A DNA stretch of 64,000 nt from Chlorophyllum brunneum (lineage: Eukaryota; Basidiomycota; Agaricomycetes; Agaricales; Agaricaceae). The position numbers were made by a program, and so were the translations under genes. The notes under the pieces are model-generated. The model searched no databases. It was not told where the DNA came from and saw nothing but the letters and a program-made list of their open reading frames with translations. The first letter of the stretch is position 1. Each line of letters starts with the position of its first letter. The stretch covers positions 2,666,001 through 2,730,000 of the forward strand of contig OY756144.1 in assembly GCA_963576785.1 (NCBI GenBank). Reading direction: 5' to 3'. Below are positions 1 through 64,000 of this stretch, piece after piece.

Positions 1-53
1 GCCATTGGCTAAGGCTGGTGGTAAGAGACCCCTCAAGGGGCTCCGTAGACAGG
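1..53 (+). repeat. Leader module gamma, 3' end, joined to LINE-A ORF1
   Basis: These bases match the 3' end of the gamma module at 25285-25440 (minus) and 28463-28618 (plus), including the shared terminus ggctccgtagacag. LINE-A ORF1 begins right after it at cactggcagatgagcc. The reading frame is open across the junction. LINE-A copy 1 is therefore itself a leader-LINE composite. The rest of the leader lies outside the window. Confidence 0.75.
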
Positions 54-241
54 CACTGGCAGATGAGCCCTGCCCTCATACACCGCGTTGTCTCAACTGC
101 CAAGGTCTATACCATATGACCTCAAAGAAGTGTAAATTCTTTGATGCTCAGTTTGAACCCGAGAAAATCAAGAAATTCTATCGTGAAGTGAGTAATAACT
201 GTCTTCGATGGCAATCTCCCCTCACCAACCCTCATACTCTA
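54..241 (+). pseudogene. LINE-A ORF1 fragment: last zinc knuckle and C-terminus
   Basis: Encodes the ORF1 C-terminal end with ADEPCPHTPRCLNC, the third Cys/His knuckle (CLNC, then H, then C in KKC), and the KFFDAQFEPEKIKKFYREVS tail found in all LINE-A ORF1 copies. ORF1 is a gag-like RNA-binding protein that packages the LINE RNA. The fragment is cut at 241 by the LINE-C insertion, and its last codons resume at 1201-1233. The upstream gamma leader is fused in frame. Confidence 0.8.
227..241 (+). repeat. Target-site duplication of the LINE-C insertion (partner 1201-1215)
   Basis: The left copy reads aaccctcatactcta and the right copy aacccttgtactcta. The two differences fall on one ancestral CpG: other LINE-A copies read ctcgta here. 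One copy became CA, the other TG. Confidence 0.8.
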
Positions 242-738
242 TTCATAAAAAGTCCGCCGAATGCGCCATTCACACATGGCAGGCTATGTTCGGGTTCAAA
301 ACTTACAGCGGTAGCTCCTTCCTCCACCTCCCAGTGCGAGCGAATGGGGCCTCTGCCTTACCATCGCACATCAAGTCCGGTCCATGGATACAAGAATGCG
401 GATACCAGCCCCAGCTCTTCACAAGAACCTGTCGCACCATACTATGCCACGCCCCGATTGGAGAATATCGACTACGATTCTTTCCTAACGAGGACCTAGC
501 ATGCCACCACTGCAACAGTCAAATGGTGCAAATGCGGTCACACATCCTGTATCGTTGTAACAACTTCGATCACCATTTTGGCATCGACACGATCAAGACA
601 TTAGTAAACTTCTTGCGTCGCAACCCCTCCATGTTCAGCTTCCCCCCGGAACCTGACCACCCTCGTATCCATGCCAGTTCAATCCCACCATTACATCGTC
701 ATCAAGTCCAAAGGAGGTTTGGGTCTGTGCCTGCATAG
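242..738 (+). pseudogene. LINE-C ORF2 C-terminal fragment
   Basis: Open frame through the insertion point to a stop at 738. It contains ILCHAPIGEYRLRFFPNED, CHHC and HILYRC. This aligns with the C-terminal motif of LINE-A (ILGHAPTGEYRSRF, CRCG, HILCSC) and LINE-B (ILNHAPIGAYRSRF, CPCG, HILTNC). It is the C-terminal Cys/His domain that follows RNase H in ORF2. Truncated at its 5' end, so it cannot encode a functional protein. Confidence 0.75.
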
Positions 739-1202
739 AATCTTTTTCTTTTATCTTCTTTTCTTTTGCTCTCCCGGTTATGGATTTCCAATTCATTTCT
801 CTATCTCCCTTTCCCTCGCTCGTCTACTATTTTATATAGTTTTCATTCATAATTCATCTCTTCCATGGTGCCCAGGTAAATACCCGCCCACATGCTATGT
901 ACCGTTTGATGTTTCCCCTTGTGACTGCGAGTAGATAGTTTCTCTTCTATCAATTTCTCTCTCTCACTCTCTCTCTTTCCGAATCCCTTCTCTTCTCTCT
1001 CTTTGCTAAACATTGTAGGTACCAAACATCTCTCTAGTGTACGCGCTAGATGACAACGAGTCTCATGGGGTTAGTTTACTTGTAGTTTACTTTCCCTTCT
1101 CCGAACATTCTGTATGTTCTGCCTTTGTATGTATGTACATGCGGACTGTGTTCGAGCACTACTATATAAATTGTTGATTAAAAAAAAAAAAAAAAAAAAA
1201 AA
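242..1202 (+). mobile_element. LINE-C, 5'-truncated 3' end with poly(A)
   Basis: A third LINE family, present once. It consists of the ORF2 C-terminus (242-738), a pyrimidine-rich 3' UTR (739-1179) and an A tract (1180-1202). It is inserted in LINE-A copy 1 exactly between ORF1 and ORF2, flanked by a 15-bp target-site duplication. The 3' end (tgttcgagcactactatataaa) resembles the LINE-B 3' end (tgttcgagcactgcataataaa), so LINE-B and LINE-C may share a 3' recognition end. No other match to its UTR is seen in the window. Confidence 0.85.
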
Positions 1203-1225
1203 CCCTTGTACTCTACAGCTTGCCA

Positions 1226-4200
1226 ATGAATAGGCGACCTTTAGAACTACGAAGTCTCTGTGTGTACCAACAGAACTTAAATAAAAATTATGATTTATTG
1301 GACACCTTACTTGAGGACCTCAAGGATCTCTTTGACATTCTCTTTATTCAAGAACCTCCCTGGTAGTTTATCAGATCCGCTCCCTCCACAACTTCTGTCA
1401 AGGGGGATGACGTTATTGGCGCCCCCAAGCACCCCAACTGGCTGTGCATGGTTCGGGCCCTGGAGCCTGGCTCTGACCTGCGGGTTATAACATTTGTCCA
1501 TAATCGGTTGGCTTCTCTGAGACCGTCCTATCGGACAGATCTTGTCAATCACCGTGACATCATGGTTCTCTCCCTCTTTTTGGGGGGTGAGACCCTGAAT
1601 CTCATGAATGTTTACTCTGATTCGGAGCACACAGCGATTTGGTTCCTTGCGGACCATGCTGCTACATTGCCCAAGCATATCTACATGGGCGGCAATTTCA
1701 ATTGCCATTCTGAGTTGTGGGACCCTAATTATGGCTCCCACTCAGGTACCTCGCAGTCTCTGATCTCCATCGGGACAGACATCGGTCTAGACCTCGCCCT
1801 TCCGGTCGAGCCTGGGCCTACTCATATTCTGCACAATAAAGATCTTCAACCTTTGGTCATTGATCTGGCATTTGTTCCATCAGACCTGTCTATTTCCCAT
1901 AGGCCTAGGTTGGATTACTCCCTTAGGGGTCCGTCAGACCACGTTCCACTGGTTCTGGTACTTCCAGTCATTCCCACTATAGTGGACTGCCGCATGATAG
2001 TGGCAAAGAGGTAGCGCTCTTCCTCACTGATGTTATCCGGGACCTCCGAGAACCTACTACTACTGATGAGGTCAAAGCCGTGGTTTTTGCCATGGCGGAG
2101 GCCTTTTCCACTGCGTGGGAAGCCCATGCAGTGGACATTATGATCACTCGCCGCTCTAAGCCCTGGTGGAACCAGGAATGCCGCGAAACCTTTGGGAGAT
2201 ATTGTGAGACCTGTTCTCACAATGACTACTCTATTTTTAGGCGTGCTAAGAAGCATGCTAAGCACAACTTCTTCGATGCTCGCATTGAGGAGATTGCTTC
2301 TACTAACAAGCGACCATGGGATCTTATGGAATGGGTCCAAAAGTGGAAGCTTCCACCCTGTGAGGCTATCCAGTACAATGGAGAGCCATGTCACGTGCTC
2401 CCGGATCTCTGGGATGCACTCCACAATACCTACAACTCAGCTTCTGGCTGAGCTGTGGATATTTCTGTCCTTGATCTGCTGCCAAGCCTTCCAGCTAGGG
2501 AGTGGGTCCATTTTTCAGCCTTAGAGCTGATGGATGCCCTGAGTGCATGCTTGGGTGTGTCCGCCCCGGGGCCAGACCATGTAACATGGACCCACCTCAA
2601 AGAGATCACCGAGGACCCCAATATCCTCCGGTTATTCATCAGGATAGCTAATGCCTGCATGCATGTGGGTCATTGGCCGTCTCATTGGCCGTCCCATTTC
2701 AAGGAGAGCTTGTCAGTCATCATACCAAAGCCGGGCAAGCCGTCCTATTCAACGCCCAAGGCGTTCAGGCCCATTGTGCTCCTGAACACCTTCGGTAAGC
2801 TCATCGAGAAGATGATCTCAAATCGCCTCCAGTTTGACTCTGTCAAGCATGGAGTTTTTCATTCAAATCAGCTCAATGGTATCCGTCAGAGGTCCACTGA
2901 TGATGCTGGGATGCTCCTAACCCACATCGTTCATGCGGGGTAGGCCAAGGGCCTCAAGACTAGCATTGTCGCTTTTGACATCACTCAGTTCTTTCCTTCA
3001 CTCAACCACAATATGTTGTTGGCTATTCTGCGGAAGCAAGGTTTCGACCCCTGTGTGGGTAGATTCTTTGACTCTTACTTAGTTGGCCGCTCTACGCAGT
3101 ATGCATGGGGAGACCATAAGTCTGATCTCAGACAGGCAGACGTTGGGGTAGGTCAGGGCTCTTCGCTCTCTCCTGTCCTCTCTGACCTCTATCTTGCCCC
3201 CTTCATGAAGCTTTATGATAGGGAGGCAATCGCCCTTGGGAGTACCTTGCTCTCATATGTCGACAATGGCCTTGCCATCGCCCAAGCTAAAACTTGGGAA
3301 CCTAATTTAGTGTGCCTCAAGCAGGCATACCAAATTATATATCGCTTGACTACTTTGTTTGGGCTTGCCGTCGAGCATGACAAGTCTGAAGTGTTTCATT
3401 TCTCCCGTAAATGGGGAGACGACAACCCACCACTGGATTTGGGGTATGCTCCCCATACCGGCAATACTCCGTTGTGCCCTAAGACCCACTGGAGGTACTT
3501 GGGTTTTTTCTTTGATCACGCTCTTACGTTTAAAGAGCACATTCAACATTACGCTACTAAGTCTCTGTCTACGGTCAAGGCCATGGGCATGCTTGGTAAC
3601 TCATCATAAGGGCTTCTTCCTGTTCAGAAGAGGACTCTGTATTGCTCAGGTGTAGTACCTATCGCTACGTATGGGTTCCATTTGTGGTTTTACAAAGGTG
3701 CCCGCAACAAGGCCCTGCTGAAGCAACTTAACACTATGCAGTGCAAAGCTGCATTGTGGATCACTGGTGCGTTCCGCACCAGCCCTACTGGAGGGGCTGA
3801 GGCCTTGGCTGGCCTCATCCCCATCCATCTTCATGTCAAGAAACTGGCTACCCGTGCCATCCACAGGGTTGCCACCCTCTCTGGGAACTACCCAGTTCAC
3901 TCTGTTATGGGGCGTCAGTATATAGGGGGTTGTGTTCCACACCCCAGATCAATCGCTCTCATGACCCCTGCCCAGGCGGTCAAGGTCAAGGGGCCAGTCA
4001 TGGAGGCAAACTCTCGTTTGCCAGACTTAACGGAGATGTTCGAGCCATTTGCACTCAAAGCATTGCCAGGTTCATGACTCCTGGACTGCTACGCAGTCCA
4101 GGTGACTTTTAAAACGTATGACACCTTGCTCGGTGGAAACCCTGTGGGTCGTCAGGTGAATTTGCTCAATGATACCCTTCGTGGGTATTGTGAGGATAGA

Positions 4201-4402
4201 CAGGTTGTCTATGCGGTGACAGACGCAAGTCTGCCGCTGATTGGGGACTTCCAGGCAGTGTCAGCTGCCCACATTTACAGGGGGATGTGTTTGCTCTGTG
4301 CGATGCGTCACCCAGCTGGCAAGGTTACAGCCCCAGATGCTGAACTTTTCGCCATTTGTATGGCCTTGGGGACTGCTGCAGCAGTCTCTGAGGCTGTACA
4401 TA
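1226..4402 (+). pseudogene. LINE-A ORF2 copy 1, 5' three quarters (EN, RT, start of RNase H)
   Basis: Starts at the ATG overlapping the ORF1 stop (ATGAATAG family motif, here at 1226). It covers EN (motifs QEPPW, YMGGNFNCHSELW, SDHVPL), RT (SVIIPKPGKPSYSTPKAFRP, VGQGSSLSP) and the first RNase H Asp (VTDASLPL). Lesions include TGG-TAG at 1364, a deletion of about 19 bp near 1985, CGA-to-TGA at 2449, TAG at 2941, TAA at 3607 and TGA near 4076. The catalytic RT motif reads YVDN instead of YVDD (near 3260), so the RT is inactive as well as interrupted. It continues at 25900 after the nested block. Confidence 0.85.
4391..4402 (+). repeat. Target-site duplication of the 21.5-kb nest (partner 25888-25899)
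   Basis: Reads aggctgtacata on the left and aggctatacata on the right: 12 bp with one G/A difference. The LINE-A RNase H sequence continues directly after the right copy (ttgcagtctttatgg). This shows that everything from 4403 to 25887 entered as one minus-strand insertion that later received more insertions. Confidence 0.85.
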
Positions 4403-4532
4403 TTTTTTTTTTTTTTTTTTTTTTAATTCGACATGTTTAAGGTGGTGCATGGTCACAGTCCACCTGTATCTACTATGACATGTAGACTACACAAAGAGGG
4501 TATTTGAAGATTGGCTCTCCCCTGGCCGAACT

Positions 4533-4552
4533 AGACCGCCTGTCGGCGGTCT
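4533..4552 (-). other. 3' UTR hairpin of LINE-A, inverted loop
   Basis: Perfect 8-bp stem agaccgcc/ggcggtct with a 4-nt loop. In the LINE sense strand the loop is GACA here, whereas most copies have TGTC. The hairpin lies in the conserved 3' UTR, a plausible recognition structure for the LINE RT; that role is inference. Confidence 0.6.
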
Positions 4553-4708
4553 GGGTGAATGGTCGCGGAAACACACATGGATGCACAAATCCTAGACCAA
4601 AAAAGTGAGCAACCCCTAGCCTCCCCTCCCTAGGGAGAGTATGCATCAATTTGCAATTAACTTCTACACACACCAGAGATGTGGGAAGCTAGCAGGGGTC
4701 GTGCTGCA

Positions 4709-4934
4709 TTATCCAACTCCCGCAAGTAGTATGTTGGCCTTAAATGCAAATGCTGAGGGATTGCGCTTAAGAAAAGCTACCAGCTAGTCGACAGAGACTG
4801 GCAGGCCATGGCGTCTCTTGTACAAAGGACAAGAGCACAAGATATGAGTGCGGGTCTCTAAAGGAGCCCCACACTCGCAGCCAACAGGCTTAAGAGGATG
4901 AAACCCGGAGCGATACTCGCCGGTTGGAGTGTGC
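4709..4934 (-). pseudogene. LINE-A ORF2 C-terminal fragment of element Y
   Basis: Encodes the C-terminal Cys/His motif (TGEYRSGFHPLKPVGCECG, then THILCSC) up to the family stop at 4709, with an earlier CAG-to-TAG stop near 4784. The gap cuts it on the right. About 75 bp of LINE-A sequence are missing between 4934 and the point where Y resumes at 22317, and should lie within or next to the gap. The 3' UTR follows at 4425-4708. Confidence 0.75.
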
Positions 4935-5134
4935 NNNNNNNNNNNNNNNNNNNNNNNNNNNNNNNNNNNNNNNNNNNNNNNNNNNNNNNNNNNNNNNNNN
5001 NNNNNNNNNNNNNNNNNNNNNNNNNNNNNNNNNNNNNNNNNNNNNNNNNNNNNNNNNNNNNNNNNNNNNNNNNNNNNNNNNNNNNNNNNNNNNNNNNNNN
5101 NNNNNNNNNNNNNNNNNNNNNNNNNNNNNNNNNN
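4935..5134. other. Assembly gap (200 N)
   Basis: Exactly 200 N, a typical placeholder length. The left flank is a minus-strand LINE-A C-terminus and the right flank is a plus-strand LINE-A 3' end. Several nested elements lose their 3' ends here (elements Y, Z and W), so the true missing length is probably several kb. Confidence 0.9.
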
Positions 5135-5514
5135 GGTTAATTTTCTTAAGCGCAATCCTTCTGCGTTCGCGTTTAAGGCCAACATACCGCTTGCGGGAGT
5201 TGGATAACGCGGCGCGACCCCTGCTAGCTTCCCACGTCTCCGACGTGTGTAGAAGTTAATTGCGAATTGACGCATACTCTCTTTAGGGAGGGGAGGCAAG
5301 GGGTCGCTCTACATATCTGGTCTAGGACTCGCGCGTCCGTGCGTGTTTCCGCAACCGTTCACCCAGACCGCCTGTCGGCGGTCTAGTTCGGCCAGGGGAG
5401 AGCCAATCTTCGTGTACCTTTCTTTGTAGCCTACATGTCACAGTAGATACAGGTGGACTGCGATCGCACACCACCTTAAACATGACGATTTAAAAAAAAA
5501 AAAAAAAAAAAAAA
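5135..5514 (+). mobile_element. LINE-A 3' end, young copy, 5' part hidden by the gap
   Basis: Last codons of ORF2 (NFLKRNPSAFAFKANIPLAG, stop about 5206), a CpG-rich 3' UTR with the hairpin at 5365-5384, and a pure A tract (5492-5514). CpGs are well preserved (ggataacgcggcgcgacc), so this copy is recent. It sits directly against a minus-strand EN fragment at 5515. Its left end and target-site duplication are lost in the gap. Confidence 0.85.
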
Positions 5515-6085
5515 CGCGGTGGAGAAGGCCTCTGCCACGGCAAGAACCACAGCTTCAACCTCATCAGTAGTGGTAGGTTCCGGAAGTCTAGCTACTTCAC
5601 GGAGGTCCCGGATAATATCAGTGAGGAAGAGCGCTACCTCTTCGCCACCATCATGCGGCAGGGTTTTCCTGTGAGTCTCCACTATCGTGGGAATGACTGG
5701 AAGCGTCAGAACCAGTGGAACGTGGTCTGACGGACCCCTAAGGGAGTAATCCAACCTGGGTCTATGGGAAATAGACAGGTCTGATGGAACAAATGCAAGA
5801 TCAATGACTGACAGTCGGAGATCCTCATTATGCGGAATGTGAGTAGGCCCAGGCTCGACTGGAAGGGCGAGGTCTAGACCGATGTCTGTCCCGATGGAGA
5901 TCAGAGACTGTGAGGTACCTGAGTGGGAGCCACAATTAGGGTCCCACAACTCAGAATGGCAATTGAAATCGCCGCCCATATAGATATGCTTGGGCAATGT
6001 GGCAGCCCGGTCCATCAGGAACCGAATTGCTGTGTGCTCCGAATCAGAGTAAACGTTCATGAGATTCAGGGTCTCACCCCCTAAA
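5515..6085 (-). pseudogene. LINE-A EN fragment (element W), 5'-truncated
   Basis: Encodes the middle and C-terminal EN: GGETLNLMNVYSDSEHTAIR, YMGGDFNCHSELWDPN, SVIDLAFVPSDL, GPSDHVPL, to AVVLAVAEAFSTA. EN is the AP-endonuclease-like domain that nicks the target. The sense-strand 5' end is at 6085, joined abruptly to RT/RNase H sequence of element Z; the 3' side is broken at 5515 by the plus-strand copy. The sequence is very close to the EN at 17990-18600. I infer a 5'-truncated LINE-A insertion into Z whose remainder is in the gap. Confidence 0.7.
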
Positions 6086-6443
6086 CGCACCAGTGATCCA
6101 CAATGCAGCCTTTTGCTGCATAGTGTTGAGTTGTTTCAGAAGGGCCTTGTTGCGGGCACCTTCATAAAACCAGAGTCGAAACCCATATGTAGCAATGGGC
6201 ACTATGCATGAGAGGTACAGAGTCCTCTTCTGAACAGGAAGAAGGCCTCGCAAAGAGTTACCAAGCATGCCCATGGCCTTAACCGTGGACAGAGACTTAG
6301 TAGCATAATGTTGAATGTGCTCCTTGAAAGTAAGAGCCCAATCAAAGAAAAAACCCAAGTACCTCCAATGGGTCTTAGGGCATAGCAGAGTGTCACTGGT
6401 ATGGGGAGCATACCCCAAATCCAGTGGTGGGTTGTCATCTCCC

Positions 6444-6459
6444 TGTTTATGGGAGAAGT
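6444..6459 (+). repeat. Target-site duplication of the full-length LINE-A (partner 12720-12735)
   Basis: Perfect 16-bp repeat tgtttatgggagaagt on both sides of 6460-12719. It places the insertion in the RT domain of element Z. Confidence 0.9.
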
Positions 6460-6588
6460 TTTTTTTTTTTTTTTTTTTTTAATTCGTCATGTTTAAGGTG
6501 GTGCGCGATCGCAGTCCACCTGTATCTACTGTGACATGTAGGCTACAATGTAAGGATACACAAAGATGGGCTCTCCCCTGGCCAAACT

Positions 6589-6608
6589 AGGCCGCCTGTC
6601 GGCGGTCT
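6589..6608 (-). other. 3' UTR hairpin of LINE-A copy 2, inverted loop
   Basis: Stem ggccgcc/ggcggtct with loop TGTC on the plus strand, so GACA in the LINE sense. Together with 4533-4552, it is one of two copies with the reversed loop. Confidence 0.55.
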
Positions 6609-6764
6609 GGGTGAACGGTCGCGGAAACACGCACGGACGCGCAAATCCTGGACTAGAAAAATGAGCGACCCCCAGCCTCCCCTCCCTAGGGAGAGTATGT
6701 GTCAATTCGCAATTAACTCCTACACACGCCAGAGACGTGGGAAGCTAGCAGGGGTCGCGCTGCG

Positions 6765-9700
6765 TTATCCAACTCCCGCAAGCGGTGTGTCAGACTTAAA
6801 CGCAAACGCAGAAGGATTGCACTTAAGGAAACCTACCAACTAGTCAATAGAGACCGGCAGGCCACGACGTCTCTTGTACAAAGGACAAGAGCACAAGATA
6901 TGAGTGCGAGTCTCCAGAGGAGCCCCATACTTGCAGCCAACAGGCTCTAGAGGATGGAACTGGGAGCAGTACTCGCCGGTCGGAGCGTGCCCAAGGATGG
7001 CACGATTCGCTCTCGTCGCAATGGACTGAGAGGGAAAGGAAGGAAGCCAAGAACCCCCCGTGGAGGTACGTCGGCTGTAAGAGCTTGTTCTTACTATCCT
7101 TGAGAGCAAGGAAGTTCGAACCGCGATAAGAGGAGTCCTGGAAAGAGACTTTCCAGGCCTTCTGAATGGTCGCAACATTGATTTTACGTAGCGAATCAAT
7201 AGACGTCGCTGGACGACGTCCAGTGGCAACCTGTAATTCGGTGGCAAATACATGCACATTCTGATGAATGGACCATTTTGCTGATGACGGAACGGACCAG
7301 AAAGTGAGGGAGCGGTCGGGACAATTCCTGAACCACTCCAACAAGAGACGACACACAGCCAGGGAGTGTCCCTGGCCAGAGTGTACGGACGGGTCAAGAG
7401 CTCGCTTGGCAGAACCAATCGAGTCCGTAAAGACCGCAATGTGTACCGCCTCAGAGACCGCCGCAGCAGTTCCCAAAGCTATACGAATGGCAAAAAGTTC
7501 AGTATCTGGGGCTGTAACCTTGCCAGCTGGGTGACGCGTTGCACGAAGCAAACGCGTCCCCCTATAAACATGGGCAGCAGAAACTGCCTGGAAGTCTCCA
7601 ACCAGTGGCAGACTTGCGTCCGTCACTGCGTAGACCACCTGTCTATCCTCACAATACCAACGAAGGGTATCGTTGAGTAAATCCACCTGACGACCCGCAG
7701 GGTTTCCACCGAGTGAGGCGTCATACGTTTTAAAAGTCACCTGGGCCGTGAAGCGGTCCATGAGACGATAACCTGGCGACACCTCGAGCGCAAACGGCTC
7801 GAACGTCTCCGTTAGGTCTGGCAAGCGAGAGTTTGCCTCTGTGACTGGCCCCTTGACCTTACCCGCCTGGGCGGGGGTCATGAGAGCAATCGACCTGGGG
7901 TGTGGAACACAACCCCCTATATACTGACGCCCCATAACGGAACGAACAGGGTGATTCTCAGAAAGTGTAGCAACCCTGTGGATGGCACGGGTAGCCAACT
8001 TCTTGAGGTGAAGGTGGACGGGGATGAGGCCAGCCAAGGCTTCAGCCCCTCCGGTAGGGCTGGTGCGAAATGCACCAGTGATCCACAATGCAGCTCTGCG
8101 CTGCATCGTGTTAAGTTGTTTCAGCAGGGCCTTGTTACGGGCACCTTCATAAAACCAGAGTCGAAACCCATACGTAGCAATGGGCACTACGCATGAGCGG
8201 TACAGAGTCCTCTTCTGAACAGGAAGAAGGCCTCGTGAAGAGTTACCAAGCATGCCCATGGCCTTGACCGTGGACAGAGACTTAGTAGCATAATGCCGAA
8301 CGTGCTCTTTAAACGTAAGAGCGCGATCGAAAAAGAAACCCAAGTACCTCCAATGGGTCTTAGGGCGAAGCAGAGTATCGCCGGTGTGGGGAGCATACCC
8401 CAGATCCAGCGGTGGGTTATCATCTCCCCGTTTACGGGAGAAATGAAAAACTTCAGACTTGTCATGCTCGACGGCAAGCCCAAACGAAGTAGTCAGGCGA
8501 TAAATAATCTGGTACGCCTGCTTGAGGCACACCAAATTAGGTTCCCAAGTTTTAGCTTGGGCGATGACAAGGCCATCGTCGACGTATGAGAGCAAGGTGC
8601 TCCCAAGAGAGATTGCCTCCCTATCATAAAGCTTCATGAAGGGGGCAAGGTAGAGGCCGGAGAGGACAGGAGAGAGCGAAGAGTCCTGACCGACCCCAAC
8701 GTCCGCCTGCCTGAGATCAGACTTGTGGTCCCCCCACACATACTGCGTAGAGCGGCCAACCAAATAAGAGGCAAAGAATCTACCCACACAGGGGTCGAAT
8801 CCTTGCTTCTGTAGAATCGCCAACAACATAGAGTGGTTGAGCGAAGGAAAGAACTGAGCGATGTCAAACGCGACAACACTAGTCTTGAGGCCCCTGGCCC
8901 ACCCCGCACGAACGATGTGGGTTAGGAGCATCCCAGCATTGTCAGTGGACCTCTGACGGATACCACCGAGCTGATTTGGATGAAAAACTCCATGTTTGAC
9001 AGAGTCAAATTGGAGGCAATTCGAGATCATCTTCTCGATGAGCTTACCGAAGGTGTTCAAGAGCACAATGGGTCTGAACGCCTTGGGTGTCGAGTAGGAT
9101 GGCTTGCCCGGTTTCGGTATGATAACCGACAAGCTTTCCTTGAAATGGGATGGCCAATGACCCACACTCATGCAGGCATTGGCTATCCCAATGAATAGCC
9201 TAAGGACATTGGGGTCCTCGGTGATCTCCTTGAGGTGGGTCCATGTTACATGGTCCGGCCCCGGGGCGGACACACCCGAGCATGCGCTAAGGGCGTCCAT
9301 CAGCTCTAAGGCTGAAAAGCGGACCCACTCCCGAGCCGTGAGGCTGGGCAGCGGATCAAGAACAGAAATATCCACAGCTCGGCCAGAAGCTGAGTTGTAG
9401 GTATTGTGAAGTGCGTCCCAGAGATCCGGGAGCGCATGACATGGCTCTCCATTGTACTGGATAGCCTCGCAGGGTAGAAGCTTCCGCTTCTGGACCCATT
9501 CCATAAGGTCCCACGGTTGCTTGTTTGTAGAAGCAATCTCCTCAATGCGAGCATCAAAGAAGTTGCGCTTGGTGCGCTTCTTAGCGCGTCTAAAGTCAGA
9601 GTAGTCATCGTGGGACTGAGTCTCACGATATCTCCCGAAAGTTTCGCAGCATTCCTGGTTCCACTAGGGTTTAGAGCGGCGAGTGATCATGATGTCTACT

Positions 9701-10637
9701 GCGTGGGCTTCCCACGCGGTGGAGAAGGCCTCTGCCACGGCGTGAACCGCAGCTTCAACCTCATCAGTAGTGGTAGGTTCCGGAAGTCTAGCTACTTCAC
9801 GGAGGTCCCGAATAATATCAGTGAGGAAGAGCGCTACCTCTTCGCCACCATCATGTGGCAGGGTTTTCCTGTGAGTCTCCACTATCGTGGGAATGACTGG
9901 AAGCGTCAGGACCAGTGGAACGTGGTCTGACGGACCCCTAAGGAGTAATCCAACCTAGGCCTATGGGAGATAGACAGGTCCGATGGAACAAATGCGAGAT
10001 CAATGACCGAAGGCCGAAGATCCTCATTGTGTGGAATATGAGTAGGCCCAGGCTCGACCAGAAGGGCGAGGTCTAGACCGATGTCTGTCCCAATGGAGAT
10101 CAGAGACTGCGAGGTACCTGAGTGGGAGCCATAATTTGGGTCCCACAACTCAGAATGGCAATTGAAGTCGCCGCCCATATAGGCGTGTCTGGGCAATGTA
10201 GCAGCCCGGTCCGCCAGGAACCGAATTGCCATGTGCTCCGAATCAGAGTAAACATTCATGAGGTTCAGGGTCTTGCCCCCCAAAAACAGGGAGAGAACCA
10301 TGATGTCACGGTGATTAACGAGGTCTGTCCGATAGGACGGCCTCAAAGAAGACAACCGGTTATGGACAAATGTCATAACCCGTGGGTCAGAGCCAGGCTC
10401 CGGGGCCCGAACCATGCACAGCCAATCGGGGTGCTTGGGGGTGCCAATAACGTCGTCCCCCTCAACAGAAGTTGTGGAGGGGGCGGATCTGATGAACCAC
10501 CAGGGAGGTTCTTGAAAGAAGAGGATGTCAAAGTGATCTTTGAGATCCTCAAGTAGAGTATCGACTAAATCATAATTTTTATTACAATTCTGCTGATATA
10601 CACGGATATTTCGTAGTTCTAAAGGTCGCCTATTCAT
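6765..10637 (-). pseudogene. LINE-A ORF2, copy 2 (EN-RT-RNase H), about four lesions
   Basis: The ATG at 10637 overlaps the ORF1 stop (ATGAATAG). EN (FFQEPPW, YMGGDFNCHSELWDPN), RT (FDIAQFFPSLNH, VGQDSSLSP, YVDDGLVIAQ) and RNase H (VTDASLPL, DTELFAIRIAL, VFTDSIGSAKRAL) are all recognisable. Lesions: a 1-bp deletion near 9945 (ctaaggag for ctaagggag), TGG-to-TAG near 9667, a frameshift near 7055 in a C run, and CAG-to-TAG near 6845. An 886-codon frame (9504-6844) remains open across RT and RNase H. The protein would process the LINE RNA by target-primed reverse transcription; this copy cannot make it whole. Confidence 0.88.
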
Positions 10638-12594
10638 TGGCAAGCTGTAGAGTACGAGGGTTAGGGAGGGGAGATCGCCGCCGAAGACGGTTGTTACTTA
10701 CCTCGCGATAAAACTTCTTGATTTTCTCGGGTTCAAACCGAGCATCGAAGAATTTGCATTTCTTCGAGGTCGTATGGTGGGGACCCCGACAGTTGAGACA
10801 ACGCGGCATATGAGGACAGGGCTCGTCCGCCGGTGTAGGAGGAATGGGGGGCTGCACACTGGAATTACCCTTGCAGCACCCACAGAGAGTTCGGTGATGT
10901 TCCTCACGATGAGGACCACCACAGGTCAGGCATTTCAAGGCCTGCGCCTTGCAGAATTGAATGGGGTGGCCCCAGTGGAAGCAACGCTTGCACAGAGACA
11001 CCCCCGGGGAGGCTGCGGATGGCCTAATAGGACAGGCATATCCACCGATATGGAGCAATTTCCTGAGAAGGAGGTTCGCCTGTTGACCCTTCTGAGAGTC
11101 GTGAATATTGAAGTACACCGTGGCGGTATCAGACGCCTCGGAATTCCTCGAAATACGGGGGGGTCCCGTTAACGTGAAGAGGTCAGAAAACGCTGTGCGC
11201 TTCATGATCTGTTCGATCTCAAACGAGGACCAGCAAGTCTCGCCAATCCTGAAGAAGGGGACGTTGATGACGTTGAGGTAGGACTTCGACTGAGGAAGGC
11301 CAACTGTAAACACAGTTCCCTGAGGGACGGCCTTCGAAATCCACGTCCTGGCGACCTCAAGGTCGGCGGGGGTGGGGACAGCGTTGGTATGCAGAGCAAA
11401 ACCCCCATACTCGGCAGAGGTAGACTCTACTCGAATGTGGAGGCGTGAGTCCACAAAACCACGGTTAACCATGGTCTCGAGGTGGAAAGCGGAGACTTCG
11501 GGGGTAGCCTCGAAGTCAACGATCAACTGGTGCCGTGAGGGGCCAGCGGTGGTCATCCTGGGCCTCTTCTTAGAAGCTTTGGACTTAGGAGGAGAGGCCT
11601 GCTCGCCCATGGCGAGAATCCTGTCCGGAGGAAGCGAAGGGAACATTTGTGCAAGTTGCACAACAGTCCCCGATGCCGTAGTTGCCTTCCCCTTCCCTTT
11701 CGGTTGGGGAGCAGGCTCCTTAGCCACCGCAGCGAATGTTCTCTTGTTCCCTGGCTTGGCGGCTGGAGCAGAAGGAGCAGGAGGAGCCACCGGCTTGCGC
11801 TGGTAGGTCCCCTTGCCCGCGAGAGGAGACGGACCCACCCCTACGGGGCGAGAACCGCTCAGAGCACCCTCTGGACCAGGCATCGGAATGTCTGGGTCCT
11901 GGGGGGGAGGTCCAGCCTGGGGAGGCCGGGGAGCAACTCAAGCCCTCGGTACTGGAGGAGTACAGGGAGCAGGAGGCAGGGGTGCGGGAGCGGCGGGGGC
12001 CAGGCCCATAGATGCGCTCAGGACGGTACCAATAGTAGGCATCCCGAAGCCAAGCTCGACAGTGGACCATCCACTGTCATCGATAGCCTTGCACAACCGA
12101 ATAATCGATCGCGCAAGGGGGTAAACAGACTTACCCGGGAGGGTAGTCCAGTCGATATTCTCCACCGTCTTGTTAAGGAAGGTGGAGATAAGGTCCAGCG
12201 AGTCCGAGGCTGCTTCGAGGTCCCCTGCAACACTTTCAGCAGTGTTCAGAAGATGACAGGAGTACGGGGACGAGGAGCTGGAGGAAGAGGGTGCAGGGCT
12301 GGGTGCGCTGGGGGTAGGGCCCCGAGGGGGAGTCAAGGGATCTTCGTCGAACCCTCCTAACTTGCCAAAGTCCTCCACAGCAGGCCCAGGCGATGGCGAG
12401 GTTGCGCGTGAAGGGTTGCGTGAATCCCTCCTACCGGTGGGAGTTCGGAGAATGTCAGGTGGTCCTCTAGAACGGCTAGATTCGCGCTGACGATGGATAG
12501 GTCCTGTTGAGGACCCGCGGATGGTGTCGAGGGTGTCGGGGGACTCAGGGACTTGGCGCCCGGTCCCCCCGCCGAATGGGTGATGCGATGACAT
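10630..12594 (-). pseudogene. LINE-A ORF1 (gag-like), copy 2, single nonsense change
   Basis: About 654 codons from ATG at 12594 (MSSHHPFGGG). The N-terminal third is Pro/Ser-rich with a Ser run; the middle region (LIVDFEATPEVSAFHLETMV to YFNIHDSQKGQQANLLLRKL) looks like the usual LINE ORF1 RNA-binding core. Then come three knuckles: CKRCFHWGHPIQFC (CX2CX4HX4C), CLTCGGPHREEHHRTLC and CLNCRGPHHTTSKKC. The only lesion seen is CGA-to-TGA at 11938-11940 (GCTTGAGTT where other copies have GCTCGAGTT). ORF1 ends in LQLANE and overlaps ORF2 by 8 nt. Confidence 0.88.
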
Positions 12595-13003
12595 GCGGGA
12601 TAGCCGCGGGTGTATTCCTAGTAGCCTAGGACACCGAAACAAGCGAGTACAACGGATAAGACGATGAGGACGATTTGTTTACACTTGTTTACTGGTGGAA
12701 GTACCAAATCAAGAAGCAATGTTTATGGGAGAAGTGAAACACTTTGGACTTGTCATGCTTGACGGCAAGTCCAAACAAAGTAGTCAGGCAGTATATAATC
12801 TAGTATGCCTGCTTAAGGCATACCAGATTAGGTTCCCAGGTTTTTGCCTGGGCAATGGCCAGGCCATCATCAACATATGAGAGCAAGGTACTCCCAAGGG
12901 CGATTGCCTCCCTGTCATAGAGTTTCATGAAGGGGGCAAGGTAGAGGCCAGAGAGGACAGGAGAGAGCGAAGAGCCCTGACCTACCCCAACATCCGCTTG
13001 GAC

Positions 13004-14064
13004 TTTGGTCTTGTACACCAGTACTGCACTGAACTTCAGGTCGCTGCGGATTCCCATCCGCAAACCTCCCTTGACTCCCTTCATCAGAGGGTTGTCAAAT
13101 CCTGCCAGGGTGCCTGGATCACTCGATTCTAGGATTCTACTTACTCGGGTAGCCAGTTCATGGCTCTCGAAGGGCGTAACGGTAAGCCCCTCCAGCCCAC
13201 TTACCTCCATGGAGGTTTGTGGCTGCCTTCCGCCGCAGCAAAGTCCAACTCGCTGTCTGCCCACATGTGTAGGGTTATACTCAACCATATGCCTATTGGG
13301 GCCTATAGGTCTCGGTTCTTCCAAGATGAACCATTCTGGTGTCCATGTGGGGCTCCCTTCGAGTCTCATATGCATATTCTTACCAACTGCAGTCAGTTTG
13401 ACACCTCTCGGGGGTACCCTGCCATGCCGGGTGCCCTTGTCAAATTCTTGAAAGTGAACCCTCAGGCGTTTGCCTTCCCATCTGTTCCTCAGGGAATTGG
13501 ATAACTGGCTCAGGGCAGGTGGGTTATTGTCCGGTGCCGGAGAACTCCGGTGAAAGTCCGGTGAAGACCCTCGGAGTTTTATGAATGGAGTTGTCCCCTT
13601 CGGCGACTAGGTGTGGTGAAGACGCCGATAGCCACACAAATGGTGCGGCCGATTACTCTGGCAAGGGTGACCGCGGCCGGGGGGTCGACTCTCAGTAAGA
13701 GGAACTCTGGAGGCTAGTAACCAGACCGGTAACTGGGGCATTTCCACTGCTGGGCATTTACAGTGAATTAACACCTACTGACCGGGCCTGGTCTTTGGAC
13801 TGGGTCGCTGGTTGGGGGACCTCCCTGCCCACTCGCCTCTTCTGGCATCCACTCCCCTCGCCCTCCGGGCTCGGGAGTAGGACACAATTCCTCCTACCGT
13901 TGGTTTTGGGCAACGGTACTTCTGCTTGGTAGGGCGTAGTTACCGCTTTCTCCATAGATACCCGCTAGTGTACTTGTTTGTATGCCAGCTGCAGGCTGTG
14001 TTCGAGCACTGCATAATAAATTGGCCCTAGGCCACGATTTAAAAAAAAAAAAAAAAAAAAAAAA
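13004..14064 (+). mobile_element. LINE-B 3' end, 5'-truncated, inserted in element Z
   Basis: ORF2 C-terminus, LINE-B 3' UTR (ggttttgggcaacggtac, gcataataaattggcc) and A tract (14041-14064). The host LINE-A sequence stops at ccgcttg (13003) and resumes at ggacttatggtctcc (14065). About 10 bp of host (cctgagatca) are missing, and the left edge has gactttggtc, similar to the right-hand gacttatggtc. This may be a short imperfect target-site duplication with a small target deletion. Confidence 0.8.
13012..13504 (+). pseudogene. LINE-B ORF2 C-terminal fragment
   Basis: Encodes the end of RNase H and the C-terminal motif: MALEGRNGKPLQPTYLHGG, ILNHMPIGAYRSRFFQDEPF, CPCG, HILTNC, ending QAFAFPSVPQGIG and a stop at 13504. 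CAG-to-TAG near 13131 interrupts the upstream part. It aligns with the intact LINE-B C-terminus at 54700-55040. Confidence 0.8.
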
Positions 14065-14758
14065 GGACTTATGGTCTCCCCATGCATACTGTATAGAGCA
14101 GCCAACTAAATAAGAGGCAAAGAATCTACCCACACAGGAGTCGAATCCTTGCTTCCATAGGATCGCCAACAACATATCATGGTTGAGCGAAGAAAAGAAC
14201 TGAGCAATGTCAAAAGCAACAACGCTAGTCTTGAGGCCCTTGGCCCACCCTGCACGAACAATATGGGTTAGGAGCATCCCAGCATCATCAGTGGACCTCT
14301 GACAGATACCACTGAGCTGATTTGGATGAAAAACTCCATGTTTGACAGAGTCAAACTGGAGGCAATTCGAGATCATTTTCTCAATAAGCTTGCCAAAGGT
14401 GTTCAGGAGCACAATGGGCCTGAATGCCTTGGGCATTGAGTAGGATGGCTTGCCTGGCTTTGGTATAATAACCAACAAGCTTTCCTTGAAGTGGGATGGC
14501 CAATGACCCACATGCATGCAGGCATTAGCTATCCCAATGAACAGCCGAAGGACATCAGGGTCCTCGGTGATCTCCTTGAGGTGGGTCCACGTTACGTGGT
14601 CTGGCCCCGGGGCAGACACACCCGAGCATGCACTCAGGGTGTCCATCAGCTCCAAGGCTGAGAAATGGACCCACTCCCTAGCCGGAAGACTTGGCAGCGG
14701 ATTAAGGACAGAAATATCCACAGCTCAGCCAGAAGCTGAGTTGTAGGTATTGTGGAGT

Positions 14759-14772
14759 GCGTCCCAGAGATC
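14759..14772 (+). repeat. Target-site duplication of LINE-A copy 4 (partner 20739-20752)
   Basis: Perfect 14-bp repeat gcgtcccagagatc. The host ORF2 sequence continues across it (gagatccgggagcacg). Confidence 0.9.
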
Positions 14773-14907
14773 TTTTTTTTTTTTTTTTTTTTTTTTTTAA
14801 TTCATCATGTTTAAGGTGGTGCGCGATCGCAGTCCACCTGTATCTACTGTGACATGTAGGCTACAAAAGTGATGGTATTCGAAGATTGGCTCTCCTCTGG
14901 CCGAACT

Positions 14908-14927
14908 AGACCGCCGACAGGCGGTCT
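14908..14927 (-). other. 3' UTR hairpin of LINE-A copy 4, common loop
   Basis: Perfect stem agaccgcc/ggcggtct; sense loop TGTC, the common form also seen at 5365-5384, 26735, 40223 and 60683. Confidence 0.6.
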
Positions 14928-15084
14928 GGGTGAACAGTCACGGAAACGCGCACGAACGCGCGAGTCCTAGACTAGATATGTAGAGCGACCCCTTGCCTCC
15001 CCTCCCGAAGGAGAGTATGCGTCAATTTGCAATTAACTTCTACACACACCAGAGATGTGGGAAGCTAGCAGGGGTCGCGCTGCG

Positions 15085-18000
15085 TTATCCAACTCCCGCA
15101 AGCGGTGTGTTGGCCTTAAACGCGAACGCAGAAGGATTGCGCTTAAGAAAATTAACCAGCTGGTCAATAGAGACCGGCAGGCCACGACGTCTCTTGTACA
15201 AGGGACAAGAGCACAGGATATGAGTGCGAGTCTCCAGAGGAGCCCCACACCTGCAGCCAATAGGCTCCAGAGGATGGAACCGGGAGCGGTACTCGCCGGT
15301 TGGAGCGTGCCCGAGGATGGCACGGTTCGCTCTCGTCGCAATAGACTGAGAGGGAAAAGAAGGAAGCCAAGAACCCCCACGGAGGTATGTCGGCTGTAGG
15401 ATTTTGTCCTTGCTATCCTTGAGAATAAGGAAGCTCGAACCGCGATAAGAGGAGCCCTGGAAAGTGACTCTCCAGGCCTTCTGAATAGCTGCTACGTTGA
15501 CTTTACGCAGCGAGTCAATTGATGTTGCTGGACGGCGTCCAGCGGCAACCTGTAATTCAGTGGCAAATGCATGCACATCCTGATGAATGGACCATTTCGC
15601 CGATGACGGAACGGACCAGAAAGTGAGGGAGCAGTCAGGACAATTCCTGAACCACTCCAACAAAAGTCGACACACAGCCAGGGAGTGTCCCTGGCCAGAG
15701 TGTATGGACGGGTCAAGAGCTCGCTTGGCAGAACCAATTGAGTCTGTGAAGACCGCAATGTGTACAGCCTCCGAGACTGCGGAAGCAGTACTCAAGGCCA
15801 TACGAATGGCAAAGAGTTCAGTATCTGGGGCTGTAACCTTGCCAGCTGGGTGACGCGTTGCATGAAGCAAGCGTGTCCCCCTATAAACATGGGCAGCAGA
15901 AACTGCCTGGAAGTCTCCAACCAGTGGCAGACTTGCGTCCGTCGCTGCGTAGACAACCTGTCTATCCTCACAATACCTACGGAGGGTGTCGTTGAGCAAA
16001 TCCACCTGACGGCCCGCAGGGTTTCCACCGAGCAAGGCGTCATACGTTTTAAAAGTCACCTGGGCCGCGAAGTGGTCCATGAGACGATAACCTGGCAACG
16101 CCTCGAGCGCAAACGGCTCGAACGTCTCCGTTAGGTCTGGCAAGCGAGAGTTTGCCTCCGTGACCGGCCCCTTGACCTTACCCGCCTGGGCGGGGGTCAT
16201 GAGAGCAATCGATCTGGGGTGTGGAACACAACCCCCTATATACTGACGCCCCATAACGGAACGAACAGGGTGATGATCAGAAAGCATGGCCACCCTGTGG
16301 ACGGCACGGGCAGCTAACTTTCTGAGATGAAGGTGGATGGGGATGAGGCCAGCCAAGGCTTCAGCTCCTCTGGTAGGGCTGGTGTGGAATGCGCCAGTGA
16401 TCCACAATGCAGCTTTGCGCTGCATAGTGTTAAGTTGTTTCAGAAGGGCCTTGTTACGGGCACCTTCATAGAACCAGAGTCGAAACCCATACGTAGCAAT
16501 GGGCACTACGCATGAGCGGTACAGAGTCCTCTTCTGAGAAGGAAGAAGGCCTCGTGAAGAGTTACCAAGCATGCCCATGGCCTTGACCGTGGACAGAGAC
16601 TTAGTAGCGTAATGCCGAACGTGCTCTTTAAACGTAAGAGCGCGATCGAAGAAAAAACCCAAGTACCTCCAATGGGTCTTAGGGCGAAGCGGAGTATCGC
16701 CGGTATGGGGAGCATACCCCAGATCCAGTGGTGGGTTGTCGTCTCCCCGTTTGCGGGAGAAGTGAAAAACTTCGGACTTGTCGTGCTCAACGGCAAGCCC
16801 AAATGAGGTAGTCAGGCGATAAATAATCTGGTACGCCTGCTTGAGGCATACCAAATTAGGCTCCCAAGTTTTGGCTTGGGCGATGACAAGGCCATCGTCG
16901 ACGTATGAGAGTAAAGTACTCCCAAGAGCGATTGCCTCCCTATCATAAAGTTTCATGAAGGGGGCGAGATAGAGGCCGGAGAGGACAGGAGAGAGCGAAG
17001 AGCCCTGACCTACCCCAACGTCCGCTTGCCTGAGATCAGACTTGTGGTCCCCCCACGCATACTGCGTAGAGCGTCCCACTAAGTAAGAGGCAAAGAATCT
17101 ACCCACACAGGGGTCGAATCCTTGCTTCCGTAAAATCGCCAACAACATAGAGTGGTTGAGCGAAGGAAAGAACTGAGCGATGTCGAAAGCAACAACGCTA
17201 GTCTTGAGGCCCCTGGCCCACCCCGCGCGAACGACATGGGTTAGGAGCATCCCTGCATCATCAGTGGACCTCTGACGGATGCCACCGAGCTGATTTGGAT
17301 GAAAAACTCCATGCTTGACAGAGTCAAACTGGAGGCGATTCGAGATCATCTTCTCGATGAGCTTGCCGAAGGTGTTCAAGAGCACAATGGGTCTGAACGC
17401 CTTGGGCGTTGAGTAGGACGGCTTGCCCGGCTTCGGTATGATAACCGACAAGCTTTCCTTAAAGTGAGATGGCCAATGACCCACACTCATGCAGGCATTG
17501 GCTATCCCGATGAATAGCCGAAGGACATCGGGGTCCTCGGTGATCTCCTTGAGGTGGGTCCACGTTACATGGTCCGGCCCCGGGGCGGACACACCCGAGC
17601 ATGCGCTAAGGGTGTCCATCAGCTCTAAGGCTGAGAATTGGACCCACTCCCGCGCCGTAAGGCTTGGCAGTGGATCAAGAACAGAAATATCTACAGCTCG
17701 GCCAGAAGCCGAGTTGTAGGTATTGTGGAGTGCGTCCCAGAGATCCGGGAGCACGTGACACGGCTCTCCATTGTACTGGATAGCCTCGCAGGGTGGAAGC
17801 TTCCGCTTCTGGACCCATTCCATAAGGTCCCACGGTTGCTTGTTTGTAGAAGCAATCTCCTCGATGCGAGCATCAAAGAAGTTGCGCTTGGTGCGCTTCT
17901 TAGCGCGTCTAAAGTCAGAGTAGTCATCGTGGGACTGAGTCTCACGATATCTCCCGAAAGTTTCGCAGCATTCCTGGTTCCACCAGGGTTTAGAGCGGCG

Positions 18001-18957
18001 AGTGATCATGATGTCTACTGCGTGGGCTTCCCACGCGGTGGAGAAGGCCTCTGCCACGGCAAGAACCACAGCTTCAACCTCATCAGTAGTGGTAGGTTCC
18101 GGAAGTCTAGCTACTTCACGGAGGTCCCGGATAATATCAGTGAGGAAGAGCGCTACCTCTTCGCCACCATCATGCGGCAGGGTTTTCCTGTGAGTCTCCA
18201 CTATCGTGGGAATGACTGGAAGCGTCAGAACCAGTGGAACGTGGTCTGACGGACCCCTAAGGGAGTAATCCAACCTGGGTCTATGGGAAATAGACAGGTC
18301 TGATGGAACAAATGCAAGATCAATGACTGACGGTCGGAGATCCTCATTATGCGGAATGTGAGTAGGCCCAGGCTCGACCGGAAGGGCGAGGTCTAGACCG
18401 ATGTCTGTCCCGATGGAGATCAGAGACTGCGAGGTACCTGAGTGGGAGCCACAATTAGGGTCCCACAACTCAGAATGGCAATTGAAATCGCCGCCCATAT
18501 AGATATGCTTGGGCAATGTGGCAGCCCAGTCTGCCAGGAACCGAATTGCCGTGTGCTCCGAATCAGAGTAAACGTTCATGAGATTCAGGGTCTCACCCCC
18601 TAAAAAGAGGGAGAGAACCATGATGTCACGGTGATTGATGAGATCCGTCCGATAGGACGGTCTCAGAGAAGACAACCGGTTATGGACAAATGTCATAACC
18701 CGTGGGTCAGAGCCAGGCTCTGGGGCCCGAACCATGCACAGCCACTCGGGGTGCTTGGGGGCGCCAATAATGTCGTCCCCCTCGACAAAGGTCGTGGAGG
18801 GGGCGGATCTGATGAACCGCCAGGGAGGTTCTTGAATAAAGAGAACATCAAAAAGATCTTTGAGGTCCTCAAGTAGCGTGTCCAATAAATCATAATTTTT
18901 ATTCAGATTCTGTTGGTACAATCGGATACTTCGTAATTCTAATGGCCGCCTATTCAT
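15085..18957 (-). CDS. LINE-A ORF2 polyprotein: AP endonuclease, reverse transcriptase, RNase H (intact)
   Basis: 1290 codons from the ATG at 18957 with no stop or frameshift. EN, about residues 1-250: QEPPW near 43, YMGGDFNCHSELW near 155, SVIDLAFVP near 210, GPSDHVPL near 235. RT, about 495-860: IIPKPGKPSYSTPKAFRP, motif A FDIAQFFPSLNH near 591, motif B VGQGSSLSPVLSG near 649, motif C YVDD near 685, then YLGFFFDRALTF. RNase H: ATDASLPL (Asp near 1007), TELFAIRMAL (Glu near 1047), FTDSIGSAKRAL (Asp near 1072). C-terminal CRCG and THILCSC motif near 1220. All catalytic motifs I know for these domains are present. The upstream TTG (18963) would add two residues; I prefer the ATG because it overlaps the ORF1 stop in sister copies. 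The enzyme nicks target DNA and reverse transcribes LINE RNA in place. Confidence 0.95.
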   Translation of the reverse strand: MNRRPLELRSIRLYQQNLNKNYDLLDTLLEDLKDLFDVLFIQEPPWRFIRSAPSTTFVEGDDIIGAPKHPEWLCMVRAPEPGSDPRVMTFVHNRLSSLRPSYRTDLINHRDIMVLSLFLGGETLNLMNVYSDSEHTAIRFLADWAATLPKHIYMGGDFNCHSELWDPNCGSHSGTSQSLISIGTDIGLDLALPVEPGPTHIPHNEDLRPSVIDLAFVPSDLSISHRPRLDYSLRGPSDHVPLVLTLPVIPTIVETHRKTLPHDGGEEVALFLTDIIRDLREVARLPEPTTTDEVEAVVLAVAEAFSTAWEAHAVDIMITRRSKPWWNQECCETFGRYRETQSHDDYSDFRRAKKRTKRNFFDARIEEIASTNKQPWDLMEWVQKRKLPPCEAIQYNGEPCHVLPDLWDALHNTYNSASGRAVDISVLDPLPSLTAREWVQFSALELMDTLSACSGVSAPGPDHVTWTHLKEITEDPDVLRLFIGIANACMSVGHWPSHFKESLSVIIPKPGKPSYSTPKAFRPIVLLNTFGKLIEKMISNRLQFDSVKHGVFHPNQLGGIRQRSTDDAGMLLTHVVRAGWARGLKTSVVAFDIAQFFPSLNHSMLLAILRKQGFDPCVGRFFASYLVGRSTQYAWGDHKSDLRQADVGVGQGSSLSPVLSGLYLAPFMKLYDREAIALGSTLLSYVDDGLVIAQAKTWEPNLVCLKQAYQIIYRLTTSFGLAVEHDKSEVFHFSRKRGDDNPPLDLGYAPHTGDTPLRPKTHWRYLGFFFDRALTFKEHVRHYATKSLSTVKAMGMLGNSSRGLLPSQKRTLYRSCVVPIATYGFRLWFYEGARNKALLKQLNTMQRKAALWITGAFHTSPTRGAEALAGLIPIHLHLRKLAARAVHRVAMLSDHHPVRSVMGRQYIGGCVPHPRSIALMTPAQAGKVKGPVTEANSRLPDLTETFEPFALEALPGYRLMDHFAAQVTFKTYDALLGGNPAGRQVDLLNDTLRRYCEDRQVVYAATDASLPLVGDFQAVSAAHVYRGTRLLHATRHPAGKVTAPDTELFAIRMALSTASAVSEAVHIAVFTDSIGSAKRALDPSIHSGQGHSLAVCRLLLEWFRNCPDCSLTFWSVPSSAKWSIHQDVHAFATELQVAAGRRPATSIDSLRKVNVAAIQKAWRVTFQGSSYRGSSFLILKDSKDKILQPTYLRGGSWLPSFPSQSIATRANRAILGHAPTGEYRSRFHPLEPIGCRCGAPLETRTHILCSCPLYKRRRGLPVSIDQLVNFLKRNPSAFAFKANTPLAGVG

Positions 18958-18964
18958 TGGCAAG

Positions 18965-20738
18965 CTATAGAGTACGAGGGTTGGTGAGGGGAGATCGCCG
19001 CCAAAGACGGTTGTTACTCACCTCGCGATAGAACTTCTTGATTTTCTCGGGTTCGAACCGAGCATCAAAAAATTTGCACTTCTTCGAGGTCGTGTGGTGG
19101 GGACCTCGGCAGTTGAGACAACGCAGCGTATGAGGACAAGGCTCATCTGCCGGTGTAGGAGGGATGGGGGGCTGCACGCTGGAGTTACCCTTGCAGTGCC
19201 CACAGAGAGTTCGGTGATGTTCCTCGCAATGAGGGCCACCACAGACCGGGCATTTCAAGGCCTGCGCCTTGCAGAATTGCATGGGGTGGCCCCAGTGGAA
19301 GCAACGCTTGCACTGAGACACCCCCGGAGAGGCTGCGGATGGCCTAATAGGACAGGCGTATCCACCGATATGGAGCAATTTCCTGAGAAGGAGGTTCGCC
19401 TGCTGACCCTTCTGAGAGTCGTGAATATTGAAGTACACCGTGGCAGTATCAGATGCCTCGGAGTTCCTCGAAATGCGGGGGGGTCCCGTTAACGTGAAGA
19501 GGTCAGAAAACGCGGAGCGTTTCATGATCTGTTCGATCTCAAACGAGGACCAGTGAGTCTCGCCGATCCTGAAGAAAGGGACATCGATGACCTTGAGATA
19601 GGACTTCGACTGAGGGAGGCCAACTGTAAAAACAGTTCCCTGAGGGACGGCCTTCGAGATCCACAACCTAGTGACCTCCAGGTTGGCAGGGGTGGGGACA
19701 GCGTTGGTGCGCAGAGCAAAACCCCCATACTCGGCAGAGGTAGACTCTACTCGAATGTGGAGGCGTGAGTCCACGAAGCCACGGTTAACCATGGTTTCGA
19801 GGTGGAACGAGGAGACTTCGGGGGTAGCCTCGAAATCAACGATCAACTGGCGCCGTGAGGGGCCAGCGGTGGTCATCCTGGGCTTCTTCTTAGAAGCTTT
19901 GGACTTAGGAGGAGAGGCCTGCTCGCCCATGGCGAGGATCCTGTCCGGAGGAAGCGAGGGGAACATTTGTGCCAATTGCACAACAGTCCCCGACACCGTA
20001 GTCGCCTTCCCCTTTCCTTTCGGTTGGGGGACAGGCTCCTTAGCCACAGCGGAGAACGTTCTCTTGTTCCCTGGTTTAGCGGCTGGAGTAGAAGGAGCAG
20101 GAGGAGCCACCGGCTTGCGCTGGTAGGTCCCCTTGCCCGCAAGAGGAGACGGTCCCACCCTTCCGGGGCGAGGACCACTCAGAGCACCCTCTGGACTAGG
20201 CATCGGAACGTCTGGGTCCTGGGGGGGGGATCCAGCCTGGGGAGGCCGGGGAGTAACTCGAGCCCCTGGTACTGGAGGAGTACGGGGAGCTGGAGGCTGA
20301 GGAGTGGGAGCGGTGGGGGCCAGACCCATAGATGCGCTCAGGACGGTACCAACGGTAGGCATCCCGAAGCTGAGCTCGACAGTGGACCATCCACTGTCGT
20401 CGATAGCCTTGCACAGCCGAATGATCGATCGTGCAAGGGGGTACACAGACTTACCCGGGAGGGTAGTCCAGTCGATGTTCTCCACCGTCTTGTTAAGGAA
20501 GGTGGAGATGATATCCAGCGAGTCCGAGGCCGCTTTGAGGTCTCCCGCAACACTTTCAACAGTGTTAAGAAGATGGCAGGAGTACGGGGACGAGGAGCTG
20601 GAGGAGGAGGGCGCAGGGCTAGGTGCGCTGGGGGTAGGGCCCCGAGGGGGAGTCATGGGATCTTCGTCGAACCCTCCTAACTCGCCAAAATCCTCCACAG
20701 TGGGCCCAGGCGATGGCGAGGTTGCGCGTGAGGGGTAC
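18965..20738 (-). pseudogene. LINE-A ORF1 of copy 4, 5'-truncated, early stop
   Basis: Open from the element's 5' edge to TAG at 18965-18967. That stop (CTATAG for CTACAG) removes the last residues QLANE and breaks the usual 8-nt overlap with ORF2. It contains the Pro/Ser-rich region (PSPAPSSSSSSSPYSC), the RNA-binding core and knuckles CKRCFHWGHPMQFC, CPVCGGPHCEEHHRTLC and CLNCRGPHHTTSKKC. The native start is lost. The frame stays open into the flanking host ORF2 of element Z, giving a 621-codon chimeric frame from ATG at 20830. Confidence 0.88.
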
Positions 20739-21382
20739 GCGTCCCAGAGATCCGGGAGCACGTGACATGGCTCTCCATTGTACTGGATAGCCTCACAGGG
20801 TGGAAGCTTCCGCTTTTGGACCCATTCCATAAGGTCCCACGGTCGCTTGTTAGTAGAAGCAATTTCCTCGATGTGAGCATCAAAGAAGTTGCATTTAGCG
20901 CACTTCTTAGCACGTCTAAAATTAGAGTAGTCATTGTGAGAACAAGTCTCACGATACCTCCTGAAGGTTTCGTGGCATTCCTGGTTCTACCAGGGCTTAG
21001 AGCGGCAAGTGATCATGATGTCCACTGCATGGGAAGCCCATGCAGTGGAGAAGGCCTCCACCACAGCAAGAACCGCAGCTTCGACCTCATCAGTGGTAGT
21101 GGGTTCCGGAAGTCTAGCTACTTTACGGAGGTCCCGAATAATATCAGTGAGGAAGAGCGCTACCTCCTCGCCACCATCACGCGGCAGGGTTTTCCTGTGA
21201 GTCTCCACTATCGTGGGAATGACTGGAAGCGTCAGAACCAGTGGAACGTGGTCTGACGGACCCCTAAGGGAGTAATCCAACCTAGGTCTATGGGAAATAG
21301 ACAGGTCTGATGGGACAAATGCAAGATCAATAACCGAAGGTTGAAGATCCTCATTGTGTGGAATGTGAGTAGGCCCAGGCTC

Positions 21383-22323
21383 ATCGCTCCTTGACTTGTT
21401 ACCACTACCACCACTTCTTCCACTTCCTTTCCCCATCGCACTATTCGTCTCCTGGGCTCTCTCTCATGGGCCTGGGTCTTTTCTGAGCCTTCACTGGCTG
21501 TAGGGGGGTGGTCCATGTGGCAATGTTACTTGGTTGATGGGCGGCGCACCCTTGGTAAAGGCGATTAAAGGTGGGTATATCCCCACCGTTCATCTGACTG
21601 ATGCCTATATGCACAGATGGACAGGGCGGCCCCTTGGTAAAGGGCCTTAAAGGCTGGAGTACTGGCCACCTTGCTCGCTTGCGCTTGCTGGGTCACCAGT
21701 GGTGGCGGCCCTTCTATCAATCCAATGGAGTTGCAGTCCTATACAGGGTTTGCATGGCGGTTTTAACCCCTGCTGCAGCTCAAGTCTGGCTAGCATCTCG
21801 AGGCTGGGTTATCCTGGCTAATGACAGATGTCCGGGCCTACCCCTAATCGTGCTTGCATGTCAGTGGGGAGCGTGCTGAAAAAAGCTGCCCTGTCACACC
21901 CAAAAGGGACTGAAAGGATAAGGGACGGTAACAGGGGGTATGGAGGTGAAAACAAGCCGACCGAAAGGACAGGCCACCCCCCACCAGTGTTGCCATGCCT
22001 TCGGGAACCCCTCTGGGGGTAGTGCCTGGTTGTTAGTAGGGATATGCCAAACTCCAGGACACCAGGCGGGTGCAGGTCAATGTGGGGAAACTCAGGTTGA
22101 TTGGCGCTCGTTCTGTGGACTGCTTAGTAACCCGTTCCACGGGTTGCTTATGTGATCTAATGTGAACACCACCCTGGTAGCGCTCCCTACGAGACGGAGA
22201 TCCCTGCCAATATTAGCACACGGATCCGCGCCCAAAGACAAGTCACCTCCTCTGGGGGTAGGGCATAGCGAAAGCGGCTGCGGGGGAACAGGAAGCTAGT
22301 CCAGGGGTCGCGCCTTGGAGGTA
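21383..22323 (+). repeat. Leader modules delta and epsilon, inverted 5' segment of element Z
   Basis: Delta at 21383-21872, hinge gtgctgaaaaaagctgcc at 21873-21890, epsilon at 21891-22323. The same order is seen at 58906-59905 (plus) and 43027-42048 (minus). Here it faces opposite to the LINE-A part of Z. The delta edge (atcgctccttgacttg) abuts LINE-A EN sequence at 21382, and the epsilon edge ends at ggaggta, which also belongs to the target. No credible protein is seen in it. Confidence 0.75.
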
Positions 22324-25284
22324 CGTTGGCTGCAGAAGTTTGTTCTTACTGTCCTTGAGAGCAAGGAAGTTTGAACTGCGATAGGAGGAGTCCTGGAAGG
22401 TAACCTTCCAGGCCTTCTGAACGGTTGCCACATTTATCTTATGTAGCGAGTCAATAGACATTGCTGGACAACATCCAGCAGCAACTCGAAGGTCGGTGGC
22501 AAATAAATGCACATCCTAATGTATGGACCATTTTGCCAAAGACGGAACAGACCAGAAAGTGAGGGAGCGGTCAGGACAATTCCTGAACCACTCCAACAAG
22601 AGATGACACACAGCCAGGGAGTGTCCCTGGCCAGAGTGCACGGACGGGTCAAGAGCTCGCTTGGTGGAACCAATCGAGTCCGTGAAGACCGCAATGTGTA
22701 CAGCTTCAGAGACTGCCGCAGCAGTTCCCAAGGCCATACGAATGGCGAAAAGTTCAGCATCTGGGGCTATAACCTTGCCAGCTGGGTGATGCACTGCACG
22801 AAGCAAGTGTGTCCCCCTATAAACATGGGCAGCAGAAACTGCCTGGAAGTCTCCAACCAGTGGCAGACTTGCGTCCGTCACTGCGTAGACAACCTGTCTG
22901 TCCTCACGATACCTACGAAGGGTATCATTGAGCAAATCCACCTGACGACCCACAGGGTTTCCCCCAAGCGAGGCGTCATACATTTTATAAGTCACCTGGG
23001 CCATGAAGCAGTCCAGGAGATGAGAACCTGGCGACGCCTCGAGCGCAAACGGCTCGAATGTCTCCGTCAAGTCTGGCAAACAGGAGTTTGCCTCTGTGAC
23101 TGGCCCCTTGACCTTACCTGCCTGGGCGGGGGTCATGAGAGCAATCGATCTGGGGTGCGGAACACAACTCCCTATATACTGATGCCCCATAACGGAGTGA
23201 ACAGGGTGATTCTCAGAAAGTGTAGCAACCCTGTGGACGGCACGGGTAGCCAGCTTCTTGAGATGAAGGTGGATGGGGATGAGGCCAGCCAAGGCTTCAG
23301 CTCCTCCAGTAGGGCTGGTGCGAAATGCACCATAAACATGGGTAGCAGACACTGCCTGGAAGTCCCCAACCAGTGGCAGACTTGCGTCTGTTGCTGTGTA
23401 GACAACCTGTCTATCCTCACGATACCCACGAAGGGTATTGTTGAGCAAATCCACCTGATGACCTGCAGGGTTTCCACCGAGCGAGGCATCATATGTCTTA
23501 TAAGTCACCTGGGCCTTGTAGCAGTCCAGGAGACAAGAACCTGGCAATGCTTCAAGTGCAAACGGCTCGAACATCTCTGTTAAGTCTGGCAAACGAGAGT
23601 TTGCCTCTGTGACTGGCCCCTTGACCTTGACCGCCTGAGCGGGGGTCATGAGAGCGATTGATCTGGGGTGTGGAACACACCCCCCAATGTACTGATGCCC
23701 CATAACAGAGTGGACAGGGTGATCCTCAGAGAGTGTGGCAACCCTGTGGATGGCATGGGTAGCCAACTTCTTGAGATGAAGATGGATGGGGATGAGGCCA
23801 GCCAAGGCCTCAGCCCCTCCAGTAGGGCTGGTGCGGAATGCACCAGTGATCCACAATGCAGCCTTTTGCTGCATAGTGTTGAGTTGTTTCAGAAGGGCCT
23901 TGTTGTGGGCACCTTCATAAAACCAGAGTCGAAACCCATACGTAGTGATAGGAACTATGCACAAGCAATAAAGAGTCCTCTTCTGAGCAGGAAGAAGGCC
24001 TCGCGAAGAGTTACCAAGCATGCCCATGGCCTTAACCGTGGACAGAGACTTGGTAGTGTAATGTCAAACATGCTCTTTAAACGTAAGAGCCCGATCGAAG
24101 AAAAAACCCAAGTACCTCCAGTAGGTCTTAGGGTGTAACGGAGCATCACCGGTATGGGGGGCATACCCCAAATCTAGCGGTGGGTTGTCATCTCCCCGTT
24201 TACGGGAGAAATGAAACACTTCAGACTTGTCATGCTCAACGGCAAGCCCAAACAAAGTAGTCAAGCAATATATAATCTGGTATGCCTGCTTGAGGCACAC
24301 CAAATTAGGTTCCCAAGTTTTTGCTTGGGCAATGGCCAGGCCATCATCAACATATGAGAGCAAGGTACTCCCAAGGGCGATTGCCTCCCTATCATAAAGC
24401 TTCATGAAGGGGGCAAGATAGAGGCCGGAGAGGACAGGAGAGAGTAAAGAGCCCTGACCGACCCCAACATCCGCCTGCCTGAGATCAGACTTGTGGTCCC
24501 CCCACGCGTACTGCGTAGAGCAGCCAACTAAGTAAGAGGCAAAGAATCTCCCCACACAGGGGTCGAAACCTTGCTTCTGCAGAATAGCCAACAACATATT
24601 GTGGTTGAGCGAAGGAAAGAACTAAGCAATGTCAAAAGCGACAACACTTGTCTTGAGGCCCTTGGCCCACCCCGCACAAACAATGTGGGTTAGGAGTATC
24701 CCAGCATCATCAGTGGACCTCTGATGGATGTCACCAAGCTGATTTGGATGGAAACCTCTATGTTTGACAGAGTCAAACTGGAGGCAATTCAAGATCATCT
24801 TCTCAATGAGCTTACCGAAGGTGTTCAGGAGCACAATAGGCCTGAATGCCTTGGGCGTTGAATAGGACAGCTTGCCCGGCTTTGGTATGATGACCGACAA
24901 ACTCTCCTTGAAATGGGACGGCCAATGACCCACATACATACAGGCATTAGCTATCCCGATGAATAACCGGAGGACATCAGGGTCCTCGGTGATCTCTTTG
25001 AGGTGGGTCCACGTTATGTGGTCCGGCCCTGGGGCAGACACACCTGAGTATGCGCTCAGGGCATCCATCAGCTCTAAGGCTGAAAAATGGACCCACTCCC
25101 TAGCCGGAAGGCTTGGCAGCAGATCAAGGACAGAAATATCCACAGCTTGGCCAGAAGCTGAGTTGTAGGTATTGTGGAGTGCGTCCCAGAGATCCGGAAG
25201 CACATGACATGGCTCTCCATTGTACTGGATGGCCTTGCAGGGTGGAAGCTTCCGCTTTTGGACCCATTCCATAAGGTCCCACAG
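22317..25284 (-). pseudogene. LINE-A ORF2 of element Y (RT and RNase H) with internal duplication
   Basis: Starts at the EN-RT linker (LWDLMEWVQKRKLPPCKAIQ), directly after leader gamma, so EN is absent. RT: IIPKPGKLSYSTPKAF, VGQGSLLSPVLSG, YVDDGLAIAQ. A stop (CAG-to-TAG near 24623) and the junction near 24065 break the frame. A 503-codon frame (24027-22516) contains two consecutive copies of the region from GAFRTSPTGG to the RNase H start. RNase H then ends near the sequence NKLLQPTYL, where element Z is inserted. Confidence 0.82.
22819..23846 (-). repeat. In-frame tandem duplication of about 515 bp in ORF2 of element Y
   Basis: Unit 1 (23846-23332) and unit 2 (23331-22819) both run from GAFRTSPTGG to SA(T/A)HVY. 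The joint at 23331 reads THVYGAFRTSP and keeps frame. The units differ at several codons (LSEDH/LSENH, SCLLDCYKA/SHLLDCFMA), more than a fresh duplication would show. Confidence 0.8.
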
Positions 25285-25440
25285 CCTGTCTACGGAGCCC
25301 CTTGAGGGGTCTCTTACCACCAGCCTTAGCCAATGGCAATGTGGAATCAACCCGAGCTGGAACCTGGCTATTTTTCCTGTACCAGGCCAACCGATGTAGG
25401 ATTTAGTCCTCTCGAGCCAGGTGAGCATTCTCTGATAACC
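25285..25440 (-). repeat. Leader module gamma (slot 3) of element Y
   Basis: Sense order: hinge, ccgccggttatcagagaatg, cacctggctcgagagg, then the shared terminus ggggctccgtagacagg, joined to LINE-A ORF2 at ctgtgggaccttatgg. Homologous to zeta at both ends but only about 155 bp long. No protein-coding capacity recognised. Confidence 0.75.
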
Positions 25441-25458
25441 GGCGGCTTTTTTCAGCAC

Positions 25459-25887
25459 GCCCCGAGTCAGACTGTTATCATGACATTCCCCTTCTTATAA
25501 TGCCCTATCTCCAGCAGTGGCTTAGGTAATCCTCCCAAGTTAGGCCCCAGTATTAGGGCACCACCACCTTTGGCCAATATTGGACTTGGGTGATGCACAC
25601 AGCTGGGTCACACCGTGACAGTATGACATCACTATGTGACTTGCTATGTGGCTGGGTGTGACAACTCCCATGCTAGCCTGTGACAGCACCAAACAATGCC
25701 AAACAGGACCACACAACCTAATCCGGTGTCACCTGGGAATATTGCTAAGCAACCATGCCTCATGCACTGGTACTTCCCACAGTTGAGAATAAATCCCCCC
25801 CCACAGGTTTCGAATCCAGAACCTTCTAGCCAAGCAGCCCGGTAGGAATTAAGCCTACATCCAAACCACTCGACCATTAGGCCAACA
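25459..25887 (-). repeat. Leader module alpha with tRNA-type promoter boxes (slot 1)
   Basis: About 430 bp, nearly the same as 27734-28156. The sense 5' part contains an A-box-like tggtcgagtgg (25876-25866) and a B-box-like gattcgaaacc (25816-25806). Its start abuts the target-site duplication of element Y, so it is the true 5' end of that insertion. It ends in gtgctgaaaaaagccgcc (25458-25441). It looks like a tRNA-derived SINE head. Confidence 0.7.
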
Positions 25888-25899
25888 AGGCTATACATA

Positions 25900-26573
25900 T
25901 TGCAGTCTTTATGGACTCAATCGGTTCTGCCAAGCGAGCTCTTGACCTGTCCATATACTCGGGCCAGGGACATTCCCTGGCTGTTTGTTGTCTCTTGCTG
26001 GAGTGGTTCAGGGATCGTCCTGACCGCTCCCTCACATTCTGGTCTGTTCCGTCATCGGCAAAATGGTCCATTCATCAGGATGTGCATATATTTGCCACCA
26101 ATCTACGGGTTGCCGCTGGACGCCATCCAGCGATGTCTATTGACTCGCTGCATAAACTCAACATAGCAGCTGTTCAGAAGGCCTGGAAAGTCTCTTTCCA
26201 TGCCTCCTCTTACTGTGGTTCAAACTTCCTTGCCCTCAAGGACAGTAAGAACAAACTTCTACAGCCAATATATCTCCATGGGGGTTCTTGGCTTCCTTCT
26301 TTTCCCTTTCAGTCTATTGCGACGAGAGTGAATCGTGCCATCCTCGGGCATGCACCAACCGGTGAGTATCGCTCCCGGTTTCACCCTCTAGAGCCTATTG
26401 GCTGCAAGTGTGGGGCTCCTTTGGAGACTCGCACTCACATCTTGTGCTCTTGTCCCTTGTACAAGAGACATCATGGCCTGCTGGTCTCCCTTGACCAGCT
26501 GGTTAGTTTTCTTAAGCATAATCCTTCTGTGTTTGTGTTTAAGGCCAACACACCACTTGCAGGAGTTGGATAA
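25900..26573 (+). pseudogene. LINE-A ORF2 copy 1, RNase H end and C-terminus
   Basis: Continuation of the ORF2 broken at 4402. Open from the junction to the stop at 26573: FMDSIGSAKRALDLSIYSGQ (RNase H, with FMDS for FTDS), WSVPSSAKWSIHQDVHIFAT, TGEYRSRFHPLEPIGCKCG, THILCSC and ending ANTPLAGVG. Joining 4402 to 25900 restores the family order without loss. Confidence 0.85.
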
Positions 26574-26886
26574 TGCAGTGCGACCCCTGCTAGCTCCCCA
26601 CATCTCTGGCGTATGTAGAAGTTAATTGCAAATTGACACATACTCTCCTTAGGGAGGGGAGGCTAGGGGTCACTTATCATTCTGGTCAAGGATTCATGCA
26701 TCTGTGCATGTTTCCATGACCATTCACCCAGACCACCTGTCAGCGGTCTAGTTTGGCCAGGGGAGAGCCCGTCTTCTGTTACCTACCTATGTAGCCTACA
26801 TGTCACAGTAGTTACAGGTGGACTGCAATCACGCACCACCTTAAACATGATGAATTAAAAAAAAAACAAAAAAAAAAACAAAAAAA
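26574..26886 (+). other. LINE-A copy 1 3' UTR and A tract
   Basis: Conserved LINE-A 3' UTR with decayed CpGs (ggataatgcagtgcgacc) and hairpin agaccacc/agcggtct around 26735, ending ccaccttaaacatgatgaatt and an A tract broken by two C (26857-26886), another sign of age. Confidence 0.85.
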
Positions 26887-27274
26887 GGGGTTAAAACCAC
26901 CATATGAACCCTATACAGGACTACAACTCCATTGGATTAATAGAAGAGCTGCCACCACTGGCAACCTAGCAAGCACAAGTGAGCAAGGTGGCCAGTACTC
27001 CAGCCTTCAAGACCTTTTACCAAGGGGCCACCCCGTTGATCTGTGCATATAGGCATCAGTCAGATGAACAGTAGGGATATGCCCACCTTTAATCACCTTT
27101 ACCAAGGGTGCACTGTCCATCGACCAAGTAACATTGCCACACAGACTGCCCCCCTACAGCCAGCGAAGGCTCAGAAAAGACCCAGGCCCATGAGAGAGAG
27201 CCCAGGCAACGAATAGTATGATGGGGAAAGGAAGTGGAAAAAGTGATAGTGGTGGTAACAAGTTAAGGAGTGAT
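26887..27274 (-). repeat. Leader module delta (slot 1), partial, interrupted by LINE-A copy 1
   Basis: Matches the first 390 bp of delta at 58906. Its sense 5' terminus (atcactccttaacttg) is at 27274, against LINE-B sequence. This means a delta-type composite entered a LINE-B copy, and LINE-A copy 1 then entered the delta module. The remainder would lie upstream of position 1. Confidence 0.75.
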
Positions 27275-27733
27275 GTTCGGGGTGACCCTCGAACCACTCC
27301 ATAAGAGTGTTACAGATGGCAAGTGAATGAGCTTGACCAGAGTGAACGGAGGGATCCACTGCTCTCCTGGCAGAACCAAGAGAGTCAGTAAACAGAACAA
27401 TGGAGTCATAGTTAGAGAGGCTGGTAGCCTTCCCAACTGCAATCCAGATAGCATACAGCTCCACATCAGAAGCTGTCACTCGGCCTGCTGCATGTCTCGT
27501 CTGAAAGACATGCCAGCCTGACCAGTAGATATGGGCAGCAGAAACTGCCTGGAATTCCCCTTGCAGTGGCAGACTCACATCTGTAGCCATAGTGAGAGCC
27601 CGAGGGTTGGCATTAGGATATTCCAAAGTACTGTTCAGATGCCTAATATGCACAGCTCTCTTATCACAAGAATGAGAAGAGTTGTGGAAGGATATCTGGG
27701 CCACAAAGTAGTCCAGAAGACAGTGACCAATCG
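27275..27733 (-). pseudogene. LINE-B RNase H fragment (host of two insertions)
   Basis: Encodes CLLDYFVAQISFHNSSHS, ATDVSLPLQGEFQAVSAAHI, VELYAIWIAVGKA, LFTDSLGSARRAVDPSVHSG and MEWFEGHPE. These are the three acidic RNase H blocks of LINE-B, with DAS changed to DVS in the first. It is bounded by a delta module on its sense 3' side and an alpha module on its sense 5' side. Both are insertions, so this is one of the oldest layers of the window. Confidence 0.8.
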
Positions 27734-28156
27734 GCCTAATGGTCAAGTGGTTTGGGTGTAGGCTTAATTCCTACCAGGCTGCTTGGCTAGAAGATCCTGG
27801 GTTCGAAACCTGTGGGGGGGATTTATTCTCAACTGTGGGAAGTACCAGTGCACGAGGCATGGTTGCTTAGCAATATTCCCGGGTGACACCGGATTAGGTT
27901 GTGTGGTCCTGTTTGGCATTGTTTGGTGCTGTCACAGGCTAGCATGGGAGTTGTCACACCCAGCCACATAGCAAGTCATATAGTGACGTCATACTGTCAC
28001 GGTGTGACCCAGCTATGTGCATCACCCAAGTCCAATATTGGCCAAAGGCAGTGGTGCCCTAATGCTGGGGCCTAACTTGGGAGGATTACCTAAGCCACTG
28101 CTGGAGATAGGGCATTATAAGAAGGGGAATGTCATGATAACAGTCTGACTCGGGGC
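27734..28156 (+). repeat. Leader module alpha with tRNA-type A and B boxes
   Basis: A-box tggtcaagtgg at 27740-27750 fits TGGYNNAGTGG. B-box ggttcgaaacc at 27800-27810 is a perfect GGTTCGANNCC. Their spacing of about 50 bp suits an internal RNA polymerase III promoter. I could not fold a full tRNA cloverleaf, so I call it a tRNA-derived SINE head, not a tRNA gene. The body contains cgtcatactgtcacggtgtg and ends gactcggggcgtactg before the hinge. Confidence 0.72.
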
Positions 28157-28174
28157 GTACTGAAAAAAGCTGCC

Positions 28175-28443
28175 AAGATAGGATACCCCTCCCGGTCTGC
28201 TTTGGCATAGTTCTGGTAGTTAGTAGACATAACCCAATCTCCAGATTGAGGATGCTGACTAAGTTGGCTTAAAATAACCTCAGGACCAATCTGGTAGCAG
28301 TGTCTGCAAGGTATAGATCTCAGACAGTTAAGCATGGGGATCCAGGCCATAAGGCATACCAAACCAGCTGCTGAGGAATGGGAAGCAACTCCGGAGGTAG
28401 CACCTGGGTGAAGTTGTGGGCTGTAGCAGGTGATGTACTGGGG
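28175..28443 (+). repeat. Leader module beta (slot 2)
   Basis: Diverged homologue of epsilon: beta ctggtagttagtagacata against epsilon ctggtcgttagtagggata, and beta gcatggggatcc against epsilon gcatgcggatcc, in the same order. It is flanked on both sides by the hinge. It is missing from element Y, where alpha joins gamma directly. Confidence 0.65.
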
Positions 28444-28462
28444 CATGCTGAAAAAAGCTACC

Positions 28463-28618
28463 AGTTATCAGAGAATGCTCACCTGGCTTGAGAGGACTAA
28501 ATCCTACATTGGTTGGCCTAGTACAGGAAAAATAGCCAGGTTCCAGCTCAAGTTGATTCCACATTGCCATTGGCTAAGGCTGGTAGTAAGAGACCCCTCA
28601 AGGGGCTCCATAGATGGG
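28463..28618 (+). repeat. Leader module gamma (slot 3)
   Basis: Nearly identical to 25285-25440 apart from CpG decay. It ends ggggctccatagatggg, then LINE-B continues at tgtacaactctgctgctg. It shows the same 3' terminus as the other slot-3 modules. Confidence 0.7.
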
Positions 28619-29739
28619 TGTACAACTCTGCTGCTGATTGGCAGTGTTCCTGCGTCTGGCCAATGCCTGCCTTATAGTGGGTTATTGGCCCTGCAGTTTC
28701 AAGGAGTCGCTCTCGGTTATCATCCCAAAACCAGGGAAGCCCTCCTACTCTACTCCCAAGGTGTTCAGGCCTATTGTCCTCCTGAACATGCTTGGTAAGC
28801 TGGCTGAGAAAATACTTTCCAACCACATCCAGTTTGATGCCATTAAATATGACATTTTTCATCCCCATCAACTCGGAGGTATTTGCCAGCATTCCACTGA
28901 GGATGCCGGGTTGTTCCTTACCCACCTGGTTTGTGCTGGGTGGGCTAAAGGTCTCAAGATGAGCATGGTCACTTTTGACATCACTCAGTTCTTTCCCTCT
29001 TTGAACTATGAGATACTCATGGCCATTCTTGCGAAGCAGGAGTTCCCACTTAACATGAGGACCTTCTTTGCTTCGTATCTGGTGGGCCGTTCTACTGTTT
29101 ATACATGGAATGGCTTCTCCTCTGATCCCCGGGGTGCAGATGTGGGCATTGGACAGGGCTCTGCCATGTTCCCAGTCCTCTCTGGCCTCTATATTGCACC
29201 TTTTATGAAGGTTTTCAATCTACAGATTACTTCCCCTGGGAGTACTCTGTTATCATATGTCGACAACGGAACCATTGTTGCCCAGGCTAAGACCTGGGAC
29301 GAGAACTTGGACACCCTCAAGGGGGTGTACATTGTTCTCTTCAACCTCTTCGTAGCATTTGCACTTGTCATGGAGCATGACAAGTCTGAGCTTTTCCACT
29401 TCTCTAGAAAGCCTGGAGACATTAATCCCCCCTTTGACTTGGGCTTTGGTCCATTCACAGGGGACACTCCTCTCTACCCTAAGACCTACTGGAGGTACCT
29501 GGGCTTTTACTTCGATCGTGCCCTGAATTTTCAGGAGCACATTCAACACTACTCTACCAAGGCCCTCTCTACCGTGAAAGCAATGGGGATGCTTGGCAAC
29601 TCTTTCCGCAGTCTGACCCCTAAGCAGAAGCGGCTTCTCTTCAGGTTGTGTGTCATGCCTATTGTGACATATGGCTTCCGGCTGTGGTATTTTGACAAGG
29701 CTCAGTGTAAGGGCCTTCTCAAATCTCTCAATACTATGC
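28619..29739 (+). pseudogene. LINE-B ORF2 RT fragment with inactivated catalytic motif
   Basis: From the EN-RT linker, then a deletion with gtgt microhomology near 28648, then a long open RT frame (from 28638): SFKESLSVIIPKPGKPSYST, FDITQFFPSLNYE, IGQGSAMFPVLSG and LSYVDNGTIVAQ. YVDN replaces YVDD, so this RT would be inactive. Cut at 29739 by a T tract; the phenylalanine run at the frame's end is a translated T tract. Confidence 0.8.
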
Positions 29740-30541
29740 TTTTTTTTTTTTTTTTTTTTAAAAATCAACATGTTTAAGGTGGTGTGCAATCGCAGTCCAC
29801 CTGTATCTACTGTGACATATAGGCTACATAGGTAGGTAAAAGAAGACGGGCTCTCCCCTGGCCAAACTAGACCACCGACAGGCAGTCTGGGTAAACGGTC
29901 GCAGAAACACGCATGGATGTGTGAATCCTAGACCAGATATACAAGCGACCCCTAGCTTCCCCTCCCTAAGGAGAGTATGCATCAATTTGCAATTAACTTC
30001 TACACACATCAGAGATGTGGGAAGCTAGCAGGGGCTGCATTGCGTTATCCAACTCCTGCAAGTGGTGTGTTGGCCTTAAATGCAAATGCAGAAGAATTGC
30101 ATTTAAGAACCCATGTACAGAGCCCCTTAAGGGAATAAAGCTCCTAAAGGCCCAGAAATGGGGGTCTTGAGACGTCGTGTGCCCATAGAATGCCCAGCAT
30201 GTTCCCAAGCTCCCATATTGGTGTCGCATCCAGCCATGTTGCAAGGACTTTGCCCCTCCCTCCTAAGAGGTAAAGTCTTTAGCTTGGGCGAACACTCTGC
30301 TACTAAGAGAGAGCAGTATCCCTGAGGACCGGCCTGCCATTCGCTTGAGGCACTCTTCCTATATGGTGCATGGATGGAATCTCACCACAAGCTGCGCATG
30401 CCGCTACCCCAAAACTAGACCTCTTATGTGGTAACAACTCAAATGGGTACACCCCAATCTTCACAGGGACCCACTGACAGAGGATTTTGACCTCTCGAGC
30501 CAGGCCACTCCTTCTCGGTAACTGGGCGGCTTTTTCCAGTG
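29740..30541 (-). mobile_element. Short composite: zeta leader plus LINE-A 3' end
   Basis: T tract 29740-29759, LINE-A 3' UTR and last codons (to 30109), then zeta in sense 5' direction (30110-30524) and the hinge cactggaaaaagccgcc (30541-30525), where it stops. Zeta joins LINE-A at cttaaatgcaattc near the ORF2 end. It encodes no enzyme. Its 5' limit coincides with the hinge and is followed at once by the T tract of the next composite. Confidence 0.7.
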
Positions 30542-30883
30542 TTTTTTTTTTTTTTTTTTTAAATCAACATATTTAAGATGGTGTGCGATCACAGTCCACC
30601 TGTATCTACTATGACATGTAGGCTGCATAGGTAGGTAAAAGAAGATGGGCTCTCCCCTGGCCGAACTAGACCGCCAACAGGCAGTCTGGGTGAATGGTCA
30701 TGGAAACATGCATGAACGCATGAACAGTTGTGGAAACATGCACGAACGCATGAATCCTAGACCAGATATGCAAAGCGACCCCTAGCCTCCCTAGCCTCCC
30801 CTCCCTAGGGAGAGTATGCATCAATTCGCAATTAACTCCTACACACATCAGAGACATGGGGAGCTAGCAGGGGTCGTACTGCA

Positions 30884-33800
30884 TTATCCAACTCCCACAA
30901 GCAGTCTGTTGGACTTAAATACAAATGCTAGAGGATTGCACTAAGAAAATCTACCAGCTGGTCAATAGAGACCGGCAGGCCACGATGTCTCTTGTACAAA
31001 GGACAAGAGCACAAGATATGAGTGCGAGTCTCCAAAGGAGCCCCACACTCGCAGCCAATTGGCTCCAAGGGATGAAACCGGGAGCAATACTCGCCAGTTG
31101 GAGCATGCCCGAGAATGGTATGATTCACTCTCGTTGCGATGGACTGAGAGGGAAAGGAAGGAAGCCAAGAACCCCCATGGAGGTACGTTGGCTGTAAAAG
31201 TTTGTTCTTACTGTCCTTGAGAACAAGGAAGTTAGAACCGCGATAAGAGGAGTCCTAGAAGGTAACCTTCCAGGCCTTCTGGACAGTTGCTATGTTGAGT
31301 TTATGCAGCGAGTCAATAGATGTCACTGGACGGCGTCCAGCGGCAACCTGTAGGTCGGTGGCAAATACATGCACATCCTGATGAATGTCCCTGGCCAGAG
31401 TGCATGGACGGGTCAAGAGCTCGCTTGGCGGAACCAATCGAGTCCGTAAAGACCACAATGTGTACAGCCTCAGAGACTGCCGCAGCAGTTCCCAAGGCCA
31501 TACGAATGGCGAAAAGTTCAGCATCTGGGGCTGTAACCTTGCCAGCTGGGTGACGCGCTGCACGAAGCAAGCGTGTCCCCCTATAAACGTGGGCAGCAGA
31601 AACTGCCTGGAAGTCTCCAACCAGTGGCAGGCTTGCGTCCGTCACTGCGTAGACAACCTGTCTATCCTCACAATACCAACGAAGGGTATTGTTGAGCAAA
31701 TCCACCTGACAACCCACAGGATTTCCCCCAAGCGAGGCGTTATACGTTTTATAAGTCACCTGGGCCGCGAAGCGGTCCAGGAGATGAGAACCTGGCGATG
31801 CCTCAAGCGCAAACGGCTCGAACGTCTCCGTCAAGTCTGGCAAACGGGAGTTTGCCTCTGTGACTGGCCCCTTGACCTTACCCGCCTGGGCGGGGGTCAT
31901 GAGAGCAATCAATCTGGGGTGTGGAACACAACTCCCTATATACTGACATCCCATAATGGAGCAAACAGGGTGATTCTCAGAAAGTGTAGCAATCCTGTGG
32001 ACGGCACGGGTAGCTAGCTTCTTGAGATGAAGGTGGATGGGGATGAGGCCAGCCAAGGCTTCAGCTCCTCTGGTAGGGCTGGTGCGAAATGCACCAGTGA
32101 TCCACAATGCAGCCTTACGCTGCATGGTGTTAAGTTGTTTCAGAAGGGCCTTGTTACGGGCACCTTCATAGAACCAGAGTCGGAACCCATATGTAGCAAT
32201 AGGCACTACATATGAGCAGTACAGAGTCCTCTTCTGAACAGGAAGAAGGCCTCGCGAAGAGTTACCAAGTATGCCCATGGCCTTGACCATGGACAGGGAC
32301 TTAGTAGCGTAATGCCGAACATGCTCCTTGAATGTAAGAGCGCGATCAAAGAAAAAAACCCAAGTACCTCCAATGGGTCTTAGGGCAAAGCGGGGTATCG
32401 CCAGTATGGGGAGCGTACCCCAAATCCAGCGGAGGGTTGTCATCTCCCCGTTTATGGGAGAAATGAAAAACTTCAGACTTGCCGTACTCGACGGCAAGCC
32501 CAAACAAAGTAGTCAGGTGGTAAATAATCTGGTACGCCTGCTTGAGGCATACCAAATTAGGTTCCCAAGTCTTAGCTTGGGCGATGACAAGGCCATCGTT
32601 GACGTACGAGAGCAAAGTGCTCCCAAGAGAGATTGCCTCCCTATCATAAAGCTTCATGAAGGGAGCAAGATAGAGGCTGGAGAGGACAGGAGAGAGCGAA
32701 GAGCCCTGACTGACCCCAACGTCCGCCTGCCTGAGATCAGACTTGTGGTCCCCCCATGCATACTGTGTAGAGCGGCCAACCAAATAAGAGGCAAAAAATC
32801 TACCCACACAGGGGTCGAATCCTTGCTTCCGTAGAATCGCCAACAACATAGAGTGGTTGAGCGAAGGAAAGAACTGAGCAATGTCAAACGCAACAACGCT
32901 AGTCTTGAGGCCCCTGGCCCACCTTGCACAAACAATGTGGGTTAGGAGCATCCCAGCATCATCAGTGGACCTCTGATGGATACCACCGAGCTGATTTGGA
33001 TGAAAAACTCCATGTTTGATGGAGTCAAACTGGAGGCGATTCAATATCATCTTCTCGATGAGCTTACCGAAGGTGTTCAGGAGCACAATGGGTCTGAACG
33101 CCTTGGGTGTTGAGTAGGATGGCTTGCCCGGTTTCGGTATGATAACCGACAAGCTTTCCTTGAAATAGGACAGCCAATGACCCACACTCATGCAGGCATT
33201 GGCTATCCCGATGAATAGCCGAAGGACATCGGGGTCCTCGGTGATCTCCTTGAGGTGGGTCCACGTTACATGGTCCGGCCCCGGGGCGGACACACCCGAG
33301 CATGCGCTAAGGGCGTCCATCAGCTCTAAGGCTGAAAAGTGGACCCACTCCCAAGCCGTGAGGCTGGGCAGCGGATCAAGAACAGAAATATCCACAGCTC
33401 GGCCAGAAGCCGAGTTGTAGGTATTGTGGAGTGCATCCCAGAGATCCGGGAGTGCATGACATGGCTCTCCATTGTACTGGATAGCCTCGCAGGGTGGAAG
33501 CTTCCGCTTTTGGACCCATTCCATAAGGTCCCATGGTCGCTTGTTCATAGAAGCAATCTCCTCGATGCGAGCATCAAAGAAGTTGTGCTTGGCGCGCTTC
33601 TTAGCACGTCTAAAGTCAGAGTAGTCATCATGGGAACAAGTCTCATGATATCTCCCGAAAGTTTCGTGGCATTCCTGGTTCCACCAGGGTTTAGAGCGGT
33701 GAGTGATCATGATGTCTACTGCGTGGGCTTCCCACGCGGTGGAGAAGGCCTCTGCCACGGCAAGAACCACAGCTTCAACCTCATCAGTAGTGGTAGGTTC

Positions 33801-34658
33801 CGGAAGTCTAGCTACTTCACGGAGGTCCCGGATAATATCAGTGAGGAAGAGCGCTACCTCTTCGCCACCATCATGCGGCAGGGTTTTCCTGTGAGTCTCC
33901 ACTATCGTGGGAATGACTGGAAGCGTCAGAACCAGTGGAACGTGGTCTGACGGACCCCTAAGGGAGTAATCCAACCTAGGTCTATGGGAAATAGACAGGT
34001 CTGATGGAACAAATGCAAGATCAATGACCGATGGTCGAAGATCCTCATTGTGTGGAATGTGAGTAGGCCCAGGCTCGACCAGAAGGGCGAGGTCTAGACC
34101 GATGTCTGTCCCGATGGAGATCAGAGACTGCGAGGTACCTGAGTGGGAGCCACAATTAGGGTCCCACAACTCAGAATGGCAATTGAAATCGCCGCCCATA
34201 TAGATATGCTTGGGCAATGTGGCAGCCCAGTCTGCCAGGAACCGAATTGCCGTGTGCTCCGAATCAGAGTAAACGTTCATGAGATTCAGGGTCTCACCCC
34301 CTAAAAAGAGGGAGAGAACCATGATGTCACGGTGATTGATGAGATCCGTCCGATAGGACGGTCTCAGAGAAGACAACCGGTTATGGACAAATGTCATAAC
34401 CCGTGGGTCAGAGCCAGGCTCTGGGGCCCGAACCATGCACAGCCACTCGGGGTGCTTGGGGGCGCCAATAATGTCATCCCCCTTGACAAAGGTCGTGGAG
34501 GGGGCGGATCTGATGAACCGCCAGGGAGGTTCTTGAATAAAGAGAACATCAAAAAGATCTTTGAGGTCCTCAAGTAGCGTGTCCAATAAATCATAATTTT
34601 TATTCAGATTCTGTTGGTACAATCGGATACTTCGTAATTCTAAAGGTCGCCTATTCAT
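30884..34658 (-). pseudogene. LINE-A ORF2 of the delta-epsilon-zeta composite
   Basis: ATG at 34658, EN and RT open for about 770 codons to 32346, nearly identical to copy 4 (FIQEPPW, YMGGDFNCHSELWDPN, VSQGSSLSPVLSS). The active-site motif reads YVNDG, not YVDDG, so the RT is disabled. One extra A in an A run near 32345 shifts frame; the next frame runs 32503-31313. In RNase H about 130 bp are deleted at 31384-31390 (HSGQGHSSGC). The C-terminus (31128-30928) keeps CECG and THILCSC, and a further shift follows. Confidence 0.85.
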
Positions 34659-34860
34659 TGGCAAGCTGTAGAGTACGAGGGTTGATGAGGGGAGATCACC
34701 GCCGAAGATGGTTGTTACTCACCTCGTAATAAAACTTCTTGATTTTCTCGGGTTCAAACTGAGCATCAAAAAATTTACACTTCTTCGAGGTCGTATGGTG
34801 GGGACCCCGGCAGTTGAGACAACATGGCGTATGAGGACAGGGCTCGTCTGCCAGTGTAGG
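34651..34860 (-). pseudogene. LINE-A ORF1 knuckle fragment fused to zeta
   Basis: Encodes ADEPCPHTPCCLNCRGPHHT and KKCKFFDAQFEPEKIKKFYY, the last knuckle and tail. CGA-to-TGA at 34696-34698 ends it early. The zeta reading frame (PARDSVYGPTL) runs into it without a stop. The junction (gtacggg then cctacactgg) is the same as at 44888. Confidence 0.8.
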
Positions 34861-35234
34861 CCCGTACACGGAGTCCCTTGCAGGCAAACTCCTAGCAGCC
34901 CAGAGACGGGGGTCTTGAGACGATATGTGCCCGTAGAACGCCCAGCATGTTCCCAGGCTCCCATATTGGTGTCACATCTGGCCATGTTGCGGGGACTTTG
35001 CCTCTCCCTCCTAAGAGGTAAAACCTTTACCTTGGGCAGACACCCCGCTACTGAGAGAGCACGGTATCCCTGAGGACTGGCCCGCCATTCGCTTGAGGCA
35101 TCCTTCCTATACGGTGCACGGACAGGATCTCACCGCATGACTGCACACATTGCCACCCCAAATCCAGACTACTTACGTGGTATCAACTTAAATGGGTACA
35201 CTCCGTTGTTGGCGGAGACCCATCGATGGAGGAG
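34861..35234 (-). repeat. Leader module zeta, 3' three quarters
   Basis: Matches zeta at 59924-60336. It is interrupted at 35234 by the full-length LINE-A and resumes at 41973. It contains ggatgcgacaccaatatggg-like and aggcatccttcctatacgg segments and ends in the sense strand with gggactccgtgtacggg. Confidence 0.75.
35216..35234 (+). repeat. Target-site duplication of LINE-A copy 6 (partner about 41972-41990)
   Basis: About 17-18 bp around gacccatcg(a/c)..ggagga on each side of 35235-41972; the right copy reads agacccatcgacggagga and the left has tgg for cgg at one CpG. Exact edges are uncertain because of the A tract. Confidence 0.75.
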
Positions 35235-35359
35235 TCGCTTCTTGATTTGGTACTTCCACCAGTAAACAAGCGTAAACAAATCGTCCTCATCATCTTATCC
35301 ATTGTACTCGCTTGTTTCGGTGTCCTAGTCTACTAGGAATACACCCGCGGCCACTCTGC

Positions 35360-37323
35360 ATGTCATCACACCACCCATTCGGCGGGGGGACCGGGCGCCA
35401 AGTCCCTGAGTCCCCCGACACCCTCGACACCATCTGCGGGTCCTCAACAGGGCCCATCCGTCATCAGCGCGAATCTAGCCGTTCTAGAGGACCGCCGGAT
35501 ATTCTCCGAACTCCCACCGGTAGGAGGGGTTCACGCAACCCTTCACGCGCAACCTCGCCATCGCCTGGGCCTGCTGTGGAGGATTTTGGCGAGTTAGGAG
35601 GGTTCGACGAAGATCCCATGACTCCCCCTCGGGGCCCTACCCCCAGCGCACCTAGCCCTGTGCCCTCCTCCTCCAGCTCCTCGTCCCCGTACTCCTGTCA
35701 TCTTCTGAACACTGCCGAAAGTGTTGCAGGGGACCTCGAAGCGGCCTCGGACTCGCTGGACCTCATCTCCACCTTCCTTAACAAGACGGTGGAGAATATC
35801 GACTGGACTACCCTCCCGGGTAAGTCTGTGTACCCCCTTGCGCGGTCGATTATTCGGCTGTGCAAGGCTATCAACGACAGTGGATGGTCCACTGTCGAGC
35901 TTGGCTTTGGGATGCCTACTATTGGTACCGTCCTGAGCACATCTATGGGCCTGGCCCCCGCTGCTCCCGCTCCCCCGCCTCCTGCTCCTCGTACTCCTCC
36001 AGTACCAAGGGCTCGAGTTACTCCCCGGCCTCCCCAGGCTGGACCTCCCCCCCAGGATCCAGACGTTCCGATGCCTGGTCCGGAGGGTGCTCCGAGCGGT
36101 TCTCGCCCTGTTGGGGTCGGACCGTCCCCTCTCGCGGGCAAAGGGACCTACCAGCGCAAGCCGGTGGCTCCCCCTGCTCCCGTTGCTTCAGCTGCCAAAT
36201 CGGGGAACAAGAGAACGTTCTCCGCGGTGGCTAAGGAGCCTGCTCCCCAACCGAAAGGGAAGGGAAAGGCTACTACGGCGTCGGGTACTGTTGTGCAGCT
36301 TGCACAAATGTTCCCTTCGCTTCCTCCGGACAGGATTCTCGCCATGGGCGAGCAAGCCTCTCCCCCTAAGTCCAAGGCTTCTAAGAAGAGGCCCAGGATG
36401 ACCACCGCTGGCCCCTCACGGCGCCAGTTGATCGTTGACTTCGAGGTTACCCCCGATGTCTCCTCTTTCCACCTCGAGACCATGGTTAACCGTGGCTTTG
36501 TGGATTCACGCCTTCATATCCGAGTAGAGTCTACCTCTGCTGAGTATGGGGGTTTGCTCTGCGTACCAACGCTGTCCCCACCCCTGCCGACCTTGAGGTC
36601 GCTAGGACGTGGATCTTGAAGGCCGTCCCTCAGGGAACTGTATTTACAGTTGGCCTCCCTCAGTCGAAGTCCTACCTCAAGGTCATTGACGTCCCCTTCT
36701 TCAGGATCGGCGAGACTCGCTGGTCCTCATTTGAGATCGAACAGATCATGAAACGCACAGTGTTTTCTGATCTCTTCACGTTAACGGGACCTCCCCGTAT
36801 TTCGAGGAACTCTGAGGCGTCTGATACTACCACGGTGTACTTCAACATTCACGACTCTCAGAAGGGTCAACGGGCGAACCTCCTCCTCAGGAAATCGCTC
36901 CATATCGGTGGATACGCCTGTCCTATTAGGCCGTCCGCAGCCTCCCCGGGGGTGTCTCTGTGCAAGCGTTGCTTCCACTGGGGCCACCCCATGCAATTCT
37001 GCAAGGCGCAGGCCTTGAAATGTCCAACCTGTGGTGGTCCTCATCGCGAGGAACATCACCGAACTCTCTGTGGGCGCTGCAAGGGTAATTCCAACGTGCA
37101 GCCCCCCATCCCTCCCACACCGGTGGATGAGCCCTGTCCTCATACGCCACGTTGTCTCAACTGCCGGGGTCCCCACCATACGACCTCAAAGAAGTGCAAA
37201 TTTTTTGACACTCGGTTTGAACCCGAGAAAATCAAGAAGTTCTATTGCGAGGTGAGTAACAACTGTCTTCGGCGGCAATCTCCCCTCATCAACACTCATA
37301 CTCTACAGCTTGCCAATGAATAG
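35360..37323 (+). pseudogene. LINE-A ORF1 copy 6, one frameshift
   Basis: ATG at 35360 (MSSHHPFGGG). Open to about 36555, where one T is missing (gggggtttgctc for gggggttttgctc). The second frame then runs to TAG at 37321-37323. Three knuckles are present: CKRCFHWGHPMQFC, CPTCGGPHREEHHRTLC and CLNCRGPHHTTSKKC. The product ends LQLANE with the ORF2 ATG inside the last codons. The upstream TTG at 35312 would add 16 residues and is less likely. Confidence 0.88.
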
Positions 37324-40085
37324 AACTACGTAGTATTTGTTTGTACCAACAGAATCTTAACAAGAATTATGATTTATTGGACACTCTACTTGAGGACCTC
37401 AAAGATATCTTTGATATTCTCTTTATTCAAGAACCTCCCTGGCGGTTCATCAGATCCGCCCCCTCCACGACTTCTGTTGAGGGGGACGACGTTATTGGCG
37501 CCCCCAAGCACCCCGATTGGCTGTGCATGGTTTGGGCCCCGGAGCCTGGCTCTGACCCATGGGTTATGACATTTGTCCATAACCGGTTGTCTTCTCTGAG
37601 ACCGTCCTATCGGACGGATCTCATCAATCACCGTGACATCATTGTTCTCTCCCTATTTTTAGGGAATGAGACCCTGAATCTCATGAACGTTTACTCTGAT
37701 TCGGAGCACACGGCAATTCGGTTCCTGGCGGACCGGGCTGCTACATTGCCCAGGCACATCTATATGGGCGGCGACTTCAATTGCCATTCTGAGCTGTGGG
37801 ACCCGAATTATGGCTCCCACTCAGGTACCTCGCAGTCTCTGATCTCCATCGGGACAGACATCGGTCTAGACCTTGCCCTTCCAGTCGAGCCTGGGCCTAC
37901 TCACATTCCACACAATGAGGATCTTCGACCATCGGTCATTGATCTGGCATTTGTTCCAGCAGACCTGTCTATTTGTCATAGACCCAGGTTGGATTACTCC
38001 CTTAGGGGTCCGTCAGACCACGTTCCACTGGCTCTGACACTTCCAGTCATTCCCACGATAGTGGAGACTCACAGGAAAACCCTGCCGCATGATGGTGGCG
38101 AAGAGGTAGCGCTCTTCCTCACTGATATTATCCGGGACCTCCGTGAAGTAGCTAGACTTCCGGAACCTACCACTACTGATGAGGTTGAAGCTGTGGTTCT
38201 TGCCGTGGCAGAGGCCTTCTCCACCGCGTGGGAAGCCCACGCAGTAGACATCATGATCACTCGCCGCTCTAAACCCTGGTGGAACCAGGAATGCCGCGAA
38301 ACTTTCGGGAGATATTGTGAGACTTGTTCCCATGATGACTACTCTGACTTTAGACGTGCTAAGAAGTGTGCCAAGCGCAACTTCTTTGATGCTCACATCG
38401 AGGAGATTACTTCTACTAACAAGCGACCGTGGGACCTTATGGAATGGGTCCAAAAGCGGAAGCTTCCACCCTGCGAGGCTATCCAGTACAATGGAGAGCC
38501 ATGTCACGCACTCCCGGATCTCTGGGACGCACTCCACAATACCTACAACTCGGCTTCTGGCCGAGCTGTGGATATTTCTGTTCTTGATCCGCTGCCCAGC
38601 CTCACGGCTTGGGAGTGGGTCCGCTTTTCAGCCTTAGAGCTGATGGACGCCCTTAGCGCATGCTCGGGTGTGTCCGCCCTGGGGCCGGACCATGTAACAT
38701 GGACCCACCTCAAGGAGATCACCGAGGACCCCGATGTCCTTAGGCTATTCATTGGGATAGCCAATGCCTGCATGAGTGTGGGTCATTGGCTGTCCCATTT
38801 CAAGGAAAGCTTGTCGGTTATCATACCAAAGCCGGGCAAGCCATCCTATTCAACGCCCAAGGCGTTCAGGCCCATTGTGCTCCTGAACACCTTTGGTAAA
38901 CTCATCGAGAAAATGATCTCGAATCGCCTCCAGTTTGACTCTGTCAAGCATGGAGTTTTTCATCCAAATCAGCTTGGTGGTATCCGTCAGAGGTCCACTG
39001 ATGATGCTGGGATGCTCCTAACCCACATCGTTCGCGCGGGGTGGGCCAGGGGCCTCAAGACTAGTGTTGTCACTTTCGACATCGCTCAGTTCTTTCCTTC
39101 GCTCAACCACTCTATGTTGTTGGTGATCTTACGGAAGCAAGGATTCGACCCCTGTGTGGGTAGATTCTTTGCCTCTTATTTGGTTGGCCGCTCTACGCAA
39201 TATGCATGGGGGGACCACAAGTCTGATCTCAGGCAGGCGGACGTTGGGGTTGGTCAGGGCTCTTCGCTCTCTCCTGTCCTCTCCAGCCTCTATCTTGCCC
39301 CCTTCATAAAACATTATAATAGGGAGGCAATCGCTCTTGAGAGCACTTTGCTCTCATACGTCGACGATGGCCTTGCCATCACCCAAGCTAAAACTTGGGA
39401 ACCTAATTTGGTGTGTCTCAAGCAGGTGTACCAGATTATTCATTGCCTGACTACTTCGTTTGGGCTTGCCGTTGAGCACGACAAGTCTGAAGTTTTTCAT
39501 TTCTCCTGTAAACGGGGAGATGACAACCCACCGCTGGATTTGGGGTATGCTCCCCATACCGGCGATACCCCGCTTTGCCCTAAGACCCATTGGAGGTACT
39601 TAGGTTTCTTTTTCAATCGCGCTCTTACGTTCAAGGAGCACGTTCGGCATTACACTACTAAGTCCCTGTCCACGGTCAAGGCCATGGGCATGCTTGGTAA
39701 CTCTTCGCGAGGCCTTCTTCCTTCCCAGAAGAGGACTCTGTACCGCTCATGCATAGTGCCCATCGCTACGTATGGGTTTTGACTCTGGTTTTATGAAGGT
39801 GCCCGTAACAAGGCCCTTCTGAAACAACTTAACACTATGCAGCACAAAGCTGCATTGTGGATCACTGGTGCATTTCGCACCAGCCCTACCGGAGGAGCTG
39901 AAGCCTTGGCTGGCCTCATCCCCATCCATCTTCATCTCAGGAAGCTGGCTACCCATGCCATCCACAGGGTTGCCACACTTTCTGAGAACCACCCTGTTTG
40001 CTCCGTTATGGGGCATCAGTATATAGGGGGCTGTGTTCCACACCCCAGATCGATTGCTCTCATGACCCCCACTCAGGCGGGCAGG

Positions 40086-40100
40086 GTCAAGGGGCCAGTC
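40086..40100 (+). repeat. Target-site duplication of the 475-bp LINE-A insert (partner 40576-40590)
   Basis: Perfect 15-bp repeat gtcaaggggccagtc on both sides. Confidence 0.92.
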
Positions 40101-40575
40101 TTTTTTTTTTTTTTTTTTAAATCAACATGTTTAAGGTGGTGCGCGATCGCAGTCCACCTGTATCTACTGTGACATGTAGGCTAATGTAGGGATGTACGAA
40201 GATAGGCTCTCCCCTGGCCGAACTAGACCGCCGACAGGCGGTCTGGGTGAACGGTCGCGGAAACACGCACGGACACGTGAATCCCAGACCAGATATGTAG
40301 AGCGACCCCTTGCCTCCCCTCCCTAAGGAGAGTATGCGTCAATTCACAATTAACTTCTACACACGTCAGAGACGTGGGAAGCTAGCAGGGGCCGCGCCGC
40401 GTTATCCAACTCCTGCAAGCGGTGTGTTGGACTTAAACGCAAACGCAGAAGGATTGCATTTAAGGAAACTAACAAGCTGGTCGATAGAGACCGGCAAGCC
40501 ACGACGTCTCTTGTACAGTGGACAAGAGCACAAGATATGAGTGCGGGTCTCCAGAGGAGCCCCACACTCGCAGCC
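40101..40575 (-). mobile_element. 5'-truncated LINE-A 3' end inside copy 6
   Basis: T tract 40101-40118, 3' UTR with hairpin near 40223, and the last codons of ORF2 up to the CECG/THILCSC motif region, where the sense 5' end lies. No leader is attached. This is an ordinary 5'-truncated LINE insertion with a perfect duplication, and the innermost layer of this nest. Confidence 0.92.
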
Positions 40576-41972
40576 GTCAAGGGGCCAGTCACGGAGGCAA
40601 ACTCTCGCTTGCCAGACCTAACGGAGACGTTTGAGCCGTTTGTGCTCGAGGCATCGCCAGGTTTTCGTCTCATGGACCGCTTTGTGGCCCAGGTGACTTA
40701 TAAAACATATGACGCATCGCTTGGGGGGAACCCTGCAGGGCGTCAAGTGGATTTGCTCAACGATATCCTTCGTGGGTATCATGAGGATAGACAGGTTGTC
40801 TACATGGCGATGGACGCAAGTCTGCCACTGGTTGGGGACTTCCAGGCAGTTTCTGCTGCCCACGTTTATAGGGGGACATGTTTGCTTCGCGCAATGCGTC
40901 ACCCAGCTGGCAAGGTTACAGCCCCAGATGCTGAGCTTTTTGCCATTCGTATGGCTTTGGGAACTGCTGTAGCAGTTTCTGAGGCTGTGCACATTGCGGT
41001 CTTTACGGACTCGATTGGTTCTGCCAAGTGAGCTCTCGACCTGTCCGTACACTCTGGCCAGGGATACTCCCTGGCAGTGTCGTCTCCTGTTGGAGTGGTT
41101 TAGGGATCGTCCCGACCACTCCCTCACTTTCTGGTCTGTTCCATCATTGGCGGAGTGGTCCATTCATAAGGATGTGCATGTATTTGCCACCGATCTACAG
41201 GTTGCCGCTGGACGTCGTCCAGCAACATCTATTGACTCGCTGCGTAAAATCAACGTAGCAACCATTCAGAAGGCCTGGAAAGTCACTTTCCAGGACTCCT
41301 CTTATCGCGGTTCTAACTTCCTTGCTCTCAAGGATAGTAAGAACAAAGTTTTACAGCCAACGTACCTCCATGGGGGTTCTTGGCTTCCTTCTTTTCCCTC
41401 TCAGTCTATTGCGACGAGAGCGAACTGTGCCATCCTCGGGCATGCTCCAACCGGCGAGTATTGCTCCCGGTTCCATCCTCTAGAGCCTATTGGCTGCGAG
41501 TGTGGGGCTCCTCTGGAGACTCGCACTCATATCTTGTGCTCTTGTCCTTTGTACAAGAGACGTCGTGGCCTGCCGGTCTCTATTGACCAGCTGGTAGGTT
41601 TTCTTAAACGCAACCCATCTGCGTTCGCATTTAAGGCCAACATACCGCTTGCAGGAGTTGGATAACGCGGCATGACCCCTGCTAGCTTCCCACGTCCCCG
41701 ACGTGTGTAGAAGTTAATTGCGAATTGACGCATACTCTCCTTAGGGAGGGGAGGCAAGGGGTCGCTCTACATATCTGGTCTAGGATTCACGCATCCATGC
41801 GTGTTTCCACGACCGTTCACCCAGACTGCCTGTCGGCAGTCTAGTTCGGCCAGGGGAGAGCCTATCTTCGTATACCTTTACATTGTAGCCTACATGTCAC
41901 AGTAGATACAGGTGGACTGTGATCGAGCACCACCTTAAACATGACGACTTAAAAAAAAAAAAAAAAAAAAAA

Positions 41973-43027
41973 GACCCATCGACGGAGGATCTAGACCTCT
42001 CGAGCCGGGCCACTCCTTCTCGGTAACCGGGCGGCTTTTTCCAGCGCGCTCCCAGTAAACAGCCCGCTACGGTCCACTAGTTGGGCAGGCAGAGGCCACA
42101 AAGGTGTACCTCCAAGGCATGACCCCTGGACTAGCTTCCCGTTCCCCCGCAGCCACTTTCGCTATGCCCTACCCCCAGAGGAGGCGACTTGTCTTTGGGC
42201 GCGGATCTGTGTGCTAATACTAGCGGGGATCTCTGTCTCGCAAGGGGCACTACCAGGGTGGTGTTCACATTGGATCACATAAGCAACCCACGGAACGGGT
42301 TACTAAGCAATCCGCGGAACGAGCGCCAATCAACCCGAGTTTCCCCGTGTCAATCCGCACCCACCCGGTGTCCTGGAGTTTGGCGTATCCCTACTAATGA
42401 CCAGGCGCTACCCCCAGAGGGGTTCCCGAAGGCATGGCGACACTGGTGGGGGGTGGCCTGTCCTTTTGGTCGGCTTGTTTTCACCTCCATACCCCCTATT
42501 ACCGTCCCTTATTCTTTCGGTCCCTTTCGGGTGCGACGGGGCAGCTTTTTCCAGCACGCTCCCCACCGACGTGCAAGCACGATTAGGGGTAGGCCCGGAC
42601 GTCCGTCGTCAGCCAGGATAACCCAGCCTCGAGATGCTAGCCGGACTTGAGCTGCAGCAGGGGTTAAAACCGCCATGCAAACCCTATATGGGACTGCAAC
42701 TCCATTGGATTAATAGAAGGGCCGCCACCACTGGCAACCCAGCGAGCGCAAGCGAGCAAGGTGGCCAGGATCCCAGCCTTTAAGACCCTTTACCAAGGGG
42801 CCGCCTCGTCGATCTGTGCGTATAGGCATCAGTCAGATGAACAGTGGGGATATACCCACCTTTAATCGCCTTCACCAAGGGCGCGCTGCCCATCGACCAA
42901 GTAACGTTGCCACCCGGACCACCCCCCTACAGCCAGCGAAGGCTCAGAAAAGACACGAGCCCATGAGAGAGAGCCCGAGAAATGAATGGTGCGATGAGGA
43001 AAGGGAAGTAACAAGTGAAGGAGCGAT
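41973..43027 (-). repeat. Leader zeta start, epsilon and delta of the composite at 30542-43027
   Basis: Zeta start 41973-42029 (ctcgagccgggccactcc on the plus strand), hinge 42030-42047 (sense gcgctggaaaaagccgcc), epsilon 42048-42539, hinge 42540-42557 (sense gtgctggaaaaagctgcc), delta 42558-43027. The order and hinge positions are the same as at 58906-60336. Apparent frames here are short and I see no protein. Confidence 0.75.
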
Positions 43028-44365
43028 GGTAAAGCTGCATTGTGGAACACTAGTGCATTCTGCACCAGCCCTACCAGAGGCACTGAGGCCCTTGCTGGCC
43101 TCGTCCCCATCCATCTTCATCTCAGGAAGCTGGCTACCCATGCCATCCACAGGGTTGCCACACTTTCTGAGAACCACCCTGTTTGCTCCGTTATGGGGCA
43201 TCAGTATATAGGGGGTTGTGTTCCACACCCCAGATCAATTGCTCTCATGACCCCCGCGCAGGCGGGCAAGGTCAAGGGGCCAGTCACAGAGGCAAACTCT
43301 CGTTTGCCGGACTTAACGGAGACGTTCGAGCTGTTTGTGCTTGAAGCGTCGCCAGGTTCTCGTCTCCTGGACTGCTTCGCAGCCTAGGTGACTTATAAAA
43401 CATATGACACCTCGCTTGGTGGAAACCCTGTGGGTCGTCAGGTAGATTTGCTCAACAATACCCTTCATGGGTATCGTGAGGATAGACAGGTTGTCTACAC
43501 AGCAACAGACGTGAGTCTGCTGCTGGTTGGGGACTTCCAGGCAGTTTCAGCTGCCCACGTTTATAGGGGGACATGTTTGCTTCAGGCAATGCGTCACCCA
43601 GCTGGCAAGGTTACAGCCCCAGATGCTGAACTTTTTGCCATTCATATGGCCTTGGGGACTGCTGTGGCAGTCTCTGAGGCTGTACACATTGCGGTCTTTA
43701 CGGACTCGATTGGTTCTGCCAAGCGAGCTCTTGACCTGTCCGTGCACTCTGGCCAGGGACACTCCCTGGCTGTGTGTCGCCTCTTGTTGGAGTGGTTCAG
43801 GGATCGTCCCGACCGCTCCCTCACTTTCTGGTCTGTTCCATCATCGGCGGAGTGGTCCATTCATCAGGATGTGCATGTATTTGCCACCAATCTACAGGTT
43901 GCCGCTGGACGTCGTCCAGCGACGACTATTGATTCGCTGCGTAAACTCAACGCAGCAACCATTCAGAAGGCCTGGAAGGTCTCTTTCCAGGACTCCTCTT
44001 ATCACGGTTCTAACTTCCTTGCTCTCAAGGATAGTAGGAACAAAGTTTTACAGCCAACGTACCTCCATGGGGGTTCTTGGCTTCCTTCTTTTCCCTCTCA
44101 GTCTATTGCGACGAGAGCAAACCGTGCCATCCTCGGGCATACTCCAACCGGCGAGTATTGCTCCCAGTTCCATCCTCTAGAGCCTGTTGGCTGCGAGTGT
44201 GGGGCTCCTCTGGAGACCCGCACTCATATCTTGTGCTCTTGTCCATTATACAAGAGGCATCATGGCCTGCCAGTCTCTCTTGACCAGCTGGTTAATTTTC
44301 TTAAATGCAATCCTTCTGCGTTCGCATTTAAGGCCAACATACCGCTTGCGGGAGTTGGATAACAT
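43028..44365 (+). pseudogene. LINE-A ORF2 fragment: RNase H and C-terminus
   Basis: Starts abruptly against the delta 5' terminus with aaagctgcattgtgg. One TAG (CAG-to-TAG) near 43385, then a 324-codon open frame (43388-44362): TATDVSLLLVGDFQAVSAAH, AELFAIHMALGTA, FTDSIGSAKRALDLSVHSGQ, CECG, THILCSC and ending ANIPLAGVG. The 3' UTR is only three bases long before other LINE-A sequence begins at 44366. Its first 100 bp carry some LINE-B-like bases (ggcactgaggcccttgctgg), so a mosaic is possible. Confidence 0.75.
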
Positions 44366-44760
44366 GGCTGACAACCCACCACTGGATTTGGGGTATGCTC
44401 CCCATACTGGCGATACTCCTTTATGCCCTAAGACCTACTGGAGGTACTTGGGTTTCTTCTTCAATCAAGCTCTTACGTTCAAAGAGCACGTTCAACATTA
44501 TGCTACTAAGTCTCTGTCCATGGTTAAGGCCATGGGCATACTTGGTAACTTGTCACAAGGCCTTCTTCCTAATCAGAAGAGGACTCTTTATCGCTCATGT
44601 GTGGTGCCTATTGCCATGTATGGGTTTCGTTTGTGGTTTTACGAGGGTGTCTACAACAAGGCCCTTCTGAAACAACTTAACACTATGCAGTGGAAAGCTG
44701 CATTGTGGATCACTGGTGCATTCCACACCAGCCCCACCGGAGGGGCTGAGGCCTTGGCTG
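44366..44760 (+). pseudogene. LINE-A ORF2 fragment: RT thumb to RNase H linker
   Basis: Encodes DNPPLDLGYAPHTGDTPL, YLGFFFNQALTFKEHVQHYA, MYGFRLWFYEG and KAALWITGAFHTSPTGGAEA. Joined head to tail after another LINE-A C-terminus, without an A tract between them. Recombination between LINE-A copies or a template switch could explain the joint. It ends at ggccttggctgg, where a zeta-bearing composite begins. Confidence 0.72.
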
Positions 44761-45813
44761 GATGCGACACCAATATGGGAGCCTGGGAACATGCTGGGCA
44801 TTCTACGGGCACATATCGTCTCAAGACCCCCATCTCTGGGCTGCTAGGAGTTTGCCTGCAAGGGACTCCGTGTATGGGCCTACACTGGCAGACGAGCCCT
44901 GTCCTCATATGCCGCATTGTCTCAACTGCCAAGGTCTGCACCATGTGACCTTGAAGAAGTGTAAATTTTTTGATGCTTGGTTTGAACCCAAGAAAATCAA
45001 GAAGTTCTATTGCAAGGTAAGTAACAACCATCTTCGACAGCAATCTCCCCTCACCAGCCCTTGTACTCTACAGCTTGCCAATGAATAGGCAGCCCTTAGA
45101 ACTACGAAGTATCCAAATGTACCAACAGAATCTAAATAAAAATTATGATTTATTGGACACACTACTTGAGGATCTCAAAGATCAGTTTGATGTTCTCTTT
45201 ATTCAAGAACCTTCCTGGCAGTTCATCAGATCCACTCCCTCCACAACTTCTGTTGAGGGGGATGACATTATTGGCACCCCCAAGCACCCCGAGTGGCTGT
45301 GCATGGTTTGGGCCCCGAAGCCTGGCTCTGACCCATGGGTTATGACATGTATCCATAACTGGTTGTTTAGGCATGCTAAGAAGCACACTAAATGCAACTT
45401 CTTTGATGCTTGCATTGAGGAGATTGCTTCTTCTAACAAGCAACTGTGGGGCCTTATGGAATGGGTCCAGAAATGGAAGCTTCCACCCTGCAAGACTATC
45501 CAGTACAATGGAGAACCATATCATGCACTCCCAGATCTCTGGAATGCACTCCACAATACCTACAACTCAGCTTCTGGCTGAGCTGTGGATATTTCTGTTC
45601 TTGATCTGCTGCCAAGCCTTCTGGCTAGGGAATGGGTCCATTTCTCAGCCTTAGAGCTGATGGATGCCCTGAGTGCTTGCTTGGATGTGTCCGCCCTGGG
45701 GCTGGACTACATAATATGGACCCACCTCAAAGAGATCACTGAGGACCCTGATGTCCTTTGGCTATTCATCGGGATAGCTAATGCCTACATGTATGTGGGT
45801 TATTGGCCATCCC
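44761..45813 (+). mobile_element. Composite: partial zeta leader plus LINE-A ORF1 end and ORF2 start
   Basis: Zeta 3' part (44761-44888), then LINE-A ORF1 from cctacactggcagacgagcc, the junction also seen at 34860. The frame is open from zeta into the ORF1 knuckle (SVYGPTLADEPCPHMPHCLN to LQLANE, stop 45088). The ORF2 ATG at 45081 is followed by EN to about 45363, then an internal deletion to the EN-RT linker (RHAKKHTKCNFFDACIEEIA) and CGA-to-TGA at 45579-45581. It is cut at 45813 by a T tract. Heavily CpG-depleted, so old. Confidence 0.75.
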
Positions 45814-46361
45814 TTTTTTTTTTTAAATCAACATGTTTAAGGTAGTGCATGATCACAGTCCACCTGTATCTACTATGACATGTAGGCTACATAGGTAGGT
45901 AAAAGAAGATGGGCTCTCCCCTGGCTGAACTAGACCACTGACAGGCAGTCTGGGTGAACAGTCATGGAAACATGCATGGACGCATGAATCCTAGACCAGA
46001 ATGATGAGCGACCCCTAGCCTCCCCTCCCTAAGGAGAGTATGCATCAATTTGCAATTAACTTCTACACATGCCAAAGATGTGGGAAGCTAGCAGAGGCTA
46101 TGTCACATTATCCAACTCCTGCAAGCGGTGTGTTGGACAAATGCTGACGGATTGCACTTAAGAAAAGCTACCAACTGGTCAATAGAGACCGGCAGGCCAT
46201 GACGTCTCTTGTACAAAGGACAAGAGCACAAGATATGAGTGCAGGTCTCCAGAGAAGCCCCACACTTGTAGCCAATAGGCTCTAGAGGATGGAACTGGAA
46301 GCGGTACTCGCCAGTAGGTGCATGCCCGAGAATGGCATGATTTGCTCTCATCGTAATGGAC
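45814..46361 (-). mobile_element. LINE-A 3' end, broken by the next LINE-A
   Basis: Short T tract (45814-45824), 3' UTR and ORF2 C-terminus (TGEYRFQFHPLEPIGYKCGA, THILCSC) with a small deletion near 46138. It stops at tcgtaatggac, where a further LINE-A T tract begins. Its sense 5' part would lie beyond the window, to the right of the inserted copy. Confidence 0.8.
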
Positions 46362-49300
46362 TTTTTTTTTTTTTTTTTTTTTAATCATCATGTTTAGGGT
46401 GGTGTGTGATTGCAGTCCACCTGTATCTACTGTGACATGTACATATGATAGAGGGTACATGAAGATGGGCTCTCCCCTGGCCGAACTAGACCACCGACAG
46501 GTGGTCTGGGTGAATGGTTGCGGAAACATGCACGGATGTGTGAATCCTAGACCAAATATGCAAAGCGACCCCTAGCCTCCCCTCCCTAGGGAGAGTATGC
46601 GTCAATTCCCAATTAACTCCTACACACATCAGAGACGTGGGGAGCTAGCAGGGGTCGCGCTGCATTATCCAACTCCCGCAAGCGGTGTGTTTGACTTAAA
46701 CACAAACACTAGAGGATTGCACTTAAGGAAAGATACCAGCTAGTCAATAGAGACCGGCAGGCCACAACATCTCTTGTACAATGGACAAGAGCACAAGATA
46801 TGAGTGTGAGTCTCCAAAGGAGCCCCACACTTGCAGCCAGCAGGCTCCAAGGGATGAAACTGGGAGCAGTACTCACCGGTCGGAGCGTGCCCGAGAATGG
46901 CACAATTTGCTCTCGTTGCAATGGACTGAGAGGGAAAGGAAGGGAGCCAAGAACCTCCATAGAGGTACGTTGGCTGTAAAAGCTTGTTCTTGCTGTCCTT
47001 GAGAGCAAGGAAGTTAGAACTGCAATAAGAGGAGTCCTGGAAGGTAACCTTCCAGGCCTTCTGGACAGTTGCTATGTTGAGCTTACACAGCAAATCAATC
47101 GATGTTGCTGGATGACGTCCAGTGGCAACCTGTAGGTCGGTGGCAAATACATGCACCTCCTGATGAATGGACCATTTCGCCAATGACAGAACGGGCCAGA
47201 AAGTGAGGGAATGGTCAGGATGATCCCTGAACCACTCCAGCAGAAGATGACACACAGCCAGGGAATGTCCCTGGCCAGAGTGTACAGACAGGTCAAGAGC
47301 TCGCTTGGCAGAACCAATCGAGTCCATAAAGACTGCAATATGTACAGCCTCAGAAACTGCCGCAGCAGTCCCCAAAGCCATACAAATGGCGAAAAGTTCA
47401 GCATCTGGGGCTGTAACCTTGCCAGCTGGGTGACACGTTGCACGAAGCAACTGTGTCCCCCTGTAAATGTGGGCAGCCGAAACCGCCTGGTGGTCTCCAA
47501 TCAGTGGCAGACTTGCGTCCGTCACCGCGTAGACCACCTGTCTGTCCTCATGATACCCATGAAGGGTATTGTTGAGCAAATCCACCTGACAACCCACGGG
47601 ATTTCCACCGAGCGAGGCATCATACGTTTTGTAGGTCACCTGGGCCATGTAGCAGTCCAGGAGACGAGAACCTGGCAATGCTTTGAGTGCAAAGGGCTCA
47701 AACGTCTCCGTTAATTCTGGCAAACAAGAGTTTGCCTCTGTGACCGGCCCCTTGACCTTGACTGCCTGAGCAGGAGTCATGAGAGTGATCGATCTGGGGT
47801 GTGGAACACATCCCCCTATGTACTGATGCCCCATAACAGAGCAAACAGGATGATTCTCAGATAGAGTGGCAACCCTGTGGATGGTATGGGTAGCCAACTT
47901 CTTGAGATGGAGATAGATAGGGATAAGGCCAGCCAAGGCCTCAGCCCCTCCGGTGGGGCTGGTGTGGAATGCACCAGTGATCCACAATGCAGCTTTCCAC
48001 TGCATAGTGTTAAGTTGTTTCAGAAGGGCCTTGTTGCAGACACCCTCGTAAAACCACAAATGAAACCCATACGTGGCAATAGGCACCACACATGAGCGGT
48101 ACAGAGTCCTCTTCTGATTAGGAAGAAGGCCTTGCGACAAGTTACCAAGTATGCCCATGGCCTTAACCATGGACAGAGACTTAGTAGCATAATGTTGAAC
48201 GTGCTCTTTGAACGTAAGAGCTTGATTGAAGAAGAAACCCAAGTACCTGCAGTAGGTCTTAGGGCATAAAGGAGTATCGCCAGTATGGGGAGCATACCCC
48301 AAATCCAGTGGTGGGTTGTCATCTCCCTGCTTATGGGAGAAATGAAAAACTTCAGACTTGTCATACTCGACAGCAAGTCCAAATGAGGTAGTCAGGCGAT
48401 ATATAATCTGGTATGCCTGCTTAAGGCATACCAGATTAGGTTCCCAGGTTTTTGCCTGGGTGATGGCCAGGCCATTGTCGACGTATGAGAGTAGGGTACT
48501 CCCAAGAGTGATTGCCTCCCTGTCATAAAGTTTCATGAAGGGGGCAAGATAAAGACCAGAGAGGACAGGAGAGAGCAAAGAGCCCTGCCCTACCCCAATG
48601 TCCACCTGCCTGAGATCAGACTTATGGTCTCCCCATGCATACTGCGTAGAGCGGCCGACTAAATAAGAGGCAAAGAATCTACCCACACAGGGGTCGAATC
48701 CTTGCTTCCATAGAATTGCCAACAACATATTGTGGTTGAGCGAAGGAAAGAACTAAGCAATGTCAAAAGCAACAATGCTCGTCTTGAGGCCCTTGGCCCA
48801 CTCTGCACAAACAATGTGGGTTAGGAGCATCCCAGCATCATCAGTGGACCTCTGATGGATACCACCGAGCTAATTTGGATGAAAAACTCCATGTTTGATG
48901 GAGTCAAACTGGAGGCAATTCAATATCATCTTCTCGATGAGTTTGCCAAAGGTGTTCAGGAGCACAATGGGCCTGAACACCTTGGGCGTCGAGTAAGATG
49001 GCTTGCCCGGCTTTGGTATGATAACCAACAGGCTTTCCTTGAAATGGGATGGCCAATGACCCACATGCATGCAGGCATTAGCTATCCCGATGAACAGCCA
49101 AAGGACATCGGGGTCCTCAGTGATCTCTTTGAGGTGGGTCCACATTACATGGTCCAGCCCTGGGGCGGACACACCCGAGCATGCGCTAAGGGCGTCCATC
49201 AGCTCTAAGGCTGAAAAGCGGACCCACTCCCGAGCCGTGAGGCTGGGCAGCGGATCAAGAACAGAAATATCCACAGCTCGGCCAGAAGCTGAGTTGTAGG

Positions 49301-50117
49301 TATTGTGGAGTGCGTCCCAGAGATCCGGGAGTGCGTGACATGGCTCTCCATTGTACTGGATAGCCTCGCAGGGTGGAAGCTTCTGCTTCTGGACCCATTC
49401 CATAAGGTCCCATGGTCGCTTGTTAGTAGAAGCAATTTCCTCAATGTGAGCATCAAAGAAGTTGCACTTAGCGTGCTTCTTAGTGCATCTAAAATTAGAG
49501 TAGTCATTATGAGAATGAGTCTCATGATACCTCCCAAAGGTTTTGCAGCATTCCTGGTTCTACCAGGGTTTAGAGCAGTGAGTGATCATGATGTCCACTG
49601 CATGGGAAGCCCATGCAGTGGAGAAGGCCTCTGCAACAGCATGAACCACAGCTTCAACCTCATTGGTAGTAGTAGGTTCCGGAAGTCTAGCTACTTCACG
49701 GAGGTCCCAAATAACATCAGTGAGGAAGAGCACTACCTCTTTGCCACTATCATGTGGCAGGGTTTTCCTGTGAGTCTCCACAATTGTGGGTGTGACTGGA
49801 AGCACCAGAACCAGTGGAACATGGTCTGACGGACCCCTAAGGGAGTAATCCAACCTAGGCCTATGGGAGATAGACAGGTCTGATGGAACAAATGCCAGAT
49901 CAATGACCGAAGGTCAGAGATCCTCATTGTGTGGAATATGAGTAGGCCCAGGCTCGACTGGAAGGGTGAGGTCTAGACCGATATCTGTCCCGATGGAGAT
50001 CAGAGACTGCGAGGTGCCTGAGTGGGAGCCATAATTAGGGTCCCACAACTCAGAATGGCAATTAAAATCGCCACCCATGTAGATATGCTTGGGCAAAGTA
50101 GCAGCCCAGTCCGAAAG

Positions 50118-50129
50118 GAACTGAATTGC
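50118..50129 (+). repeat. Target-site duplication of the LINE-B tandem block (partner 61795-61806)
   Basis: ggaactgaattgc-type repeat: 12 bp with one G/A difference (gaaactgaattgc on the right). LINE-A EN sequence continues across it (agtgtgctctgaatcagag). Confidence 0.8.
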
Positions 50130-50131
50130 GA

Positions 50132-50401
50132 TTCCGTCCATGCACCATATAGGAAGGATGCCTCAAGTGAACGGTGGGCTGGTCCTCAGGGATACCACGC
50201 TCTCTTAGTAGCGGGGTGTTTGCCCAAGCTAAAGGCTTTACCTCTTAGGAGGGAGGGGCAAAGTCCCTGCAACATGGCTGGATGCGACACCAATATGGGA
50301 GCCTGGGAACATGCTGGGCATTCTACGGGCACACGACGTCTCAAGACCCCCATTTCTGGGCCTCTAGGAGCTTTATTCTCTCAAGGGGCTCCGTACATGG
50401 G
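50132..50401 (+). repeat. Leader module zeta, 5'-truncated, fused to LINE-B ORF1
   Basis: Begins at tccgtccatgcaccatat and runs to ggggctccgtacatggg, then LINE-B ORF1. It is the same module as 59924-60336 with local differences (tcaaggggctccg for caagggactccg), here attached to LINE-B. An ATG in its last bases (50397) is in frame with ORF1. Confidence 0.75.
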
Positions 50402-51200
50402 TCTGATCGTGGAAGGTGCCATGCTTGCGTACGATGGCTATTCCATGGCCACCAACAAACTCGCCACAATCAAGGATATTGAGATCCTTAGGGCATTGGT
50501 TGAACATCTGTCCCCTTCAGGAGCTCCCTTCTGGATTGGACTCCCATCTTCGGTGTCGTACCTCTGTGTGGTCGACGTCCCGTATCTCAAAAACTCCGCC
50601 GCTGGAGTTCAGTGTACCCCAGCAGACGTTGAGGAGGTCCTTACCTCGTCGGTGCATGCTCCTCTGATCAGTCTTAAGGGCCCCCCCAGACTGGTGCGCA
50701 ACTCTAAGACGTCGGACTCATGTACGGCGTTTTTCAACATATGGGACTCCATGAGGGGCACCCGAGCTCTCGGTCTTCTGAATAAGAAGATCATGTTTGG
50801 GAACAAGCAGTGCGTTATACTCTCTGCTAACCCTCGTCGTAACGAGTTGCTGTGTACCCACTGTTACAAGTGGGGCCACGCCTCCTCCTGGTGCAAGGCC
50901 GATGGCCCTGCATGTCCCGACTGCGGCGGTGCACACTCTCGTGCTAATCACCGTACCTTTGCTCTGTGTTGTAAGGGGCAACCGAAGGCTACGCCTCCGG
51001 TTCCTGCTACCCCTGCTGGTCAACCGTGCCCCCATCCTCCTCATTGTCGTAACTGCAAGAAGGAGCATCCTGCTGATTCCAGGAAGTGCGCTTTCTGGAA
51101 CCACAAACACGACCAGGCCTGGCTGACAGCCCGTTATCGAGAGGTGCGTGACAGACGTCATCGCTCTCCCATCCCCCCTCATAACCCCCCTTATGTCTAG
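50397..51200 (+). CDS. LINE-B ORF1 (gag-like), 5'-truncated, start supplied by the leader
   Basis: 267 codons from ATG at 50397 (MGLIVEGAMLAYDGYSM) to TAG at 51198-51200. It aligns with the LINE-A ORF1 core (APFWIGLPSSVSYLCVVDVP, SLKGPPRLVRNSKTSDSC) and has three knuckles: CTHCYKWGHASSWC (CX2CX4HX4C), CPDCGGAHSRANHRTFALCC and CRNCKKEHPADSRKC. The N-terminal Pro/Ser-rich region of a normal ORF1 is missing. The frame also stays open upstream through zeta (MAGCDTNMGAWEHAG), so a longer chimera is possible. The stop overlaps the ORF2 ATG. Confidence 0.78.
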   Translation: MGLIVEGAMLAYDGYSMATNKLATIKDIEILRALVEHLSPSGAPFWIGLPSSVSYLCVVDVPYLKNSAAGVQCTPADVEEVLTSSVHAPLISLKGPPRLVRNSKTSDSCTAFFNIWDSMRGTRALGLLNKKIMFGNKQCVILSANPRRNELLCTHCYKWGHASSWCKADGPACPDCGGAHSRANHRTFALCCKGQPKATPPVPATPAGQPCPHPPHCRNCKKEHPADSRKCAFWNHKHDQAWLTARYREVRDRRHRSPIPPHNPPYV

Positions 51201-54200
51201 GAACAACCTGGACCGTCTGGAGGGCGTTAGGGTCTTCTCATTTAACGTCACAAAGTCATATATTTACGTTGATGTACTGCTCGAGAAGTTAAAAGATGAT
51301 TTTGACATTCTCTTTTTCCAAGAACCCCCGTGGAGGTTCATCCGCACCGCTCCCTCGACCACTGATGTGGAAGGGGATGACGTTACTGGCGCACCTAAGC
51401 ACCCTGACTGGCTCATGGTGGTGCGTCCCCCTACCCAGGGGTCCCTGCCCCGAGTGATGGCGTATGTACACACTCGGCTGCAATGTCTAAGGCCATCAAT
51501 GAGGAGGGACCTCGTGGATCACCCTGATATCTTGGCGCTGACGCTCTTCACTGATGCGAAGGCCCTTAATTTCCTGAACGTCTATTCAGATGATCAGCAT
51601 ACCGCCATCAACTTCCTTCATGGGAAGGTCGATGTCCTCCCCCCATTTGACTTTATGAGTGGGGACTTTAACTGTCATTCTTCGGTGTGGGACCCTGAGG
51701 TTCTGCATCATCGAACGACAGCTCATAGGCTCATGGAAATGAGCTGTGATCTTGGCCTCGATTTGGTTATGCCGACCAACCCGGGGCCGACATTTGTTTC
51801 CCACAACCCAGATCTCCGCCCATCGGTGATCGATCTGGTGTTTGTCTCATCTCCCGATGCATCAAGGACCTTTCCTTATCGGGACATATCTCTGCAGGGC
51901 ACTTTGGATCATGTTCTACTGACCGTCGCCCTTCCTATCACCCCCATTGACGTCAGGGTTGTCAAATCTGTCCTACCAAGGGGCTCTGATGAAGAGGAGG
52001 CCTTTTTGGAACACGTTATTGGTGAGGTGACTGATCTTTCTGATCATCCCTCTCCAGAATCCCCGGATCAAGTGGATGCCTTGGCTTCGGCCGTGGCTGA
52101 CGCCTTCTCCGACGCATGGACACACCACTCGAAGGAGATCCGGATTACGCGCCGCACTCGTCCCTGGTGGGACAAGGCATGTGCTACCTCCTTCTCCAGG
52201 TACCAGGGCTCTCGTAGTCGGGGTGACTGGGGGGAATTTAGGCGGGCTCGCACAGCTGCCAAGCACCGATTCTTCGACTCTAAGATTGAGGAAATCGCTT
52301 CCACTAACAAGTGGCCATGGGACCTTATGGAATGGGTCAAGGCACGCAAGTTACCTCCCTGCGAGGCTATCCAGTTTAATGGACGGCCTTGTCACACTAT
52401 GGACTCTCTCTGGGATGCCCTCCACTCAACGTACAACTCCGCTGCTGATCGGCGGTGTGATGCGTCCGTCCTCGACCCCCTCCCCGACCTTCCAGTCCGG
52501 GAGTGGGCCCCCTTCTCGGCATTGGAACTTAAGGAGGCTTTGTCCTCTTGTTCTAATACGTCCTCTCCAGGTCCCATCTGAAGTACATCGTCATCGATGA
52601 GGATTGTTTGACGGTGTTCCTGCATTTGGCCAATGCCTGCCTTTTGGTAGGGCATTGGCCACGCAGCTTTAAGGAGTCGCTTTCGGTTATCATCCCGAAG
52701 CCGGGGAAGCCCTCCTACTCTACCCCCAAGGCATTCAGGCCAATTGTCCTCCTGAACATGCTTGGTAAACTGGTTGAGAAAATGATTTCCAACCGCATCC
52801 AGTTTGATGCCATTAAACATGACATCTTTCATCCCCATCAACTTGGAGGCATTCGCCAACGTTCCACTGAGGACGCCGGGTTGTTCCTTACCCACCTTGT
52901 TCACGCTGGGTGGGCTAAAGGTCTCAAGATGAGCATGGTTGCTTTTGACATCGCTCAGTTCTTCCCCTCTCTTAACCATGAGATGCTCATGGTGATTCTT
53001 GCCAAGCAGGGGTTCCCGCTTAACGTGCGAACCTTCTTTGCTTCGTATTTGGTGGGCCGTTCCACTGTTTACACATGGAACGGCTTCTCCTCTGAACCCC
53101 GAGGTGCAGATGTGGGCGTCGGACAGGGCTCTGCCATGTCCCCCGTCCTTTCTGGCCTCTATATCGCGCCTCTTATGAAGGTTCTCGACTTGCGGATTAC
53201 CTCCCCTGGGAGTACTCTGCTGTCGTATGTTGATGACAGTACCGTCGTTGCCCAGGCTAAGACCTGGGACGAGAACCTGGACACCCTCAAGGGGGCGTAC
53301 ACCGTTCTCTTCAATCTCTTTGTAGCGTTCGCGCTTGTCATGGAGCATGACAAGTCCGAGCTCTTCCACTTCTCTAGGAAGCCTGGAGACGTCAATCCCC
53401 CCCTTGACTTGGGCTTTGGTCCATTCACGGGGGACACTCCTCTACGCCCTAAGACCTATTGGAGGTATCTGGGCTTTTACTTCGATCGTGCCCTGAATTT
53501 TCAGGAACATGTTCGATATTATTCTACCAAAGCTCTCTCCACCGTGAAAGCGATGGGGATGCTGGGTAATTCCTCCCGCGGTCTGAACCCCGAGCAGAAG
53601 CGGCTCCTGTACAGGTCATGTGTCGTGCCTATCGCGACATATGGCTTCCGTCTGTGGTATTTTGATAAGGCTCGGTGTAAGGGCCTCGTCAAATCCCTAA
53701 ACACTATGCAATGCAAGGCTGCATTGTGGATCACCGGTGCATTCCGCACCTCCCCATCTGGCGGCACCGAGACCCTCGCTGGCCTCATCCCCATCCACCT
53801 CCATCTGAAGAAGCTGGCCTCAAGAGCGAACTACCGCCTCTCCACTCTCTCCGATACCCATCCTCTTCGATCCCTCCTCGATCGTCTGAACACCAAGGGT
53901 GCCCCCCCGCACCCTCTCTCCATTTCCCTCTTGTCTGACCGCCTTGTCAGTCGGGTCAAGGGTTCCCTTATGGAAGCTGCTTTCGTGCTCCCATCCCTTA
54001 CCGAACAGTTTGACCCCTGCTCTGCAGTGGCTCAGCCTGGTCATCGTCTCCTGGACCGCTTTGCGGCCCAGGTCTCCTTCCACGACTCTCCTTGCTCACG
54101 CGACGAGAGAGCTGTGCATATGAGGCATCTGAATAGCACCCTGGACCATGCCAATGCCAACCCTCGGGTTCTCACTGTGGCCACAGACGCTAGTCTACCG

Positions 54201-55040
54201 CTGCGGGGGGAATTCCAGGCAGTTTCTGCTGCCCATATCTACTGGTCGGGCCGGCGTGTCTTTCAGACGAGACACGCGGCAGGTCGAGTGACGGCTCCTG
54301 ACGCTGAGCTGTACGCTGTCCGGATCGCAATTGGGAAGGCCATCAGCCTCCCTGATTGCGACTCCATTGTTTTGTTCACTGACTCCCTGGGCTTGGCTAG
54401 GAGAGCAGTGGACCCTTCCGTTCACTCAGGTCAAGCTCATTCGCTTGCCGTGTGTAGTGCTCTTATGGAGTGGTTCGAGGGCCACCCTGAACGCTCCATT
54501 CACATCTGGCACACCTTCTCTTCGGAGAAGTGGGCCATTCACGGTACCGTACACCAATACTGCACCGAACTTCAGGTCGCCACGGGTTCCCGTCCGCAGA
54601 CCTCCCTTGACTCTCTTCGTCAGAGGGTTGTCAAATCCTGCCAGGATGCCTGGATCACTCGATTCCAGGATCCTACTTACTCGGGTAGCCAGTTCATGGC
54701 TCTCGAAGGGCGTAACGGTAAGCCCCTCCAGCCCACCTACCTCCATGGAGGTTCGTGGCTGCCCTCCGCTGCAGCAGAGTCCAACTCGCTGTCCGCCCGC
54801 ATGTGTAGGGTTATACTCAACCATGCGCCTATCGGGGCCTATAGGTCTCGATTCTTCCAGGACGAACCATTTTGGTGTCCATGCAGGGCTCCTTTCGAGT
54901 CCCGTGTGCATATTCTTACCAACTGCAGTCGGTTTGATTCCTCTCGGGGGTACCCTGCTACGCCGGGTGCCCTTGTCAAGTTCTTGAAAGCGAACCCTCA
55001 GGCGTTCGCCTTCCCATCCGTTCCCCAGGGAATTGGATAA
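51193..55040 (+). pseudogene. LINE-B1 ORF2 (EN-RT-RNase H), one deletion
   Basis: ATG at 51193 inside ATGTCTAG. EN: FFQEPPW, MSGDFNCHSSVWDPE, SVIDLVFVSSPD, LDHVLLTV. A deletion of about 19 bp at 52572 (ggtcc microhomology) shifts frame at SSPGP. RT and RNase H are then open from 52608 to 55040: SVIIPKPGKPSYSTPKAFRP, FDIAQFFPSLNHE, VGQGSAMSPVLSG, SYVDDSTVVAQ, ATDASLPLRGEFQAVSAAHI, AELYAVRIAIGKA, LFTDSLGLARRAV and CPCR with HILTNC. The intact catalytic motifs and single lesion point to a young copy. It is the best LINE-B reference in the window. Confidence 0.9.
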
Positions 55041-55590
55041 CTGACTCAGGGTAGGTGGGTTATTGTCCGGCACTGGTGACCCCTGGCGAAGACCTGGCAA
55101 CAGTTCCGATGACCGATGAATGGACCTGGGCCCTACAGCAACTAGGTGTGGTGAAGATGCCGATAGCCACACAAATGGTGTGGTCAATTACTCTGGCAAG
55201 GGTGACCGTGGCTGGGGGACTGGGTCTTAGTAAGGGGGGGTTGGGGCTTAGCTGGGCCAGTAACTGGGTGTGTCTCCACCGCTGGGCATTTACAGTGAAT
55301 TAACACCTACTGACCGGGCCTGGTCTTTGGACTGGGTTGCTGGTTGGGGGACCTCCCTGCCCACTCGCCTCCTCTGGCGTCCACTCCCCTCGCCCTCTGG
55401 GCTCGGGAGTAGGATGCAATTCCTCCTACCGTTGGCTTTGGGCAACGGTATTTTTGCTTGGTAGGGCGTAGTTACCACTTTCTCCGTAGATACCCGCTTG
55501 TTTACTTTTTTGTACTCCGGCCGCGGGCTGTGTTCGAGCGCCGCGTAATAAATCGGCCTTAGGCCATGATTCAAAAAAAAAAAAAAAAAA
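55041..55590 (+). other. LINE-B1 3' UTR and A tract
   Basis: G-rich first part, then ggctttgggcaacggta and tgtgttcgagcgccgcgtaa, with the palindrome ggccttaggcc before the A tract (55573-55590). The same UTR is seen at 13505-14064 and 61246-61794. It is unrelated to the LINE-A UTR. Confidence 0.88.
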
Positions 55591-58500
55591 CTCCCTCGAC
55601 CACTGACGTGGAAGGGGATGACGTTACTGGTGCACCTAAGCACCCTGACTGGCTCATGGTGGTGCGTCCCCCTACCCAGGGATCCCTGCCCCGAGTGATG
55701 GCGTATGTACACACTCAGCTGCAACGTCTAAGGCCATCAATGAGGAGGGACCTCGTGGATCACCCTGATATCTTGGCGCTGACGCTCTTCACTGATGCAA
55801 AGGCCCTTAATTTCCTGAACGTCTACTCAGATGATCAGCATACCGCCATCAACTTCCTTCATGGGAAGGTTGATGCTCTTCCCCCATTCGACTTTATGAG
55901 TGGGGACTTTAACTGTCATTCTTCGGAGTGGGACCCTGAGGTTCTGCATCATCGAATGACAGCTCATAGACTCATGGAAATGAGTTGCAATCTCGGCCTC
56001 GATTTGGTTATGCCAACCAACCTGGGTCCGACGTTTATTTCCCACAACCCAGATCTCCACCCATCAGTGATTGATCTGGTGTTTGTCTCATCTCCCAATG
56101 CATCAAGGACCTTTCCTTATCGGGATGTATCTCTGCAGGGTACTTCGGATCATGTTCCAATGACCGTCACCCTTCCCATCACCCCTGTCGACGTTGGGGT
56201 TGTCAAATCTGTCCTGCCAAAGGGCTCCGACGAAGAGGAGGCCTTTCTGGAACATGTCATTGATGAGGTGACTGGTCTGACTGATTGTCCCTCTCCGGAA
56301 TCTCCGGATCAAGTGGATGCCTTGGCTCTGGCCGTGGCTGAAGCCTTCTCCGACGCGTGGACCCACCACTTGAAGAAGATCCGAATTACTTGCCACACTC
56401 ATCCCTGGTGGGACAAGGCGTGCTCTACCTCCTTCTCCAGGTACCAAGACACTCGTAGTCATGGTGACTGGGGGGACTTCAGGCATGCTTGCACAGCCGC
56501 CAAACAACAATTCTTCGATTCTAAGGTTGAGGAGATCGCTTCCACTAACAAGCGGCCATGGGACCTCATGGAATGGGTCAAGGCTCGCAAGTTACCTCCC
56601 TGCAAGGCTATCCAGTATAATGGACAGCCTTGTCATGGCATGGACTCCCTCTGGGATGCCCTCCACTCAACGTACAACTCTGCTGCTGATCGGCAGTGTG
56701 ATACGTCTGTCCTTGACCCCCTCCCGGACCTTCCAGTCCGGGAGTGGGCCTCTTTCTCGGCGCTGGAACTCAAGGAGGCCCTGTCCTCCTGTTCTAATAT
56801 GTCCTCTCCGGGTCCAGATCATGTTACGTGGTCCCACCTTAAGTACATTGTCATCGATGAAGATTGTTTGATGGTGTTCCTGTGTTTGGCCAATGCCTGC
56901 CTCACGGTTGGGCACTGGCCTTGCAGTTTCAAGGAGTCGCTTTCGGTTATCATTCTGAAGCCGGGGAAGCCCTCCTACTCTACCCCCAAGGCGTTCAGGC
57001 CGATTGTCCTCCTGAACATGCTTGGTAAACTGGTTGAGAAAATGATTTCCAACCGCATCCAGTTTGATGCCATTAAGCATGACATCTTTCATCCCCATCA
57101 ACTCAGAGGCATTTGCCAATGTTCCACCAAGGATGCCAGGTTGTTCCTTACCCACCTAGTTTGTGCTGGGTGGGCTAAAGGTCTCAAGACGAGTGTGGTT
57201 GCTTTCGACATCACTCAGTTCTTCCCCTCTCTTAACCATGAGATGCTTATGGCTATTCTTGCCAAGCAGGGGTTCCCACTTAACGTGCAAACCTTTTTTG
57301 CTTCATACCTGGTGGGCCGTTCCACTGTTTACACATGGAACGGCTTCTCCTCTGATCCCCGGGGCACAGACGTGGGCATCGGACAGGGCTCTGCCATGTC
57401 CCCCGTCCTCTCTGGCGTCTATATCGTGCCTCTCATGAAGGTTTTCGACTTGTGGATCACTTCCCCTGGGAGTACTCTGCTGTCATACGTCGATGACGGT
57501 ACCGTCGTTGCCCAGGCTAAGACCTGGGATGAGAACTTGGATACCCTCAAGGGGGTGTACATTGTTCTCTTTAATCTTTTCATAGCGTTTGCACTTGTCA
57601 TGGAGCATGACAAGTCTGAGCTCTTCCACTTCTCCAGAAAGCCCGGAGACGTCAATTCCCCCCTTGACTTGGGCTTCGGTCCATTCACAGGGGACACCTC
57701 CCTCTGCCCTAAGACCTATTGGAGGTACCTGGGCTTCTACTTCGATCGTGCCCTGAATTTTCAGGAACATGTTCGACATTATTCTACCAAGGCCCTCTCC
57801 ACTGTGAAAGCAATGGGGATGCTGGGTAACTCCTCCCGCAGTCTGACCCCCAAGCAGAAGCAGCTCCTCTTCAGGTCATGTGTCATGCCTATCACGACGT
57901 ATGGCTTCCGTCTGTGGTACTTTGATAAGGCTCGGTGTAAGGGCCTCCTCAAATCCCTGAACACTATGCAATGCAAGGCTGTGTTGTGGATCACCAGTGT
58001 GTTTCGCACCTCTCCTTCTGGCGGCGCCGAAGCTCTCGCTGGTCTCATCCCCGTCCACCTCCATCTGAAGAAGTTGGCCTCAAGAGCAAACTACCGTCTC
58101 TCCACCCTCTCCAATACTCACCCTCTTTGGTCCCTCCTGGATTGTCCGAACACCAAGGGCGCCCCCCCGCACCCTCTCTCCATCTCCCTCCTGTCTGACC
58201 GTCTTGCCAGACAGGTCAAAGGTTCCCTTATGGAAGCCGTCTCCATGCTCCCATCTCCCATCTCTTACTGAGCAGTTTGACCCCTGCACTGCAGTGGCTC
58301 AGCCTGGTCACCATCTCCTAGACCGCTTTGCGGCCCAGGTATTCTTCCACAACTCTCCTTGTTCTCGTGACGGGAGGGCTGTACATATAAGGCATCTGAA
58401 TGGCACCTTGGAATGTGCCAATGCTGATCCCTGGGTTCTCACTGTGGCCACGGACGCCAGTCTACTGCTGTGGGGGGAATTCCAGGCAGTTTCTGCTGCC

Positions 58501-58889
58501 CATATCTACCGGTCAGGCCTGCGTGTCTTCCAGACGAGACATGCGGTGGGTCGGGTGACAGCTCTGGATGCGGAGCTGTATGCTATCCGGATTGCGATTG
58601 GAAAGGCCACCAGCCTTTCTGACTGCGATTCCATTGTCTTGTTCACCGACTCCCTTGGTTCTGCCAAGAGAGCGGTGGACCCCTCCGTTCACTCGGGTCA
58701 GGCTCATTCGCTTGCCATGTGTAGCACTCTTATGGAATGGTTCGAGGGTCACCCCAAACGCTCCATTCACATCTGGCACACCTACTCGTCGGAGAAGTGG
58801 GGCATTCATGGTACCGTACACCAGTACTGCACTGAGCTTCAGGTCGCTGCGGGTTCCTGTCCGCAAACCTCCCTTGACTCCCTTCGTCG

Positions 58890-58905
58890 GAGGGTTGTCA
58901 AATCC
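58890..58905 (+). repeat. Target-site duplication of the 1.9-kb composite (partner 60828-60843)
   Basis: Perfect 16-bp repeat gagggttgtcaaatcc. It fixes both ends of the composite, including the delta 5' terminus. Confidence 0.93.
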
Positions 58906-60336
58906 ATCACTCCTTGACTTGTTACCACCACCATCACTTTTTCCACTTCCTTTCCCCATCGCACCTTTCATCTCCTGGGCTCTCTCTCATGGGCCTGGGT
59001 CTTTTCTGAGCCTTCGCTGGCTGTAGGGGGGCGGTCCGTGTGTCAACGTTACTTGGTCGATGGGCGGCACGCCCTTGGTAAAGGCAATTAAAGGTGGGTA
59101 TATCCCCACTGTTCATCTGACTGATGCCTATACGCACAGATCGATGAGGCGGCCCCTTGGTAAAGGGTCTTAAAGGCTGGGATACTGGCCACCTCGCTCG
59201 CTTGCGCTCGCTGGGTCGCCAGTGGTGGCGGCCCTTCTATTAATCCAATGGAGTTGCAGTCCTGTATAGGGTTTGCATGGCGGTTTTAACCCCTGCTGCA
59301 GCTCAAGTCCGGCTAGCATCTTGAGGCTGGGTTATCCTGGCTGACGACGGACGTCCGGGCCTACCCCTAATCATGCTTGCACGTCGGTGGGGAGCGTGCT
59401 GAAAAAAGCCGCCCTGTCGCACCCGAAAGGGACCGAAAGGATAAGGGATGGTAATAGGGGGTATGGAGGTGAAAACAAGCCGACCGAAAGGACAGGCCAC
59501 CCCCCACCAGTGTTGCCATGCCTTCGGGAACCCCTCTGGGGGTAGCGCCTGGTCGTTAGTAGGGATACACCAAACTCCAGGACACTGGGCAGGTGTGGAT
59601 TGACACAGGGAAACTCGGGTTGATTGGCGCTCGTTCCGCGGATTGCTTAGTAACCCGTTCCGCGGGTTGCTTATGTGATCCAATGTGAACACCACCCTGG
59701 TAGCGCCCCCTGCAAGACGGAGATCCCCGCCAGTATTAGCATGCGGATCCGCACCCAAAGACAAGTCGCCTCCTCTGGGGATAGGGCATAGCGAAAGCGG
59801 CTGCGGGGGAACGGGAAGCTAGTCCAGGGGTCGCGCCTTGGAGGTATGCCTTCGTGGCCTCTGCCTGCCCAACTAGTGGACCGTAGCGGGCTGTTTACTG
59901 GGAGCGCGCTGGAAAAAGCCGCCCAGTTACTGAGAAGGAGCAGCCCGGCTCGAGAGGTCTAGATCCTCCGTCGATGGGTCTCCGCCAACAACAGAGTGTA
60001 CCCGTTTAAGTTGATACCACGTAAGTAGTCTGGATTTGGGGTGGCGATGTGCACAGTCATGCGGTGAGATCCTGTCCGTACACCGTATAGGAAGGATGCC
60101 TCAAGCGAACGGCGGGCCGGTCCTCAGGGATACCGTGCTCTCTCAGTAGCGGGGTGTCTGCCCAAGCTAAAGGCTTTACCTCTTAGGAGGGAGGGGCAAA
60201 GTCCCTGCAACATGGCCGGATGCGACACCAATATGGGAGCCTGGGAACATGCTGGGCATTCTATGGGCACATATCGTCTCAAGACCCCCGTCTCTGGGCT
60301 GCTAGGAGTTTGCCTGCAAGGGACTCCGTGTACGGG
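58906..60336 (+). repeat. Reference leader: delta, epsilon and zeta with two hinges
   Basis: Delta 58906-59395; hinge gtgctgaaaaaagccgcc 59396-59413; epsilon 59414-59905; hinge gcgctggaaaaagccgcc 59906-59923; zeta 59924-60336. Delta starts atcactccttgacttg. Zeta ends gggactccgtgtacggg. Epsilon has several ccgaaagg motifs (cacccgaaagggaccgaaagg-like) that could fold. I recognise no protein or known RNA family. No tRNA-type A/B box pair is evident in delta, unlike alpha. Confidence 0.8.
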
Positions 60337-60827
60337 CTAGAGCCTATTGGCTGCGAGTGTGGGGCTCCTCTGGAGACTCGCACTCATATCTTGTGCTCTT
60401 GTCCTTTGTACAAGAGACGTCGTGGCCTGCTGGTCTCTATTGACCAGCTGGTAGGTTTTCTTAAACGCAACCCATCTGCATTCGCATTTAAGGCCAACAT
60501 ACCGCTTGCGGGAGTTGGATAATGCGGCGTGACCCCTGCTAGCTTTCCACGTCCCCGACATGTGTAGAAGTTAATTGCAAATTGACACATACTCTCCTTA
60601 GGGAGGGGAGGCAAGGGGTCGCTCTACATATCTGGTCTAGGATTCACGCATCCATGCGTGTTTCCACGACCGTTCACCCAGACCGCCTGTCGGCAGTCTA
60701 GTTCGGCCAGGGGAGAGCCTATCTTCGTATACCTTTACATTGTAGCCTACATGTCACAGTAGATACAGGTGGACTGCGATCAAGCACCACCTTAAACATG
60801 ACGACTTAAAAAAAAAAAAAAAAAAAA
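58906..60827 (+). mobile_element. Complete composite: delta-epsilon-zeta leader plus LINE-A 3' end, non-autonomous
   Basis: 1.92 kb between perfect 16-bp duplications. Delta, hinge, epsilon, hinge, zeta, then LINE-A from ctagagcctattggctgcg (60337): the ORF2 Cys/His end (CECG, THILCSC, stop at 60522), 3' UTR and A tract (60807-60827). It encodes no EN or RT. It must have been mobilised in trans, most simply by LINE-A proteins recognising the LINE-A 3' end. CpGs are well kept, so the event is recent. It is the cleanest member of the composite family. Confidence 0.88.
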
Positions 60828-61245
60828 GAGGGTTGTCAAATCCTGCCAGGATGCCTGGATCACTCGATTCCAGGATCCTACTTACTCGGGTAGCCAGTTC
60901 ATGGCTCTCGAAGGGCATAACGGTAAGCCCCTCCAGCCCACTTACCTCCATGGAGGTTTGTGGCTGCCCTCTGCCACAGCAGAGTCCAACTCGCTGTCCG
61001 CCTGCATGTGTAGGGTTATACTCAACCATGCGCCTATTGGGGCCTATAGGTCTCGGTTCTTCCAAGATAAACCATTCTGGTGTCCATGCGGGGCTCCTTT
61101 CAAGTCTCGTATGCATATTCTTACCAACTGCGGTCAGTTTGACACCTCTCGGGAGTACCCTGCTACGCTGGGTGCCCTTGTCAAGTTCTTGAAAGCGAAC
61201 CCCCAGGCATTCGCTTTCCCATCCGTTCCCCAGGGAATTGGATAA

Positions 61246-61794
61246 CTGGCTCAGGGTAGGTGGGTTATTGTCCAGCACCGGAGGCCCCTGGCAAAGACTT
61301 GGCGGCCGTTTCGATGACCAATGAACGGACCTGGACCCTACAGCGACTAGGTGTGGTGAAGATGCCAATAGCCACACAAATGGTGCGGTCAATTACTCTG
61401 GCAAGGGTGACCATGGCTGGGGGACTGGGTCTTAGTAAAAGGGAGTTGGGGCCTAGCTGGGCTAGTAACTGGGTACGTCTCCACTGCTGGGCATTTACAG
61501 TGAATTAACACCTACTGACCGGGCCTGGTCTTTGGACTGGGTTGCTGGTTGGGGGACCTCCCTGCCCACTCGCCTCCTCTGGCGTCCACTCCCCTCGCCC
61601 TCTGGGCTCGGGAGTAGGACGCAATTCCTCCTACCATTGGTTTTGGGCAACGGTACTTTTGCTTGGTAGGGCGTAGTTACCATTTCTCCGTAGATACCCG
61701 CTAGAGTACTCATTTGTATTCCGGCCGCAGGCTGTGTTCGAGCGCTGCGTAATAAATTGGCCTTAGGCCATGATTCAAAAAAAAAAAAAAAAAA
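61246..61794 (+). other. LINE-B2 3' UTR and A tract
   Basis: Matches the B1 3' UTR with scattered differences, including the cttaggcc palindrome, and ends in the A tract 61777-61794 next to the target-site duplication. Confidence 0.88.
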
Positions 61795-62207
61795 GAAACT
61801 GAATTGCAGTGTGCTCTGAATCAGAGTAGACATTCATGAGATTCAGGGTCTCGCCCTCCAAAAAGAGGGAGAGAACCATGATGTCATGGTGATTGATGAG
61901 ATCCATCCGATAGGACGGTCTCAGAGAAGCCAACTGGTTATGGACAAATGTCATAACCCATGGGTCAGAGCCAGGCTCTGTGGCCCAGACTATGCACAGC
62001 CACTCGGGGTGCTTGGGGGCACCAATAACATCATCCCCCTTGACAGAAGTTGTGGAGGGAGCAGATCTGATGAACTGCCAGGGAGGTTCTTGAAAGAAGA
62101 GGATGTCAAAGTGATCTTTGAGATCCTCCAGTAAAGTATCCACTAAATCATAATTTTTCTTACAATTCTGTTGAAATACACAGATTGTTCGTAATTCTAA
62201 AGGTTGC

Positions 62208-64000
62208 CTATTCATTGGCAAGCTGTAGAGTACAAAGGCTGGTGAGGGGAGATCGCCGTTGAAGACGGTTGTTACTCACCTCGCGATAAAATTTCTTGAT
62301 TTTCTCAGGTTCAAACCAAGCATCAAAGAATTTACACTTCTTTGAGGTCGTATGGTGGGGACCCCAGCAGTTGAGACAACGCAGTGTATGAGGACAAGGC
62401 TCATCCACCGGTGTAGGAAGGATAGGAGGCTGCACGTTGGAATTACCCTTGCAGTGACTGCAGAGAGTTTGGTGATGCTCCTCACAGTGAGGACCACCAC
62501 AGGTCGGGCATTTCAAGGCCTGCGCCTTGCAGAATTGCATAGGGTGGCCCCAGTAGAAGCAATGCTTGCACAAAGACACCCCCGGAGAGGCTGCGGATGG
62601 CCTGATAGGACAGGCATATCCACCGATATGGAGCAACTTCCTGAGGAGGAGATTCACCCATTGACCCTTCTGAGAGTCGTGAATATTGAAGTACACCATG
62701 GCAGTATCAGACACCTTGGAGTTCCTCATAATACAGGGGGGTCCCGTTAACGTGAACAGATCAGAAAATGCCGTGCACTTCATGATCTGTTTGATCTCGA
62801 AAGAGGACTAGCGAGTTTCACCAATCCTAAAGAAAGGGACGTCGATGACCTTGAGATAGGACTTTGACTGGGGAAGGCCAACTGTAAACACAGTTCCCTG
62901 AGGGACAGCCTTCGAAATCCATGTCTTGGCAACCTCCAGGTCGGCAGGAGTGGGGACGGCATTGGTGTGCAGAGCAAAACCCCCATACTTGGCAGAGGTA
63001 GACTCTACTTGAATATGAAGGCATGAGTCCACGAAACCATGGTTAACCATGGTCTCGAAGTGGAAAGAGGAGACTTCAGGGGTAGCCTCGAAGTCAACAA
63101 TAACCTGGCACCGTGAGGGGCCAGCAGTGGTCATCCTAGGCCTCTTCTTAGAGGCCTTAGACTTGGGAGGAGAGGCTTGCTTGCCCATGGCGAGAATCCT
63201 GTCCGGAGGAAGCGAGGGAAACATCTGTGCAAGCTGCACAACAGTTCCGGATGCCGTAGTTGCCTTTCCCTTCCCTTTTGGTTGGGGGACAGGCTCCTTA
63301 GCCACCGCAGAGAACGTTCTCTTGTTCCCTGACTTGGCAGATGGAGTAGACAGAGCAGGAGGAGCCACCGGCTTACGCTGGTAGGTTCCCTTGCCCGCAA
63401 GAGGAGAAGGTCCAACCCCAATGGGGCGAGGACCACTCAGAGCACCCTCTGGACCAGGCATTGGAATGTCTGGGTCCTGGGGGGGAGGTCCAGCTGGGGG
63501 AGGCTGGGGGACAGCTCGAGCCCTTGGTACTGGAGGAGTACGAGGAGCAGGAGGAGGGGGAGTGGGAGAGGCGGGGGCCAGACCCATAGACACTGCCAGG
63601 ATGGTACCAACAGTAGGCATCCCAAAGCCAAGTTTGATAGTGGACCACCCACCGTCGTCGATAGCCTTACACAATCAAATAATCGATCACACAAGGGGGT
63701 ATACTGAATTACCCAGAAGGGTAGTCCAGTCGATATTCTCTACCATCTTGTTAAGGAAGGTGGAGATGAGATCCAGTGAATCCAAGGCCGCTTTGAGGTC
63801 CCCTGCAACACTTTTGACAGTGTTCAGAAGATGACAGGAGTACAGGGACGAGGAGCTGGAGGAGGAGGGCACAGGGCTAGGTGCGCTGGGGGTAGGGCCC
63901 TGAGGGAGAGTCATGGGATCTTCGTCGAACCCTTCTAACTTGCCAAAATCCTCCACAGTGGGCCCAGGTGATGGCGAGGTTGCACATGAAGGGTTACGTG
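62208..64000 (-). pseudogene. LINE-A ORF1 copy 5 (gag-like), runs off the window
   Basis: From the window edge (sense side, Pro/Ser-rich: GPTPSAPSPVPSSSSSSS) through the core (VIVDFEATPEVSSFHFETMV) to knuckles CKHCFYWGHPMQFC, CPTCGGPHCEEHHQTLC and CLNCWGPHHTTSKKC, ending LQLANE at 62208. Stops: a TGA near 63675 (ATTATTTGATTG for ATTATTCGGCTG), TGG-to-TAG near 62807, and another near 63690. The N-terminus lies outside the window. Confidence 0.85.

Follow-up and report, generated by a model that had tools for sequence, protein, structure and literature searches.

It is an open question, from fungi to human, whether LINE enzymes acquire other RNAs by jumping between templates or because the RNAs were ligated beforehand. 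A sequence-only reading of the locus studied here had pointed to MINE (WEIRD-MGL) of Magnaporthe, and MINE is indeed the closest described kind, with the same architecture. As far as its published description goes, MINE begins with a non-coding RNA copied in full length (about 1 kb) and continues as a 5'-truncated LINE with many truncation points (PMC2104539). According to the same description, both parts have the same orientation, target-site duplications are present, solo leaders are missing, one element is tripartite, and a short motif marks the LINE where it meets the leader (PMC2104539). This motif was taken there for a place that the enzyme finds difficult (PMC2104539). For U6/LINE-1 and related mammalian chimeras, the published account names RNA ligation and template switching as two possible mechanisms (PMC13174262).

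Here we analysed a stretch of 64,000 nucleotides of Chlorophyllum brunneum (G000:C6:2666001-2730000, called the window below) and related places in the same genome (38.9 Mb, 14 contigs). The chimeras found there appear to be of the MINE type in architecture, and the likeness to Magnaporthe rests on architecture as described. We propose, with a probability of about 85%, that Ld1 and Ld2, two related families of non-coding RNA, spread through attachment of the complete RNA to the 5' side of a LINE RNA in the course of LINE retrotransposition. What is new here is a leader-specific junction code, by which different leaders enter the same LINE at different short motifs.

Results

Leader-LINE chimeras in the window

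Self-comparison of the window and mapping to natural reference copies revealed ten leader pieces, and eight of them run into a LINE in the same orientation (Table 1). The two remaining pieces, 21383-22323 and 27274-26886, are cut short. The element at 58906-60827 is a complete insertion as had been claimed from the letters, with an Ld1 leader, the end of LINE LA, a poly(A) tail and a perfect 16-bp duplication. The long copy that had been proposed at 43027-30542 also proved to be real: 43021-41972 and 35233-34861 form one leader, split by the full-length LINE at 35234-41971 and followed by LINE sequence to 30542. No target-site duplication was found around the whole 43021-30542 element. At the Ld2-LB junction after 28618, the script left 25 bases unaligned, and this junction was placed by eye beside that of locus L033. 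Two LB copies were seen head to tail, at 51350-55590 and, directly behind, at 55591-61794.

Table 1. Leader and LINE features of the window, with positions counted from its first base.
Feature	Position	Strand	Remark
Ld2 3' end, joined to LINE LA at 1886 from 54	1..53	+	cut by window border
Full-length LINE LA, reference copy	6459..12720	-	16-bp duplication, no leader
1310-aa ORF in LINE LA copy	15085..19017	-	endonuclease and reverse transcriptase domains
Ld1 positions 1-941	21383..22323	+	3' part lost
Ld2 without middle slot (1-441 joined to 707 onward)	25289..25883	-	enters LINE LA near 3205
Ld1 positions 1-389	26886..27274	-	cut by LINE insertion
Ld2, full length, end ..GATGGG	27731..28618	+	joined to LINE LB near 3330
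tRNA-Leu-like head of Ld2, A-/B-box-like	27731..27821	+	from the element's first base; ARAGORN
LINE LB part of the Ld2 chimera	28619..29739	+	later insertion cuts at 29740
LINE LA from about 5893	29740..30109	-	joined to leader at 30110
Ld1 type ii, position 1004 to 3' end	30110..30539	-	
LINE LA of the split-leader chimera, position 1882 to 3' end	30542..34860	-	
Remainder of the split Ld1 (1059-1431)	34861..35233	-	same leader as 41972..43021
Full-length LINE LA inside Ld1	35234..41971	+	18-bp duplication with one mismatch, no own leader
Ld1 first part (26-1076)	41972..43021	-	LINE-interrupted
Ld1 type i 3' end (1308-1431)	44755..44878	+	
LINE LA from 1882	44879..45366	+	entry point equals that at 34860
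Ld1 type ii 3' end	50127..50401	+	
LINE LB, position 1312 to 3' end	50402..55590	+	
Left target-site duplication GAGGGTTGTCAAATCC	58890..58905	+	16 bp, perfect
Leader Ld1 type i, full length, end ..TACGGG	58906..60336	+	1431 bp, non-coding
First GCTGAAAAAAGC motif, head/middle slot border	59398..59409	+	leader position 493
Second motif copy GCTGGAAAAAGC, middle/tail slot border	59908..59919	+	leader position 1003
LINE LA, position 5771 to poly(A) tail	60337..60827	+	last ~490 bp
Right target-site duplication	60828..60843	+	

The chimeras move as a unit

In the window and 24 loci, 24 insertions had duplications that were recognised by script. Fourteen of these were leader-headed, eight were truncated LINEs and two were full-length LINEs, proportions that are biased because most of the loci had been picked for leaders. 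Among the 14 leader-headed cases, 11 carry Ld1 and three carry Ld2; the duplication was perfect in six and had one mismatch in eight. When the flanks of different loci were compared as a control, a match of at least 13 bp with at most one mismatch occurred in 4 of 415 comparisons. The leader and its LINE tail move as one unit, and the proposal of a composite leader-LINE family is borne out by these 14 cases. The sequence-only reading had also considered that the parts of the leader might be separately inserted SINEs; the duplications bracket leader plus LINE and not single slots. One further locus, L059, reads as a tripartite Ld2-Ld1-LA element in one orientation throughout.

Ld1 and Ld2 are related non-coding leaders

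The leader had been described as an assembly of three slots filled with interchangeable modules. The three slots correspond to head, middle and tail, and their borders in Ld1 are marked by a GCTGAAAAAAGC-like motif; the Ld2 copy of the window contains the exact border motif once, at the second border. It is more apt to regard the slots as parts of two fixed, related non-coding RNAs, Ld1 of 1431 bp and Ld2 of 885 bp, and the idea of modular assembly was given up, since two fixed leaders were seen and it is the LINE entry point that varies between copies, not the slots. The sole slot rearrangement seen concerned two copies, one per leader, from which the middle slot is missing, with the break at a GCTGAAAAAAGC-like motif (window 25883-25289 and L010 3600-4267). 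No copy mixing Ld1 and Ld2 slots was found in the long loci that were mapped. The suggestion of two diverged lineages with a common plan was correct: similarity between Ld1 and Ld2 gave z scores of 12.0 for the middle, 8.6 for the tail and -0.8 for the head (100 shuffles each), which means that middle and tail are related and the heads are not.

Neither leader contains a long reading frame. The longest ATG ORF has 33-77 codons in 14 Ld2 copies and 39-102 codons in 28 Ld1 copies. Searching Rfam gave nothing at gathering level in the window, and weak, chance-level matches in the two leaders. Compensatory pairing in the 3' terminal hairpin was considered and rejected, because the variation looks like CpG decay and the single-sequence folds differ between types.

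The 5' ends of the two leaders differ. That of Ld2 is defined by the duplications in L010, L064 and L065, which end at its first base or one before. The B-box-like motif of the tRNA-like head is present in 11 of 14 full Ld2 copies and absent in three. A run of four T is lacking in all 14 full Ld2 copies; single-sequence shuffles also had none in 229 of 1000 cases, so this absence fits Pol III without being significant for one sequence, and it is a weak sign of terminator avoidance. Judged by these sequence features, the Ld2 head would be a Pol III-type promoter. Ld1 has no tRNA-like head and contains an early T run, and its first 28 bases match the 5' end of LINE LA at 21 of 28 positions in the alignment. 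Because Ld1 starts like the LINEs, it would probably be transcribed by Pol II.

Leader 3' ends adjoin LINEs at many positions

Leader 3' ends were collected from the window, twenty 10-kb loci, twelve shorter loci, four loci outside the main clusters and 73 short junction stretches, four of which were already covered by the four outlying loci. The loci were picked by leader similarity, and the best 40 of 78 to 327 candidates were scored per query; the shares are therefore biased, and the search may have passed over a solo source gene. A scan for three tail forms yielded 127 unique leader 3' ends, all with GGG or decayed GGG, a feature met by construction because the scan pattern demands a GGG-like end and misses over-decayed tails such as that of L105. 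The GGG end was also read in BLAST-mapped ends and in further junction stretches. By type, there were 37 Ld1-i, 38 Ld1-ii and 52 Ld2 ends, with a few Ld2 tails typed as ii by the pattern, an effect that works against the code result given below. Three further Ld1 tails are cut by insertions near position 1410 and have no 3' end. No solo leader and no copy with its own 3' tail was found among the 127 parsed 3' ends.

A LINE of family LA, LB or LC adjoins 125 of the 127 ends. One of the other two adjoins the other leader (L059), and the last adjoins unplaced sequence (L063). With at most three unaligned bases, 106 ends could be placed on 82 distinct LINE positions (84 when counted per leader type), and 72 junctions had no unaligned base at all. 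Left out of the code set were 18 ends with more unaligned bases, the two that are not on LA, LB or LC, and L064, which served as the LC reference.

Entry into the LINEs was not uniform: 63 junctions form 43 clusters, versus 60.5 expected on average under uniform placement, and LA 5967 and LA 5591 were each entered four times. More than one leader copy each was seen at LA 1882-1886, 5589-5591, 5767-5771, 5892-5893 and 5967 and at LB 4805-4810. Repeated LINE or leader-LINE insertions were also observed within the leader, at Ld1 positions of about 1398-1412 (L020, L056, L057, L111 and L112), an apparent hot spot, where a single insertion may be seen from either side in L057 and L112.

Concerning the LINE partners, Ld1 heads LA and LB, and Ld2 heads LA, LB and a third LINE, LC, to which it is joined outside the main clusters (L064-L066). 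The relatives of the 1310-aa LINE ORF that carry a name are mostly from Agaricales (Cyclocybe, Psilocybe and others), and the top protein relative, from Cyclocybe aegerita, is 56% identical across 74% of the query. LB measures about 6.5 kb and extends about 2.25 kb further upstream than the first reference stretch, to its 5' end. At the DNA level, LC (window 242-1200; L064-L066) shares little with LA beyond the last ~65 bases of the 3' end, and similar 3'-end bases are also present in LB. This common 3' end is possibly a shared recognition site for the enzymes.

The junction code depends on the leader

The last LINE bases that the chimera lacks, just ahead of the junction, form a code that reads CCY for Ld1-i, CTY for Ld1-ii and CGA/CRA for Ld2. 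It was counted over distinct LINE positions per type, with four junctions added by hand, and the LINE bases were read from single, decayed reference copies. The 22 positions of Ld1-i gave CCT 7, CCC 4, CTT 4 and others 7; the 22 positions of Ld1-ii gave CTC 11, CTT 8 and others 3; and the 33 positions of Ld2 gave CGA 13, CAA 5, CGT 3 and others 12. Base -2 was a pyrimidine at 22/22 positions for Ld1-i and 22/22 for Ld1-ii, versus 2/33 for Ld2, where 31/33 had a purine (Fisher p 2e-13, i versus Ld2). The two Ld1 types were also separated by this base, which was C at 14/22 and T at 8/22 positions in type i, and C at 0/22 and T at 22/22 in type ii (Fisher p 6e-6 for C, i versus ii).

When only exact junctions were used (17, 19 and 23 positions), the picture was unchanged apart from two ii positions. 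In a looser set, 2 of 27 ii positions had no T at -2, and the two ii positions without this T are probably mistyped Ld2 tails. The split holds within LA and within LB, where Ld1 junctions are few; within LA, Ld1-ii goes mostly with CTC/CTT and Ld2 mostly with CG-type triplets. Leave-one-out prediction of the leader type from LINE bases -4..0 was right in 64 of 84 cases, versus a mean of 27.7 and a maximum of 46 in 200 label shuffles. The signal is confined to about four bases. At the Ld2-Ld1 junction of L059, CGA was read by eye just before the joint, and the first three bases mismatch the reference. In a small control of plain 5'-truncated LINE ends, 2 of 7 fit a code (CTT^C in LB and CCC^G in LA; ^ marks the joint).

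Several origins of the code were tried and rejected. A guide triplet or longer guide complementary or identical to the code gave three near-homologous leader places each, none of them convincing, and a matrix scan found no consistent guide place in the leaders. A master copy, in which the leader would be followed by the complement of the code, was sought for Ld2 only and gave 90+94 hits versus 160+143 in the reversed control; no clear master copy was seen among the first Ld2 places listed. An endonuclease target site was rejected since the duplication border differs, being Y^R-like by eye, and trans-splicing with a normal acceptor was rejected since AG does not usually precede the junction on the LINE.

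Since different leaders use different motifs to enter one and the same LINE, some property of the leader should play a part. Going by the junction bases, the passenger RNA seems to affect where the joint is made. This code, like the tRNA-like head of Ld2 and the common GGG 3' end, had been overlooked in the sequence-only reading.

Leader lineages and genomic distribution

In a tree of 28 full-length Ld1 copies, types i and ii separate with weak support (67/48), and both long and short branches occur. These 28 copies have 26 distinct LINE junctions; the window copy, for instance, is 98% identical to that of L012, whose LA entry is elsewhere. This number of junctions on the subfamily tree suggested that leaders propagate largely apart from their LINE partner and that junctions are, in almost every case, made anew. 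No solo source gene was found among the best 40 of 78, 85 and 79 places in three tail searches, all of which lay within the collected stretches. The source should therefore be elsewhere, or chimeras serve as the source, with the GGG end re-made.

The genome search gave dozens more leader copies outside the window among the matches listed. The leaders lie on contigs C1 to C13 among these matches, mainly in one cluster per contig of ~0.02-0.3 Mb, and we infer that these clusters are what look like the centromeres of this fungus. Chimeras were also noticed outside the main clusters, at C1:4.58 Mb, C6:0.04 Mb, C9:1.95 Mb, C12:1.61 Mb and C8:0.13-0.14 Mb; four outlying chimeras carrying Ld2 (L063-L066) were read at length. 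In leaders and LINEs, the differences between copies seem to be mostly CG to TG or CA, an uncounted impression that would suggest cytosine methylation of these regions. Two same-contig pairs of leaders have an identical flank or junction (window 21382 with L017 1565, and L060 with L073) and are probably local duplications.

Discussion

How the leader could be joined to the LINE

Our preferred reading can be put as a series of steps. The leader RNA would have a fixed 3' end in GGG, and the LINE would be reverse transcribed from its poly(A) end. Synthesis, having reached a position inside the LINE, would then switch to the GGG end of the leader and run to the leader 5' end; alternatively, the leader RNA and the LINE RNA would be ligated first. 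The resulting chimera would be inserted with a target-site duplication. We infer the template jump or RNA ligation, the promoters and the leader's own choice of LINE site from the products. Template jumping and prior ligation would both fit the ends, and neither alone seems to explain a code that is specific to the leader.

A course that we take as a genuine possibility, though not the probable one, is that an RNA ligase joins the leader 3' end to the 5' ends of LINE RNA fragments before reverse transcription, as has been proposed for U6/LINE-1. The absence of any unaligned base at 72 of the 106 usable junctions agrees with ligation, and the motif at the LINE break resembles a cleavage site. 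However, a nuclease acting on LINE RNA should not know which leader is coming, yet the motif differs by leader type within one LINE family.

A tentative and rather doubtful extension of the joining model gives the leader the active part. The leaders would be retro-parasites that never carry their own 3' tail; they would be transcribed from the chimera, the GGG end would be re-made, and the LINE site would be selected by the leader through a C-N-N^Y code. Recombination would then be steered by the passenger RNA instead of the reverse transcriptase, with the RNA perhaps serving as a guide or acting by itself.

It is unlikely that the code is a pause or jump site of the reverse transcriptase, as proposed for MGL, with the leader difference being due to different enzymes or times. 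Chimerization sites of MGL are described as sharing GCC^A/U (PMC2104539), and entry hot spots exist here too, at the two LA positions entered four times each. A pause site of the enzyme alone is insufficient, because one LINE family shows different codes with different leader types: LA alone shows the split between Ld1-ii (mostly CTC/CTT) and Ld2 (mostly CG-type), and so does LB. The C-rich code of Ld1-i was moreover found by eye on long and short branches alike.

The alternative that the leader, as DNA, inserts at a target motif within LINE copies, with its own promoter then making retrotransposing leader-LINE transcripts, could account for the three-base target-like motif and for the 6 of 45 leader copies (both ends in view) that are flanked by the same LINE family in the same orientation. 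It is nevertheless very improbable: the LINE is continuous across the leader in 0 of 45 cases (the closest, L018, lacks 146 bases, and the other five are offset by at least 477), a founder would be needed for each of the 82 junction positions, and the border of the target-site duplication shows a different, Y^R-like pattern by eye.

Equally hard to believe is that an intact LINE has the leader as its normal 5' UTR, a possibility that the sequence-only reading had itself raised, and that the composites arose from it by internal deletion. The LA-like start of Ld1 suggests that promoter types may be shared. Yet none of the nine 5' ends that belong to full-length LINEs, four of LA and five of LB (two of the LA copies having recognised duplications), has a same-orientation leader in front, which argues that the leader is not a LINE 5' UTR. 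Moreover, the leaders head two or three LINE families, and the code follows the leader and not the LINE, contrary to what deletion in a single parent would produce.

Comparison with known systems

No description of these leaders came up in searches of the literature on MINE, mushroom centromeres, SINEs and LINEs, and centromeric LINEs. Three leader types and three LINE families occur in many combinations in one genome, so the contributions of the passenger and the enzyme can be separated. The joining site varies with the type of passenger. This speaks against enzyme pausing as the whole explanation, and the question can be tested with natural junctions and in vitro.

The chimeras resemble MINE in having a full-length non-coding 5' RNA with fixed ends, followed by a LINE in the same orientation that is truncated at 82 positions. 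The duplications of the whole chimera (14 cases), the lack of a solo leader among 127 ends and the tripartite L059 are further points of likeness. Unlike MINE, there are here three leader types in one genome, three LINE partners and a tRNA-like head on one leader. The motif GCC^A/T described for MGL is not what marks the junctions here, and its place is taken by CCY, CTY and CGA/CRA according to leader type.

Ld2 recalls tRNA-derived SINEs in its tRNA-Leu-like promoter start and in a middle and tail common to families with different heads. Unlike such SINEs, the leaders are 885 or 1431 bp long, have no A-tail or LINE-like 3' end of their own and were never seen solo, and their LINE tail is acquired anew with varying length. 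They show how a tRNA-headed RNA can multiply without its own 3' tail.

The RNA in U6/LINE-1 has independent cellular genes, whereas no solo gene was seen for the leaders here, which form a large family with its own subfamilies. As described, U6/LINE-1 and related mammalian chimeras are alike in placing a small RNA on a 5'-truncated LINE, mostly in sense orientation (PMC13174262). In conclusion, by comparison with these systems, the elements of this fungus are most likely RNA-LINE chimeras like those of MINE and U6/LINE-1, produced while a LINE retrotransposes.
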